Made by a program: the position numbers and the translations under genes. Source: Leptodontidium sp. MPI-SDFR-AT-0119 (Eukaryota > Ascomycota > Leotiomycetes > Helotiales > Leptodontidiaceae). Taken from it: DNA of 64,000 nucleotides. The first letter of the stretch is position 1. Every line of letters starts with the position of its first letter. Shown here one piece after another: positions 1 to 64,000 of the stretch. The DNA lies in NCBI GenBank assembly GCA_020726505.1, contig JAHLEZ010000001.1, forward strand, positions 434,001-498,000, in the 5' to 3' direction. A model generated the notes under the pieces. That model saw only the letters and a program-made list of their open reading frames with translations, did not search any database and was not told where the DNA came from.

Positions 1-335
1 GGTCTGGAGCTCTGCAAGCTTGGGGTCATGGGGCTGGAGCTTCCCCCCAAGATAGCAGATACCGAAGAATGCGCCCATCGAGCATGCTTTCGCATGGCAG
101 AAGTAACAGTGATACATTCTGTGGTGATCAAGGCAACGGGGTCAACCGCCACTGAGACGGTAGATTTCCTGAGAGTACTGCTCATGGCGCCGTTGTATCG
201 CGGTACTCGCTCGATAATTCTGCTTGCTTCAAGGGCCGAGGACGTGTCGGTATCGTGTACGGAGGAGGCTGGAGAATAATTTATCTGTCCAGATGCTTGG
301 GAGTTCACGGCGACGGCGACGGCATCATTGCTCAT
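1..335 (-). CDS. N-terminus of a probable Sec7-type Arf guanine-nucleotide exchange factor (Gea/GBF1 family), cut by the window edge
   Basis: A reading frame opens with ATG at 335 and stays open for 111 codons to base 1, so only the N-terminus is present. A Ser/Thr-rich, probably disordered stretch of about 60 residues is followed by VDPVALITTECITVTSAMRK and then HARWAHSSVSAILGG. From family knowledge this resembles the start of the DCB dimerisation region of fungal Gea1/Gea2 (GBF1), the early-Golgi exchange factors that load GTP on Arf1 for COPI budding. The Sec7 domain would lie outside the window. Neither the intron structure nor the family can be settled from this fragment. I am fairly sure it is coding and moderately sure of the family. 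Confidence 0.55.
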   Translation of the reverse strand, partial: MSNDAVAVAVNSQASGQINYSPASSVHDTDTSSALEASRIIERVPRYNGAMSSTLRKSTVSVAVDPVALITTECITVTSAMRKHARWAHSSVSAILGGSSSPMTPSLQSSR

Positions 336-1020
336 AATGTGCTTGTAGGCTGGCGCAGCATGGATCCAGCTTCGAAATTATGAATTAAAAAGCTGGCCTT
401 TTTGGTCTATGCAGTCGACAGGTAGCAATCGACTGTAAATCTTGTCGTGCTATGATGTCCCCTGGTGGTACAAATATAACCTCCCAAGACGTCGAATAAA
501 GCCCGAGCCGCAAGGCTCAGGACACGTTCAATCCATCATATTGATAGCACGTGACCGCTTTCTCGATCAAGATCTTGCCCCTGTTCTTGTTACGAGATGT
601 GGCGAACTAGTACTAGACAGGCAGTTGCTTCATTGTGGTGTCACTTCAAAGTTCGTTTTTATGTTCAATATATTCTCTCATTGCGCCGTCTATACTTTTA
701 CAAAACTCCCGCCCAAATTACTAACGAAGCAGGCTTGGCTGAACAAGCGCTCCCATTTATAACAAGAATGCCGATATCATCCTCAGATGAACAGCCTATG
801 CAATTCCGAACCTGCGCCTAATTGCTCACCATGTCCGGAGACTGAGTCGTCCGCTGCAAATATAATCCTACAGCCGACACGAAGCCACCTTTGCTTCGCA
901 CGAGACTGAGGCAAACAACAGTCAAGTAAATCCTACACTTCGTATAAGTTCGTCTCCAATACCTATTTACGTTAACGAGAGTTGAGGCGACATCGTAGTG
1001 GGGGATTGACCTTGTGCGAC
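336..1020. other. Intergenic interval without a recognised gene
   Basis: This separates the start of the leftmost gene from the 3' end of the Anp1-like gene. Short open frames on the plus strand have no domain-like composition or fungal splice signals. It presumably holds the promoter of the leftward gene and the 3' UTR of the next one. Confidence 0.5.
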
Positions 1021-2797
1021 TTATTGCCCTTTTGATGGCTTGTCCTGCATAGCAGCGACCTTTGGTGGTTTGGATTCGTCTTTGGCCTCTGCTTTCAATT
1101 CTGGCTTTGTCTCAACCTTAGCGTCTGCTTTGGTCTCGGGTTTTGCAGCAGCAGCAGGGTCAGATTTAGTAACATCAGCCGCTGCGGCGTCCGCCTTCTC
1201 CTTTTCCTTCTTTTCCTTCAATGCTTCAGCTTGGATATCGGTCTTGTCCTTCTCCCACTGGCTGTTGGGATCGGCGAATTGGTCCTTGATCTTCTTCATT
1301 CTGTCGGCACGCTCCTTTTCTTCGGCCTCGTGTGCTACACGTTCCTTTTCCATTTCCTAAAAAATGTCAATATCACGTCTCACCAAGCAATTATGGGATC
1401 CTTACCTCCATGTGGCGAATATCATCGACACTAGGTTCATACAAATGCCAGATAGTGTAGTGGGGTAATCCAACAACCGAGAATTGCATACGCTTAGCCA
1501 TCTACCTTCTGTTAGTAATGTTCGGAGCGGAATTTTGAGATATTCTGACCTTTCCAAACCCTTCCGTCTCGGCATGCTTCTCAAAACTGAATGCTGGGAA
1601 GTGGACACCAGATCTGAAAACCTTTGCCTTTGCCAGGATACTGACACCTCCCACACCATCAATGTCCATCTCCATATCAGGGTCACCGTATGGGTCTCGA
1701 AGGTAGGCAAGATGGGGTCTCCAGGTAGCGTATTCCGCATATCCCTCAACAATAACAGCATCTTCATCAAGCGTATCTGCCAATGCCAATGCAGTTTCGG
1801 ATTCCTGCCATGAGTTCAGGTCATAGGGTTGTTCACCGCCAAGCCAGTCTGGAAGGGGTCGCCAAACATCTAGAGTTGTTTGTTAGCATTCGGGGGTTCA
1901 TTTTGCCAATGTATGCTGTGCTGAACTCACTTGGTACAATCACATCCTTGTTGTGTCGCATCAGATCCTCCAGAATAGTAAAAGGTGCAGTCTCAACATC
2001 TACATCTCTCCAGTAAACCCAGCTGTGGTATGGTCGCAGAGCAGCACTGAGCAGCCAATTTCTTGCCTGAGCCATCAATTTTCTTCTGCTTGCTTGTGCG
2101 GCAAAACCGTGACGACTCTCGACATCCTGGTTAACCTTCTGCCCAAAATCCTTCTCAATGATCGAAACTTCTCCAAAGGGCTGCTTTGGGTCTTCGTCGG
2201 CTTGTAGCTCCTCCAACAGTTGTGACAATAGGGGTAGAGTCTGATCCTTTGAGTCGGAGACTAGGAAAGCCAGATCTATCAGGTGGTGGGGGTATGTGAA
2301 GTTTCGCAGATGCCCAAAGAACATTCGCAGATGGGACTCGGCGTCGCGCAAAGGGGCGCAAAGGAGAATCCGCTCTTCCCTTTCCCAACCTCTCGCCGTC
2401 CCTTGGACATTCGTAAGATCATAATATCGTACAGTCTCCAGTTGGAAGTCCTCTCCTGACGACAGAAAGCCCAGGGAAAGAATTGGAAATATGGAGGCGC
2501 CGGGCCATACGAAAATGAAGATGAGAAAAATTACTATGCAGACTGAGAATCGAAATATGAGTTGTCGCCGGCGTCGAATGGCTGCAGGGGTTGTTCGAGG
2601 CTGGAATCTGCGCAGATTGAACGTTAGTAAATTGCCCAAGTATTTCACATCTGTCGGGGGCACATTTCCCAGATCGTCCACGTCTTCGAAGTGATAGCAG
2701 ACTCAGGGTCAACGTACCTGTGAGGAGATATTGAATAGACCTCCTTCTCGCTCTTGTGCCTTGGGTATCCATTGCTCGCATGATGCCTGGGAAGCAT
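1021..2797 (-). CDS. anp1: Anp1/Van1/Mnn9-family Golgi alpha-mannosyltransferase subunit
   Basis: Five exons: 2797-2718, 2607-1931, 1869-1550, 1501-1406 and 1356-1021, giving 502 residues. Introns have GT-AG ends and TTACTAAC or GCTAAC branch points. The protein is a type II membrane protein: a short basic cytosolic tail, one membrane anchor at about residues 43-62 (FSVCIVIFLIFIFVW), then a lumenal catalytic domain with a DVDVE metal-binding-type motif and family blocks such as EGYAEYATWRPHLAYL and DGVGGVSILAKAKVF. The lysine/alanine/glutamate-rich tail after about 390 is charged and low in complexity. In yeast this family forms the M-Pol complexes that extend the alpha-1,6-mannan backbone of N-glycans in the cis-Golgi. 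The start at 2797 is the only ATG in frame across intron 1. Among Anp1, Van1 and Mnn9 I favour Anp1 from the C-terminal layout, with moderate certainty. Confidence 0.9.
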
Positions 2798-5312
2798 CTT
2801 CAAAAGAGTGACTTAGGGGAAGAGGAGTGAGAGCGTGGGCGTGGAATGTTGGAAGGGAGCGACTTTGCCAGATGGGAGACTCGCGATGGCTGACTCTCGT
2901 GTTCACCCCCTGGACAGTAGCATCGACAGGGATGGGTACGAGGTTCTGATCGTCGGTGGCAGATTCTGGCGACAGATTTGGCAATCAAACCTCCTCCTTC
3001 GTCGTGTCAGGCGATGTGCAGAGCTGCCTTACGATTCGAGTGTCGGCACTGGTATGAGGCGGAAACCAGATAGATGGTCTGAATTATTCTTTGGCATTAT
3101 TTTAGGGGAGAGAGCCGCCGGTTTCGCTTAAAATAGCCTGGCAACTTGAAACAAACGCGCTGATAGGACTTCTAGAATAGGAACGCCTTCGATGATCTCA
3201 TCTGGTATGGAGGCTTTCAGGCTGGAGCCACCGGGGAAGTGACTTCGATATGAGGTTTTATTATTTGGTTTCCGTTCTTTTGAAAGCCTTGTTCGTGTTT
3301 TCCCGAAGTATATCATCTGCCGTATCCAACTTCGGGGAATTAATGTGCTTGCATCAGCCAGTGAAAGTTGATTTTAGACGCTCAGTGGGGCTGAATTCTG
3401 GCCTTTCCAACTCTGCTCAGTCAGGGGGGTCAAGATTATGGCATTTGCACTTCAAAAGCTGGGACGAAACAAGCTCATGATACGGTGATGTTATTGGACT
3501 CTATGTATATGACAGCTCCCTTTTCCATCTCTGCTTAATTAATCGCAACCAACAGTTCGTGTTGTTCTTGTTTGCCAAGCGGCATTCCCTAGATTCTAGT
3601 CAGCATGTGCTGCAACCGAATACTGAAATGTAAATAGACATCAAGAGGTTGCTCAGATAAGCCAGTTTATTCAAGAACCCCGGCCGGCGACAGTCCTCTA
3701 CACTACAAGACGCAATGCAGAGAGCTGAAGCTCTGAAGCTCACAACCCCACAACATATCATCCCAATCAATAAATTGACTGGTCCTGTACGAGGGAGGAG
3801 CTCGGCCAAGACGCATTCATGGAATGGATAAGCTGTTGTCATCAGGGCGAAGGGTTGAGAGGAAAGCTAATGAAGCTTACCTTTTGGTTGGTGGAATTGC
3901 ATGCCATTGAACTTTGGTGGAAGGGATCTGTGTATTGTCAGTAAACTTGCCACAACGAAAATGCAATGACAATTGACAAGAAGCTTGAAAGTTTTTCAGA
4001 AAGTTTTTGGTATTTTGGGTTATCAACAATGTAGTTCAGAAGCAGAACTGATTATTTTTTCTCATCAGGAAAACGAGGGATGGTGGAGGTGATTGACAGG
4101 ACGAGTGTACGAACCAGGTATTGTGTAGGGCGGCCAGGCCAGAGAAATGGCCCTGTTGACATATTCCCACAGGCCGGCCCTCCCACTGCTGGTCCCTTGC
4201 CACGGTATGCCCATATGCTAATGTCTCAGTCTATGCTGATCGTAGAGGCGCATGCCCATGGTAGAGATAGAGGTATATCAAATTTTGTTGCACTGCTGCA
4301 AGTCAGCGCCCGCACAAGCTCAGAGACGGTAGCAGGTCAAGGTAGTGTGCAGTGCTTCAGATGGTGATGCATGTTTGTTCAGTGGCTCAGGAGATCGCCG
4401 AAGAACTGTTGTGATAGGAATCATCAGGAGCAGGAGGGGGAAAGAAATCCAGGTATGACTCACCATTGTAAAATTAGTGCAACGCAGACTGCGTGTTAGT
4501 AATCGGTACAGCCATTGCCGGGTAGAGCTCTGGGATGGAGGAGTCCAACAGCCCAAAGTTGCCAACTCGAGGTTGCGCGCTGAAGAGAATATTGTTGTGG
4601 GAGGAAAGAAGCTGGAGCTCTTGCGAAGTTTTTGAAGCGGTGGAAGGTGGATTTTGCGCGCTAGTGTGGCGCGCACGGTCCAAGCGGCCGCTCTCTGGCT
4701 TGACTTGAGAATCCAATTGCCCTTGCTGAGTTCTTGGATCAATCCAGAACACCAAAGTCAAATACTAGAAGGAAGACATTGAATTTCTCTTCTCTGGGCC
4801 ATCTCAAATAAGATATGGCTTCCCTCTGGCTACTGGCTTTACTGATTGCTGTTCCATTAGTCCTGTTCGTAGGCATGAGACCCCCTTTTCAACCTTCCCG
4901 TCATTCTCAGACCTCGCCCACTAACAAATTTACAGCTTGGTTAATAGTCTCTTCGTGCCTTGGGGATTCGTTCAGAATGAGAGTCTCCAACGTATCTATC
5001 AATCCTCGTCGTGCATTATTCGACCGGAACTACCTCAGGACTGTCACTTCAAATGGCCAAGGCTCTTGGAATCAGATTGAGATGGATGACATGCTTGGAG
5101 AAAGTCCTCGCAGCTCTTTGGATTCCGTTTCTGTTCGCCGGTAATCTCGAGCCCAACGCCTTTGATATGCTCAAGTTCCGTACCAAATCTATCAAATCTA
5201 CCGCCCTCAGACAGATTTTCCATGTCTCTACTCTCTACAACATCCACGACTTTCCACTAGTAATCCCCAACAATACTTTTCCCAACCATCCAAAACGCCC
5301 CTTTTATGGGTA
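2798..5312. other. Interval with no convincing gene; two weak open frames
   Basis: No recognisable protein is encoded in these 2.5 kb. A minus-strand frame at 4761-4474 (95 codons) has protein-like composition but lacks an ATG. A plus-strand frame from ATG 4815 to 5144 begins with a signal-anchor-like stretch (MASLWLLALLIAVPLVLFV) and then becomes featureless; a CACTAAC...TTTACAG acceptor near 4935 might belong to a spliced transcript. On the minus strand, short exon-like pieces with GTAAGC or GTGAGT donors occur near 3880 and 4460, but I could not join them into one frame. The 5' leader of the Anp1-like gene lies at the left side. Confidence 0.4.
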
Positions 5313-6557
5313 TCAAAACTCGATATCAACTTTCGTTGCCTTTCCATGATCATGTTCTAGTCCGCCTTGCTGAGCTTCTGAATCTCCTTCAACCGGTGGC
5401 AGACTGAACGGCTTGATGACCAAACCCTTCCTTCTGCTGAGAGTAAAGGCTAGATCGTCACCAAACCCACTAGCCTCTCCACCCCCACCACCCTTCTCAT
5501 GGAAAATCGGCAGACGGTGTATCTTCAACATGCCTTGGGGAGGCTCCTCTTGGATCGTCGATGTAGGATTGGATTTTATCGCCACTGCTGTTGATGGGAA
5601 TGGTACCAGCTCCAGCACTCCATCACTCAAAAGCTCCATCCAGCGGGTTAGACCTGTGCTCCGTGGATAGAGGGTGGAGTGGAGTGTGATGACCACAGTC
5701 AACTGAGTCGGGTATTTTCGAAGCAGTGCTCTCAGAGCATGAAGAAATTGGAGGAGATGCTCTGGTCTTGCAGCTTCTGTTGGATAGATAGCCGGAGAAA
5801 GGATGTCGGGAATGACAATGCGGTGGACCGTCGTGATGGGCGTAGCTGATATTTGAGAAGTGAGATGGGCCAGGAATACTGTGAATGGAGACAATGTGCT
5901 GTCTGCGTCCTTGAAGTCCAAATTTGGCTTTGTCGATAAAGGAACAAATTTCACGTTGGAAGGAGAAGGTAGGGTGAGACGTTTGCTTAGATCAAAATCA
6001 TGACAAAAGATAGCCGTGCTTGTAGAGTCTGATGGTCCTTTCAGCTGTGATGCGTTCCTATCTGTTCATAATAAGCGATCAGGTGAATCTCCATTGATAG
6101 ACTCCAAGATGAACTCACCTCTTGAGCCTGCCCCAAACTCGCCTAGTCTTTCATATCTCCACGCAATCTTCATTTTCTCGTCATTCTGGCGCGACTCCGC
6201 TCTCCTCGAAGAACTGTCATCAACACCAACTCCAGGTAATTCTCTTCCCCAGGCTTCATTCATTCCTAGCACATGCACATGGTGGCCTTGAACAACTCCC
6301 TCAGCAGCATAGTACCGCACTAAGGCGCCAGCGAAGTCAGTGGTACCGTTCTCCTCGATGAACAACGAAGTTCCCAACGCAAGGCCCGAGTGCCCAGACA
6401 ACAGAGAATCAAGTGAGTGTGTTCCCGTCGAAGTCGTCAAACGTCCATCCAAAGGCGAAGGTCTCACACCTTGTGGAAGACTCTGTTTTGCTGCGACTGG
6501 CTGATTCGAGAGCAGCCCCCCAGACTGGGGAACAACACTGCGCTTTCTAAATGCCAT
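5313..6557 (-). CDS. elp4: Elongator complex subunit Elp4 (PAXNEB family)
   Basis: Two exons, 6557-6119 and 6061-5313, joined across a 57-bp intron in phase 1, give 395 residues. Elp4 forms a RecA-like ATPase ring with Elp5 and Elp6 that binds tRNA and regulates Elongator, the complex that installs carboxymethyl-type modifications on wobble uridines. Recognition rests on the N-terminal block MAFRKRS, the GVRPSPLDGRLTTSTG segment, GTSLFIEENGTTDFAGALVR (the degenerate Walker-A region) and MKIAWRYERLGEF just before the intron. The second exon carries CHDFDLSKRL and the VHRIVIPDILSPAIYP strand region. An acidic low-complexity loop near the intron is typical of the family. Length is close to other fungal Elp4 proteins. 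Confidence 0.92.
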
Positions 6558-6996
6558 GCCAAAAATGTTTGTTGTTGAAGGCGAAGTTCAAAGTCGGCTA
6601 ATTATTTACTCTGCAGGTGATGCAGAGATGGATACCATCGCGGACAAAAGTAACTCCACTCCGGACATCGATTTCGAAATCCTAATTCAGTCAATCACCA
6701 CCGAATCCAAAGTAACAACAACCAAAACTCACATTGATCAAAGTCTCTCTAAACTCCTTATCCGTAAACGAAATCTTCTTTCCATTCGCAACCTGGAACT
6801 TTTTCGCTACGTCTGGATACGTCGCCAAAAACCACTTGCTCTGCTCACCACCCAGCTTTCTGGTCTTGATCTAGCGGAAGAGAGGATAAGAAAATTAAAG
6901 AACATAGGAACTTTTCTAGACGCGCTTGATTCCTGGACTTGGGCTGCAACTACCACAGAATTCAGTCGGAAGAGACTTCTGCCTCACATCCCATAG
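6556..6996 (+). CDS. Weak hypothetical protein, head-to-head with Elp4
   Basis: An open frame starts at ATG 6556, overlapping the antisense ATG of Elp4 by two bases; a more plausible start with normal spacing is ATG 6628. The protein is 146 residues (or 122), hydrophilic, with a Leu/Arg-rich stretch LLIRKRNLLSIRNLELFRYV and no domain I recognise. A second open frame continues downstream in another phase to the Rpb8 gene, so this could be the first exon of a spliced gene, but I find no clean donor-acceptor pair. It could equally be chance coding in the Elp4-Rpb8 interval. Confidence 0.25.
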   Translation: MPKMFVVEGEVQSRLIIYSAGDAEMDTIADKSNSTPDIDFEILIQSITTESKVTTTKTHIDQSLSKLLIRKRNLLSIRNLELFRYVWIRRQKPLALLTTQLSGLDLAEERIRKLKNIGTFLDALDSWTWAATTTEFSRKRLLPHIP

Positions 6997-7607
6997 CTCC
7001 CAAACACAGAGTTCAGCCTCACCTTCCCCACCAAGCCTCAAGCGAGCGCGAAAAAAACTGCTTGGATGTCCAAATCGACCACTACCCCTCTGAGCTGAAA
7101 GCTTGCCTGGGCCAATTCCCCTACGTACCACCAGAAAAGCGACAAAAGATCTTTGACTACGCTGATCGGGACTGCTTTGATTTGCTCACGGAAATATCCA
7201 ACAGCAGCTCCTCTCCGGATGCGATCAACGCTATAAAGCTTTACCTGACCTGTAGCCAATACCCCACCGTCATCTCCTCACCTCCCTCGAATCATCAACG
7301 CGCTTTGGAGAACGCATTCGGCTTCACCCCTCTCGATCACGGTGTACATCTGCGCGGCTGGCATTTCAATAGCGCCTTCGGCTTCCCAGATCTGTTCACG
7401 AGCCCCTCTCTCCACGATTTCAGCAACCTCTTCAGACCCTGTCCATTCCACGTCGAGCTCCCATATTTTGTGATTCCAAACAGCGTCGTTGAACGTCCAG
7501 CTCCTCGAGTTTTCAACAGCACTACTCGACTCCTCAATCCGTTGCGCTACAACTACGAGCTCTACAAGATCAACCAGAATAAGCCGCACCAGAGCAAGGA
7601 AGGCAAG
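6997..7607 (+). other. Open frame leading into RPB8, probably 5' leader or an unassigned exon
   Basis: The Rpb8 frame stays open upstream of its ATG back to about 6939, with no ATG in frame near the left end. The first part (around 7070-7250) reads like protein (VPPEKRQKIFDYADRDCFDL); the part nearest Rpb8 is pyrimidine-rich and more leader-like. Rpb8 homologues do not have such an N-terminal extension, so I treat it as non-coding leader or the tail of another gene. Confidence 0.35.
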
Positions 7608-8112
7608 ATGGCTACCACAGGCGATTCTCAACTCTTCGACGAGCACTTCACCGTCACCTCCTTCGACCAATCCAAATATGACCGTGTTGCGCGCATTGGA
7701 GGAACATCTGGCGACTCGCAGACCGTCATGACTCTCGACATCAACACCGAACTCTACCCCTGCGCCGTGGGCGACAACCTACACGTCGTTCTGGCAAATT
7801 CTCTCTCGTTGGATGGATCGAAGGATGATGGTAAGGGATGGAGAGATGTGAGTCGCAATGGACCAGGTGGGGAGACTACATTGGCGGATATGTTCGACTA
7901 TGTCTGCCATGGCAAGATCTACAAGTTCGAGGATGGTGTAGATGGGAATTCGATGTGAGTTTTGGCTGTTAGAACTAGTGGTTATAAGCATGCTGACTTT
8001 TCATAGCAAGGCTTATGTCTCGTTTGGTGGTCTGTTGATGGCGCTTGAGGGTCCGTACAAAAAGCTTACGCCGCTCCGAGTCGACTATGTCTATCTTCTT
8101 GTCAAGAAATAG
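7608..8112 (+). CDS. rpb8: RNA polymerases I, II and III common subunit RPABC3 (Rpb8)
   Basis: Two exons, 7608-7954 and 8007-8112, with a 52-bp phase-2 intron (GTGAGT donor, TGCTGAC branch, CATAG acceptor) give 150 residues, the normal family size. Rpb8 is a small beta-barrel (OB-fold-like) subunit shared by all three nuclear RNA polymerases. Family blocks are visible from the start (LFDEHFTVTSFDQSKYDRV), through the conserved MTLDINTELYPCAVGD, to the C-terminus AYVSFGGLLMALEGPYKKL and the final RVDYVYLLVKK. The start at 7608 matches the family N-terminus although the frame is open further upstream. Confidence 0.95.
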
Positions 8113-8831
8113 ATTCTCGGCCTACAGAACCACTACATGAGAGCAATTCGACATGCACTCTCCGGTCAATCTTCATCCCCGGAAACGGAATACCCCATGA
8201 ACGCAACCACACACATTTCTCGCATAGCACTGGTTGGATTTGGCAAGTAGGAGATCTATACTCGACTACTCTGCAAGTGGATTGACATTTGTCTCTCCCA
8301 ATTTTTCTCAGCTGCTTTGTATGTCACGATATTCTGTTTCACCATCCAAGCGTTTTGTTTCTCTTTCATGCAATGGGTCGAACGAGCAGCAATGTTGACT
8401 GGGGACCATTTTTACTGTCTCAACAAGCAGTCCAAGAGGGTACCCGCCATTTGTTGGTCTCAAATGCATTCAGCCTCGATATGCAGCAGTCCTTGCAGCA
8501 AGCCAGTTCAGCTTGTACCGCATCTTGGTCTGCTCCGTCCCACATCTCATGTACCCTCTTCAGAGTGGAATGGCTATGGGAATCATGCTTCCCAGCAACT
8601 GATGCATCACGACTTTTCCTTTCTCTCATGCATAACACTGGTTGGATGTACCAGAAGGCGTTAAGGATACCAAAAGCAAGCTTGCTCAGGCGTTTGGTAG
8701 ACTGGTAGATAGATACGCCTAAAATCAAAGGCTAGACTCAAACACTTGCACTCTATTCGAACTCCACAAGAATCTCCCTACACCAACTATCTATTCAGAT
8801 CAACTCTTCCCTCCCCTTCTTTAAAATAAAA
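8113..8831. other. Convergent 3' interval without a recognised gene
   Basis: This lies between the convergent 3' ends of RPB8 and the NUDIX gene. Open frames of up to 139 codons on the plus strand have no recognisable domain and look like chance. I see no RNA gene here. Confidence 0.45.
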
Positions 8832-10079
8832 CTACTCCTTTCTATGCGGCCCCGGAAACTCTAATTCCCTATGCAACCTCCTCACAATCTCTTCATAATC
8901 CTTCTCATTCTCCTTCGTTAAGACTCCCCACCTAACAAAGAAATCCAGCATAACCATCGCACAATTCGGTTTAAACTCTCCCCTCGCCAACCTCTCCTGT
9001 ATCTCCTCCACATCCCAAAGGAAAAACTCCTCCACCTCGCTATCATTCGGTTTACACACCACATCCGGCGGCAATTCCAAATCAAAGATATACTGACACT
9101 CCGGCTGCACCAATCCCGTCTCACCACCCGCCCTCCCATCTCTCAAATAACAATACGTAACCGTCCCATGCGCTTTCACATCCCTCCTAACCAGCTCCTC
9201 GGGGAGTGAAGCTTCCTCCTCACACTCCCTAATGACACACTCCAACGGCGTCTCACCCGTCGCCATACCCCCCGCGACGGTATTATCCAACATCCCAGGA
9301 TACGTCTGTTTATTCCTCGCCCGTCTCGGAACCCACAATTTAATCCCCAACCCCTTTCCCCCTTCCTTCCCCCCTTCCTTCTCCTTTTCCTTTTCCTTAT
9401 CCGATAGAGGAACTCTCGTATAAGCCATCAAATGCACGCCATAAGTCACGACCCCAAACAAACAACTCGCCGACCTCTCAACACTGAATAACAGCTCATT
9501 GCCCGGCCCGTACACGGGGTATAGTTCATCGCGCCAGCCTTTTAGGACGGCGAATTTCGATTGTGCGCGCCAGAGGGCGACGGTTGCTGCTACGGCTGAG
9601 GAGCGCTCGGGTTCGCTGGCTTGGTGGAAGGCGAGGACGGTGAGCTGGGAGCGGTTTACTTCTAGCTCGCCTTTGGTTTTGATGGGTGTTTTGGCTAGCG
9701 CGGTGAAGACGGGGGTGGTGAGGTAGCCGATGGGTACACCAGAGGGGGAGAGGAGGGTGTAGAGGGTTGAGAGGAGGGCGGAGTGGGCGGGTGTGGAAGG
9801 GTAGGGGAATCTGAGTTGGGTGTGTTAGCTAGAGAGACTGGATTGTGAGGGTGGAAGTGAAGGTTGATATAGTGAGAAATATATATCATCGGATTTCAAT
9901 GTATGTAACTTCCAGAGAAACTGAGGAGCTCGATATGATGTAGAGAAGAGCTCAAGGAGGTAGATTTCAGTACAAGAATTACCCCGCCATTGACTCTCTT
10001 CCACAAGCACAAGATACAGAAAAATAGGATATATAACTTACACATCGCACTCATTAACCAAATCCAGATTACTCTTCAT
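8832..10079 (-). CDS. DUF4743/NUDIX hydrolase, thiamine-pyrophosphokinase-related
   Basis: Exon 1 (10079-10042) encodes MKSNLDLVNECD; a 231-bp intron with an AGCTAAC branch and CTCAG acceptor leads to exon 2 (9810-8832). Total 338 residues. The N-terminal DUF4743 region begins with the family signature LVNECDxFPYP and includes WRDELYPVYG. The C-terminal NUDIX fold has a full Nudix box at about 193-215, GGMATGETPLECVIRECEEE, with the catalytic REXXEE glutamates intact. The layout matches yeast Yjr142w and related proteins, reported to hydrolyse oxidised or damaged thiamine diphosphate analogues. A charged Lys/Glu/Gly insert (about 150-165) precedes the box and is probably a surface loop. Substrate specificity is inferred from the family only. 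Confidence 0.88.
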
Positions 10080-10544
10080 ATTTCCCTCTTTCAGCTGATC
10101 AATTGTTTCAAAAATGTGGTGTTGTTTCTTCCAGGTTGTTGTAAGTGTTCTGGAAATATCATGTTGCTTCCATGCTTGATGTTTGCGCCGTCAAATGCCA
10201 AGACGAAACCCCACCAGAGCTTCTCTTCCACCCCGCCTCAATTCGATTCTTCTCCAACCTTGTGGAACGGACAAAGAACTTCAATATCCACCTCTCCGGT
10301 ATTCCTTCAACGCATATATCTCCCAATACTTATAACTTACCCATACTAAACCAACTCCACCGAATCACCAAACACCACCAAATCCAATTCTAACAACCAC
10401 ACCACCTCCAACCCACCACTCCATCTCCGTTTGTCCTCCTTCACAAGTCTTGCGCCTCAAGACCTCACACCACCACGCCGCACTCTCCCTATACCAGAAA
10501 CCACCGATATATACCCCAGTATCGAGTTTACCATCTCCAGCAAG
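10080..10544. promoter_or_regulatory. Shared divergent promoter region, NUDIX gene and Hikeshi
   Basis: These 465 bp separate the start codons of two divergent genes and must hold both promoters and leaders. The half next to Hikeshi is rich in C/A/T with long pyrimidine and CCACC-type runs, as is common in fungal promoters. I see no unambiguous TATA box. Confidence 0.5.
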
Positions 10545-11457
10545 ATGGGCGATCAACTCCCCCAGCTCTTCGGCGTAATCCCCACCGGCGCACCATGTAT
10601 AACGATGCCCAGCTCCGCACCTTCGCAAGCGTCGTTCGTGTACACACTCCCTACTGGACTGAAAGCTTTCTCTCATATAGGTATATACATCTTCCCTCTT
10701 ACTTCATCTTCTTTTCCTCTTGCCGATCTCCTCTCCCTGTGTATCTCCCTGCCTGTACTATTGTCACTTTTTTGTAGTGCGAACGGAAATTGAAATGCTA
10801 ATACAAAACACAGTCGTCTTCCTCCTCCCAGGCATAACACTCCCCCCCAACACCGCAGCAGCAGTCTACATCTCCCTCCCTCCTCCGTCCTCCACCACCA
10901 TCTCACCAAACCCAAATCCAACCCCGACATTTAAATTCCTAGGCGGTATCGGTCCCGGGAAAGAAAGTGCCGTATTCAAGATCTCAGGCTTAGGATCCTC
11001 AACTTCCTCGACACAGAATACAGCAGGGAGTGGAGGGGGAGGAATAGCAGAGGTAGATATGGACGCCGATGACAGTTCCCCAGCGGCAGGAGGGGGGAGT
11101 ATCACACTCGGGATATCCCTCGAGAGCGCGGACTCAGTATCTTCTCAGATGGCTGCTTTGCACTCCTCCACTTCCACCTCCTCCAATCCCAACTCCAACT
11201 CCAATTCTCAAGCCCTGGTCCTCTCCAACCCAGGAGGAGGTGGAGGTGCAGGAGGAAGCGGGAACAAGAAACCAGATACACTAATGCTCGCGCAACGCAT
11301 CATCAAGAACGCGTTTAATTTCCTCGCGAGCTTCAGCGGGAACGTGAATGGAGGCGTGGAAGTCGTGCCGCTGAAGGCGTTTGAGGAGTGGTGGAGGAAG
11401 TTTGAGGGTAGGGTTAGGAGTGATCCCGGGTTCTTGGAGAGGAGTGAGGGGGATTGA
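10545..11457 (+). CDS. Hikeshi/Opi10-family Hsp70 nuclear import carrier
   Basis: Exons 10545-10680 and 10814-11457 joined in phase 1 across a 133-bp intron (ATGCTAAT branch, ACACAG acceptor) give 259 residues. Hikeshi proteins carry Hsp70 into the nucleus during heat stress; yeast Opi10 belongs to the family. The N-terminal beta-sandwich shows LFGVIPTGAPCI, FVYTLPTGLKAFSHI and, after the intron, VVFLLPGITLPPNTAAAVYI. The C-terminal part has LAQRIIKNAFNFLASF and the final FEEWWRKFEGRVRSDPGFL, both family hallmarks. Between them lie two Ser/Gly-rich low-complexity insertions, longer than in animals but usual for fungi. Confidence 0.9.
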
Positions 11458-12561
11458 AGAGAGATAGAGCGAAGACGAAGTGTTATTGTGACAGGAAGGG
11501 GTGATGAAAAGAGAAGAGGAGAGGAGACGGGGGAGGGTGATGGGGAGCTGATGATATAGGCGAGGCGAGCGAAAGGGGAAGCGAATAATGGGACAGGAGG
11601 TGAAGAGGATGATGATGATGTTGTCCACTGTATTGTATTAGCATATCTTGCGGGAGTTGGAAATATACCGAAACCTCAAAGATTAGATGGATGGACGGGA
11701 GGATCTATTGAATATTCCAGCAAGGGAGGACCTCACTCATGTCACTCAATCACTTATGTCACACCACATCAAGAAACGCAGATAGACGGGATGAAGCAAG
11801 CGTAGAATGAGGAAGGCAGAACGGCCCACCCGGCCTTTACAGGTTTAAGTGTACTCAAGCTCTTGAGAGAAGGGGAAAATAAAAATGGCCGAAAGCAATC
11901 ATCGTCAATCAACCCAGCCATCTAAAAATCAAGACGCGGATTTATAAATCCGGTTCACAATTTGCATGGCATGGTATACCAACAAGTCAAAATGGTAGGA
12001 TAAGCGAGATATTTTCAATGAATCTGAAGATGAAGATGAAGTTGAAGTTGAAGCTCATGTTGTTGTTATTCAAGTACGACACTTTTGTCTACTCTTCATC
12101 ATCCCGACCTCCTACTTCGCAACTCCCACACACGTCTGTCTATACACACACAAGTCATCTCCCGCTCATTTCAAACACCCGAACAAGCCGGCAAGCAAGC
12201 AAGAACGCAAGCTTGGTACACAACAACAGCAAAATCTATTCATCCATCGATCGACTCAACAAAGAGAAGAAAAAGGAAGGGGAAAACACCCTCTTCGGTC
12301 ATCCCACCCAATCCGGGGTAAAAACGCCATTCATCCATCCCACAAGCGGGGGAGTTGTCAATTCCAACAAAAAGAAAACAAAACAGATCGTGCCCCGGTT
12401 CCATCTGTCCCTATGAAGAGAGAAAAACGCCAGTCCAGCCCAGTTTCCAAAAGCATATGCGCCGCGCTAATTAGGTAGGTGTGTTGTTTCTGTTCCCAGT
12501 CCCAGATCCAATTCGTTTTCCGGTTCTGGTTCATGTTTGTATAGTGTGGTGTAGTGAATTA
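11458..12561. other. Convergent 3' interval with simple-sequence tracts
   Basis: About 1.1 kb between the 3' ends of Hikeshi and the apyrase gene. It contains GAAGATGAAG/TTGAAG-type repeats near 12,025-12,055 and A-rich tracts, presumably 3' UTRs. Open frames here are low-complexity and unconvincing. Confidence 0.5.
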
Positions 12562-14754
12562 TTAGACCTCTTCCAGAGGCATCATTAATGGACTCTTCAT
12601 CCTCGTCGGACTACCAGCCCTACTTCGTCTCCCAGCACCCAACATCTGCAAATTCGGGCCCAACCGTTCCCGACTCTCTGTTCGGACCACCAAGCCCGCT
12701 CTATCAAAGGCATTGACTGTGCCCATATGGTTGAGTCCCAACCCCACACCTTCGGTAGGTGCGTTCTCGAAGTAATTATTCGAGTCGAAGCTCACCACGT
12801 TCATCTTTGGTGTAGCCAGACCGGAAGTCCGTCCAATACGTGATCCACCGCTACTATCCGAGTGTTCATTATCGTCGGAATCCACATCTCCAAGTTCGAA
12901 CTCGTTGGCTGCTTCGCCGTCTTCAAGGACTCGTTCGTAGTTGGAAGCGCTGCGGCCAAAGAGCTTGCTGGAGCTGAAGAAGCCTCGGCCTCCTTTGCGG
13001 GGACTGCCTGGTCGGCCTTTACGGCGGAGATTGTTGAACCCTCTGTATACTCTCATGCGTCTGTCGCGTTTCCGGAAGATAAATCCAATGAGAATGAGGA
13101 TGATCATGAAGAGGAAGAATCCAGATGTTGTCCGTGAATGAACTGTCTCTGATATCTCTTCCGCAGCTTCTGTCCACGTATCGTCTTCGCCAACGGGAAT
13201 CGGGTTGGAATTCGACCCTGCTTCTTGGAAATCGTCGGTTCTCAGATTGCTGCCGAATCCTACTGGCCCAGCATTTGCTGACGTTGGGGGGATTTGACCT
13301 GACGCGTAGAGAACCATCTTCCCCAGCGTCCAACTCACTTCCATTCCACCGATTGTGTTCACTGCCTGAAATGGATCCAGGAACCCCTTGTCCTTTGCAT
13401 GGGCAGCGATTTCCTTGGTACTGTTATATCCAGCACCTGTCCCCTTCTCTATTCCCACTCTCGGTATTCCAATGCCTTCATGGAGAACATTGATCAACCA
13501 AGATGCTTTGAAACACACTTCCTGCGCAGTTTTGGCATCCACCTTCTTGCCCCATTTCCCAGCAGCAACACTGGCCTCAATATCGTGCCATTCCTCACTA
13601 CAGAACTCTTTAACCAAGGCTTGGTATGCCGCGAAATCGTAAGTCGTGTCCTTGTGGGCCATTTCGAAAATCTCGTGGGTGGTGTGCCAGTATTCGGAAA
13701 CTCCAACAAAGTGATTCACATCGAAATCAATAGCCGGTACATGTTGCCCGTGAAGCAAGCACGGCAAGTCCGCGCATGGGGCATCTTTGTCGAGTAAAGG
13801 ATATGTCTGTCTTAAACATTCGTCGAAGCGTCCAGTTCCAACCAAGACGGGGTCCTTGCTCGCAGCGCCATCACTGACCTGGCCTTGCAAAGTTGTCTTC
13901 AATCCTGATGGTAAGCATGGATCCGGGAGCTCGTGTGCTGCTTTCGTATATGTCGCCTCCATCAGAGCATCCACATATCGTTCCCTTGCCTGGTTCACAC
14001 CAAATCCCAACCAAGTGGTCGTGAAGACCTTGTATTCCGCTGACTGCCCGTTCAAGGTTCGCATTCGGAGTAATTTGAGATCGTTTGCGTGCTTCTCGGC
14101 TTCCGTGGCATTAGGAGCAAATGCGATCTGTGCTGAAGCACCGCCCATGTCCAGGAATCCATACGTGTGATGGCCTTTCCCATGGTTGTGATGATCTGGT
14201 GAATTAAAGCCTCCAAGCAAGTAATTTGCTGCAATCCATCCATACAAGCCTTCCGTTTCTCCTGGGATCACCTGGATGTGTAAATCGCAGTCAGGCAACG
14301 AGAAATCGGTATGGGTGCTGGCATAAGCACAAATCTCGTTCAGTAGAGCCTTCTGTTGTAAGGGCTCCAATAATCGTACACCCGCAGTCGCCATCAAGAA
14401 TATGGGTGTGTCCTTCACCTGGTCCTCGGGAATGATATTCAGAGCGTGGTCGAGGAGCTCCTTCAAATGTTCCGGACCAACATCGCTCGGCCTGTCACCG
14501 AACGTGGACACTCCAGGCTTGATCTTCTTCGTCGACTTTGTTTTTATTTTCGGCAGACTGAGGAGATCTTCGGGGTCGGCCTTGTGTATTGCTTTGGCTG
14601 CATTGAGCCATCTGTAGATGTAAACTCGAGTTCCTGACGAACCCGCGTCCAGGATAACGCCCCATCGCCCTGGTCAGTGGTCAGCAAGGGGAGGCAAGGC
14701 AAGGCAAGGCAGCGAGCACCAGCAGCAGCAGCATCGCGACGTACATTTACCCAT
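12562..14754 (-). CDS. ynd1: Golgi apyrase (GDA1/CD39 family nucleoside di-/triphosphatase, Ynd1-like)
   Basis: A four-base first exon (14754-14751, ATGG), an 81-bp intron with a CACTGAC branch and ACCAG acceptor, and a long second exon 14669-12562 give 703 residues. The frame then starts MGRWGVILDAGSSGTRVYIY, placing apyrase conserved region 1 (DAGSSGTR) at the very N-terminus as in yeast Ynd1. Region 4 is visible as GFLDMGGASAQIAF and a later region as GGMEVSWTLG. One membrane segment lies at about 517-536 (FFLFMIILILIGFIF) followed by a basic, Ser/Gly-rich cytosolic tail of about 160 residues. Ynd1 hydrolyses nucleoside di- and triphosphates in the Golgi lumen, supporting exchange with nucleotide sugars used by glycosyltransferases such as the Anp1-type enzyme in this window. 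The long tail separates it from Gda1. Confidence 0.9.
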
Positions 14755-17700
14755 GAGGATGGCGAGATAGACTTATTCGAGTGGAGCGTGGAGGTTGTGA
14801 TGCTCGTTGGCTCTTCAATTGTTGGCGTTGCGATTCAAGAATGGACGGAGCTGGATAATGGCGAAGGCATTGATTTGATCGCAGGGGGCAACGGTCGTCA
14901 CTCCAGGACGGACGGGAAAACGAATGTGGGTGTCAAGGACGACTGGAAGATAATGGATAAACAGAGTGACGCGAGTCTCGAGACTTGGTCGCTTGGTATC
15001 TATCTATCTACCGAGGCGAATGGATTCGAGGAGTGAACGAATGTGGTGAAGAGAAGAGAAGAGAAGACTTGGTACTGTAGGGTGAGGTGAGGTCAGGATG
15101 GGAGAATGTGAAGATACGGCAGGGCGGGCATGGCAGGGGTGTTTGCTAGGAAGATAGCAGGCGTAAATTACGAGTCTCCCTTCTCCTGGGCTCAGATAAC
15201 AGCAAGGCTATATCCCGATCTGGCCTAGCCCATGGCTACTCTGGCATTAGCGTCGGGAGGGATGTGGAAGACCAAGACCAAGGAAAAATGCTGGACGACA
15301 GACAAGTGGCCACACTGGGAGAGGCGTGAGGACTTCCGCCACATGTGTGTGTTGTGATTGGATCAAGGTGTTGGGATTGGCTTTGGTGAGTGGTCGCTAT
15401 TTTGGGGGGAGGGAAGGGCAGGGAGGCGAACGCGGCTGAATAATCGCGGCCGGGATTCGAGGGTGAGGTGATGTGTGAAGGAGAAGCTTTACGAGAAAAT
15501 CAACAAACTAACTTACTTCTAATCGGATGCACCTCGACTCCATCACGAAGTCTGCAGCTGGAGCCTCGTATTATTATGGAGCAGTAATAGATAACGCGAT
15601 GCGTGTGTTTTCAGTATCACCAGATCATGAGTATGTACCATGATGCACAGAATCACCTGCTTAGTTTTTATTGTTTCTTGTAGAAGTGTTGGTCTATTAA
15701 AAGCTTGGGGTTTGGAGATGTTTATATGAAGCGGCCAGTGGCATATATTAGGTACTGATAAGTATCACACATATGGGGAGAAAGTCTAGTCCGTCACACT
15801 GACACTACCTAGCTGCTACCTAGGTATTACGCCGATACTTTTTTAGCAATTTAATTACATTTCCCTTGCTGGGTCCGCGACTTCTCATCCCTCTTGTCTC
15901 CTGTTTCTTCTCTCCTTCATGTCTTGTGTTGCAACCGTCCCTTTCGCCTCTCCAAGCAACGAGTCAACAACTAAACTAGCTTATGAACGGCCCCGTCCTC
16001 GTCCTCGGCAGCTAGCCTTCCTTGCATCAAAATATCTCAACGCGCTCCACATCCCATCCATCACCAGAGAAACATCACGACACCCTATCAAAACAGCGCA
16101 CCGCAACACGCACAACTCTGCCTCACCTCGCCTCTTTGCCCACCGTATCACTGACAGTACTCCCGTGCATTGCATTAACATCTTCTCAGCGCAGGATCAA
16201 CCACGCCGCAATACCACCAATGCCCTACCAACGCACCTCAGTGCTCCTCTCTTCTCCTTCTCCTCACAAACAAAACCTTCTTACTAACGAGAAAACCCCA
16301 TCAGCCAATCCCCTCCTCTACCAAGAACCAAGAACCAACAGCCTCACCACACTTACGAATCCTATGTTTCGCATCCCACAGGCTATGTCTCGCAGCGATG
16401 AGTCGGGATGCGATTTGCAACATTCGATACTTTTGGTGTGGAGGGGGAGGGGAACAAGACTTCGAAGGTTCAGGGATGATGATGGCTTGCACTACTGCAA
16501 CTACCTGCAGTAGGCCAGACTTGCTAACTTCGCAAGGCTTGGAGTTTGTGGTGCAAGGCGAAATGATTGATTTTGATAATTTTTTCGATATAATTGATAG
16601 ATATAGGATTAAATAGTCCATCGAAGTTCTAGCAAGGGACCTTTAAACATCTTCTTTTCCTTCCCTGTTTAATTCATAAACTCACTCCTCTCTCAATACT
16701 CCCTCCCTTCACCACCAAGACCATACATCCCCTCCTCCCTAAAACAACGCCGAGCCCCATCATCCCTCCCTTCCCTTCTCCACGACCTCAACACCCATCT
16801 CACATCAAAACGTCACAGAACGGCTTTTTTCCCCCAATCCGCCCCCCGCGCCAGGAATCGAGGATAAATGTCAACTGTAAATGACATCACGTCACCTAAG
16901 CTTCAGTTTCGTAACCGGCTCTTCACACATCGTGCATCGTGCATCGGCCAACTTCCCAATGTGGAAGCTGGATTGAGGATGCTGTAGAGCATTGAGGTCC
17001 CTTATCAAATCCAAGACCTTGAATTTATCCTTGGAACGAAAATAGCGTTATTTTTCCACGTAGCACGTTAGGAGAAATGGTATTTGCCTTAATCAAGAGT
17101 GGGGTGGGGTTGCTGGTGGATGGAGCAGAATATAGTGTGCTGAGTTAATTTTTCTTAGTGGTCAGTCAGTTCAGGGGGTACTGTAAGCGAGGAATCGATG
17201 ATAGTAAACAGAACACAACAGACTGAAGTGTACCACAGCATACCACAACGTCAAGACTCCACAGCCCATCGACAGCAACGCTGTATCCTAAAATATCATT
17301 AAAATATAAACTCCACAACCTTATTGTAGATCGAGTCTTTGTTTTGGGCGAGAGAAGCTTTTTATCTGTATATTTATCTATGGAGATGATATGCTTTGCG
17401 ATGCGGATGAAAACGTTGGAGATTGAGGGGAAGTAATTGGGCTTGTGCTGTACATATTCATCATTCCTGGGGGTTCTTTGCTTAGGAACTTCATTGTTTC
17501 AAGTATACGCCTGGCAGTGAGGGAAAGATGAAAGAGAAATTGGAGTTGATTTGTGTCTCAATACTCCTTGTGCAATGGGATACCTAGGTTCAGGCAGAAA
17601 CTAGGATGGGTGAATCAGCCGTGGCTGTGGGAAGGTGAAAGGATATGTGTTTACTATTCAGTCCAACAAGTACTAGTGCTTGTTTATTAAGACAGTTTGT

Positions 17701-17975
17701 TGCACATCGCAGTCGTTCGAGCAGGGGTACCGTTTAGGTGAACTCGCATTAAAGGTGAAGCTGTTTGCCTGGCTACTGAGAACGATTACCTACCTAGGTG
17801 AGCAGCCCAAGAAACTAAGCAGAAAGATCTCTGGCCTTTTTATAGATATTAGGCGTACCAAGTTTATCTCTATATCTATAATCCTTCAATGTGATCAGAA
17901 GTATTCTCACGGCCTACGAATTGCATAATTCGACTAGACTAAAGTAACTCTTTGTGACGAATATATGTGATAAAT
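14755..17975. other. 3.2-kb interval without a recognised gene
   Basis: The left part holds the apyrase promoter. Short open frames near 15.9-16.5 kb (up to 163 codons) are Ser/Thr/His-rich and low in complexity, with no domain. The right part becomes AT-rich near the transposon nest. I found no tRNA-like or other RNA gene signature. Confidence 0.45.
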
Positions 17976-17983
17976 TCTAGCTG
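17976..17983. repeat. Left 8-bp target-site duplication of the hAT-like element
   Basis: TCTAGCTG stands directly before the terminal CAGCGTGTCAAA and is repeated exactly at 40355-40362, directly after the opposite terminus. Confidence 0.8.
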
Positions 17984-18220
17984 CAGCGTGTCAAAAGATT
18001 ATTCAAACTAGTTAACTAATATTCTATTCTAGTTAACTAGAATAGAATAGAATATGAATAACAGATATTTGACTTGAATAGAATAGTTATTTTTAGTTAG
18101 TTAACTAATATTCAACTATTCAGCTCTATTTTTAGAAAGAATAAAAGATAAAAGACTTTTATTAAATAAGATTATAATTAACTAATAACTAACTAAATAA
18201 CTAACATTTTTCTTTAATAT

Positions 18221-18522
18221 TGTTACGACTTACGATGCGCCTCGTATTCTAACCGACACGGGCTCGTAGTATCGCTGGCTATGCGACGGCGCTAAGCCCG
18301 ATAGGGAAGACTAGGTGGCGAGCCTGCGACATGTTAACGTGAACGGCACGCGACTACGCTAGGCCCCATTAGGAGGGTCCTTTATGTATTTATACTCGAG
18401 CCCTCCCTTACGGAGAGCTCTCCTTTCCTCCTTGTCTTTTCTTCTCGATTCTGAGCGTAGCCTTAGGTCTAAATATAAAGTTTGAGTTAACTCGCTGTAT
18501 TAACCTTTAGCCAGCCGTAATA
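18221..18522 (+). repeat. 5' LTR of the gypsy element
   Basis: Begins TGTTACGACTTACG and ends CGTAATA where the intact end would be CGTAACA. Compared with the 3' LTR it differs at 13 positions by my reading, all transitions, and most differences make this copy the T- or A-bearing one. Confidence 0.92.
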
Positions 18523-20628
18523 TAAGAAAAGACTAATACCCCTTCGCTGTGAAGCGTTGTATCTCACTTAGTCTTGCGCCTTGTCGACTTGCCCTTACAG
18601 TAAGTCAATAACGAGCCTCAATACCTTAGCCTATTCGACAGATAGGTACCTCTCTACCTTAGTAGTAGACTGTCCTAGAGAAAGCTGGATATTCTCTCGT
18701 AGTTAACTTACCTTGCCGTAGCTTGACGCGCGCCGTCGTTTTAGAACGCATGTCTAATTAACAAATCGATCAACAACCTCAAACACCCCCTAACCCCACC
18801 TTACTACCTTTGCCGACCTCTCCCCCCCGCCGGCGAAGCTCCAGAGAAAGAAGCGCCCCTTTGCGGCTAGGTTTTACCGACATCCCCGTCCCTTCTATCG
18901 AGACTCTCTCGGAGGAACTAGAGAGCTTTAACGGATTCGACTCAGACCCGGAGGACAAACCCTAGAGCTTCTTCGACGCATCGCCAGCGCCTACCGACAT
19001 AGAGGACCTTACTCCCGCTCAACAAGCTAGGGTAGATCAGCTAATCAAGGACTCCGTCAGCTCCGCAGTCGCCGCCGCTGTCACGCAGGCCCTCACTCAA
19101 TATGCCATCGATAACCCTCGCCAAGAGACTCGCACTTCCCCTTCTGACTGATCAACGCGTGCTCTTACGGCGGACCTCTAGCCAACCGCCGACTATTACC
19201 TCCCGAAGTTGAACCCTGCTATCCCTGCCGTCGAGCCTAATAAGGTCAAGTACCCCCGTACCCCCTTCAGCGACTATAAGGGAGAAATTGAATACGACGC
19301 CTAAAAGATAGATATAAAGCTCTTTATTTAAAAGTACTCAAGCAACTTCCTCACTGGCGAATCGTAAGTCTATACTTACTTTAAGTGTATAAAGGGAAAA
19401 GCCAAGACTATTATCCTTTAACGGATAGACCCTAATTTCGCTAGAGACTTTAATAGAGCCGCTGACGTCTTAAAGGCTTTAGACCAGTGTTTCTTTAACT
19501 ATAACTAAGTACAGGCCGCTAAGCTTAAGTATAACTAATTACAAATAAGTAGTATAACTTATAACGAGTTCCGTACAAAGTTCACGACATACGCGGCTAC
19601 TAGGAAAATCTCACTTAACCGTTAGTTCGACGACGTATGCGAGAAAGTCTCGGATAAGCTCAAGTACGACATCCGAACTAAGAAGTATGAATTCGCCGGA
19701 GACTATACGGCTCTCGACGAGTTCCTAGCCGTCTCAGATCGCGAGCTATAGAATATCGTTACCGGACGAGCTAATAGACGTGTTACTACTACTGTCCGCG
19801 AAGCCCCTCGAGTCTCCTTTAACTACACTAGTACTAGCGACTCGCGCGGCATCTTAAAGAAGGACAGCTGGCGTTCGACTTCACTTACCCCTACTACTCA
19901 CGTATAGAGACCACCGACTCTAAGACAGTCGTCAGATGTCCGCCAGTGTACGCCCTCTCCTTCGCCCGTCTTACGCTGACTTAAGTCCCTTATACCTCCT
20001 CCTATACCTAGGGACGTCTCTTCTGACACTTGTCTCTACTGTAACAAGACCGGCTATTAGGCTAGCGACTGCCCCAAGCGTCGTAGAGATCAGGCTCTCG
20101 ATAAGTCGATTTCCGAGCTAGTCGTCGGCGAAAATCTAGAGACTAACGAGCTATTAAAAAACTCTTAGGCCGTGGCAAAGACTCTTACCTCGGCATAGGC
20201 TATAATTTGTAGAAGGACTTAGTATTTAATTTCCGCGCTCTTATTAAAGGGCGATAATTCTTAATTAGTATTAAACTAAGAAGAAATAAATTCTTTACTA
20301 AGACATTTATATATATTAATAGCGGAACTAATATTTTCAGTGCTATTAAAACCTCTTTTATATACTAACTCGTTAAGTAATTTAATATTTCTTTCGTATC
20401 CCTCCCTTAACTAATCGTCTTAACTAGCTATAATAGTAGGAAAGGTAAGCCGATCGACACGGCCGTCTTACTTACCTTAACGATCGACCGCCGGCGAATT
20501 AACTTCCCCTTTTTAGTGACTAACTTAGGAAACACTAACGTCTTAATTGGCCGGAAGTTCCTAGAGTATTACGACTTAAAGTAGTCGTATATTAAGAACT
20601 GTAATCGACTAAAATAGCTATTAGATAT
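18523..20628 (+). pseudogene. Degraded gag and protease region of the gypsy element
   Basis: Gag-like sequence runs through this segment with many in-frame stops. A zinc knuckle is recognisable at 20031-20073 as CLYCNKTGY*ASDC: the histidine has become tyrosine (C to T) and the tryptophan codon TGG has become TAG (G to A). Downstream, up to the copia insertion at 20629, there are fragments of an aspartic-protease-like region. No intact frame longer than about 60 codons remains. Confidence 0.8.
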
Positions 20629-20903
20629 TGTTGGTATCTAACCAAGGTCCGATACCTGATATCAGGGTGACAAAGAATATAACAAGTGAAGTTTGATCAA
20701 GTATATTCCGTGTGTCCCTTTCGTACGAAAGGGAAAGCTACCTTAAATACATCAAGTACTAAACCCCGTAGCTCGTATAAGCATTACTCGTACGAAACCA
20801 GGAGGCAAGGTATGAAACCAAGCTTCATCTCGGCCAGGAGAGACGACTATCTTTGGAAGCTGTCAGAGTAAGAGAATGCCCCTCAGCTAAGGCTATCCCA
20901 ACA
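20629..20903 (-). repeat. 3' LTR of copia copy A
   Basis: 275 bp, TGTTGG...CCAACA. Contains an 18-bp perfect palindrome CCCTTTCGTACGAAAGGG at 20716-20733 and a second TCGTACGA near 20788. A 61-codon open frame inside the LTR has no ATG start and is not taken as a gene. Confidence 0.95.
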
Positions 20904-21528
20904 CTGGCAACTCTTCTTTTGTCAGAAGAAAAACTCTCCTACCTTCCTTCTTTCTCCTCTGTACGAAGTGCGCGCAACCTAGCGCATTATCCCCAGCTCC
21001 TCTTCTTCCTTCGTACGAAGCACGTGCTCCATGTGACTTCGGCTCGCTATGTTGAATAGTGACCGCTTTGGGAAGGAACGACTTCGTTCCTTCCTCGTAC
21101 GTCTCTCGCCAGCTGGCTGCTAGCCTTTTCCACGCACAAAAGAGATTTTCTGAATTCCCTCTTCTCTTCTTCTTCTCTTCTTCTTCAACCAACAGCAACA
21201 ACAGCAGCAGCAACAGTAAGTCCCCTTTCTCTTCTTCGTACAGCTCTCCTCCTCCTCAGATATTCTCTGTACGACCTGAGATAGCCTCGTACGAATCGGC
21301 GCCTCTCTTTTCCGCCTTGCCTGCAAGGTAATCTGATTCGTTGTCGCTGTGTACTAACGAAAGGTCTTCCGTAGGCCACAACACCACCACCACCACCACC
21401 ACAACCAGGTGAGTACTCTCCCTCGTACGAAGTCTACCCCCTCGAGACTAGCTTCGCACAGCTGCTGCAACCTTAGTGAGGTGGTACTAACGCCTGCGTA
21501 GCCACACCACACCACACCACACCACACA

Positions 21529-22164
21529 ATGTTAGTCTTTTTCTCTTCATACGAGCTGGCCCTTATCCCCAGGATATAGCTTCTCGTACGAACCTCCGGT
21601 CCTTTTGTCTAAGAACTAACATCGTATAGGGCCCTTGTTCTCTTCAACGCCGTCAATGCCGCGCTGGCTGCTGCCAACGCCAACGCCCATCCCATGCTCA
21701 TTATCGGCGGGCAGCAGCTGGGCCCGTTGTGTCATAATGCGTTGCAACAAACAGTCTTGGCCATGCCAGGACGTGATGTCGCCTTCGTACAAGGGCGCAT
21801 CACACCCCAGCAGCTTATGACACATCGGCCTTCGTACGTCAATGCCCTCTTGATTCAATCGAGAGGTGTTGTCCGAGCTGTTCCTTGTGCTGAATGTTCC
21901 CGGCGTGGCTTAACGCCTTTCCCTGACTGTGCTTCGGTTCAAGGTCATTTCGGGGATAGCTGTGGTAACTGCAAGTGGCGAGATCATGCCGCTCGTTGTA
22001 ATCCCCCTCCTGAGGACTCATCGTCCGAAGACGGAGGTTCAGGAAACGAGAGTGACGAAGTTCAAGTGGTTGCTGTGCGGAGGGCACCACAGGGACTCAT
22101 TGCTGGACCTGTACGAAGGGGCTTGATAGAAGATGGGTCCAGAGATGCTCCGATTGTCTTGTAA
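21529..22164 (+). CDS. Antisense spliced accessory gene of copia copy A: small Cys-rich protein, DUF3716-like
   Basis: On the strand opposite to the polyprotein, between its 3' end and the 3' LTR. The main exon is 21630-22164, opened by an ACTAAC branch (21615-21620) and TATAG acceptor. The preceding exon ends AAT|GTTAGT at 21530, so splicing joins AT to G and creates the start codon; the product is then 178 residues beginning MALVLFNAVNAALAAANANA. Further upstream small exons (21375-21408 and one ending about 21330) have equally good ACTAAC branches and donors; they could be leader, or add a His-rich N-terminal extension. The core holds six cysteines spaced CX2C-X10-C-X10-CX2C-X8-C (PCAEC ... 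SCGNC ... ARC), resembling the fungal DUF3716 zinc-ribbon-like domain, then an acidic Ser/Glu-rich stretch. Function unknown; nucleic-acid or protein binding is inference. Confidence 0.6.
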
Positions 22165-22534
22165 CTTCGTACGTATCTTTTGTGTTCCCTTTTGTTTGCA
22201 AGCACAATTCCTTCTCACAGCCAAGCTTCTGGGCATCGTACGGAGGCTCCCTTCAAGTGAATGGACTCAAGCTCATCTTCAACCTTTGCGCGGTGCTTGG
22301 GATAAGTACTTCGTACAGGAGCCTGTACGAAGGAAACCAATGGAGATTTCCCTTAATCGATTCGTTGTTGGATTATCGTTGGACAGTTGGTCGTTAGGTA
22401 GTCGATCGTCGTATTAGATATTATTTGTTTGGTCGAGAAATGCATAACCATCGTTTCGTACGGTATTCAAATGAGTGACTGAAATGAAATGAAAAACACG
22501 CATTTGACAAATGAAATCATCGTATCGTACGATG

Positions 22535-25500
22535 TTATTCCTCCCCTGGCTCTACTTTCTTTTCCCTCTTAACCCATCCTTCTACTCGTACTACAATCTG
22601 ATTATTATCAATCAGCTTTTCCAAGCTTTTGTTCGGGTTTGACTTCGTCATCGCATCCGCCGGGTTGTCTTGACCATTGATCCATCGGATTTCTGCAAGT
22701 TCTCGTCGTTCGTACGATTGACGCAAAGCCATGATATCGATCATTAGCCGCTTCTCTTTCGTAGTGCCAAGCTTCACGAGGCATTCGTACAGCGAGAACG
22801 AGTCTGTACAAACAACGATTGGGATCGCTGGTATCTCAAGCCGCGACGTGATAATATCGATCGTACTCTTCACCGCGATTGCCATATCAACCCCGTTAAC
22901 CATACCGTAAATCTCGGAAGCTAAGACACTTCGTGTTACTCGTTTGCTCTTCGTACTACTCCAATGAAATAGATTTCCAGAAAGAAGAAACGAGTCTTGA
23001 TCGTTCGAATCGGGGTCGTCGTCCTCCGTGCCGAGAATCATTACGTATCCAAGCTGGGAACTTAAGTCCTTGTTATTCGCAAAGGATCCGTCGACAAAAA
23101 CAAATAACTTCGTACGATGTAAGTCCAAAGGAATATAGTTTAATCCTCGTCCGATGTTTTGAATCTGCCACTGAATGCGCTTATTCAAGTTCTTTACGTC
23201 GGTATCCTCTGGTTCTTGGAATTGAGCCGCAACTGATAGGTCGTACGAAGCTTCAGGTTGGCATAAAGTTGCGATATATGCCCCTCGAGCCCGTTGTTCC
23301 CGATACTGGTTCGTACGGTCCGGTGCTCTTAAGTCAACTTCAGCTAACTTCTCGCCTTGCCCTTTCTGAAGGATTTGGACGAAGTCCTTTCGATCATGCA
23401 CGATACATCCGTTGAACGCGAGGGGTGATTCGTACGATAAACGATCCTTCGGTTTTGCAGAGAAACCGGCAATCCCGAGTTCTTTCTCCTCCTTCTCTTG
23501 GAACTCGTTAGTAGCCAAGATCAGGGTATCGTCCGTTTGCATTCCAACTACTCCAAACGGCATTCCTGGTTGAGTAATCAGAAGGCATGGATCGTACGAA
23601 GACGTTTCCATATGCAACTTGACCTTATGATGTGTGTCGTACGTCCCCCACCAGTGTGTTCCTGATTCCGGGATACCGTATAATGGCTTTCGTACGAGCA
23701 TGATTGTATCCGGCGAGTAGTTGCTGGCAATTTGCTTTGGCAGTCTCGCATAGATCGTACGATTCAGAAAAGTTGTCGACTGGACATACGCCTGAGTAAT
23801 ATCCCGAATAAAGATCGATAACCCTTTTCGTACGAGTGACGGATAGAGTGCCAGAATTAGTCGCTGACTGATCCGTTGAATCGTCGGAGACTGAGTGAGG
23901 ATCTGTTCCTTTCCCGCGTCATTATACGCTTGGATCACGAGTCTGGATTTCTCGTACGGAGCTTCAGTTGTCTTCCCTTTGATTTCATTAACAAGCCGGG
24001 AATTAAAGATCCGTCCGCGATGTTGCCTTGGGTCGTATCGTACGAACTCAAATACGCCTCGAGCAATCAAGCTATCAATCTCCTTTTGTTGAGATTCTTC
24101 AAATGGAAGACCAGGGCTGGTGATCTTCCCTGCTGCTCGCATCGTACGAGATAGGTCTAAGTCGGATTGTTCTTTCCGAGTCAGGAAAACTTCTGGTGAT
24201 CGTACAAGTCCCTTCTCGAGTTCCTGCTTTGTCTTAAACGGAATCAAGACAACTGGCCGTACTGAAGGAGACACCTGGTCTGATCGTACACGGTCCTCCG
24301 GGGCCTCGGCGATTTCTTCCGTGTAAAACGGCTTAACCACCGTCGTACGAAAGGAAGTCGGTCCTGAAGGCAATTGAACAACACACTCTTTCCCCGTGAC
24401 CGATAATAACGAAAACGGGCCTGTCCATCCCTTTTTCTCCCGCCATACTTTCACTGAAGATTGTAATGGAAGTCGTACGGTCTCGGTAATATCAGGGCCG
24501 TTCCTTATACTCTGAGCATCTTTGATCTTTCGTACGGCTTGAATCTTTCGCAATTCCGTCATTGCTATCCGAACTGCCCTTGCTCTAGTAAGCATATCCG
24601 CAGATGGTGGGTCTTCGTACGAAAGTCTAGGATATGCTCCGAAAACTAGAAGTGTTGGAATCAGTCCGTTTGGACCAGCCGTATCGTTCACGGCTTTCAC
24701 GGCCATTTGAAGGACTACTTCTTTTGCCAGGTTTTCGCTTCTCGTCTCGTCCCAGATGATCTCGTACGATCGGCGTAAAGGGGCGTGATACCGCTCAACC
24801 TTCCCGACACTCTGATGTGCCTCGACTGGGACTTCCTTTACATCGACGTTCATCGTACGAGCATTTGCTCTGAATTCTGATGATGCGAAGTTCGTCCCGG
24901 CATCGTGTACGAAGTAATCCGGGGGTCCAAGGTAAGTATCGATCCAACACGTACGAAGCGTAATCCACGTTGTCTTCGCTGAATTATCCTTTAGGAATCG
25001 AGCGGCATTAAAGCCGGTTGCCTCGTCAACTGCTTGAAGGACTGCTGCTCCTGAAAGATATAAAATATCCACGATTACAGAGAAATTGAATTCGATATCG
25101 TCTTTTAAAGAGAATCTGAATCGACCTGGGTTCTTCGTATGAAGCTGACACTGTTCGCAGAACTTTGAGATCTTCTCAATCGTACGAAGGTTTGTTTCCT
25201 CGTGTCCTGCTCGCTGAAGAACGCGGTACAGTTTCTCAACTGAAGGATGTCCAAAGCGTCGATGGAGTTGCCTAAGCTCTGTTTCCGTGAAGTGCTGGTA
25301 CATGAACGTGTCTTTCATCGTATGAATCATCATCCATGGATGTCCCCATTTTCGTACGATCGGAATTCTCTTATCCCCTTGAATCATAATATTCTGAAGG
25401 TTGTCTAATCGTACACCGAGGGAGTCCATATCTTGAATACATAACAGGAACGGGGTATTTGTCGGAACAATCCAGAACCTCACTTGCCCGATGGGTGTTC

Positions 25501-27670
25501 GTACGAGTATCGATCCCTCTGATTCTGCTACTCCTTTGCCAAATCGAATCGTATGCGTTTGGCTGCTCGTACGATCAACTTCTAGCGACGGGTCAAGCTT
25601 CAGAAGTGCTTGGACTTGTTGCTTTCCTGCGGTAGAGATTCCGGCAGCACCGCTGTCTGGCATAATCCCTTGGAAGACTTCGGACGAATATCTGTCTCCA
25701 ATGACGAATACCTCGCCTTCGTACGAATGCTTCGTCGGGTCTCGTTGCAAAAAGGCGTGTTTTGTCGATTCGTCGTTTAGAACTTGGATCATTTGTCGTC
25801 CGTCGACTTCCCCGTACTCCGTAAAGAATCCTTCTGGCTCATCTTCGTCCTTCCATTCCTCTGTATCCTCTGGCACTTCTTTTATTGTCGTACAATCAAA
25901 TTCCCTTGGGAAATCTTCGTACGAGCTTAAGAAAGCCTGAGTTGCTTCCTCGGATCCATTGAACTCGGTCATTAGGTGATTCTTGACCTTCGCCCACGCG
26001 GCTTTCTGCTCTGCCTCCGGATGATCTGTTGACCAGCAACCTTCCTTCTTACAAACAATACATTTCCTATTCGTACGATCATTAGAAGGGTTCCTTGGAC
26101 GAAAAGTCCTCTTCTGGAACTGGTTTGGTGCTGTGCGATCCGGAAATCGTCGTGCCTTCCCGTAGAATTGTCTCTCTACTAAGTTGTGATCATGATCGTA
26201 CGAACGATTCTGTAGGTAAGTGCCAACCTCCCTCGTTCGTACGGCTGTAGCAATTGCAGACCGTAAGTCTGCGCATAGCCCTTCAAATGTCTGTGCAGGC
26301 TTATATAGTGCTAGACTACACTCTTCTACTCCACGACATGCGTTTAGCACTTGATCGCGAAGATTATGCTCTGTCTGGTATTCCCTTGATAGGCCGCGTT
26401 GCGCCGTACGAAGAGAATCAAACATAATTTCCAAGCATTCTAACCGAGACTTCTCTGGGTTCTTTGCAATCGTAGAGATTAATGTAGTCTCTCTCCACTC
26501 AGACAAGTACTTTTGCTGATTCTCCTCAGTCTCAAAGTGATTCCGGGTCATACGAATCATTGTAGGGAAATCGTACGAACGTCCTGCAATCTTGTCGTAA
26601 TAGAAATCCGCTGCTCGTCCTTTTAGCATAATCGAGAATGCTAGGTGGTACTGGTCACTTGAGATTCCGATCTTCGTACAACAGTCGAAGAAGACCTGGA
26701 GACGAATATCTAGGATATCGTACTGCTCTCCGCCGTACTTCCGGCTCTCATTGCTATAAACCTTCATTAGGTCCGTTAACAACCGTGAGTTCGGGATGAT
26801 TGTCCGAGACTCATACGATACGGTCGGTTCCGGCGGAGGAGCTCTCGGGGTCGGTGGATCATCTTCGTACGAATGTTGTCTCAGTGGTCGTTCGACGGTT
26901 TCGTAGGCTTGGTCCCGACTTGGAAGGTTGTTGTCTAAGGCCGGATGTGGCGTAGGACTGAAACGTTCGTACGCTGGGTAGCGTTGTTTGGCTGTTTGAC
27001 CTCTGTCTGGTGATAAAGACTTTGCCAGATTTGCGTACGAAGTCCGGTCAGAACTAACCGTGTTCTCGTTCAAAACGACATGGGGCGGAGGACTCAGATA
27101 TTGTCCAGACGTTTGAGGCTGTCGCTGAGTTGTTTGAATTGGCTCTGAGAGTGGGTCCTCTGCCTCTTGAGTTCGTACGATTGGAGAATCTCTGGAATTG
27201 TCCGAAATAGCGTGTCTCGCTGGTGGTTCGCTTTGTACAGTTGAAGTCGGAGTACCTTGCCGGTTTCTGTCTTGCCCTTGGGATTTCCATTGGGCATAAG
27301 TCCTTCGATTTTGATCTGTCCACTCATGTGGTTCTTCCTCTTCCAAAACATCTGCCAACGTTTGAGCGTACGAGATAGACCCCCTTTGCTCTCGTACCCA
27401 TACTCCGTGATCAAGGAGGTATGTACGAAGATCCTTAACAGCTTCCCGGGATCCGATAGCAAAAGTATCTTCCGTCCATCCTTCGAAGCCTTCCTTGAAT
27501 TCTTCCCAAAGTCCGTAGTCCCAAAACTCTTTTTGGCGGTATCGTACGAGGGCCAAGGTAATGTGGTTATTGACTCGCTTAAGCGTTTGATGCTCGTCGT
27601 TCGCAAGGTCAAAGGGTTCCCCCCATGCTTCCGTATCCAATGGGTAGGTGACCTCTGGTGGTGGAATCAT
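22535..27670 (-). CDS. Copia Gag-Pol polyprotein, copy A
   Basis: One frame of 1,711 residues from ATG 27670; the frame is open 13 codons further upstream but without ATG. Order: Gag (about 1-520), zinc knuckle C537-X2-C-X4-C-X4-H, protease with DSGA (D672), GAG-preintegrase HRRFGHPS...CEQC, integrase with D868, D923 and E959 (35 residues between the last two, the DDE pattern), RVT_2 reverse transcriptase with QTDD (D1380/D1381) in place of the usual YVDD, and RNase H with FVDGSFA (D1527). The order integrase before reverse transcriptase defines Ty1/copia. No frameshift or stop separates gag from pol. The frame contains about 40 copies of the CGTACG core in all three codon phases, giving recurrent SYE/SYD, VR and RT pairs. 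Confidence 0.95.
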   Translation of the reverse strand: MIPPPEVTYPLDTEAWGEPFDLANDEHQTLKRVNNHITLALVRYRQKEFWDYGLWEEFKEGFEGWTEDTFAIGSREAVKDLRTYLLDHGVWVREQRGSISYAQTLADVLEEEEPHEWTDQNRRTYAQWKSQGQDRNRQGTPTSTVQSEPPARHAISDNSRDSPIVRTQEAEDPLSEPIQTTQRQPQTSGQYLSPPPHVVLNENTVSSDRTSYANLAKSLSPDRGQTAKQRYPAYERFSPTPHPALDNNLPSRDQAYETVERPLRQHSYEDDPPTPRAPPPEPTVSYESRTIIPNSRLLTDLMKVYSNESRKYGGEQYDILDIRLQVFFDCCTKIGISSDQYHLAFSIMLKGRAADFYYDKIAGRSYDFPTMIRMTRNHFETEENQQKYLSEWRETTLISTIAKNPEKSRLECLEIMFDSLRTAQRGLSREYQTEHNLRDQVLNACRGVEECSLALYKPAQTFEGLCADLRSAIATAVRTREVGTYLQNRSYDHDHNLVERQFYGKARRFPDRTAPNQFQKRTFRPRNPSNDRTNRKCIVCKKEGCWSTDHPEAEQKAAWAKVKNHLMTEFNGSEEATQAFLSSYEDFPREFDCTTIKEVPEDTEEWKDEDEPEGFFTEYGEVDGRQMIQVLNDESTKHAFLQRDPTKHSYEGEVFVIGDRYSSEVFQGIMPDSGAAGISTAGKQQVQALLKLDPSLEVDRTSSQTHTIRFGKGVAESEGSILVRTPIGQVRFWIVPTNTPFLLCIQDMDSLGVRLDNLQNIMIQGDKRIPIVRKWGHPWMMIHTMKDTFMYQHFTETELRQLHRRFGHPSVEKLYRVLQRAGHEETNLRTIEKISKFCEQCQLHTKNPGRFRFSLKDDIEFNFSVIVDILYLSGAAVLQAVDEATGFNAARFLKDNSAKTTWITLRTCWIDTYLGPPDYFVHDAGTNFASSEFRANARTMNVDVKEVPVEAHQSVGKVERYHAPLRRSYEIIWDETRSENLAKEVVLQMAVKAVNDTAGPNGLIPTLLVFGAYPRLSYEDPPSADMLTRARAVRIAMTELRKIQAVRKIKDAQSIRNGPDITETVRLPLQSSVKVWREKKGWTGPFSLLSVTGKECVVQLPSGPTSFRTTVVKPFYTEEIAEAPEDRVRSDQVSPSVRPVVLIPFKTKQELEKGLVRSPEVFLTRKEQSDLDLSRTMRAAGKITSPGLPFEESQQKEIDSLIARGVFEFVRYDPRQHRGRIFNSRLVNEIKGKTTEAPYEKSRLVIQAYNDAGKEQILTQSPTIQRISQRLILALYPSLVRKGLSIFIRDITQAYVQSTTFLNRTIYARLPKQIASNYSPDTIMLVRKPLYGIPESGTHWWGTYDTHHKVKLHMETSSYDPCLLITQPGMPFGVVGMQTDDTLILATNEFQEKEEKELGIAGFSAKPKDRLSYESPLAFNGCIVHDRKDFVQILQKGQGEKLAEVDLRAPDRTNQYREQRARGAYIATLCQPEASYDLSVAAQFQEPEDTDVKNLNKRIQWQIQNIGRGLNYIPLDLHRTKLFVFVDGSFANNKDLSSQLGYVMILGTEDDDPDSNDQDSFLLSGNLFHWSSTKSKRVTRSVLASEIYGMVNGVDMAIAVKSTIDIITSRLEIPAIPIVVCTDSFSLYECLVKLGTTKEKRLMIDIMALRQSYERRELAEIRWINGQDNPADAMTKSNPNKSLEKLIDNNQIVVRVEGWVKREKKVEPGEE

Positions 27671-27752
27671 CGTGTCCTTCTTCGTACGAAGGTTAATGAA
27701 AATTGTCAAGTCGTGTTTGCGTTCCGTGAATCCTCAGATCGTACGAATCGTC

Positions 27753-27891
27753 TTCTTCTGCTAGTCGCCGACGCAGGGTCCGATCAGTTTGCCTCTCCGG
27801 TCTGTCTTTTCCGATTGTCGTCTTCTTCTGCTAGTCGCCGACGCAGGGTCTGATCAGTTTGCCTCTCCGGTCTGTCTTTCCGATTGTCGTC
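27753..27891 (-). repeat. Two-unit tandem repeat in the 5' leader of copia copy A
   Basis: Two units of 70 and 69 bp between the 5' LTR and the polyprotein start, differing by one inserted A and one substitution by my reading. Mirror of 29553-29691 in copy B. Confidence 0.85.
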
Positions 27892-27940
27892 GTACAAAAG
27901 TATTGCCTAACTGTTCTGTGGTTATTTAACCACTGATCAG

Positions 27941-28215
27941 TGTTGGTATCTAACCAAGGTCCGATACCTGATATCAGGGTGACAAAGAATATAACAAGTG
28001 AAGTTTGATCAAGTATATTCCGTGTGTCCCTTTCGTACGAAAGGGAAAGCTACCTTAAATACATCAAGTACTAAACCCCGTAGCTCGTATAAGCATTACT
28101 CGTACGAAACCAGGAGGCAAGGTATGAAACCAAGCTTCATCTCGGCCAGGAGAGACGACTATCTTTGGAAGCTGTCAGAGTAAGAGAATGCCCCTCAGCT
28201 AAGGCTATCCCAACA
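27941..28215 (-). repeat. 5' LTR of copia copy A
   Basis: 275 bp, same ends and internal palindrome (28028-28045) as the 3' LTR. Directly inside it lies a short inverted repeat (GTGGTTA-AA-TAACCAC in the sense direction) where a primer-binding site would be expected; I could not assign a primer tRNA. Confidence 0.95.
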
Positions 28216-29228
28216 GATATACCCGTCTAGCCGTACTTTAACTAGCGAGTCTTCGTCGACATTAACTGTTTTGACAAGCTAATCGTTAAGTCTCACTAGC
28301 TCGATGCGGAACGAAGGGATACTCTTATAGACATAAATGACTACCGCCGGAGGCAAGCTAGGCTCGCGGCGCTTAACGATTCCCCTAAGACAAAGGTCTC
28401 TATACGACTTACCGCTAGCGTCTCGCTGACTCGACCCTCGAGCTTTACTAAAGAGGTTAAGGAGCGCCTACGTGTTATAAAAGATTAATTAAACCTTCTG
28501 ACATCCCGTAATCCGGGATTACTACTCAGGGACGGGAAAGCCCGTGGAGCCTCCCTAGCGAATTACTAGCCAAAGGCGCTTACTATAGAGATTTTCCTTA
28601 TATTAGTAGTAGTAATGTTTACGACGTACTTCTGACTTAGGAAATCTAGAAGGAATAAAGTAAAAACCTTCGTGACATTAGTATATAAGATCAACTAAGA
28701 GCTGACTTGTCGCCGGCGAGAGGCCTTAGACTAGTTAAGCGTCGAGCTCGCATTGATGAATAGAGACCTGACCTTAAAGGAGGCCTTAGAGGCTAAGTAC
28801 GCGTAAGATAACGAGTTAATAAGTAAGAAGCTCCCGGCGGAGTATTAAGAGTATACCCCCCTCTTCTCCTGGCGAGCTTCTGATAAGTTACTAGAGTATC
28901 GCTAGGGCGTAGACTACTAAATCGAGCTTACTAGAGAGAACGACTTGTCCTTTAAACCTCTCTAGCGTATGACTAAAGAATAACTGTTAGAGACTAAGCG
29001 GTATATTATTGACAACTTATATAAAGGTTTTATTAAGCCCTTTAGCGCACTATATATGGCCCTTATCCTCTTCGCTAAAAAAGCCGACGGCAATCTCCAG
29101 CTATACGTCGACTACCGGAAGTTAAATGCCCTGTCGAAGAAGGACCCGTACCCGATTCCACTAATCGATAAGATAATAGCACGCATCTATAAGGCAAAAG
29201 TCTTTATAAAGCTCGATATTTAATAAGC
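28216..29228 (+). pseudogene. Degraded gypsy protease/reverse-transcriptase segment between the two copia copies
   Basis: Plus-strand gypsy pol sequence with many stops. The start of the reverse transcriptase is recognisable at about 29070-29170 as VDYRKLNALSKKDPYPIP, preceded by the LILFAKKADGNLQL block. The right end reads KLDI just before copia copy B interrupts it; the sequence resumes at 36816. Confidence 0.85.
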
Positions 29229-29503
29229 TGTTGGGATAGCCTTAGCTGAGGGGCATTCTCTTACTCTGACAGCTTCCAAAGATAGTCGTCTCTCCTGGCC
29301 GAGATGAAGCTTGGTTTCATACCTTGCCTCCTGGTTTCGTACGAGTAATGCTTATACGAGCTACGGGGTTTAGTACTTGATGTATTTAAGGTAGCTTTCC
29401 CTTTCGTACGAAAGGGACACACGGAATATACTTGATCAAACTTCACTTGTTATATTCTTTGTCACCCTGATATCAGGTATCGGACCTTGGTTAGATACCA
29501 ACA
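29229..29503 (+). repeat. 5' LTR of copia copy B
   Basis: 275 bp, TGTTGGGATAGCC...GATACCAACA, with the 18-bp palindrome at 29399-29416. By my reading identical to the other three copia LTRs. Confidence 0.95.
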
Positions 29504-29552
29504 CTGATCAGTGGTTAAATAACCACAGAACAGTTAGGCAATACTTTTGTAC

Positions 29553-29691
29553 GACGACAATCGGAAAGACAGACCGGAGAGGCAAACTGATCAGACCCTG
29601 CGTCGGCGACTAGCAGAAGAAGACGACAATCGGAAAAGACAGACCGGAGAGGCAAACTGATCGGACCCTGCGTCGGCGACTAGCAGAAGAA
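29553..29691 (+). repeat. Two-unit tandem repeat in the 5' leader of copia copy B
   Basis: Units 29553-29621 and 29622-29691, each starting GACGACAATCGGAAA and ending CTAGCAGAAGAA. They lie between the LTR and the polyprotein, where packaging or dimerisation signals often sit; that role is only inferred. Confidence 0.85.
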
Positions 29692-29773
29692 GACGATTCG
29701 TACGATCTGAGGATTCACGGAACGCAAACACGACTTGACAATTTTCATTAACCTTCGTACGAAGAAGGACACG

Positions 29774-32700
29774 ATGATTCCACCACCAGAGGTCACCTAC
29801 CCATTGGATACGGAAGCATGGGGGGAACCCTTTGACCTTGCGAACGACGAGCATCAAACGCTTAAGCGAGTCAATAACCACATTACCTTGGCCCTCGTAC
29901 GATACCGCCAAAAAGAGTTTTGGGACTACGGACTTTGGGAAGAATTCAAGGAAGGCTTCGAAGGATGGACGGAAGATACTTTTGCTATCGGATCCCGGGA
30001 AGCTGTTAAGGATCTTCGTACATACCTCCTTGATCACGGAGTATGGGTACGAGAGCAAAGGGGGTCTATCTCGTACGCTCAAACGTTGGCAGATGTTTTG
30101 GAAGAGGAAGAACCACATGAGTGGACAGATCAAAATCGAAGGACTTATGCCCAATGGAAATCCCAAGGGCAAGACAGAAACCGGCAAGGTACTCCGACTT
30201 CAACTGTACAAAGCGAACCACCAGCGAGACACGCTATTTCGGACAATTCCAGAGATTCTCCAATCGTACGAACTCAAGAGGCAGAGGACCCACTCTCAGA
30301 GCCAATTCAAACAACTCAGCGACAGCCTCAAACGTCTGGACAATATCTGAGTCCTCCGCCCCATGTCGTTTTGAACGAGAACACGGTTAGTTCTGACCGG
30401 ACTTCGTACGCAAATCTGGCAAAGTCTTTATCACCAGACAGAGGTCAAACAGCCAAACAACGCTACCCAGCGTACGAACGTTTCAGTCCTACGCCACATC
30501 CGGCCTTAGACAACAACCTTCCAAGTCGGGACCAAGCCTACGAAACCGTCGAACGACCACTGAGACAACATTCGTACGAAGATGATCCACCGACCCCGAG
30601 AGCTCCTCCGCCGGAACCGACCGTATCGTATGAGTCTCGGACAATCATCCCGAACTCACGGTTGTTAACGGACCTAATGAAGGTTTATAGCAATGAGAGC
30701 CGGAAGTACGGCGGAGAGCAGTACGATATCCTAGATATTCGTCTCCAGGTCTTCTTCGACTGTTGTACGAAGATCGGAATCTCAAGTGACCAGTACCACC
30801 TAGCATTCTCGATTATGCTAAAAGGACGAGCAGCGGATTTCTATTACGACAAGATTGCAGGACGTTCGTACGATTTCCCTACAATGATTCGTATGACCCG
30901 GAATCACTTTGAGACTGAGGAGAATCAGCAAAAGTACTTGTCTGAGTGGAGAGAGACTACATTAATCTCTACGATTGCAAAGAACCCAGAGAAGTCTCGG
31001 TTAGAATGCTTGGAAATTATGTTTGATTCTCTTCGTACGGCGCAACGCGGCCTATCAAGGGAATACCAGACAGAGCATAATCTTCGCGATCAAGTGCTAA
31101 ACGCATGTCGTGGAGTAGAAGAGTGTAGTCTAGCACTATATAAGCCTGCACAGACATTTGAAGGGCTATGCGCAGACTTACGGTCTGCAATTGCTACAGC
31201 CGTACGAACGAGGGAGGTTGGCACTTACCTACAGAATCGTTCGTACGATCATGATCACAACTTAGTAGAGAGACAATTCTACGGGAAGGCACGACGATTT
31301 CCGGATCGCACAGCACCAAACCAGTTCCAGAAGAGGACTTTTCGTCCAAGGAACCCTTCTAATGATCGTACGAATAGGAAATGTATTGTTTGTAAGAAGG
31401 AAGGTTGCTGGTCAACAGATCATCCGGAGGCAGAGCAGAAAGCCGCGTGGGCGAAGGTCAAGAATCACCTAATGACCGAGTTCAATGGATCCGAGGAAGC
31501 AACTCAGGCTTTCTTAAGCTCGTACGAAGATTTCCCAAGGGAATTTGATTGTACGACAATAAAAGAAGTGCCAGAGGATACAGAGGAATGGAAGGACGAA
31601 GATGAGCCAGAAGGATTCTTTACGGAGTACGGGGAAGTCGACGGACGACAAATGATCCAAGTTCTAAACGACGAATCGACAAAACACGCCTTTTTGCAAC
31701 GAGACCCGACGAAGCATTCGTACGAAGGCGAGGTATTCGTCATTGGAGACAGATATTCGTCCGAAGTCTTCCAAGGGATTATGCCAGACAGCGGTGCTGC
31801 CGGAATCTCTACCGCAGGAAAGCAACAAGTCCAAGCACTTCTGAAGCTTGACCCGTCGCTAGAAGTTGATCGTACGAGCAGCCAAACGCATACGATTCGA
31901 TTTGGCAAAGGAGTAGCAGAATCAGAGGGATCGATACTCGTACGAACACCCATCGGGCAAGTGAGGTTCTGGATTGTTCCGACAAATACCCCGTTCCTGT
32001 TATGTATTCAAGATATGGACTCCCTCGGTGTACGATTAGACAACCTTCAGAATATTATGATTCAAGGGGATAAGAGAATTCCGATCGTACGAAAATGGGG
32101 ACATCCATGGATGATGATTCATACGATGAAAGACACGTTCATGTACCAGCACTTCACGGAAACAGAGCTTAGGCAACTCCATCGACGCTTTGGACATCCT
32201 TCAGTTGAGAAACTGTACCGCGTTCTTCAGCGAGCAGGACACGAGGAAACAAACCTTCGTACGATTGAGAAGATCTCAAAGTTCTGCGAACAGTGTCAGC
32301 TTCATACGAAGAACCCAGGTCGATTCAGATTCTCTTTAAAAGACGATATCGAATTCAATTTCTCTGTAATCGTGGATATTTTATATCTTTCAGGAGCAGC
32401 AGTCCTTCAAGCAGTTGACGAGGCAACCGGCTTTAATGCCGCTCGATTCCTAAAGGATAATTCAGCGAAGACAACGTGGATTACGCTTCGTACGTGTTGG
32501 ATCGATACTTACCTTGGACCCCCGGATTACTTCGTACACGATGCCGGGACGAACTTCGCATCATCAGAATTCAGAGCAAATGCTCGTACGATGAACGTCG
32601 ATGTAAAGGAAGTCCCAGTCGAGGCACATCAGAGTGTCGGGAAGGTTGAGCGGTATCACGCCCCTTTACGCCGATCGTACGAGATCATCTGGGACGAGAC

Positions 32701-34909
32701 GAGAAGCGAAAACCTGGCAAAAGAAGTAGTCCTTCAAATGGCCGTGAAAGCCGTGAACGATACGGCTGGTCCAAACGGACTGATTCCAACACTTCTAGTT
32801 TTCGGAGCATATCCTAGACTTTCGTACGAAGACCCACCATCTGCGGATATGCTTACTAGAGCAAGGGCAGTTCGGATAGCAATGACGGAATTGCGAAAGA
32901 TTCAAGCCGTACGAAAGATCAAAGATGCTCAGAGTATAAGGAACGGCCCTGATATTACCGAGACCGTACGACTTCCATTACAATCTTCAGTGAAAGTATG
33001 GCGGGAGAAAAAGGGATGGACAGGCCCGTTTTCGTTATTATCGGTCACGGGGAAAGAGTGTGTTGTTCAATTGCCTTCAGGACCGACTTCCTTTCGTACG
33101 ACGGTGGTTAAGCCGTTTTACACGGAAGAAATCGCCGAGGCCCCGGAGGACCGTGTACGATCAGACCAGGTGTCTCCTTCAGTACGGCCAGTTGTCTTGA
33201 TTCCGTTTAAGACAAAGCAGGAACTCGAGAAGGGACTTGTACGATCACCAGAAGTTTTCCTGACTCGGAAAGAACAATCCGACTTAGACCTATCTCGTAC
33301 GATGCGAGCAGCAGGGAAGATCACCAGCCCTGGTCTTCCATTTGAAGAATCTCAACAAAAGGAGATTGATAGCTTGATTGCTCGAGGCGTATTTGAGTTC
33401 GTACGATACGACCCAAGGCAACATCGCGGACGGATCTTTAATTCCCGGCTTGTTAATGAAATCAAAGGGAAGACAACTGAAGCTCCGTACGAGAAATCCA
33501 GACTCGTGATCCAAGCGTATAATGACGCGGGAAAGGAACAGATCCTCACTCAGTCTCCGACGATTCAACGGATCAGTCAGCGACTAATTCTGGCACTCTA
33601 TCCGTCACTCGTACGAAAAGGGTTATCGATCTTTATTCGGGATATTACTCAGGCGTATGTCCAGTCGACAACTTTTCTGAATCGTACGATCTATGCGAGA
33701 CTGCCAAAGCAAATTGCCAGCAACTACTCGCCGGATACAATCATGCTCGTACGAAAGCCATTATACGGTATCCCGGAATCAGGAACACACTGGTGGGGGA
33801 CGTACGACACACATCATAAGGTCAAGTTGCATATGGAAACGTCTTCGTACGATCCATGCCTTCTGATTACTCAACCAGGAATGCCGTTTGGAGTAGTTGG
33901 AATGCAAACGGACGATACCCTGATCTTGGCTACTAACGAGTTCCAAGAGAAGGAGGAGAAAGAACTCGGGATTGCCGGTTTCTCTGCAAAACCGAAGGAT
34001 CGTTTATCGTACGAATCACCCCTCGCGTTCAACGGATGTATCGTGCATGATCGAAAGGACTTCGTCCAAATCCTTCAGAAAGGGCAAGGCGAGAAGTTAG
34101 CTGAAGTTGACTTAAGAGCACCGGACCGTACGAACCAGTATCGGGAACAACGGGCTCGAGGGGCATATATCGCAACTTTATGCCAACCTGAAGCTTCGTA
34201 CGACCTATCAGTTGCGGCTCAATTCCAAGAACCAGAGGATACCGACGTAAAGAACTTGAATAAGCGCATTCAGTGGCAGATTCAAAACATCGGACGAGGA
34301 TTAAACTATATTCCTTTGGACTTACATCGTACGAAGTTATTTGTTTTTGTCGACGGATCCTTTGCGAATAACAAGGACTTAAGTTCCCAGCTTGGATACG
34401 TAATGATTCTCGGCACGGAGGACGACGACCCCGATTCGAACGATCAAGACTCGTTTCTTCTTTCTGGAAATCTATTTCATTGGAGTAGTACGAAGAGCAA
34501 ACGAGTAACACGAAGTGTCTTAGCTTCCGAGATTTACGGTATGGTTAACGGGGTTGATATGGCAATCGCGGTGAAGAGTACGATCGATATTATCACGTCG
34601 CGGCTTGAGATACCAGCGATCCCAATCGTTGTTTGTACAGACTCGTTCTCGCTGTACGAATGCCTCGTGAAGCTTGGCACTACGAAAGAGAAGCGGCTAA
34701 TGATCGATATCATGGCTTTGCGTCAATCGTACGAACGACGAGAACTTGCAGAAATCCGATGGATCAATGGTCAAGACAACCCGGCGGATGCGATGACGAA
34801 GTCAAACCCGAACAAAAGCTTGGAAAAGCTGATTGATAATAATCAGATTGTAGTACGAGTAGAAGGATGGGTTAAGAGGGAAAAGAAAGTAGAGCCAGGG
34901 GAGGAATAA
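29774..34909 (+). CDS. Copia Gag-Pol polyprotein, copy B
   Basis: Identical in translation to copy A: 1,711 residues, with intact zinc knuckle, DSGA protease, DDE integrase, QTDD reverse transcriptase and RNase H. ATG 29774 is chosen because the 13 in-frame codons upstream contain no ATG. Identity of two independent insertions implies very recent transposition, or unusually strong conservation. All catalytic residues I can check are present, so the element may be autonomous. Confidence 0.95.
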   Translation: MIPPPEVTYPLDTEAWGEPFDLANDEHQTLKRVNNHITLALVRYRQKEFWDYGLWEEFKEGFEGWTEDTFAIGSREAVKDLRTYLLDHGVWVREQRGSISYAQTLADVLEEEEPHEWTDQNRRTYAQWKSQGQDRNRQGTPTSTVQSEPPARHAISDNSRDSPIVRTQEAEDPLSEPIQTTQRQPQTSGQYLSPPPHVVLNENTVSSDRTSYANLAKSLSPDRGQTAKQRYPAYERFSPTPHPALDNNLPSRDQAYETVERPLRQHSYEDDPPTPRAPPPEPTVSYESRTIIPNSRLLTDLMKVYSNESRKYGGEQYDILDIRLQVFFDCCTKIGISSDQYHLAFSIMLKGRAADFYYDKIAGRSYDFPTMIRMTRNHFETEENQQKYLSEWRETTLISTIAKNPEKSRLECLEIMFDSLRTAQRGLSREYQTEHNLRDQVLNACRGVEECSLALYKPAQTFEGLCADLRSAIATAVRTREVGTYLQNRSYDHDHNLVERQFYGKARRFPDRTAPNQFQKRTFRPRNPSNDRTNRKCIVCKKEGCWSTDHPEAEQKAAWAKVKNHLMTEFNGSEEATQAFLSSYEDFPREFDCTTIKEVPEDTEEWKDEDEPEGFFTEYGEVDGRQMIQVLNDESTKHAFLQRDPTKHSYEGEVFVIGDRYSSEVFQGIMPDSGAAGISTAGKQQVQALLKLDPSLEVDRTSSQTHTIRFGKGVAESEGSILVRTPIGQVRFWIVPTNTPFLLCIQDMDSLGVRLDNLQNIMIQGDKRIPIVRKWGHPWMMIHTMKDTFMYQHFTETELRQLHRRFGHPSVEKLYRVLQRAGHEETNLRTIEKISKFCEQCQLHTKNPGRFRFSLKDDIEFNFSVIVDILYLSGAAVLQAVDEATGFNAARFLKDNSAKTTWITLRTCWIDTYLGPPDYFVHDAGTNFASSEFRANARTMNVDVKEVPVEAHQSVGKVERYHAPLRRSYEIIWDETRSENLAKEVVLQMAVKAVNDTAGPNGLIPTLLVFGAYPRLSYEDPPSADMLTRARAVRIAMTELRKIQAVRKIKDAQSIRNGPDITETVRLPLQSSVKVWREKKGWTGPFSLLSVTGKECVVQLPSGPTSFRTTVVKPFYTEEIAEAPEDRVRSDQVSPSVRPVVLIPFKTKQELEKGLVRSPEVFLTRKEQSDLDLSRTMRAAGKITSPGLPFEESQQKEIDSLIARGVFEFVRYDPRQHRGRIFNSRLVNEIKGKTTEAPYEKSRLVIQAYNDAGKEQILTQSPTIQRISQRLILALYPSLVRKGLSIFIRDITQAYVQSTTFLNRTIYARLPKQIASNYSPDTIMLVRKPLYGIPESGTHWWGTYDTHHKVKLHMETSSYDPCLLITQPGMPFGVVGMQTDDTLILATNEFQEKEEKELGIAGFSAKPKDRLSYESPLAFNGCIVHDRKDFVQILQKGQGEKLAEVDLRAPDRTNQYREQRARGAYIATLCQPEASYDLSVAAQFQEPEDTDVKNLNKRIQWQIQNIGRGLNYIPLDLHRTKLFVFVDGSFANNKDLSSQLGYVMILGTEDDDPDSNDQDSFLLSGNLFHWSSTKSKRVTRSVLASEIYGMVNGVDMAIAVKSTIDIITSRLEIPAIPIVVCTDSFSLYECLVKLGTTKEKRLMIDIMALRQSYERRELAEIRWINGQDNPADAMTKSNPNKSLEKLIDNNQIVVRVEGWVKREKKVEPGEE

Positions 34910-35279
34910 CATCGTACGATACGATGATTTCATTTGTCAAATGCGTGTTTTTCATTTCATTTCAGTCACTCATTTGAATACCGTACGAAACGATGGTTAT
35001 GCATTTCTCGACCAAACAAATAATATCTAATACGACGATCGACTACCTAACGACCAACTGTCCAACGATAATCCAACAACGAATCGATTAAGGGAAATCT
35101 CCATTGGTTTCCTTCGTACAGGCTCCTGTACGAAGTACTTATCCCAAGCACCGCGCAAAGGTTGAAGATGAGCTTGAGTCCATTCACTTGAAGGGAGCCT
35201 CCGTACGATGCCCAGAAGCTTGGCTGTGAGAAGGAATTGTGCTTGCAAACAAAAGGGAACACAAAAGATACGTACGAAG

Positions 35280-35915
35280 TTACAAGACAATCGGAGCATC
35301 TCTGGACCCATCTTCTATCAAGCCCCTTCGTACAGGTCCAGCAATGAGTCCCTGTGGTGCCCTCCGCACAGCAACCACTTGAACTTCGTCACTCTCGTTT
35401 CCTGAACCTCCGTCTTCGGACGATGAGTCCTCAGGAGGGGGATTACAACGAGCGGCATGATCTCGCCACTTGCAGTTACCACAGCTATCCCCGAAATGAC
35501 CTTGAACCGAAGCACAGTCAGGGAAAGGCGTTAAGCCACGCCGGGAACATTCAGCACAAGGAACAGCTCGGACAACACCTCTCGATTGAATCAAGAGGGC
35601 ATTGACGTACGAAGGCCGATGTGTCATAAGCTGCTGGGGTGTGATGCGCCCTTGTACGAAGGCGACATCACGTCCTGGCATGGCCAAGACTGTTTGTTGC
35701 AACGCATTATGACACAACGGGCCCAGCTGCTGCCCGCCGATAATGAGCATGGGATGGGCGTTGGCGTTGGCAGCAGCCAGCGCGGCATTGACGGCGTTGA
35801 AGAGAACAAGGGCCCTATACGATGTTAGTTCTTAGACAAAAGGACCGGAGGTTCGTACGAGAAGCTATATCCTGGGGATAAGGGCCAGCTCGTATGAAGA
35901 GAAAAAGACTAACAT
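35280..35915 (-). CDS. Antisense spliced accessory gene of copia copy B: small Cys-rich protein, DUF3716-like
   Basis: Mirror image of the copy A gene. Main exon 35814-35280; the two bases AT at 35915-35914 from the preceding exon (35942-35914) join G at 35814 to make ATG. Product 178 residues with the same six-cysteine pattern CX2C-X10-C-X10-CX2C-X8-C and an acidic segment. Conservation of exon, branch point and frame in both copies adds nothing independent because the copies are identical; support comes from the three ACTAAC-type branch points and the domain-like cysteine spacing. Confidence 0.6.
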
Positions 35916-36540
35916 TGTGTGGTGTGGTGTGGTGTGGTGTGGCTACGCAGGCGTTAGTACCACCTCACTAAGGTTGCAGCAGCTGTGCGAAGCTAGTCTC
36001 GAGGGGGTAGACTTCGTACGAGGGAGAGTACTCACCTGGTTGTGGTGGTGGTGGTGGTGGTGTTGTGGCCTACGGAAGACCTTTCGTTAGTACACAGCGA
36101 CAACGAATCAGATTACCTTGCAGGCAAGGCGGAAAAGAGAGGCGCCGATTCGTACGAGGCTATCTCAGGTCGTACAGAGAATATCTGAGGAGGAGGAGAG
36201 CTGTACGAAGAAGAGAAAGGGGACTTACTGTTGCTGCTGCTGTTGTTGCTGTTGGTTGAAGAAGAAGAGAAGAAGAAGAGAAGAGGGAATTCAGAAAATC
36301 TCTTTTGTGCGTGGAAAAGGCTAGCAGCCAGCTGGCGAGAGACGTACGAGGAAGGAACGAAGTCGTTCCTTCCCAAAGCGGTCACTATTCAACATAGCGA
36401 GCCGAAGTCACATGGAGCACGTGCTTCGTACGAAGGAAGAAGAGGAGCTGGGGATAATGCGCTAGGTTGCGCGCACTTCGTACAGAGGAGAAAGAAGGAA
36501 GGTAGGAGAGTTTTTCTTCTGACAAAAGAAGAGTTGCCAG

Positions 36541-36815
36541 TGTTGGGATAGCCTTAGCTGAGGGGCATTCTCTTACTCTGACAGCTTCCAAAGATAGTCG
36601 TCTCTCCTGGCCGAGATGAAGCTTGGTTTCATACCTTGCCTCCTGGTTTCGTACGAGTAATGCTTATACGAGCTACGGGGTTTAGTACTTGATGTATTTA
36701 AGGTAGCTTTCCCTTTCGTACGAAAGGGACACACGGAATATACTTGATCAAACTTCACTTGTTATATTCTTTGTCACCCTGATATCAGGTATCGGACCTT
36801 GGTTAGATACCAACA
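36541..36815 (+). repeat. 3' LTR of copia copy B
   Basis: 275 bp with the palindrome at 36711-36728. The upstream flank is purine-rich (about 36487-36510) but no polypurine tract directly abuts the LTR. Confidence 0.95.
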
Positions 36816-39689
36816 TAAGCCTTCCACCGTATTCGTATGTCCCCCGAGAGCGAAGATTATACGACCTTTCGCACTTAGTATAACACGTATAAGTATAAGA
36901 TCCTTCCCTTTAGCCTTACGAATAGTCCGGCGACTTTTTAGCGTTTTATTAACGATATCTTTATAGAACACCTCGACGACTTCTACGCGGTATATATAAA
37001 CGATATCCTTATATATTCGTTTACTCTTAAGGAATACGAGGTCTACGTTAAGAAGGTTATAATAATATTATAAGTACACAGACTTTAGGCTAATATTAAG
37101 AAGTCTAAGTTTAGCGTATAAAAGACTAAGTTCTTAGGATTTATTATTAGAGTCGATAGCGTGGAAGTAGACCTAGAAAAAATCAGTGTAATTAAGGACT
37201 AACGATACGCCGATAATTTACGAGCTATATAGAGCTACTTTGGCTTCTATAACTTTTACCGCCGGTTTATTAAGGACTATAGTCGTATTACACGACCCCT
37301 CACGATACTCACTAGAAAGGACGTTCCCTTTAAATTTGACAGCGCCTATAAAGACGCTTAGGAAACTCTCCGGGAAGCCCTCTAATCTACGCCGGTTCTT
37401 TGTTACTACGACTTTACTAAACAAACACGGCTAAAGACCGACTCTTTCGATAGAGTCGTCGTTAGGGTTTTATCTTAACTTTAAGAGGACGACACCTTTC
37501 ACCCCGTGGGATACTTCTCTAAGACTATGACAAACCCTAAGCTTAACTACTCGATCCACGACAAAGAGATACTAGCGATTTTCTGGTTATTTAAATAATA
37601 TCGCCTAGAACTCTTAGGTGCCTAAAAAAATGTCTTTATTTACATAGACCACTAAGCCTTAAAGTACTTTATAATTACTAAGGACTTCACGGCTAGGCAG
37701 GCTCGATAGGCCGAGTTCTTTGTGGACTTTTACTTTACGATTATATACTATACTAAGACGACTAACACGTTAGCTGACACCTTATCTCGACGGGATCAAG
37801 ACCTCACAGCTACGGAGGCACGTAAGCGGGCTATCCGTAGTTAATAGCTAATTCCCACTAATAAGATTAACCCGCGAGTCGCTAGCGACCTTTAGCTCTC
37901 CGCCGTCGATCCTATAGACACTTATATCGAAGTCGTGGAGACGATACCCTTAGTACCTATAGACGCCATAATCCTAGATTGTGATACTAAGACACGTGAC
38001 GAGCTAGAGCTAGAGCCAGAGTCAAATACAGGAGTACTAATCGACCCGGAGACGCCTACTGCGGAGGAGCTAGACCTTAACTCTATAGTAATATATAATA
38101 TCGCGGAATACGACGTCATCGATCAAGTGCTCCTGGCTAATAAGTCGTCTCTCTCGCTAGAGCCCCTCCGACAAAAAGCTAGGGAGTAGTCGCTAGATTA
38201 CAAGCTAGTAAACGACAAGTTGCTTTTTTAAGGCCGCCTAGAAGTGCCCTTAGAACCGCCGGAGCTTCGTACGACACTTATTCACTATATATATTCCTAA
38301 CCTTCGGTGGCACACGCGGGGATTAGAAAGATGAAGGTATTACTAAGTCGCAAATATCATTAGAACGGCCTTACTACGGACATAGCTCGATACGTAGTAA
38401 ACTATAGTTACTCTCGACAAAAGGCTCGTAAAGATAAGACTCTTAGTTTCCTTTACCCCCTACTAATCCCTGCTCGGCCGTACTAACACCTTACGATAGA
38501 CTTTACGAAGCTACTACTAGACAAGTACGGCTATAACTTCGTTATAGTTATCGTCGACCGCCTATCTAAAAAGCTAGTCTTAATACCTTATAACGATATA
38601 ATTACGGCGAAAGGCATAGCTATCCTTTTCCTCGTTTATTAGACTCGACACTTCAGTATACCGGACTCTATTGTCTTGGACCGAGGGCCTCAGTTCGTCT
38701 TCTCCTTTTAGAAGAAGTACTGTCGTATCCTCGGGACTAAGGTAAAGTTAACGACGGTATATAACCCGAACGTCGACGGCTAAACGGAAGTAACGAACTA
38801 ATATATTAAGTAACGGCTCCGTCCTCTTTACTACTACTACTAAGACAATTGGAGCGACCTCTTATCGATTATAGACATCGCTTAACTAACGTTATTACAC
38901 GAGTCCTTAGGCCGCCTGTCCCCTTTCTAGTTACTTAACGGCGTTAAACTAAGGACTTCCTAGGACTTAATTAACTTAGAGCCGCTAGCTATAATAATAG
39001 AGAAACTTAACCGCGAGGAAGCTCTATAGGTAACCTTACGAATAAAAGAGGTTATAAAAGTCGCTTAGTCGTCCCTAAAGGACTAGTAAGAGAAAATGGA
39101 ACGACTAGCGAACCGTGGGCGACGCGCCGTTAATTAGGACGTTAGCGACTTAATACTAGTCGACACTCGGAACTAGAACGTCGACCGACCCTCAAAGAAG
39201 CTATCTAATAAGTAGTACGGCCCAGTTAAGGTAATCGCCAAGGAAGGAGAGAGCTGGAGAGTTAAGCTACTAGAGGACTAGTTAATTCACCCTGTCTTCC
39301 ACTCGCACTCGCTCCGCAAGTACGTCGACGACCCCTTGCCGGGACAGGCTAGAGCTACGCCGGCACTTATCCAGCTGTTACTAGAGTAGGATGAGTGGGA
39401 AATTAAAGGCATCCTTGGCTCTAAGGTTATACGAAACAAGCTATTCTATCACATTAAGTGGCTAGGCGCCGACAAAGACCTAGAGTAGTACTTATACTCG
39501 GACGCTATGACGGCTCCGCATATAATTAAGAGGTTCCACCTAAAGCATCCGAAGGCTAAAGGCCCGCCAAGAGCTCTCCTAAAGTGGCTAGAGGCTTATA
39601 ACGCTAGTATCGACGACTATAACGACCTAAAAGACGACACAGTTATAACTACAATTGCGCGGACGCAGTTTTTTAGGAGGGGGGGGTAA
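36816..39689 (+). pseudogene. Degraded gypsy reverse transcriptase, RNase H, integrase and chromodomain
   Basis: Continues the gypsy pol frame. The catalytic block reads YINDILIYS at 36993-37019, where the first catalytic Asp of YVDD has become Asn (G to A). RNase H follows (HPVGYFSKTM near 37500), then the integrase zinc domain (HAGIRKMKVLL near 38310, with a Cys changed to Tyr in YVVNYSYSRQKAR), the integrase core (IDFTKL, DRGPQF around 38495-38700), and a chromodomain-like end (LFYHIKWLGADKD) around 39400-39590. In-frame TAG/TAA stops occur throughout. The chromodomain points to chromoviruses, which target heterochromatin. Confidence 0.88.
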
Positions 39690-39991
39690 TATTACGACTT
39701 ACGATGCGCCTCGTATTCTAACCGACACGGGCTCGTAGTATCACTGGCTATGCGACGGCGCTAAGCCCGATAAGGAAGACTAGGTGGCGAGCCTGCGACA
39801 TGTTGACGTGAACGGCACGCGACTACGCTAGGCCCCATTAGGAGGGTCCTTCATGTATTTATACTCGAGCCCTCCCTTACGGAGAGCTCTCCTTTCCTCC
39901 TTGTCTTTTCTTCTCGATTCTGAGCGTAGCCTTAGGTCCAAATACAAAGCTTGAGTCAACTCGCCGTATCAACCTTTGGCCAGCCGTAACA
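39690..39991 (+). repeat. 3' LTR of the gypsy element
   Basis: Begins TATTACG (G-to-A change of the expected TGTTACG) and ends CGTAACA. Preceded by the polypurine tract at about 39677-39687 and followed by the AATAT duplication. Confidence 0.92.
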
Positions 39992-40354
39992 AATATAAAA
40001 CGGATTATCTTCTATATCCAAGCCTTTTATTACCGCTTTATATTCTTTTCTTTCTTCGTCGTCTAATATTCCCCAACTTAAGGCAAATTATCTTCTCTTA
40101 CTAAGCCTATTTCTTAGCTTAGTAGAGAAACATTTCCAAATTAGGTAAAGTTGCCGTACCTCCCGAGCCTTAAATTAAGCGAGAGGCTCTGATTGGCTGG
40201 CTAGCCCCTTACTCAGCAACTATTCGGCGTTATTTAACTAGAATAGAATAATAACCTAATATTAGTTAAGTAGAATAGAATAAGAGCTAATTTTGTTGAA
40301 TAGAATAGAATAATCACGTGTTATTCTATTCTAGTCTATTCATTTGACACGCTG

Positions 40355-40362
40355 TCTAGCTG
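40355..40362. repeat. Right 8-bp target-site duplication of the hAT-like element
   Basis: TCTAGCTG, identical to 17976-17983, directly after the terminal GACACGCTG. Confidence 0.8.
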
Positions 40363-40752
40363 TGGTGATGGTTTTTCTAAGCATTTCTATTTCTGTCGTC
40401 AGTCTAAGTGTAGGGGAAGAAATCAATGTCCAGTAGCTGTATGAGGAGCTTGAGTTCTAACTCTTTTATTCATTCATCATGTCATTGAAAAATTTCCCCC
40501 GCTTGTTTATTTGTCGCGTTTGGCAGTAAAGCGAGCACAGCGCAGCAACATTGACACCTACCTGCCTAACCTTACTTTGAAAAAGCTGGACCACGCTGTC
40601 ACTATATCTAAGTATAAAACCCCTCTCTTTATTAAACCTCAAAGTTCCTCCTTACTCCCTACTCTTAACTCCATCTCTCGACCAAAAAAGCCCCCCAACA
40701 ACACCAAACAACCATCGATACAACACCCCCACTAACCATCCTACGCTGCACA

Positions 40753-41363
40753 ATGTGCACCAAACTCGAGATCTTCCTCTCCTCCTCCCTCAAGGCATGC
40801 GGTAAATTCAAGAGCGTGCGCTACTGCTCCGTCGAATGCCAAAAGAAAGATGGGAAGACTCACAAGCTCGTGTTGTCGCTACTGGAACATCCCAACAATC
40901 CACTGGTGCCTCAGCCGCCACCGCTCAAGCATCTACTTCTACTTCAAAAGTAAAACGCTTTTGAATGATTGACAAAAGCCCTCTCCCTCTACCCGAAGTA
41001 CTTCACCGATACTGCAGCCGAGAAAGATGTTTACAGCCAGCTCATCGACGCTTTCCGTCTGCGCCTGACTGATGAGTTGGAGTTTAATAATGATAAGATC
41101 AACAACGAGAACGTCAACAAAGACATTCTTACCAACTTCAACACTTTCTTATATTTAGCTGAGAAGACAAAGGACAGCCTCTTCCCAGTCTGGTGGAGCA
41201 TGAAAAGCAGAGAGGAGTGTATTGCTTTGGCCACTGAGGAGGGTGGTTTGATTTGGGAAAGAAGGTCGGTAGGAAGGCTGTTGTTGAGCGCTATGGTGAT
41301 CAGACTAAGCCGATGATGTTGAGGCTTTTGGCGGAGAAGGTTTATGGGAAGGGGGTTTTGTGA
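40753..41363 (+). pseudogene. MYND zinc-finger protein, broken
   Basis: Reads from ATG 40753 into a MYND-like segment (KSVRYCSVECQKKDGKTHK) whose first cysteine pair is lost. The frame then shifts near 40877 to a Ser/Thr/Ala linker, meets a TGA at about 40950, shifts again to a well-preserved helical domain (DVYSQLIDAFRLRL ... FPVWWSMKSREECIALA) up to about 41245, and shifts once more into the C-terminus ending at 41363 (LRLLAEKVYGKG). The second half resembles the fungal MYND family also seen at 53526-54495. With at least three frame disruptions and one stop it is almost certainly a pseudogene; no set of normal introns repairs it. Confidence 0.75.
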
Positions 41364-41743
41364 GGGTGGGTGGGTTGGTGAGATCTCTTGCGAATTGGGG
41401 AATTGGAAGGGCATATGAGGGTGGAGGTTGGAGGTTGGGATCTTGCCTTTCAAAGTTCTTGTGAGCAGAGTTTCTGAAACGTGGAAAATGAAAGGACTGG
41501 ACGGGGAGATTCTGGGAGATGTGGATTGCAGCAGTTGATTTGGTGGGGTTGGAGAAGATATCACTGCTTTCACATCATGTGCGCTCCCCTCGAGACTTAA
41601 GATATGAAGGTAGCCTTCTCATTTTATGTAAAACTAAGAGCCACACCATGTTTTTCCTCTCTATGAATCTGTATTAACCCAGCCACTATATATCTTCCAG
41701 TCGCTATCCATACCAGCAGCTCATGCAGACTTGCCTTCCACCT

Positions 41744-42963
41744 TCAAACAGATTTCCCCGGCGCATCATCCTCCCTGATTCTGTTTTGTTCAAGCCCCTG
41801 GTGCTGTCTTTGCTGCTGCTGCTGCTCTTGTTGTTGCTGATGATGATTCTGTCCCTGATACCTCGCATAATTCTCCCATCCAGGTCCCGGAGCGCCCATC
41901 TGGTCTTCGTGACTCCATCCATCAATCCAACCAGCATACGGACTCGCATACACACCTCTCATACCCCCATTCCCACCTCGACCTTGACCTGCATTGCCAC
42001 CAAAGCCTCCAACTTCAACCCGACCACTACCACCACCACCATTCCCAGAGCCAGTAGCCATCGTATTGAAGCCCTGCGGAACATGCCTCGTACTCTCCGC
42101 CACGCTCTCATTTCCATTCCCCATCCCCGTCCCAGGCCCCAAATACCCCTCTTTCGAAGCCGCATATGTACTATACACAGTCGCTGGTCCATTCTCACAC
42201 CCATACCCATATCCAGAACTCCCATCAGTATCCATTACACCCACACCCAAAGCCAGCCCTCTCCGTTTGCGCAGTTTAGCTAGCGGCATCTCATCCTCTG
42301 AATCCTCATCATCTTCGCTCCCGCTGTTGAAATCGGTGTCAGAGCTGCTGTAGTCTTCGACTTTGATTTTGGTGTCTTTTTGCTCTTTAGACCTTTCTGC
42401 AATTTTCTGGGTTTTGAATTCTGGGGTCGGGTTTGTGAACAGGACTCTGGGTGTGATTTTGGGACTGGGGGCTGGCTTCTCTCTCTCTTTCTCACTGTTG
42501 TCCAATCCGGTTTCGCGTTTGGTGGTTGGGTTTTGGGCTGAGGCTGAGGCTGGAGTTGGAGTTGGAGTTGAATCTACCGATTTGATTACTCGCCTACGCT
42601 TAGGTGCTGGATGTGGTGTGGATTTAGACTGGATATTGGGTGATGTAGAGGATGGGGGAGAGGAAGAGGAGGGTTCGGGGCCGTGAGCGGCGTTTAGAGC
42701 GCCGGATTCGATTTGTCGCTTGAGACGGGTGTAGCGCATTCGTGCTGCGGGGGGCTTGAGTGAGGTTGCGAGACCGACGGCGTTGAAGTCGATCTAGGCA
42801 ATAGGTGGGTGTTTTAGCGGGTGTGGGAGGTTGAGCAGAGGTGTGGATGTGCGGAGTGGAAATGGGAAATTAGGGGGGAGGGACGTACAGCTTTGAGATC
42901 GGATTTCTGGAGGCAGATGTAGAGGAACCAGAGGTTCTCGTCGAGTTGGATCTTGGAAGGCAT
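41744..42963 (-). CDS. Myb-like/SANT-type nuclear protein, fungal
   Basis: Exon 1 (42963-42889) encodes 25 residues ending KSDLKA; a 95-bp phase-0 intron (GTACGT donor, CCTAG acceptor) leads to exon 2 (42793-41744). Total 374 residues. The N-terminus (LDENLWFLYICLQKSDLKAI, then DFNAVGLATSLKPPAARMRY) matches the short fungal Myb-like DNA-binding module in which paired tryptophans are partly replaced and the third helix ends in AARMRYTRLKRQIE. The rest is disordered: a basic KRRR nuclear-localisation-like patch, an acidic Ser/Asp/Glu stretch, a Gly/Asn-rich stretch and a Gln/His-rich tail. Likely a transcription-related protein; target genes unknown. Confidence 0.8.
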
Positions 42964-43451
42964 TGTTGAATTGTGACGGGAACTATTGCTTGATTGGTTG
43001 TTGGAAAAGGGGACTCGAAGCTCGTGGTTTGAAGAGGTATGAAGGTGTTTTCTGCCAGAGTGAGGGATGGAGAGGATGGAGAAATGTTGAGAATGAGAAG
43101 GAACTAGGTGACAGGCGGGTCTTATGGAGGTGCTGTTTGAATGGGGAATGCAAGGCATAACTCTTTGTAACTGGCCAAAGAAGGTAGAGAACGCAAAGTC
43201 AGAAAGGAAACAAGATGCAAAAGGCAATCCAAAACAGAGCTGCGACACCTGTAATAGAGAAGATAAAGTGGTATCTCATTGAAACTCAAACATATGCCTC
43301 TGACAAAGCAAGATCTGAACAATATGCCAGAATCCGCTCCTCATGCAGACCATCCCAACTCCAACATCAGACGGCCAGATCGTCCGATGGCTATGCATCC
43401 TTTTTGTTTGCGAACGCCAAATCCAGTAAACATGTATGAAAATCGTAAATC

Positions 43452-44449
43452 TCATTGTCTCTCCAGCTTCATGTTGGCGGTCTCTTTCAAAGCAGCAACA
43501 AGAACCCGATGGGAACCCAAGGCGGCTTGCACCGCGTTATCTGCAAGCTCCTCATATGATGCACTCTGGGCGGTGTTTGTTGACTGGTCCCCATGTCCAA
43601 TATCTCCTTTGACCCAGAGGTCTGTGATTTCGTCTCGAGCAGGTAGATATGCCACAATGCAGGCAGCGAGAATCTCCTGATGCTCTGATGGAACAGGATC
43701 CAGAACCAGCGTCGTTTGCTTCCCCTGATTGCTTTTGACCACAGCTGCCACCCCGCCAGAGACCACATCTACACAGTCAATACCGGCATCCGCGATAGCA
43801 GCTGAAGCAACGGTAATGCATCCGCTGAGAACACTCATCATTCCCCAATCTCCAGCTGTAATCGATCCGCCCCGATTATCACCCCACCATTGATCTTCCT
43901 CGCCTTCCAGAATGGTTATTATGACTTCAACTCCACTCTTTGGCCATCTGTCTCCAATGATCACGCCTCTCAAAGCAGTTTCCAGATGGACTCCCAGATC
44001 TCTCTCGCTTGAATCGCGTAGATAGCCTCTCCTCTTTCTTGTAGCAAACGGGGCGTATTTGACGTGTGTTGAGAGTATGATGTGAGGAGAGAAAGGGGCG
44101 TTCTTGGGGAGGGGTCGAGGGCCATGAACAGTGCATGTGAGCTTCAAGCCGGAGGTGGAGAGAGATGCAAGGACAGGAGCTCTAGAATTTGGGGCTTTGG
44201 AAGCTTCCAACTCGAGATATGCAGAACCAGAAGCCGAAGGGGTAACACCAGTCTTCAGGACTATGATGTATTAGTATATTTCCTCAATTCTTGAAGTATC
44301 GTTCCCTTACACATCTTCCTCAAAACATTGGGTTGTCTGATCCTTGACGGCCTCTCGGTTTGCGACGCAGCATCTTTCTGGATGTATTTCGAGTATATCG
44401 GCGCCGAACTCCCGCCCGATGGCCCATTGATCCTCCTTCTATCCGTCAT
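43452..44449 (-). CDS. mtr3: Exosome core subunit Mtr3 (RNase PH fold)
   Basis: Exons 44449-44311 and 44260-43452, joined in phase 1 across a 50-bp intron with an ATACTAAT branch, give 315 residues. Mtr3 is one of six inactive RNase PH-like proteins forming the ring of the eukaryotic exosome, which degrades and processes RNA from the 3' end. Recognised by the opening MTDRRRINGPSGG, the junction LKTGVTPSASGSAYLE, LKLTCTVHGPRPLPKNAPFS and LETALRGVIIGDRWPKSGVE, and GCITVASAAIADAGIDCVD. The phosphorolytic residues of active RNase PH enzymes are not expected here. Confidence 0.92.
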
Positions 44450-44928
44450 CTTGTGCGACACTCGTGAATGCCGTGGAATGTGAAGATATCTCCTGTTGCA
44501 TCCTCTCCGCCAGTGTTCTGAGCAGAAGTTGAAGCTCAAAAAGTCCAGAGCGCTATCGCCCAAAAAGGAAAGGCTCATACAGGGATATATCCGCACCACG
44601 CTAAGAATCTTGAGCTCAAAAAGCTTTCGTTTTCCCCTCCAACTTCTTTTCCTCTTCAACAAAAAGCACGACAACCAATTCGCGAGCATATGGTAAGCAC
44701 AACTTCCTCCTCTTGTTCATCTCCTCTCCTGCATCAATATGATTACAAATCCGATCTGTCAATCCCCTGACACCAGTTAAACTGGACATGATGTCTAAAA
44801 AATGTTTTAATTTATGATTCTGTTGCATTTTCACCTCGAGCTCTATTTTCACTGCTGGCAGAGATAGACTGCTAACATGAGATCCAATACAGTAATCTTT
44901 CTCTGCTCAAGCGGACCAAGTATCTACA
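44450..44928. promoter_or_regulatory. Shared divergent promoter region, MTR3 and SEN34
   Basis: 479 bp between the start codons of two RNA-processing genes on opposite strands; both promoters must lie here. Open frames inside it are short and unrecognised. Confidence 0.5.
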
Positions 44929-45891
44929 ATGGCGTTGTCGTCAGACTTTGTGACGGAGCCCATCCCAATCTCATTGATTGCTGGCCGCTATCTGCTATTC
45001 GACGTCAATGTCGTGACTTACCTTCGCAGGAACCACCATATATGCGGTTCGCTCATTGGTAGCATCCCACAATCTCCGCAGCAGAATGTCTTCTTCGGCT
45101 TGCCAATGCAGCTCATGCCAGAGGAAGCAAAGCTACTGGTCGAGAAAGAGGTTGCCTACATAATCGATGACAAGGCATGGCACAAGCAGACGCTCTTCTC
45201 TACATTGCAAGGTGCAGACAAACAAGCATACCTCGAGTCTCTCAGATCAACAGGCCTGAACGCAAGAAAGGCTGCCCTTCACGAGGCAAAGAGGAAGACC
45301 GAGACTGGCCTGGCAAGGTACGCAGCCAAGAAAGCTCAAGAACTTGCAGTCTCTGGCAGCAAAGATACACTTGAGAGCGGTAGTCCCGATACCTCCTTCA
45401 ATGATACGTCGAGTGTTACGGATGAGTCCACATCACTCTTCGAGGAAGAGTCGAACAAGTTTGAGCGATCAAGCACCACGATCAAATCATCAGCAGCTAC
45501 TGCATCAACCCCATTTGCTGTTACTCCAACCACAAGTTACCCAACCTCATCGCTACCACAAAATCCTTCTTCTCAGCCAGACCCACTGGTTGCCTCGTCA
45601 TACGCACTGTTTGCACACTTGCACTTCCGCGATTATTACATCATGCCTGGACTACGGTTTGGATGTAACTACAATGTGTACCCAGGTGATCCTTTACGTT
45701 TCCATAGTCACTTCCTTGCCACGAGTTATGATTACGATCAGGATATTCCTATGTTCGACATCATTGGTGGAGGTCGACTGGGTACGGCTGTGAAGAAGGG
45801 TTTCCTGATCGGTGGTGAGGATCCTGAAGCAGAGGGGAGCAAGAGTGGTGATAAGGTCAGAACATTCTGCATTGAATGGGGAGGGATGTGA
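44929..45891 (+). CDS. sen34: tRNA-splicing endonuclease catalytic subunit Sen34
   Basis: A single exon of 320 residues. Sen34 cuts the 3' splice site of intron-containing pre-tRNAs in the Sen2-Sen34-Sen54-Sen15 complex. The C-terminal catalytic fold shows GLRFGCNYNVYPGDPLRFHS with Tyr251 and His259 (eight residues apart, as in yeast Sen34), then GGGRLGTAVKKGFLIGG supplying the lysine (289/290), and the terminal VRTFCIEWGGM. The N-terminal part (ISLIAGRYLLFDVNVVTYLR) is the usual Sen34 start. A Ser/Thr-rich linker of about 80 residues separates the two halves. ATG 44929 is in good context and matches the family start. Confidence 0.93.
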   Translation: MALSSDFVTEPIPISLIAGRYLLFDVNVVTYLRRNHHICGSLIGSIPQSPQQNVFFGLPMQLMPEEAKLLVEKEVAYIIDDKAWHKQTLFSTLQGADKQAYLESLRSTGLNARKAALHEAKRKTETGLARYAAKKAQELAVSGSKDTLESGSPDTSFNDTSSVTDESTSLFEEESNKFERSSTTIKSSAATASTPFAVTPTTSYPTSSLPQNPSSQPDPLVASSYALFAHLHFRDYYIMPGLRFGCNYNVYPGDPLRFHSHFLATSYDYDQDIPMFDIIGGGRLGTAVKKGFLIGGEDPEAEGSKSGDKVRTFCIEWGGM

Positions 45892-46129
45892 GAGGATTGG
45901 AAATGGTTACTTTCGATAGCAAGATGCGAAGATACCCCAGCTACGTTCAGCTACATGTACGGTTCATAATATCATGAATTTGTTGCTAAATATCGCCTAT
46001 GCTGGCTGTATTCAACCGTGAGATGACCGGGACATTCGGTAACTCGGAATAGATTCTTGGAGGCGCTGTCATAATAATGTTTCCATACGCCAATACCATT
46101 TTCAATCAATTCTTTCGAAGTTTCAATAC

Positions 46130-46286
46130 AGCCAATCTTCGGATCGGAGTGATTCTTCGGTTAGTAACGCCGATTCACCGACTTTTGCTGTAGCCCCTAC
46201 CCAAATTGAATGTTAGAATATTGTAACCTTCAGAACTCCACCATTCCTCCACCGATTTGCCTCCAAATTGGATCATTTTGAAGCTC
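46130..46286 (+). repeat. Left terminal inverted repeat of the Tc1/mariner-type element
   Basis: Starts CAGCCAATCTTCGGATCGG and ends TTTTGAAGCTC, 39 bp before the ATG of the accessory gene, so it probably acts as that gene's promoter or leader. Confidence 0.9.
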
Positions 46287-46325
46287 TCAACGTGCCTCTT
46301 CTTTCCATACGTCATATTCGCGAGT

Positions 46326-48056
46326 ATGCCTCCAAAACGTGCTCGAAATCGTGCGATTAAGCGTCCCAAAGCGACTAAAACGACGACTCCACGTACTCCA
46401 CTTTCCTCAACGCCAGGGCCAGCTAAAATAACCCTCAAAATCAATACCACTAAAGTCAGTGATGCTTCTGTTAGCTCTACAGCTCTTACTTTGTCTGCCA
46501 CACCTAATTTAGGTGTAGCAGATGAGGTAGAAGCTATAGAGCCTACAGAACCCTCATTATTGCCCATTGTAGCACCTCCTCAGCCTTCATCGACACCACA
46601 GTTTGTTTCCCCGCTAGAACCTATTATTATACGGTCTCCTTCGCCTTCGCAGATTGATATATGGATCGTTGAGCTGGAAATCCGATGTTATCTTGACAAC
46701 GAGCGTATTAGCAGTACGATTGGGATGATAACAAATGATCCAGAGGTTGATGGGAGTACCTATGAGTCAATTAAACGGAATGCGGAGCAGTTAGCAGATC
46801 GCGGTATCGTAGAAAGAGGTGTTTCTACCCCAAGGAGAGATAATACTTGCTGGTACGGTGCCTATGGACCTGTTGGGAACCCTACGGAGGTTGATATTAG
46901 GAATGAAGCTGAATTCAAACACGTCGTCGCTCGAGCTCGGAATTGGGGACCTAAAGGCAAAGAAAAGCTTCTCAAATTGCAAATTTGCTTTGGAATCGTT
47001 TTGTTTCCATTGAATATGCAACGACCTCCTTGGAAAGAGCCTTCAGCACCGAAACCTCCGGTTATTGCGATTCCAAAGCGTGTATTTCAAGAGGAGGAGA
47101 GCCATACGGTGAAAAAGCCACGTACAGCGACTAATCGACTATTAGAGGAGGTTGAAAAGACCCGCGAAGCTGAAAAGGGGACCTTTCAATCAATTTTGAC
47201 GTCAATTCAAGTACGCTGGGCCTGTAAGGTTGATTCTTGCTCTTCGTCGACAAGATTTTGCTGGGTCAACGATGATAAACACTACTACCTCTCTGCGGAA
47301 GATCTGCGACGTTGGGGACATGATATTCAAGAAGATTTGACTGTGTTGGACGAGCCTAGTCAACTTCATCGAGTACGACTATCGGAGGAGCGTCGAGAGC
47401 GTCAAAAACCAAAGGCAAAGAGGAAGAAGAAGCAAAGGAGGACATACCATGATGAATCGTCATCTCCGGAACCACAGTTAGCAGCTCAACACACCAAAAA
47501 AACAGTGTTTTGGCCTTCAAATCCTTACCCAGCTATGTACCAGTCAATGTTACCACCTTTAGGATGGTCTTCATATGCTCCTGGCCCTCAAATATACCCT
47601 CACTTTCCACAGCCTAATGTTGCGCCTCCCCCTCCTCCAACACACGAATATCAGTCGATAGAGCCTCAATTACCTTCAACTCAACGATTAAAGAGAGCTG
47701 AAAGTGAGTTCTTATCAATGGCCAATCTGCGAGAGTCGAGTCCACTTCGTAGTAGTAAAACTACAGATGAGGTGTTGTTTGCTTTGAAATCGTTCCTTCG
47801 TCAACTTTCACCTCCTCCAACATCGTCCATAGCCTCTCAATTCGACTTCACAATCAAAACCTTTGTTGAGCAAGAGTATGATATTGATATGGTAAAGGAA
47901 ACGACAATAAAAGAGGCTTTGGAGCTTGGAATTAAGGTTGGTGTTTTGAAGATGATTCAGAGGCAATTGAAACCATTCAAGAAGTGGTACAATCAACAAA
48001 GTTGTATTGAAGAAGAGGACAGCGAATTTGACAAAGATGAGGACGAGGAAGAGTGA
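46326..48056 (+). CDS. Transposon accessory protein of unknown function
   Basis: 576 residues from ATG 46326; the open frame extends further upstream into the inverted repeat without ATG. The N-terminus is basic and Thr/Pro-rich (MPPKRARNRAIKRPKATK), suggesting nuclear or DNA-binding use. A globular segment (about 105-215) contains WIVELEIRCYLDNERISSTI and GCxYG-like NTCWYGAYGPVGN. At 300-319 lies C-X4-C-X6-C-X6-H within WACKVDSCSSSTRFC, a possible zinc site, followed by HYYLSAEDLRRWGHDI. After a Lys/Arg patch and Pro/Tyr-rich stretch the C-terminus is helical and ends in acid residues. I do not recognise the family. Its position inside the element, convergent with the transposase, suggests a helper in transposition. 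Confidence 0.8.
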   Translation: MPPKRARNRAIKRPKATKTTTPRTPLSSTPGPAKITLKINTTKVSDASVSSTALTLSATPNLGVADEVEAIEPTEPSLLPIVAPPQPSSTPQFVSPLEPIIIRSPSPSQIDIWIVELEIRCYLDNERISSTIGMITNDPEVDGSTYESIKRNAEQLADRGIVERGVSTPRRDNTCWYGAYGPVGNPTEVDIRNEAEFKHVVARARNWGPKGKEKLLKLQICFGIVLFPLNMQRPPWKEPSAPKPPVIAIPKRVFQEEESHTVKKPRTATNRLLEEVEKTREAEKGTFQSILTSIQVRWACKVDSCSSSTRFCWVNDDKHYYLSAEDLRRWGHDIQEDLTVLDEPSQLHRVRLSEERRERQKPKAKRKKKQRRTYHDESSSPEPQLAAQHTKKTVFWPSNPYPAMYQSMLPPLGWSSYAPGPQIYPHFPQPNVAPPPPPTHEYQSIEPQLPSTQRLKRAESEFLSMANLRESSPLRSSKTTDEVLFALKSFLRQLSPPPTSSIASQFDFTIKTFVEQEYDIDMVKETTIKEALELGIKVGVLKMIQRQLKPFKKWYNQQSCIEEEDSEFDKDEDEEE

Positions 48057-48093
48057 GTTTAGTAGTGTTTATAAGTTAAATTGTATTGTTTTA

Positions 48094-49095
48094 TCACTCA
48101 TCTTCATCATCTTCTTCTATTGGTATGCCTTGGTAGCCAGAATGACGAAAATGCCCCCTTGCTCTACGCTCAGCTTCAGCACCAACACCTACAGAGCGTA
48201 CAGCTAATATTAGGAAATCCTCGAATTCTTCCCAGGTATGCTCACTCCAACGCCAGTGCCTTCGAATCCACGCCTTTAAATCTGCGAAGCTCTCTTCGAT
48301 AGGGTTAAAAAAGGGGCAATATGGAGGGAGATACTCCAATTGAAGACCGAATGTTGCGCAAAGTATAGGAATTCGAGGATTAGTGTGGATTGAGGCGTTA
48401 TCCATAATAATAATCTCGATTCCTTGCTCAATACACTCAGGTAAGATACTCTTTTCTAACCATTCCTCAAAGATCTCTGCTGTAATCGAGCCTTGGTAGA
48501 TCAATGGTTGATGATAACCACGAAGTGAGTACGCCGGAAGAATTGACCACCTTCTTGATCGCTTTAATACACGTTGTATTTCAGCTGGCGCACCTCTAGG
48601 AGCCCATCCGCGACGCCTATCCGTTGTTCTCTCATTACAGGCAGATTCGTCGATAACACAAATCTTCCGGGCATCCCAAAATACCATCTTTCGCCTCCAA
48701 GCCGCAATTAATTCGTCGTTTCTTTGCGCCGCAGATACTTTGAGTACTTTCTTGGTGTATTTGAGCCTTTGGAGAGCTTTGGAGACTTGATTTGCTGACA
48801 CGTCGACGTCGTAGGCCTCATACAAATACAACGCAAGCTCGTCTTGATACAAATCAGGCTCTCTTTCAAGCAACGACACCATATATTCAGCCATATCGTC
48901 GGTAATAACAGGTGGAGGGCCATGGCGACGACGATTTGAAGGTGATATTTGGCTCTTCAGCTTTCGATTCCGCTGGCATATCGTCTTATATGTTGTTTGG
49001 AACTCTTTGGCTAACGCTCGTAGATCAATATCGACCCCATTAGTCAATATTTGATCAATTCTAGCTGCTTTCCAAGCTGGCAGATTCGGAGCCAT
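48094..49095 (-). CDS. DDE transposase, Tc1/mariner superfamily (DDE_3)
   Basis: 333 residues from ATG 49095. The N-terminal half is a helix-turn-helix DNA-binding region (MAPNLPAWKAARIDQILTNG, then RRRHGPPPVITDDMAEYMVS). The catalytic triad is visible as VIDESACNE, IIMDNASIHTN and PFFNPIEESFADLKAWIRRH, the DD34E-like pattern of Tc1/mariner enzymes. The C-terminus ends in a short acidic tail. The frame extends upstream past ATG 49095 through the inverted repeat, but that part is repeat sequence. No disruptive mutation is seen, so the enzyme may be active. Confidence 0.93.
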   Translation of the reverse strand: MAPNLPAWKAARIDQILTNGVDIDLRALAKEFQTTYKTICQRNRKLKSQISPSNRRRHGPPPVITDDMAEYMVSLLEREPDLYQDELALYLYEAYDVDVSANQVSKALQRLKYTKKVLKVSAAQRNDELIAAWRRKMVFWDARKICVIDESACNERTTDRRRGWAPRGAPAEIQRVLKRSRRWSILPAYSLRGYHQPLIYQGSITAEIFEEWLEKSILPECIEQGIEIIIMDNASIHTNPRIPILCATFGLQLEYLPPYCPFFNPIEESFADLKAWIRRHWRWSEHTWEEFEDFLILAVRSVGVGAEAERRARGHFRHSGYQGIPIEEDDEDE

Positions 49096-49139
49096 GACGT
49101 CACGTTGTTCGCAGATACACAGTCGATTCGTCAGATCAA

Positions 49140-49306
49140 GAGCTTCAAAATGATCCAATTTGGAGGCAAATCGATGGAGGAATGGTGGAGTTCTAAAGGT
49201 TCTAAATATTATAATTTTCAAACATCCTGTTTTGGTGGGGTCTACAGCAAAAGTCGGTGAATCGGCGTTACTAACCGAAGAATCACTCCGATCCGAAGAT
49301 TGGCTG
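49140..49306 (-). repeat. Right terminal inverted repeat of the Tc1/mariner-type element
   Basis: Reverse complement of the left repeat, about ten bases longer through an inner AT-rich difference. Ends 45 bp before the transposase ATG. Confidence 0.9.
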
Positions 49307-49677
49307 TAATGTTTATATTGACATGTGCCTGCTCCCTTCACCTCAGGTCGGAGCACGCGGACCGAGACGGTGGACGTGGGGAAACCAAGATTCCACCGCA
49401 CCATCCATCTGCACTGCACTGCACTGCACCATACCATCCCTGCCATCTGCCTCTTCCCTTCTTCCCAGTGCGCCAACCACCGAACTTATGGCGACAACTC
49501 ATGTCTTGAATTAAAGTTGGGAAACCGTCGCTTTCTTGTATTCTTTTTTGTTTTCTGCCATGTGCTCTATTCTTCCGTGATCCGAGGAATCCTCCAATAG
49601 ATCATATCGCCTCTTGATACCTACCCGTCTCCGTCTGACCTTCACGGTCATCGATCCCCCGCATTCAACACACGACC

Positions 49678-52641
49678 ATGGCTGCCGCCGCCTTCGAGCA
49701 ACCGCCCAAATTCGACCTTGGAGGAGCTTGGAACTGGACGTTCAACGCTACGCAGTACGTGCCATCTGCGAAAGACCTCGCTCTTGCTGGTCCTCGCATG
49801 TTCATGAAGCTGGGGTCCTTCCTATCCGTTCCTGAAGCTGTTGACAACATACTGGGAGGTGTACGGCTGGGACAGAGGATCATACCAGAGGCTACGGGGA
49901 ACGGAGGTATCGTGGATGCAGTCACTACAGCTGCTGCCGGTGGATTTGGAAACGGAAACCCTATACACGCCGGCACCCAGATACTGGTCGACATGGAGGA
50001 ACAGGCCGGTGGTCTGACAAATCGATTTACAATGGAGAGTGTTCGGAGCCTGGGAAACGTCTTCAGCTATGCTACAAGCAAGTGGGCTTTGGGATGCATC
50101 GTCGTCGCTGTGGTTCTGAACAGGACGTTTGTCTATGCTTCAACAAGGCGGAACCTGGCTCTACCTTGGAAAGTCCGATTCCTCATCCGACTGTTACCGA
50201 TTGTTCTACTACTGGCACAGTGTCGGTCTATGCTTCAGTCTATACAGTGTCAGACATCTCCGGATTTCGCGCTCCTACGCTGGGGAAATGCTTCAAGGTC
50301 CTCCGATTTGATGTTCACCCAAAACGGGGGGTATCTACACGAGCTCAGTTCGGCACTTTTGTTTGGAGCAAGTGACGAGGCTTCATGCGTGGCTGTTGGT
50401 ATGACAGAGCCCGAATTCGACGAAGAGATTGCGAAGACAACCCCCGATGGAGAAATGCCAAAGACGGAACTTACAGGTTCTCTGTCACTACTATGGCCGC
50501 TATTCAAGACGTTTTGCTTTAGCCAGTTCGTGGAGACCCTTTCCTGTGCTGTGTCAGGCCGCCCAGTAGCTGGAGAAACCGGGATGACACTATTTGAACA
50601 CTCGCTGGCCTTTGCAGAAGCAGACGCAGCGATTGGAAACCAACTAGGATTTGGACCTTTTGGGACCATTAAGGATGGCAATTCTACTTCAACAGCTGAA
50701 GCAACCAAGATTGCTATCACACGCAGCATGATCATGAAGAAAGTCAATACCACTCCTGAAGTACTCCTCGTCGGATTTCTCTCGGCCATGAACCATCTCA
50801 CAAGTCACATACTTGCAATCTTCAACCTGCAAGGGCGCTGCCGGCTTGCCAATACTGGTTTCTGGGGCTTGTCATTCATGACAGCTATTGTCTGGAGCAT
50901 CTGGTCTTTCTCGATTGACGATCTTCCCAACCAGAGCTTACTGAGATTCCCGACGGTGTGCGTCATCGGATTCGTTCCTCATGTTCTAGTTCTGTTCGGC
51001 ATTATTGGATGCTCCTTCATCTATGCAACCGCTCTGATCTTGTCAGCTTTGGCACCGCCAGCCATCGAGGATGTCAGCTCCTCAGACGAGCCTCCACCGT
51101 CGCAGAATCCATTTTACCGAAGAGTGCTGGCCGCACATCGCAACATGCAAGCAAACGTTCCGCTTTCTAGTATCAGAATTACCCTTCACATGGATTTCTA
51201 TACAGCCCTTCTGAGAACTGGTTTTGCCATCATGACCATGGCAAGTGAAGCTGTTTACTTAAACGAAAGTCGTGGAGTCAGCATTAAGCAACGAACATGG
51301 CTTGAGGAGGATCGACTTCGAGAAATCGAGGCTGTTGGGGCGCAGTGGCTAGGTCCAACATTCAAGTTGAACGATCCAGATGCAAGTCTTGCAGATGGCT
51401 TGACTGACAACATTGGCCTTGTAGCAGCCAAAGACCAACCTATGGATCTGCTTCAAAAGTCATCCAGTGGTTATGCAAGAGAAATGACCGCAAAGAAGCC
51501 GGCTGCAAGTGGCAAGGGAAGAGAAAGAGGCATAGGTGTGAATGGAGTTGGAGCTACAGAAAGAAGTGGAAGATGGATTATGGCTTTGGAGTTTTTCCTG
51601 GGCATTAATAGGTTGCTACTGAGCTGGTGGGCATCTCTCGCTTTACGGCTGCTTTCTCGAGCAGGCTATCAACGCCGGCCAGGATGGCTTCTGTGGTTGG
51701 TCAGAATGCCCAAGGCAAACCAGACAATAGCATCAGCACCGGACAAGAATGATCCCGATTCGCTCAACTTCTGGCTTCTGAGCATTGATGGAGAGATGAC
51801 ATTGCCCAAGGATGAGCATGTAGACGTCGAGGCAGAAATGAGGAACAGAATTCGACTATCTCAAGGACACTGGGATGATTCTGAAGAGAAGAAGCTGGAT
51901 TCGAATCTGTATAGTTGGTGGCTTCATGGAGGTTGGTGGGGTGGCGATGATAATAGTGGAAACTTCAACCCCGATCAAGCAGAACTTGACGAAGATACTA
52001 CCAGCGTTGTGTCATTCTCAACGACTAATGATGAGCACGAATGGGAGTCGGATAGTGGGCACGAGGATGGCAGAAGGACGCCAACTCAAGAAAATCCTTT
52101 CTTCTCTAGAGAGTCGAGCCCATTTACCGACACACCTCTCACATCATCCGATCTTGCCCAACTCCTCCACCCAAAGACACCCGAGCAACGAGCTGAAGCT
52201 CAAGCTCTATCCGCTCATTTGCAAAGCGACAACATCGTAACCCGTTCCCGATATCGCAACATCATGCAACGCGAACGCGCCAAAGTCCTCACATCGACTC
52301 TCCATCGCCCCTCTAACTTCGCTTCTTCTTCCGCGACTGGCAAACTCACGCTTGAAGAGGAGGCTCAGATCCTCGAACACCTCATCATCTCCCGCCGCAA
52401 CTTCAACGCATCGACATCCTCAGGCCAGCCAAAGAGCTGGGCTAAAGGTGCCTCTGGTATGGGTGATGGCGGCCCTCAATGTGTGGTATGCCAGAGCTCT
52501 CCTAGAAGTATCATCGTCTGGCCATGTCGGTGCTTGAGCTTATGTGACGACTGCCGTGTGACGCTCGCGATGAACAATTTCGATAAGTGTGTTTGCTGCC
52601 GCAGAGACGTTGCGAGTTTCTCTAGGGTGTTTGTTCCTTAA
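49678..52641 (+). CDS. Multipass membrane RING-type E3 ubiquitin ligase, Asi1/Asi3-like
   Basis: A single exon of 987 residues with a good start context (GACCATGG). Several hydrophobic segments can be seen: about 137-155 (WALGCIVVAVVLNRTFVY), 165-182 (FLIRLLPIVLLLAQ), 400-420, 430-455 (VCVIGFVPHVLVLFGIIG) and others. A long acidic and Ser-rich cytosolic or nucleoplasmic stretch follows. The C-terminal RING (935-976) reads CVVC, then PCRCLSLCDDCR, then KCVCCRR. This layout, N-terminal membrane segments and an extreme C-terminal RING with WPCRCLSLCDDCR, resembles yeast Asi1/Asi3, the inner-nuclear-membrane ligases for protein quality control. Orthology is inferred from layout; substrates are unknown. 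Confidence 0.82.
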   Translation: MAAAAFEQPPKFDLGGAWNWTFNATQYVPSAKDLALAGPRMFMKLGSFLSVPEAVDNILGGVRLGQRIIPEATGNGGIVDAVTTAAAGGFGNGNPIHAGTQILVDMEEQAGGLTNRFTMESVRSLGNVFSYATSKWALGCIVVAVVLNRTFVYASTRRNLALPWKVRFLIRLLPIVLLLAQCRSMLQSIQCQTSPDFALLRWGNASRSSDLMFTQNGGYLHELSSALLFGASDEASCVAVGMTEPEFDEEIAKTTPDGEMPKTELTGSLSLLWPLFKTFCFSQFVETLSCAVSGRPVAGETGMTLFEHSLAFAEADAAIGNQLGFGPFGTIKDGNSTSTAEATKIAITRSMIMKKVNTTPEVLLVGFLSAMNHLTSHILAIFNLQGRCRLANTGFWGLSFMTAIVWSIWSFSIDDLPNQSLLRFPTVCVIGFVPHVLVLFGIIGCSFIYATALILSALAPPAIEDVSSSDEPPPSQNPFYRRVLAAHRNMQANVPLSSIRITLHMDFYTALLRTGFAIMTMASEAVYLNESRGVSIKQRTWLEEDRLREIEAVGAQWLGPTFKLNDPDASLADGLTDNIGLVAAKDQPMDLLQKSSSGYAREMTAKKPAASGKGRERGIGVNGVGATERSGRWIMALEFFLGINRLLLSWWASLALRLLSRAGYQRRPGWLLWLVRMPKANQTIASAPDKNDPDSLNFWLLSIDGEMTLPKDEHVDVEAEMRNRIRLSQGHWDDSEEKKLDSNLYSWWLHGGWWGGDDNSGNFNPDQAELDEDTTSVVSFSTTNDEHEWESDSGHEDGRRTPTQENPFFSRESSPFTDTPLTSSDLAQLLHPKTPEQRAEAQALSAHLQSDNIVTRSRYRNIMQRERAKVLTSTLHRPSNFASSSATGKLTLEEEAQILEHLIISRRNFNASTSSGQPKSWAKGASGMGDGGPQCVVCQSSPRSIIVWPCRCLSLCDDCRVTLAMNNFDKCVCCRRDVASFSRVFVP

Positions 52642-53525
52642 AGCCCCAGCACATATGGGTAGTGATTGCGTTGGATCGATGGGCACTTTGAGCCTTAGTG
52701 TGGGGGACATTTGGGAATTGAATTGAATTGAATTGCACTTTAGCTTTGCATGCATGCATGGCGTTTGGGTTAGGATGGACGGGATTGGCATTCATTCGTT
52801 GTGCTCAACACACGCACTTCTCTTCTTGTAGGCTAGTTAGTAGACTGTAGTCTGAACGAGAGATGATATTTGATGAGAGCGGGACGTTTCTGCGCCTGCT
52901 TGCTTTCTGTCCGCTTTCTTTCCACTAAGCTTTCAGTTGTATGTACCCATGTAGTTCTTTCTCAGAGACTTTTTAAATTCGCTGCAATGCAGGATTGCTC
53001 TTTCTGATCTGGCTGACCATTCGTCAACCTCCTGCCGCTTTCTACATCTGGCGTTCTTAAGATCTCTCGCTCTTTCCCCCTTAGTACAGTCCACGGGGGT
53101 GTTTCAGCATGTACCTTTTCCATTTCCTCGCGTTACTTCTACTTTTTCTTCCTCTGCCGTCATCGTCAACACAACTTACATCTCTTCTACCCATCCATCG
53201 ATACTAGCTTTAGCTTTGCTTGCGGAAGTTGTCATTATACGGTTATACGGTATTCTTTTTCATTGATTGGCGATCTGCAAGGAAGGGATACACGGCTCCG
53301 TCAACTGTCATTAAGGAACCTACTCGTGTAGCTCTCTTCGAAGTGTTGGCGCGGATAACTACACCAACGACACGTCTCTACCGGCTTGATCGACAAAACA
53401 CTTGCCCGATTCTACTCCTTCGGTCTTGCTGCTGCTGTTGCACTACTCCACCCCTCTTGCTCCTATAAATTACCACCGAGCTCTCCATTACACCAAGCTT
53501 TCCATTTCTCGATAAGTAGCCCACC
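52642..53525. other. Intergenic interval with simple repeats
   Basis: Contains GAATT repeats near 52,720 and GCATGCATGCATG near 52,750. The right half is pyrimidine-rich and precedes the MYND gene, so it probably holds its promoter and leader. No gene recognised. Confidence 0.5.
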
Positions 53526-54495
53526 ATGGTTCCTCTCAGTACGAATGCAGAGCCGACGATGCAAGCTTCTGTCGAGTCGGACTATGAGGATGTCGATCCT
53601 GAGGATGATGTGCCACTCAAGGATGGAGAACCACTTCAAGAGAATGCACATCCTGCGCGAGGTCCTACGATGATGGATCATCCTACCAACAGAGTTCTGA
53701 AGCCTAGTGGAGATGTTGCAACGATGGATCCTCGTAGTCAGAGTGCTACAAGTATGGACATGTCCGCCATCAAGAGTCATCTGCCTAATGGAGGTGCTGT
53801 ATCGACTCCTCCTCCTCCTTCAAGCACGAAGCCTCAGCTCCTCAACACCCCATTCGCCGAACCACGCGAGTGCCACAACCAGAAGTGCGATAAAGTCGAG
53901 CCCAAGTTTGGAGATTTCAAAAATTGCGTGAAGTGCAAGATGGCTCCATACTGTAGCAAGGAATGCAAAAAGAATGATCGTAAGGCCCACAAGAAGGAGT
54001 GTCCAGAGCTTGACAAAAAGAGAATGTCAATGAAACGCGTCATTGCAGAGGCGGAAATACAGAGGATGGAGGATTTAGGTGCAAAATACGTTGCGATAGG
54101 GAAGGATATGTTTATCGAGGACGTGATCCAAAAATACACCGACGGAGAAATGATGGAACGATACATAGATGCCTTTCGTTTATCACGTTTGGACAAGCTC
54201 AAGGAACGTAAAGAGCGCAACATCCAAAGCGGCATCCTCGGCGACAAGAATCCTCAACTGGGGTTCAAAAAAATTCCTTGACAGCTTAGAGCAACGTGAC
54301 GAGATATACGCACCATGGCTGAGAATAGCTGGCCAGAGAAAGGCTTGTGAACGCCTTGCCAATCTTCAACATGGTTGGAGTAATATTCATCAACCTGTTA
54401 CTGAAGCGGAAATCAAAGACCACTATGGAGGCGCAAGCCATTTGGCTGTGTTGAGGGGGTTGGCAGGTATAGCTCATGGCACAGTGGGTGGTTGA
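53526..54495 (+). CDS. MYND zinc-finger protein with an apparent one-base frameshift
   Basis: From ATG 53526 the frame runs 251 codons to TGA at 54279-54281; the natural continuation lies in the next frame up to TGA at 54495. The switch falls in a run of seven A at 54267-54273: one A fewer would join GFKK directly to FLDSLEQRDE. The N-terminus is acidic and disordered; the MYND finger is at 116-159 (CHNQKC ... CVKCKMAPYCSKECKKNDRK ... KKEC) with all zinc ligands present. The second part (RYIDAFRLSRLDK, then APWLRIAGQRKACERLA and HYGGASHLAVLRGLAG) matches the helical domain of fungal MYND proteins. The break may be a sequencing error, a recent mutation or, least likely, programmed frameshifting. 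Confidence 0.7.
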
Positions 54496-54916
54496 TTCGG
54501 AAACCGTTATCTGTCCTGTCCGGACACGATTTGCTTTCAGCATCATTGTTTTGGGCAGAAGTCTTAGCGAGCCTGATACCAACAAAAAATTCGTTTCTTC
54601 ACCGCTACCTTGTCCCAATATGTCAATGCTAGTGATGCATCGTGAGTACTTCCTCAGGTGCCCGTGGCTTGCAGTTTGGGCTAGTTCAAGGCTGATCTGA
54701 AACATATCTCGAACCCTTCATCAGATTGGATGGTTCCTGAGCTATTCCAGAAACGCAAGTGCCTGCCAAGGAAACTGGCGTACCTCTATTCCTTTTTCAG
54801 CTCATACGTGGCAAATCATCAATAGCTTTAAAGTCAATTGGTGAGATACATATAGCAAGTGCATGCAACATGATTTCATATACTCTGGCAGTCAAGTTCT
54901 CTGAAGACTTCGGAAG
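54496..54916. other. Intergenic interval without a recognised gene
   Basis: 421 bp between the MYND gene and the LysM gene; presumably the LysM promoter. I see no gene in it. Confidence 0.5.
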
Positions 54917-56506
54917 ATGAAGCGATCAATATCAACAATCCGGCGTCTGTTCTCGCGTGACACATCGTCCTCTACATCTCGACAACTGCAAGCTACTGCG
55001 ATGAATGCATCAACATACACCATCAAAGCAGGTGATACATTGTCAACTATAGCCTCAAATTCGGAAACAACTGTCGCTGCACTCCAACAAGCGAATCCGG
55101 GGATCAACCCAAACAATCTCCAAGTGGGGCAGGTTATCCAACTTCCACAAGCAGCATCTCGATATACTGTCCAGGCGGGAGATACATTTACTTCGATTGC
55201 AGAAAAGCTTGGTACAACAGTTGCGGCTTTGCAAGCTGCGAATCCAGGTGTGAATTCGAATAATCTTCAGATTGGAGCGCAGCTTGTTATCCCCTCTTCT
55301 ACAACTCCGACTCAACCTGCACCGCCTGCTCCAGCTCCACAACCGCAGCCTGCGCCATCGGGGAAATATACCATCCAGTCAGGTGATACTTTCACAACTA
55401 TTGCTGCTAAGCTTGGTACGAGTGTCACTGCTCTTCAAGCTGCGAATCCGGGAATCAATCCCAATGCGCTTCAAATCGGAGTTCAGATCTCGGTTCCTAC
55501 GGCATCAACGCCAGCACCCACTCCAACTCCAGTTCCTACCCAGCCTTCTCCAGCACCAGGAGGTAAATACACGATTCAATCAGGAGATACATATGGCAGT
55601 ATCGCAGCGAAGCTAGGAACGACCGTTGCGGCAATCCAAGCTGCGAATCCGGGAGTGAATCCAAATACTTTGCAAGTTGGAAGCCAGATCAACATCCCGT
55701 CGACTACGCAACCGAGCCCTGGACCTGTTACTCCAACTCCTGTACCAACAGCTCCTGCAACAGGGACATATGTCATACAATCTGGTGATACATTCACGAC
55801 CATCGCGGCGAAATTCAATACCAGCGTCTCCGCAATCGAAGCTGCAAACCCAAGCGTCAAGCCAACCTCTCTCCAAGTTGGACAGAGCATTAACCTCCCC
55901 TCCGGATCTAGCTCTACTCCGGGGTCAGGAAATACAGGAGGTGGAGGGGGAGGTACGGTTCCCCCCAGCACAGGCGGCTATGTTGACTACAGCGGTCCAG
56001 CATCTGCCTTCCCGTCCCCCGCGCAATGGGCATCTTATGCGACTCTCTGGGCCAAAAACGCCTCCCTAATGAGTTTCTCTGACAGCCCTTCTGAGATCGC
56101 CCTTATCGGGTCCTCCATCCCCCTCGTCGCAAGCGAATCCAACCTCGACGCACGCGTAATCCTCTGCATAATAATGCAAGAATCCGGTGGCAACGTACGG
56201 GTCGGGAATACATTCAACGGAGTCGTCAACACGGGGATAATGCAAGCTTTCAACGGATCCTCATTCAACCCTGCTGATCCTGCGGGGAGTATACTGCAGA
56301 TGATTAGAGATGGGGCGATGGGGACTACGAATGGACCCGGTCTTAAGCAGGCGTGGGAGGAGTTTGGGAATTATTATGAGGCGGCGAGGAAGTATAATAG
56401 TGGGAGTGTGGATAGGAACCAGTTGAATAATCCGCTGGGTGCGACGGCGGGGTATGTGAGGGATTTGGCGAATCGGTTGATGGGTCATACGTGGGCTGGT
56501 ATGTAG
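54917..56506 (+). CDS. Five-LysM protein with a lytic-transglycosylase-like C-terminal domain
   Basis: A single exon of 529 residues. Five LysM repeats lie at about 34-77, 83-126, 150-193, 217-261 and 284-328; each starts YTIxxGDTF or similar and contains ANPGxNPxxLQxG. They are separated by Pro/Thr-rich linkers. A Gly-rich linker (340-347) leads to a domain at about 360-529 resembling goose-type or soluble lytic transglycosylases: RVILCIIMQESGGNVRVGN with Glu422 as the likely catalytic acid, and a later YYEAARKYNSG. LysM modules bind chitin or peptidoglycan. No classical signal peptide is seen at MKRSISTIRRLFSRD, so secretion would need another route or an unseen upstream exon. Many fungal LysM effectors lack an enzymatic domain; this combination points to chitin or bacterial-wall hydrolysis. 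Activity is inferred. Confidence 0.85.
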   Translation: MKRSISTIRRLFSRDTSSSTSRQLQATAMNASTYTIKAGDTLSTIASNSETTVAALQQANPGINPNNLQVGQVIQLPQAASRYTVQAGDTFTSIAEKLGTTVAALQAANPGVNSNNLQIGAQLVIPSSTTPTQPAPPAPAPQPQPAPSGKYTIQSGDTFTTIAAKLGTSVTALQAANPGINPNALQIGVQISVPTASTPAPTPTPVPTQPSPAPGGKYTIQSGDTYGSIAAKLGTTVAAIQAANPGVNPNTLQVGSQINIPSTTQPSPGPVTPTPVPTAPATGTYVIQSGDTFTTIAAKFNTSVSAIEAANPSVKPTSLQVGQSINLPSGSSSTPGSGNTGGGGGGTVPPSTGGYVDYSGPASAFPSPAQWASYATLWAKNASLMSFSDSPSEIALIGSSIPLVASESNLDARVILCIIMQESGGNVRVGNTFNGVVNTGIMQAFNGSSFNPADPAGSILQMIRDGAMGTTNGPGLKQAWEEFGNYYEAARKYNSGSVDRNQLNNPLGATAGYVRDLANRLMGHTWAGM

Positions 56507-57025
56507 GATGGTGGGATGGGTGGTGGGAGATAAGGGGTTAGAAAAGTGTATTGGGGTGGCCTGCGTGTTGTTTTGTGTAATGAAAAAAGTCTTTGTTTGT
56601 TGCTAGATGCGATGGTAGAGTTGGGGTAGAGGACAAAATTGAGAGGATATTTAAGCGAAGTAAACAAAATTTACCCCTGTCTTTGACCTCGGACAATTTA
56701 GAAGTTGGTTGGGCTTGGTGGGAAATGCGGTTGGAATGTGATATTGCTCTTCATAAACCTGGACCCAGAATCGGACGGAATGCCATTCGCATTTCTAGGA
56801 CTGAACAGTGAACACGAGGCTGGATGTGGAATGCTTCGAAGTAATAAAATGAATATTAGAAAATGTCGCAAGATTCAAGGTACAACAGATTGCTCGCCCA
56901 TGGATTCATGAGAGAAAGTCAATAAGAAATCCTTTACTTAATACAATTCCAAAGCAAAAGCAAAACTTCAATGTGCAGTCTCAAACAAAAGTCAAATTCG
57001 CTACCAATTTTAAAACATCAGCCCA

Positions 57026-57644
57026 TCAGAAAAAGTACACCCCATCCCCCTTAACTCTCCCTTCCTCCTCTAATTCCCTCAAAGCATTCTTGACTCTCGA
57101 CACCATCGCTGCTCCATATTTCGGCCTGCGCAACAAGTTAGCAATTGCTTTCTTTAAGAAACCAGTTAAGAGACGTGTTTCTATAAAGCTGTGCCTTCAA
57201 AATACAACGTAAAGACTTACCCTAAAGGCGGAACAGGAACACTAGAATCTGGCCTCAGCCACGGGATGCCCTTCTCACCACTACTGACACTCTCACAAGC
57301 AGCTCTAATAGTCTTCACCGCTTCATCATCAAACCCTCCGCCGAGAACCACAGCTTGAGGCGCCTGAGAGTAATTCTGCGTTCCGATGTTTCCTGGATCT
57401 TGAGTCGATGGTGTTTTTCCTGCTAGGAGCTTGGGGAGATCTGATACCCCAGCTGAGGTGGAGAGGATGACATGGATTACTGGGGGCAGGAATTAGAATC
57501 AGCATTAGAATGGATGGTTTACTAAATTCTCAATGGGAGGAAGAAGTGTGGCTGACCTTCACATTCGGGTTGGAGACCGGCTTTCACTGTTGTTGCTATC
57601 TGGGCCGTTTTCCCGCATAGGACGATCCGGAGTGGGTTCGCCAT
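57026..57644 (-). CDS. Small conserved-looking fungal protein of unknown function
   Basis: Three exons: 57644-57557, 57479-57221 and 57125-57026, with GT-AG introns of 77 and 95 bp (TTCTAAT branch; GTTGCGCAG acceptor), give 148 residues. The protein starts MANPLRIVLCGKTAQIATTV, continues with a beta-strand-like EVIHVILSTSAGVSDLPKLL, a GGGF motif and IPWLRPDSSVPVPPLGPKYG, and ends KGDGVYFF. The joined frame stays open across both introns, which is strong support for a real gene. The opening glycine-containing strand might be a Rossmann-like turn, but the family is unknown to me. Confidence 0.75.
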
Positions 57645-58391
57645 TTCCCCTCTTCTCCGCTACTTCGGATTCGAGAAAGATAGGCTGTGCAGAAGAGAAT
57701 TCTAATGTAAATATGAGAGCAAAAATTTCCGCTAGGAAATATTGAGTAATCGGAGGGTTGGATGCAGTGGAAGGGAATGAAGTGAAATTCTCGGATCATA
57801 CGACGTCTAGAAAAGGTAGAAGAACTTAGGGAAGCTTATTTATACTTCTTCATGTGAAAGCGGGTTTTCCATCAGACGAGGAATGTAAAACACCTGGCTT
57901 AGTGTACAGTAGTGCTGACGGGGGCCAGCCCAGCTGAACAAATGAATAACCCCGCATCGGACTGCGGATTACCCCACCTGCCTGACCTAGAGCGAACGCT
58001 ATGGACGGGAGATCGTCGGATGTGCCAAAGTGACATGTGAATATCTGAAGTGTAGATATTTCTGTGCGTTATATTTGTATTGTATTGTACTTCTCCAGAT
58101 CTTGGCGGCTGTGGATATGGACAAACTACTATACTCTCATTGGAATATTTGGTTGATGTGGAACCGAATAGTACAAGCGAGACCTGGAAGAGCATTCATC
58201 AATCAATAACCAGCTAGTGATTTCAAGGAATGACATCCTGCTTTTGAATATTAAGACTGAATGCAACTAGATGACTATCGGCGAAATTTTTCTTCGGCCA
58301 GTCCACAACTGTTAGAACTCAGAACCCGACTAACTATAGCTGACCTACCTTGACTGGCATTCCAGACATATTCAGCCCATATCTTCGGTAT
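57645..58391. other. Intergenic interval without a recognised gene
   Basis: Upstream of the small unknown gene and downstream of the HET gene. Open frames of up to 98 codons are unrecognised. I see nothing else here. Confidence 0.45.
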
Positions 58392-60263
58392 CTATAGCTG
58401 CTCCATGATATCCTCATCACGCGAGACCATTCTCTCGGCAAGAAAGAATGTGAACTTCTCCAAAGTTGCAGACGGTGGCCATCGAAGAATTCCCGAGCTC
58501 GCGACCTCGAAATCAATAGTATACTTGCGTCCTTCGTTCCCACTGGCTAGCCGCACGGATGCTGATACACTGTGGTAATTTTTCGGCCGGCACGACACAC
58601 GATCAGAACCAATTTCGTGCTCTCCTTCGAACAAATTCCACTCGCTCACAAGATTTGCCACAGTAGAAAGTTCCAATTTCCGGTCAGAATTGAGGGCCAG
58701 CAAGATTAGCTGTGGGGTGCCAAACGTCATTTTGGCGCGCAGAGATACCAGCAGTAAGATTGTTTCTCTCTGCTCATGATTGACGAAGTAGTAGAGCCGA
58801 ATTATATGACCCGCCGAGATATTTATTCTCATGGCCGACAAATTGAGATGATGCTGTTCGTTGGACAATGTCCAGGGGAACATATTTGGATGCCTGAATT
58901 TGTTCATCTCTATGGAGCTGGGCTGGAATGGTTGAAAGTTGTGTTCCAGGAGGGAGCTGATATTGACAACGATGCTGCTGTCTTGTGGATCACCTATCTT
59001 GCTACGAGGTTGAAACAGACGCTCTATTCCATCCACTGCCATATCTTCTTCCTTTTGTTGAATGTATACGATTGTGGATTGTGGAATATCCGAGAGACCT
59101 TTGGATGCGTATGTGTCGCAATCAATTCTGGTGTCCCGCAAGTTCTTGCTCAGAAATCTGTCTTTCCAAATTCGCACACATTTACAATCTTGAGCGAGTG
59201 GTTGATGGCCCTCTCCTGTAGCTATCTTCCCGGTTCTTCTGAGATAGATGGCAGGGCTTACATTCGGGTCGTCTGTTGACAAGTTTTGCAACAACGCAAC
59301 GTATACCTGGAATCCCATCTGCCGTGATGCCCAAAATTCGGGGTCACGGTACCCAAAGACATCTATAGGCATAAGGAACAGAGACAGGCGAAGCCCTTTA
59401 TTCGAAAACGTAGGCGGCTCTTCTCCTGATCTAAAGCATTCTCTCACGGGTTGTCCCACAGGGAAGCCTTCATTGCCTATGGCTTTTCGGATACCAGAAG
59501 AGCCTGCAAAGGATCTTGGGGATGATGCTAGAATGGTGCCATTGTCTTCCATAGAGTACCAAGCGAATAGGGACTCGTCATTAGATGACTTTAGAATTTC
59601 CTGCTGTAGTCTCTGAAATGCCTTCTCTCCCTCGCCGTAGAGAAGCGGCATATTGACGTCGAATAATCCCATCAAAGAATACGCTTCATCTTCGACACGA
59701 GTGGTCCGCCTATGTGCAGCCCACGACATCTTCTCAGCAATGCAACACGACCGGTAGTCCCACATATCTCGAATACCCGTGATTCTTGATAGGCGATTTC
59801 CCAAGCTTCTTTTGCTCCCGATATCAGACCAGTGGCGATCAAAGAATATCACAATCGTCGGGGCCAACAACTCTTGCAAAGTCCAGCCCCGCGTGAACCA
59901 GGCACTCCGCTCCAGTTGTGCGGGTACATTGAGCTTCCCATCCACGTCTGACAAGTATGCATAGCATAGTCTCGCTCTCTCGTACCATTTGAACATAGAA
60001 TTGATCGCCTCCGATAATTCGGCACTGCTGCTCTTATCGATGCAACAGGAATCGATCCAGGCGTATTCCCAACCCTCGGACTTTGCCTTAGCACAGCAGC
60101 CTTGGATCTTCGCATAGCCGGGCATGCCTGGTCCTCGCCCGCTTTGAAAGTCTTGAAATGTGACTTCTTCGTCATCCCATCTATGAGATAAGATCACGTA
60201 GTCGGGGACAGCTTTGTCGAAGAAGGTGTGAAGTGTGAGTGTGGTAGTGTTGACGAGACGCAT
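58392..60263 (-). CDS. HET-domain protein (heterokaryon-incompatibility type), HET-E N-terminal class without NACHT/WD40
   Basis: A single exon of 623 residues from ATG 60263, chosen because MRLVNTTTLTLHTFF matches the usual HET-E/HET-D-like beginning; the frame is open for 67 further codons upstream. The HET domain shows VILSHRWDDEEVTFQDF at 23-39, YAWIDSCCIDK at 67-77 and RGWTLQELLAPTIVIFFD at 125-142, the three conserved blocks. It continues with VEDEAYSLMGLFDVNMPLLY. The rest (about 330-623) lacks a NACHT ATPase or WD40 repeats and has no recognised domain. HET proteins trigger a cell-death response upon fusion with a genetically different strain; here that role is inferred from the domain. 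Confidence 0.88.
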   Translation of the reverse strand: MRLVNTTTLTLHTFFDKAVPDYVILSHRWDDEEVTFQDFQSGRGPGMPGYAKIQGCCAKAKSEGWEYAWIDSCCIDKSSSAELSEAINSMFKWYERARLCYAYLSDVDGKLNVPAQLERSAWFTRGWTLQELLAPTIVIFFDRHWSDIGSKRSLGNRLSRITGIRDMWDYRSCCIAEKMSWAAHRRTTRVEDEAYSLMGLFDVNMPLLYGEGEKAFQRLQQEILKSSNDESLFAWYSMEDNGTILASSPRSFAGSSGIRKAIGNEGFPVGQPVRECFRSGEEPPTFSNKGLRLSLFLMPIDVFGYRDPEFWASRQMGFQVYVALLQNLSTDDPNVSPAIYLRRTGKIATGEGHQPLAQDCKCVRIWKDRFLSKNLRDTRIDCDTYASKGLSDIPQSTIVYIQQKEEDMAVDGIERLFQPRSKIGDPQDSSIVVNISSLLEHNFQPFQPSSIEMNKFRHPNMFPWTLSNEQHHLNLSAMRINISAGHIIRLYYFVNHEQRETILLLVSLRAKMTFGTPQLILLALNSDRKLELSTVANLVSEWNLFEGEHEIGSDRVSCRPKNYHSVSASVRLASGNEGRKYTIDFEVASSGILRWPPSATLEKFTFFLAERMVSRDEDIMEQL

Positions 60264-62200
60264 GATGATCCTTAGCCGCAGTGAGAAGATGTAATGACCA
60301 CTGTTAGATTCATACTGCTTGGTGGCCGCAATGACTAGATCGCAATAAGGATGATATTTGATGGGTCGAGATTGAAGTGAATGTCCCAATGTTGTTGTTG
60401 GTGAGGCTGAGGTGCGTCGGGTTAGGCAGCACTTTTTGAACAGGGGAGGGTGCCTTCCCCTCACTCCATTGGCCAGCGGAACAAGCGATCCTGTTCATGA
60501 AAAGCGAAGCTCATTTCCATGAGTTGCTTTCTGAAGCATCTACGAAGTATAAAGCTCCACAGGATTGCATAGCTTCATTCGCGTCGCATTTTCGCCACTG
60601 ACTTGCCACTGTTTTCATTTGCTTAATTAGGCGTGGCCCGAAAGTCAAAAAAAGAATAGGGTGATAGTGAGCTTGTAGATTCGCAGAGAAATGTGGGATG
60701 TTCTTTGGACGAGATATGGCCTCTCTATCTCTTTAGCCAGACTCTAGCAATTTCGTCTGAAAGGGAGGGGCGAGACCCGGACAGACGAACAATCTGCACC
60801 CCTTGGTGAGGACCATAATTCTTAGTTACCACTTGAACTTCCCCAAACGCGACGCATCCACCAAAAAATACAAAAACCTCTGCCCGTCATCGTTATCCTG
60901 ATGTTGTTTTAGTGTCTCATTCTTCATGATGCGTGTCTCGGTCTTCGCCCAGCTGAGGTACACATGAGGCTTTTTGTTTCGAAATGCTCCTCCCATCCCC
61001 AAAGTTGTATTCAGGGACATGGGACTTTCGATTCCAGCCCGCACTCGCCGCCCGGGGGGATCGCTACGGCAATATGACCCCAAAGCCGTGATACATCCTG
61101 TACCTGGCCAATTTCGAGTTGTTTAGACGGCAACATCTATGTCTCACCACCACTTGTCATGACAGCTTCCCCCGCGAGAGGAGCATGGCGTTAAAACGGG
61201 GAAGGGAATCCGGCGCCCCGGGGGCGAGAGGTGCAGTCTCTCGCCCCATGTTGGTCAAAACATGGCCCAAAAATAGCGATTGCAGCCCGCCGAACATAGA
61301 TGACAAGTGCAGTGGGGGTTGACGCCCGATGACCCCTGAGCGAAAATTCCGATAGCTGTGGCGTTGTAAGAGATCTGCGTGCCTGCTGAAGGGTATTTCG
61401 ACTTTGGACCATCGGTGAGGACTGTTGGTGTGAAGAGTTGAGTAAGAAAGCGGGCGGAATGGGCGTGGGATGGAAGGGCAACCGCAAGGCAGATTTTGCG
61501 TTCTGCTGTCATCGAAGTGCTGCTGAGAATTGATATTTTAGTACTCGAGTACAACTTATTTTACCGGAAGGGGACTGGCCCTTGGAGGTCTGTAAAATCA
61601 AGGCTATCTAGCGCTCTGTTGTCCTGTCATGAGAGCCCCTCGAATGAACTTCCCGAAAGAGCGAGCTGCATAAGTCAGAGGATGTTAGGTAAGTTCTGAA
61701 CTGGAGCATGCCACACTTTCTCCGCTTCTTTTCATGACGTCTAACACTTAGGGGGCTTTCGATGATGACATCGTTCAAACGCCATGATATAGGTCGAGAA
61801 CCATTCGCCGCAGAAGAGAGATCTTGCAATCTTTAAGTATATCTAGCATAGCCTGAATCAAAGCTGTATTTTACGTAGACGGGCTTCTGCAGTCTGTAGA
61901 GAACTTGTCTAAATACCAAAGCTATTGGCCGAGACATAATCTGCGCTTAGGAAAGTCAATAGAAATGAATTCACAACTCATTGTAAGAGCACCAAAGCCT
62001 AGCTAGCTACAAAAAGCTTAGCCGGAAACGCAGCTCAAAAAGATACATAATTTAGAGCTGACTCTTGACTAAACGAAGGGGGACGATCACCAAGACAACC
62101 ACATGAAATCCCATACAGCAAGACCCCTCCATTCCCGCCTTTTGCTGTTCAAGTGGCAAACAAATCGTCTACTGATCTCCGTCAAAATTGAATTAAAGCA
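60264..62200. other. Gene-poor interval between the HET gene and the AT-rich relic
   Basis: Holds the HET promoter on the left. Open frames around 61.1-61.6 kb (up to 99 codons on the minus strand) have Cys/His-rich but unrecognised sequence, and no splice signals make a larger gene. Further right the sequence becomes mixed in composition. Confidence 0.4.
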
Positions 62201-62744
62201 AATATTATTTCATTTTCTTTTACTTTTAAAGACTTTTTCCCCGTTACTTTTAATAAGATAAATATAAATAATAACTAAGATAGTAATAATAATATAAATG
62301 CTTCTTATTTTAGTATAAGTAATAAAGCCGTTATTTAAGCTTAGTTTCGTACTTAGGTCTTTAGAAATAAGATTAAGGAAACTATATTTAGACTTACGTT
62401 TTGTTTATTAAAGTTATAAAAGTTATAAGCGAATGTATTTAATTATTCGAGTCTAAATAACAGCTTAATTATTAAATAGAAAAGTATATTATAACAAATA
62501 ATATATATGTATATATATTACTATTTACTAAAGCTTATTTACTTATTTTAATATTATATTACGTGTTTTCTTTTAAGTAAATCTACGGTTATCTATGCGC
62601 TACACCTGAAACTTTATTACTATTATCTACTTAACACTTACTAACTGTTATTCTAACGCCTTTTAACTTTATTTTAACTCTAATATTCTAATCAGTTTCG
62701 AAGGCTTCGTGTGAGCCGTATGCTAATACCTATGTGATGTAATC
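62200..62744. repeat. AT-rich, RIP-like repeat relic
   Basis: Very AT-rich sequence dominated by TA, TTA and ATA words with no open frame of note, typical of old repeat DNA after C-to-T mutation. The original element cannot be identified by eye. Confidence 0.55.
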
Positions 62745-63123
62745 GAAAATTAATAACATGTGGTAAATCTTTATATTATGCGCATAGTAATTAATTACCT
62801 TATTTTTATTAAGAGTCATATGTAACGAGAACAGTAATAACAGCTAATGTCACATCGAACTCGAATTTTTAGATCGAATTGACGGGGGTCACATGTAGTT
62901 AAGGGAAATGTAGAGCTAGAATGAAAGTTTTATACATGCGGGATTCTTAACGTTAAGGATCACCTATGGTCAAGACGACTGGGACAATTGACAATTTGGT
63001 AAGACATCTGTAAGCTCTAATGAAGCATGGCTAGGATTATTTTCCCCGCTCCCGAGAAGCCTTGGATTAGGTATCTATTAGTTGGAAACACCCGTTCGGT
63101 CTGTCGTAAGGGGCCGAAAAGCA
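62745..63123. repeat. Diverged direct repeat, left copy
   Basis: Begins GAAAATTAATAACATGTGG, as does 63124, and shares the later blocks AGTAATTAATTACC, AACTCGAAT and TGAAGCATGGCTAGGA with the right copy. Where they differ this copy usually has T or A (for example AATTTTTAG against AATCTCCAG), as in RIP. About 100 bp inside this copy are absent from the other. Confidence 0.65.
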
Positions 63124-63407
63124 GAAAATTAATAACATGTGGTAACCCTTCACGTTGTGCGAATAGTAATTAGTTACCTAATTTGTTGAGGGTTGTGTGC
63201 AATGAGAATAGTAATTAATTACCTAATTTGTTGAGGGTCGTGTGCAACGAGAATAGTAACAACAGCTGATGTCACATGGAACTCGAATCTCCAGTGAAGC
63301 ATGGCTAGGACTATTTACATTTCCCCGCTCCAGAGAAACCTTGGATTAGGTGTCTATTGGTTGGAAACACCCGTTTGATCCGTCGTGAGGGGCTAAAAAG
63401 CAGAAAA
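63124..63407. repeat. Diverged direct repeat, right copy, with internal 45-bp tandem units
   Basis: Less mutated than the left copy. Inside, GAATAGTAATTA...TTGAGGGT is duplicated at 63161-63205 and 63206-63250, followed by a partial third unit. Confidence 0.65.
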
Positions 63408-63843
63408 AACATTAAGTCATCTTCCCCGTTCTTCCCAGCATTTCCATTGAGAACCTAGAGCCACTGGGAAAGAGTTTGAGTTGCCACATAGTCCAATTAA
63501 AAGTAGGTTTGGATGCAAAAGGATTCGACTGCGATGAATCGACATGTGATGTTCGTGAACTGTCCTGGGAAGGTCCTTTGCTGGGATTTCCCCTCAATAT
63601 CAAAGGGGCTGTCGCGTCGTCTTGGTCGAAAGCATGTGAAGTTTGCAGTGGCGATTGTCTATAAGAAAGAGGCATTTCCAGCTATATGACGAGTCTCCTG
63701 GACCATTTCTATAGCCATAAGCATTTAGCTTTCCAAACAACTGTCTCCTCCAGATCTTACCAAAACGCGTGCAAGCTATCCTAGTCCAACAAAAGTCTCA
63801 AGACAACCCTCATCTGAAAGACCATCTACCTCATCCAACAACA
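63408..63843. other. Probable promoter and leader of the right-edge gene
   Basis: A minus-strand open frame from ATG 63675 to 63412 (87 codons, starting MPLSYRQSPLQTSHAFDQ) is Ser/Pro-rich and unrecognised; it may be chance. The last 150 bp before 63844 are pyrimidine- and CA-rich, like a fungal leader, with ACAATGG at the start codon. Confidence 0.4.
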
Positions 63844-64000
63844 ATGGCATTCGGATTCAATGAGCAGCAACATGTCCTCTCGGACGCCGAAAAGCCTGAC
63901 AAGGAAGGTCCTCGAGACCTTTGCATTGGCTGCATCAACCCCCGTGCCTTGGTTGAATCAATTCTCGGCCGCGAGATCGACTGGGAAATGATGCAAAGCA
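63844..64000 (+). CDS. N-terminus of an unidentified protein, cut by the window edge
   Basis: From ATG 63844 the frame is open for 52 codons to the end of the window. It starts MAFGFNEQQHVLSDAEKPDK and contains DLCIGCINPRALVESILGRE. No family is recognised; the short CIGC pair could be a metal site but is not diagnostic. Start context (ACAATGG) and leader composition support a real gene. Confidence 0.6.
   Translation, partial: MAFGFNEQQHVLSDAEKPDKEGPRDLCIGCINPRALVESILGREIDWEMMQS

Follow-up and report, generated by a model that had tools for sequence, protein, structure and literature searches.

Short words repeated throughout coding DNA and echoed in the encoded proteins are known from the DNA uptake sequences of Neisseria and Haemophilus, which serve bacterial transformation and are unrelated to the copia element described here. 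Among mobile elements, the VANC proteins of Arabidopsis VANDAL transposons exert anti-silencing by sequence-specific binding, and this binding has been shown (PMC5735166, PMC10398659). The VANDAL motif is a 9-bp non-palindromic sequence, YAGTATTAY, which lies mainly in non-coding parts of a DNA transposon and was amplified by tandem repeats (PMC5735166). In RNA viruses, recognition elements are repeated along a genome that also codes (PMC6281560), while a repeat in the cyp51 promoter of the fungus Pseudocercospora fijiensis correlated with increased expression (PMC6797121). Fungal DNA transposons have further been reported to encode TET/JBP enzymes (PMC12730594). Our locus shares with VANC/VANDAL a short motif concentrated in one transposon family and scarce in others, an extra protein encoded by the element, and motif spread through tandem repeats, here in the non-autonomous elements NA1 and NA2. 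In contrast to VANDAL, it concerns a copia retrotransposon with a palindrome in all coding frames, with gene-less partners and with predicted binding, and 38 of the 53 CGTACG in the copia element lie inside the polyprotein ORF. Likewise, the dispersed viral signals (PMC6281560) are in RNA, whereas here an 8-10 bp palindrome is found that also occurs in LTRs and tandem repeats. The P. fijiensis repeat has the same octamer as its palindromic core, but is an insertion in a host promoter and present in few copies (PMC6797121).

The element is located at positions 20629..28215 (7,587 bp, polyprotein on the minus strand) of a 64-kb window, i.e. the whole stretch of DNA analysed from Leptodontidium sp. 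MPI-SDFR-AT-0119. It is a Ty1/copia LTR retrotransposon, with identical LTRs, TG...CA ends, a 5-bp target duplication (GATAT on both sides), a match to the copia-type reverse transcriptase RVT_2 (33.5 bits against a cut-off of 31.6) and integrase-type matches (polyprotein positions 808-956, below curated cut-offs) ahead of the reverse transcriptase (1236-1402). The polyprotein ORF (22535..27709, minus strand) is listed with a TTG start codon, which is mechanical. It is followed by the 3' LTR (20629..20903, minus strand, 275 bp) and preceded by a 5' leader (27710..27940, minus strand), which contains a 75-bp tandem duplication, and the 5' LTR of the same sequence (27941..28215, minus strand). 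A second copy (29229..36815, plus strand) is inverted and 100% identical, and its different target duplication (TAAGC) marks it as a separate insertion. No relative was detected among the viral contigs searched.

An earlier note on this DNA had described a palindrome scattered through the whole element, and indeed 53 CGTACG occur from 20722 to 28101, LTRs included, 37 of them as TCGTACGA; TTCGTACGAA occurs seven times. The polyprotein ORF accounts for 38 CGTACG (27 TCGTACGA) in all three phases (12/16/10), as had been stated. With up to one mismatch it holds 51 sites, against the earlier estimate of about 40. Region 20904-22534 contains ten CGTACG and, together with the LTR and scanned as seven sub-regions, 15 sites with up to one mismatch, close to the 17 or so reported before. 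Each LTR has two perfect TCGTACGA, again as described (one in the 3' LTR within a 20-bp perfect palindrome), and the leader has one perfect site; thus the motif is present in all coding phases, the leader, the LTRs and also two predicted introns. Apart from 53 identical sites in copy 2, the remainder of the window (48,826 bp) has just two CGTACG, at the positions already noted (38268 and 56194). The runner-up among palindromic hexamers in the element, a comparison that the earlier note had proposed along with codon shuffling, is AAGCTT with seven occurrences. Shuffling synonymous codons of the ORF 2,000 times gave a mean of 6.29 CGTACG (sd 2.28, max 15), never approaching the real 38. Under a Markov-1 control of the whole element, exact octamers (37 observed vs 0.14 expected) and one-mismatch octamers (33 vs 3.75) were in excess, and two-mismatch octamers numbered 40 vs 35. 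At an interval of about 140 bp, the CGTACG are spaced more evenly than random (CV 0.54 vs 0.91 for random placement; 0/5,000 as low), with no significant periodicity at 10, 10.5, 11, 147 or 165 bp that would point to helical or nucleosomal phase.

A homology search yielded 415 fungal-type proteins related to the polyprotein over most of its length, and 120 of these were examined for a peptide echo of TCGTACGA, a peptide-level trace that does not prove a site in the DNA. An echo at z>3, a threshold picked after the values were seen, was found in 15 of the 120, two of them marginal (P0097, z 3.2; P0089, z 3.1), so that most of the related Ty1/copia polyproteins examined differ from the query in lacking it. 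Ten further proteins showed another palindromic octamer at z>4 (top: ATCTAGAT, 6.0, in P0029). Among those examined, 14 of the 16 carriers, query included, fall in one 15-member clade. The comparison of relatives suggested in the earlier note therefore gave a divided answer: most relatives examined lack the echo, and a diverged clade shows it, both where sites align with each other and where they do not. Of 114 site positions in this clade, 70 occur in a single protein, showing that site density is kept while positions turn over across large divergence. Compared with motif-less relatives, the query's site residues were less identical than residue-matched non-site positions in 8/8 tests (each P<=0.018), whereas reduced identity was seen in 0/9 comparisons with motif-clade relatives. 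Extra conservation of site residues inside the clade was absent (9/9 comparisons from the query as expected), and directed close-pair comparisons reached p<0.05 in only 1/10. In one clade pair, 0/87 site codons had changed vs 46/1,058 elsewhere, but this is a favourable way of dividing the data for a pair whose comparison was otherwise not significant. The related DNA contig L037, a 41% relative, has one CGTACG and no comparable alternative dense motif (best hexamer z 4.5).

The motif is also found outside this family. NA1 and NA2, two non-autonomous LTR elements of 1.5 and 1.9 kb in the same genome without recognisable genes, contain 15 and 18 CGTACG vs 0.48 and 0.46 expected. Their sites were multiplied partly via 77-78 bp tandem repeats, an amplification not seen in copia itself. 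NA2 shares a stretch of the copia leader (95-96% identity) together with the junction TTGCCAG/TGTTGGGAT, making trans-mobilisation likely, and the gene-less elements seem to travel with the copia element. Since codon shuffles fail to reproduce the count, site residues diverge from those of motif-less relatives, and the motif extends to introns, LTRs and gene-less elements, the data support that TCGTACGA is kept by selection on nucleic acid and not on protein, as the earlier note had argued. Codon usage or protein constraint as the cause was ruled out by the shuffles and the residue-matched comparison. Dozens of polyprotein residues thus appear to be dictated by a short signal in the nucleic acid rather than by what the protein does. 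Searches of the openly licensed literature for CGTACG, TCGTACGA and extra or antisense ORFs in fungal copia elements revealed no retrotransposon with such a signal, in line with the earlier note; clade restriction, the non-autonomous partners and the identity of the antisense gene as DUF3716 were added here.

What reads the motif can be weighed from these observations. That nothing is selected, and that RIP, codon usage or duplication produced the sites incidentally, is barely credible. RIP can convert CGCACG or CGTGCG to CGTACG and is strong in this genome, but the dinucleotides of the intact copia lack a RIP signature and copies affected by RIP have only 3-12 of 19 sites left, which rules out a RIP footprint; shielding of sites from RIP was looked for in these copies and not seen, the sites being mutated by RIP no less than expected. 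Duplication of a longer stretch within copia was rejected because the bases flanking the sites are near random past the second base after CGTACG, and both the codon shuffles and the echo at other positions in diverged relatives also count against such an incidental origin. An unlikely explanation, albeit one to be taken seriously, is a signal in RNA: each UCGUACGA copy in the genomic RNA would contribute weakly to packaging, dimerisation or condensation, and recognition would come from Gag or from pairing between RNAs. The palindrome can pair with itself and gene-less elements would keep sites for packaging in trans, which fits the leader stretch and junction of NA2, the excess of imperfect copia sites on the sense strand (25:8) and the multiple dispersed packaging signals described for RNA viruses (PMC6281560). 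However, NA1 shows no such excess (4:8), and by eye the one-mismatch forms that preserve G-U pairing are no more favoured than those that lose it. The sites in predicted antisense-gene introns do not discriminate, because genomic RNA contains introns too.

It is rather improbable that a host DNA-binding factor, for instance a transcription activator or chromatin factor, recognises TCGTACGA and that the elements gathered its sites for expression. The cyp51 promoter repeat, whose palindromic core is TCGTACGA (PMC6797121), and the many zinc-cluster genes of the genome (150 scored matches) would agree with such a factor, but a promoter signal would not usually lie within coding sequence all the way to the opposite end of the element. 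Moreover, of 2,223 octamers genome-wide (vs 1,186 for the reversed word), 592 come from 16 near-identical copia copies alone, and by our estimate the rest plausibly stem mostly from copies affected by RIP, NA1 and NA2, so that general host use is not apparent. Another nucleic-acid role, such as cDNA handling, integration, nuclear import or recombination between copies, would suit the even coverage of the whole element and is nonetheless very improbable; no octamer was found at the insertion point in the flanks of the copia copies examined.

The reading we prefer, with slightly less than an even chance, is that TCGTACGA is a dispersed tag for a trans-acting factor, likely the element's own DUF3716 protein, that serves copia and its non-autonomous partners. 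The tag would mark the copia family and the gene-less elements for this common factor, for which the product of the antisense gene after splicing is the first candidate. Such a protein, probably dimeric when bound, might recognise the palindrome in double-stranded DNA, and with CGTACG every 140 bp or so it could coat the entire element. A coated copia, and equally gene-less elements bearing sites, would then be kept expressed or accessible in the face of host silencing, similar to the effect of VANC proteins on VANDAL transposons. DUF3716 as the binder, DNA binding itself and an anti-silencing or activating effect are what we infer. We further put forward, tentatively, a retroelement consortium with a private DNA address, composed of an antisense zinc-cluster-like protein, an octamer placed in all frames of the element's own coding sequence at even spacing, and gene-less elements that amplify it and might gain activation or protection by multiplying it in tandem repeats. 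If true, this would amount to a code by which fungal mobile elements recognise one another as self, and it would constrain how the polyprotein evolves. Should DUF3716 read the octamer, fungal LTR retrotransposons would have element-encoded sequence-specific recognition exploited by gene-less elements. DUF3716 also gains a candidate ligand that is directly testable.

To our knowledge, DUF3716 is a family without known function, and the openly licensed literature yielded no paper on it and none linking CGTACG with Zn2Cys6. The antisense gene, present in 16 near-identical copies, has a coding exon (21630..22164, plus strand) that matches PF12511 with 53.3 bits (cut-off 22) and carries three sites at one mismatch, including a single CGTACG. 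One predicted intron (21409..21501, plus strand; GT...TACTAAC...AG by eye) has a perfect site, and another directly before the coding exon (21531..21629, plus strand) has one perfect and one one-mismatch site; splicing out the latter would put an ATG ahead of ALVLFNAVNAALAA. Six cysteines are near-invariant (each in 44 or 45 of 45 sequences), their order C-x2-C ... C ... C-x2-C ... C fits the Zn2Cys6 pattern, and all six fall in register with a Zn2Cys6 domain in a forced global alignment. Pfam Zn_clus was matched by 0/45 relatives at E<=1 among the best 25 matches listed, and the profile probability was 2.6%. The predicted structure has a confident core, for which Foldseek against the PDB gave four matches, all HAP1 chains; HAP1 is a Zn2Cys6 activator and is DNA-bound in those structures. 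The modelled six-cysteine fold may thus weakly resemble a Zn2Cys6 DNA-binding domain. An antisense six-cysteine ORF in L037 showed no DUF3716 homology by Pfam or by profile, and a PDB sequence search with it returned 57 matches, mainly antibody chains (best E 0.32). In one DUF3716 relative, a GCR1_C activator domain adjoins DUF3716. The N-terminal stretches of DUF3716 relatives have an octamer echo (12 vs 1.4, in 9/28 sequences), ranking second of 256. Finally, a 96% polyprotein relative and a 99% DUF3716 relative each lie on a contig of 5,528 bp, probably one and the same.

The intact copia element (20629-28215, polyprotein on the minus strand) contains 53 CGTACG in its 7,587 bp, 37 of them being TCGTACGA, and every other palindromic hexamer occurs there at most seven times. 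The polyprotein gene has 38 CGTACG, whereas 2,000 shuffles of its synonymous codons averaged 6.3 and reached 15 at most; this average is itself inflated by the codons the motif uses. Against a Markov-1 expectation for the element, the exact octamer is about 260-fold over-represented, one-mismatch forms about 9-fold and two-mismatch forms hardly at all. On both strands together, the base after CGTACG is A in 90 of 106 cases and the next one in 51 of 106; further out, no base is clearly preferred. The recurring unit is an 8-10 bp palindrome. There is one CGTACG per 138 bp in each LTR, 136 bp in the polyprotein, 163 bp in the antisense-gene region and 231 bp in the leader, spaced more evenly than under random placement (CV 0.54 vs 0.91, a value that none of 5,000 random placements reached); evenness of the exact octamer by itself was not significant (P 0.11). 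A 20-bp perfect palindrome, TCCCTTTCGTACGAAAGGGA, encloses one LTR site (at 20714-20733 and at the equivalent position of the 5' LTR). Near 25888, both window copies have a one-mismatch site and five other copies the perfect octamer (G000 C2:475963, C8:1802894, C27:433379, C34:1769682 and C67:2994688), and the related polyprotein P0001 carries a peptide difference that matches this variation.

A second copy, inverted and 100% identical to the first, is located at 29229-36815. The two copies differ in their target-site duplications (GATAT and TAAGC, respectively) and are therefore two insertions; within 20629-36815 they face opposite ways, with about 1 kb between them. In the genome assembly (77 Mb, 69 contigs), a protein search with 27 of 451 candidates scored found at least 16 near-identical polyprotein copies, of which one contains a stop, and at least 11 further copies with at least 26 stops each. 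The antisense gene, an extra DUF3716 gene on the opposite strand, had 54 matches, of which 36 contain stops; the stop-free ones comprise 16 near-identical and two distant matches. Fourteen aligned stop-bearing loci showed 329-599 C-to-T or G-to-A differences versus 2-21 others, and the preference for CpA is that of RIP. This RIP, together with its genes, marks the genome as fungal. Elsewhere in the host genome, two adjoining DUF3716 ORFs (L056 2228-4541) are a possible host source of the element's gene.

The best 120 of 415 protein-search hits were examined as protein sequences for an echo of the octamer in three phases (SY[ED], [FLIV]VR and RT[IMTNKSR]), ranked among all 256 palindromic octamers. 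The echo z was above 3 in 16 of 121 proteins (window polyprotein, the query, included), and TCGTACGA ranked first in 11 and among the top three in all of these. Fourteen of them belong to one 15-row clade, in which P0072 is the exception; of the other two, P0068 belongs to an adjacent clade and P0089 is distant. The echo label needed 4 changes on the tree versus 15.3 with shuffled labels. Of 114 site columns in the 15 clade proteins, part of them in poorly aligned stretches, 70 were present in a single protein only. With residue-matched controls, identity at query site residues was below expectation against relatives without the motif in 8/8 comparisons (each P ≤ 0.018), while against clade relatives it met expectation in 9/9. 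Octamer sites have thus been written into the polyprotein and shift in position with their number maintained. A 41% relative inspected as DNA (L037) had one CGTACG, and no comparable motif was found in it. Another palindrome, ATCTAGAT, had a prominent echo in P0029, outside the clade (14 vs 2.9, z 6.0), perhaps by chance among ~30,000 tests. L037 and L038 are copia elements related to fungal ones on contigs filed under an Erythrobacter and a Gracilibacteria MAG, probably through contamination, and L037 has an antisense ORF (6518-6847, minus strand) in the same position as the antisense gene, with a six-cysteine pattern and no match to DUF3716.

A whole-genome search for spaced double sites retrieved 39 places versus 0 with the reversed pattern, assigned by sequence and position to NA1 (29), NA2 (three), copia copies (six) and none of these (one). 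NA1 (L053 2736-4264; 1,529 bp, 145-bp LTRs) and NA2 (L054 2483-4359; 1,877 bp, 204-bp LTRs) are non-autonomous, gene-less LTR element families with 15 and 18 CGTACG versus 0.48 and 0.46 expected, and none in the flanks fetched around them. Six of their ORFs of at least 100 residues had no Pfam family above cut-off, the longer ones spanning tandem repeats. We counted 14 near-full NA1 copies and at least 10 NA2 loci, several of them diverged (40 of 89 candidates scored). The LTRs of the two families gave no BLAST match to each other, and 77-78 bp tandem repeats bearing sites are common to both. The copia leader contains a 75-bp tandem duplication (27748-27891, 97% identity) that is partly common to NA2. 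NA2 has part of this leader at 95-96% as well as the junction TTGCCAG/TGTTGGGAT, and is therefore probably mobilised by the window copia. What NA1 has in common with copia is limited to the octamer and the ending TTGCCAG. Across the genome there are 2,223 octamers and 1,186 copies of the reversed word, an excess of 1,037 to which the 16 near-identical copias contribute 592; by our estimate the remainder plausibly stems mostly from RIP-mutated copies, NA1 and NA2.

The octamer is thus very probably a selected, dispersed tag common to autonomous and gene-less elements. Among candidate readers, we place the protein of the element's own antisense gene first, since this extra opposite-strand gene has been retained, its family shares features with DNA-binding proteins and VANC systems show a matching arrangement. 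In these, targeting is set by motif density and the motif is spread by tandem repeats (PMC5735166; PMC10398659). RIP did not spare octamer sites and mutated them slightly more often, which counts against the element protein. Silencing during vegetative growth is a process distinct from RIP. A model in which the tag is read in RNA is kept alive by the strand bias of one-mismatch copia sites, where the sense-strand GTACGA half is kept 25 vs 8 times (p 0.0046); the corresponding counts are 4:8 in NA1 and 5:2 in NA2. A host factor might also read the octamer, given that promoter repeats with the core TCGTACGA in Pseudocercospora fijiensis correlated with raised cyp51 expression (PMC6797121).

No retrotransposon with such a signal was found in the openly licensed full texts searched. 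VANDALs already provide a case of a transposon motif paired with a trans-acting factor; what is new here is a palindrome that saturates an LTR retrotransposon's coding sequence and is shared with gene-less elements, and the distance would be greater still if the reader of the tag proves to be of another kind. Apart from the copia insertions, the window contains a DDE_3 (mariner/Tc1-type) transposase ORF at 48094-49476 and a HET-domain (heterokaryon incompatibility) ORF at 58392-60464, both on the minus strand.
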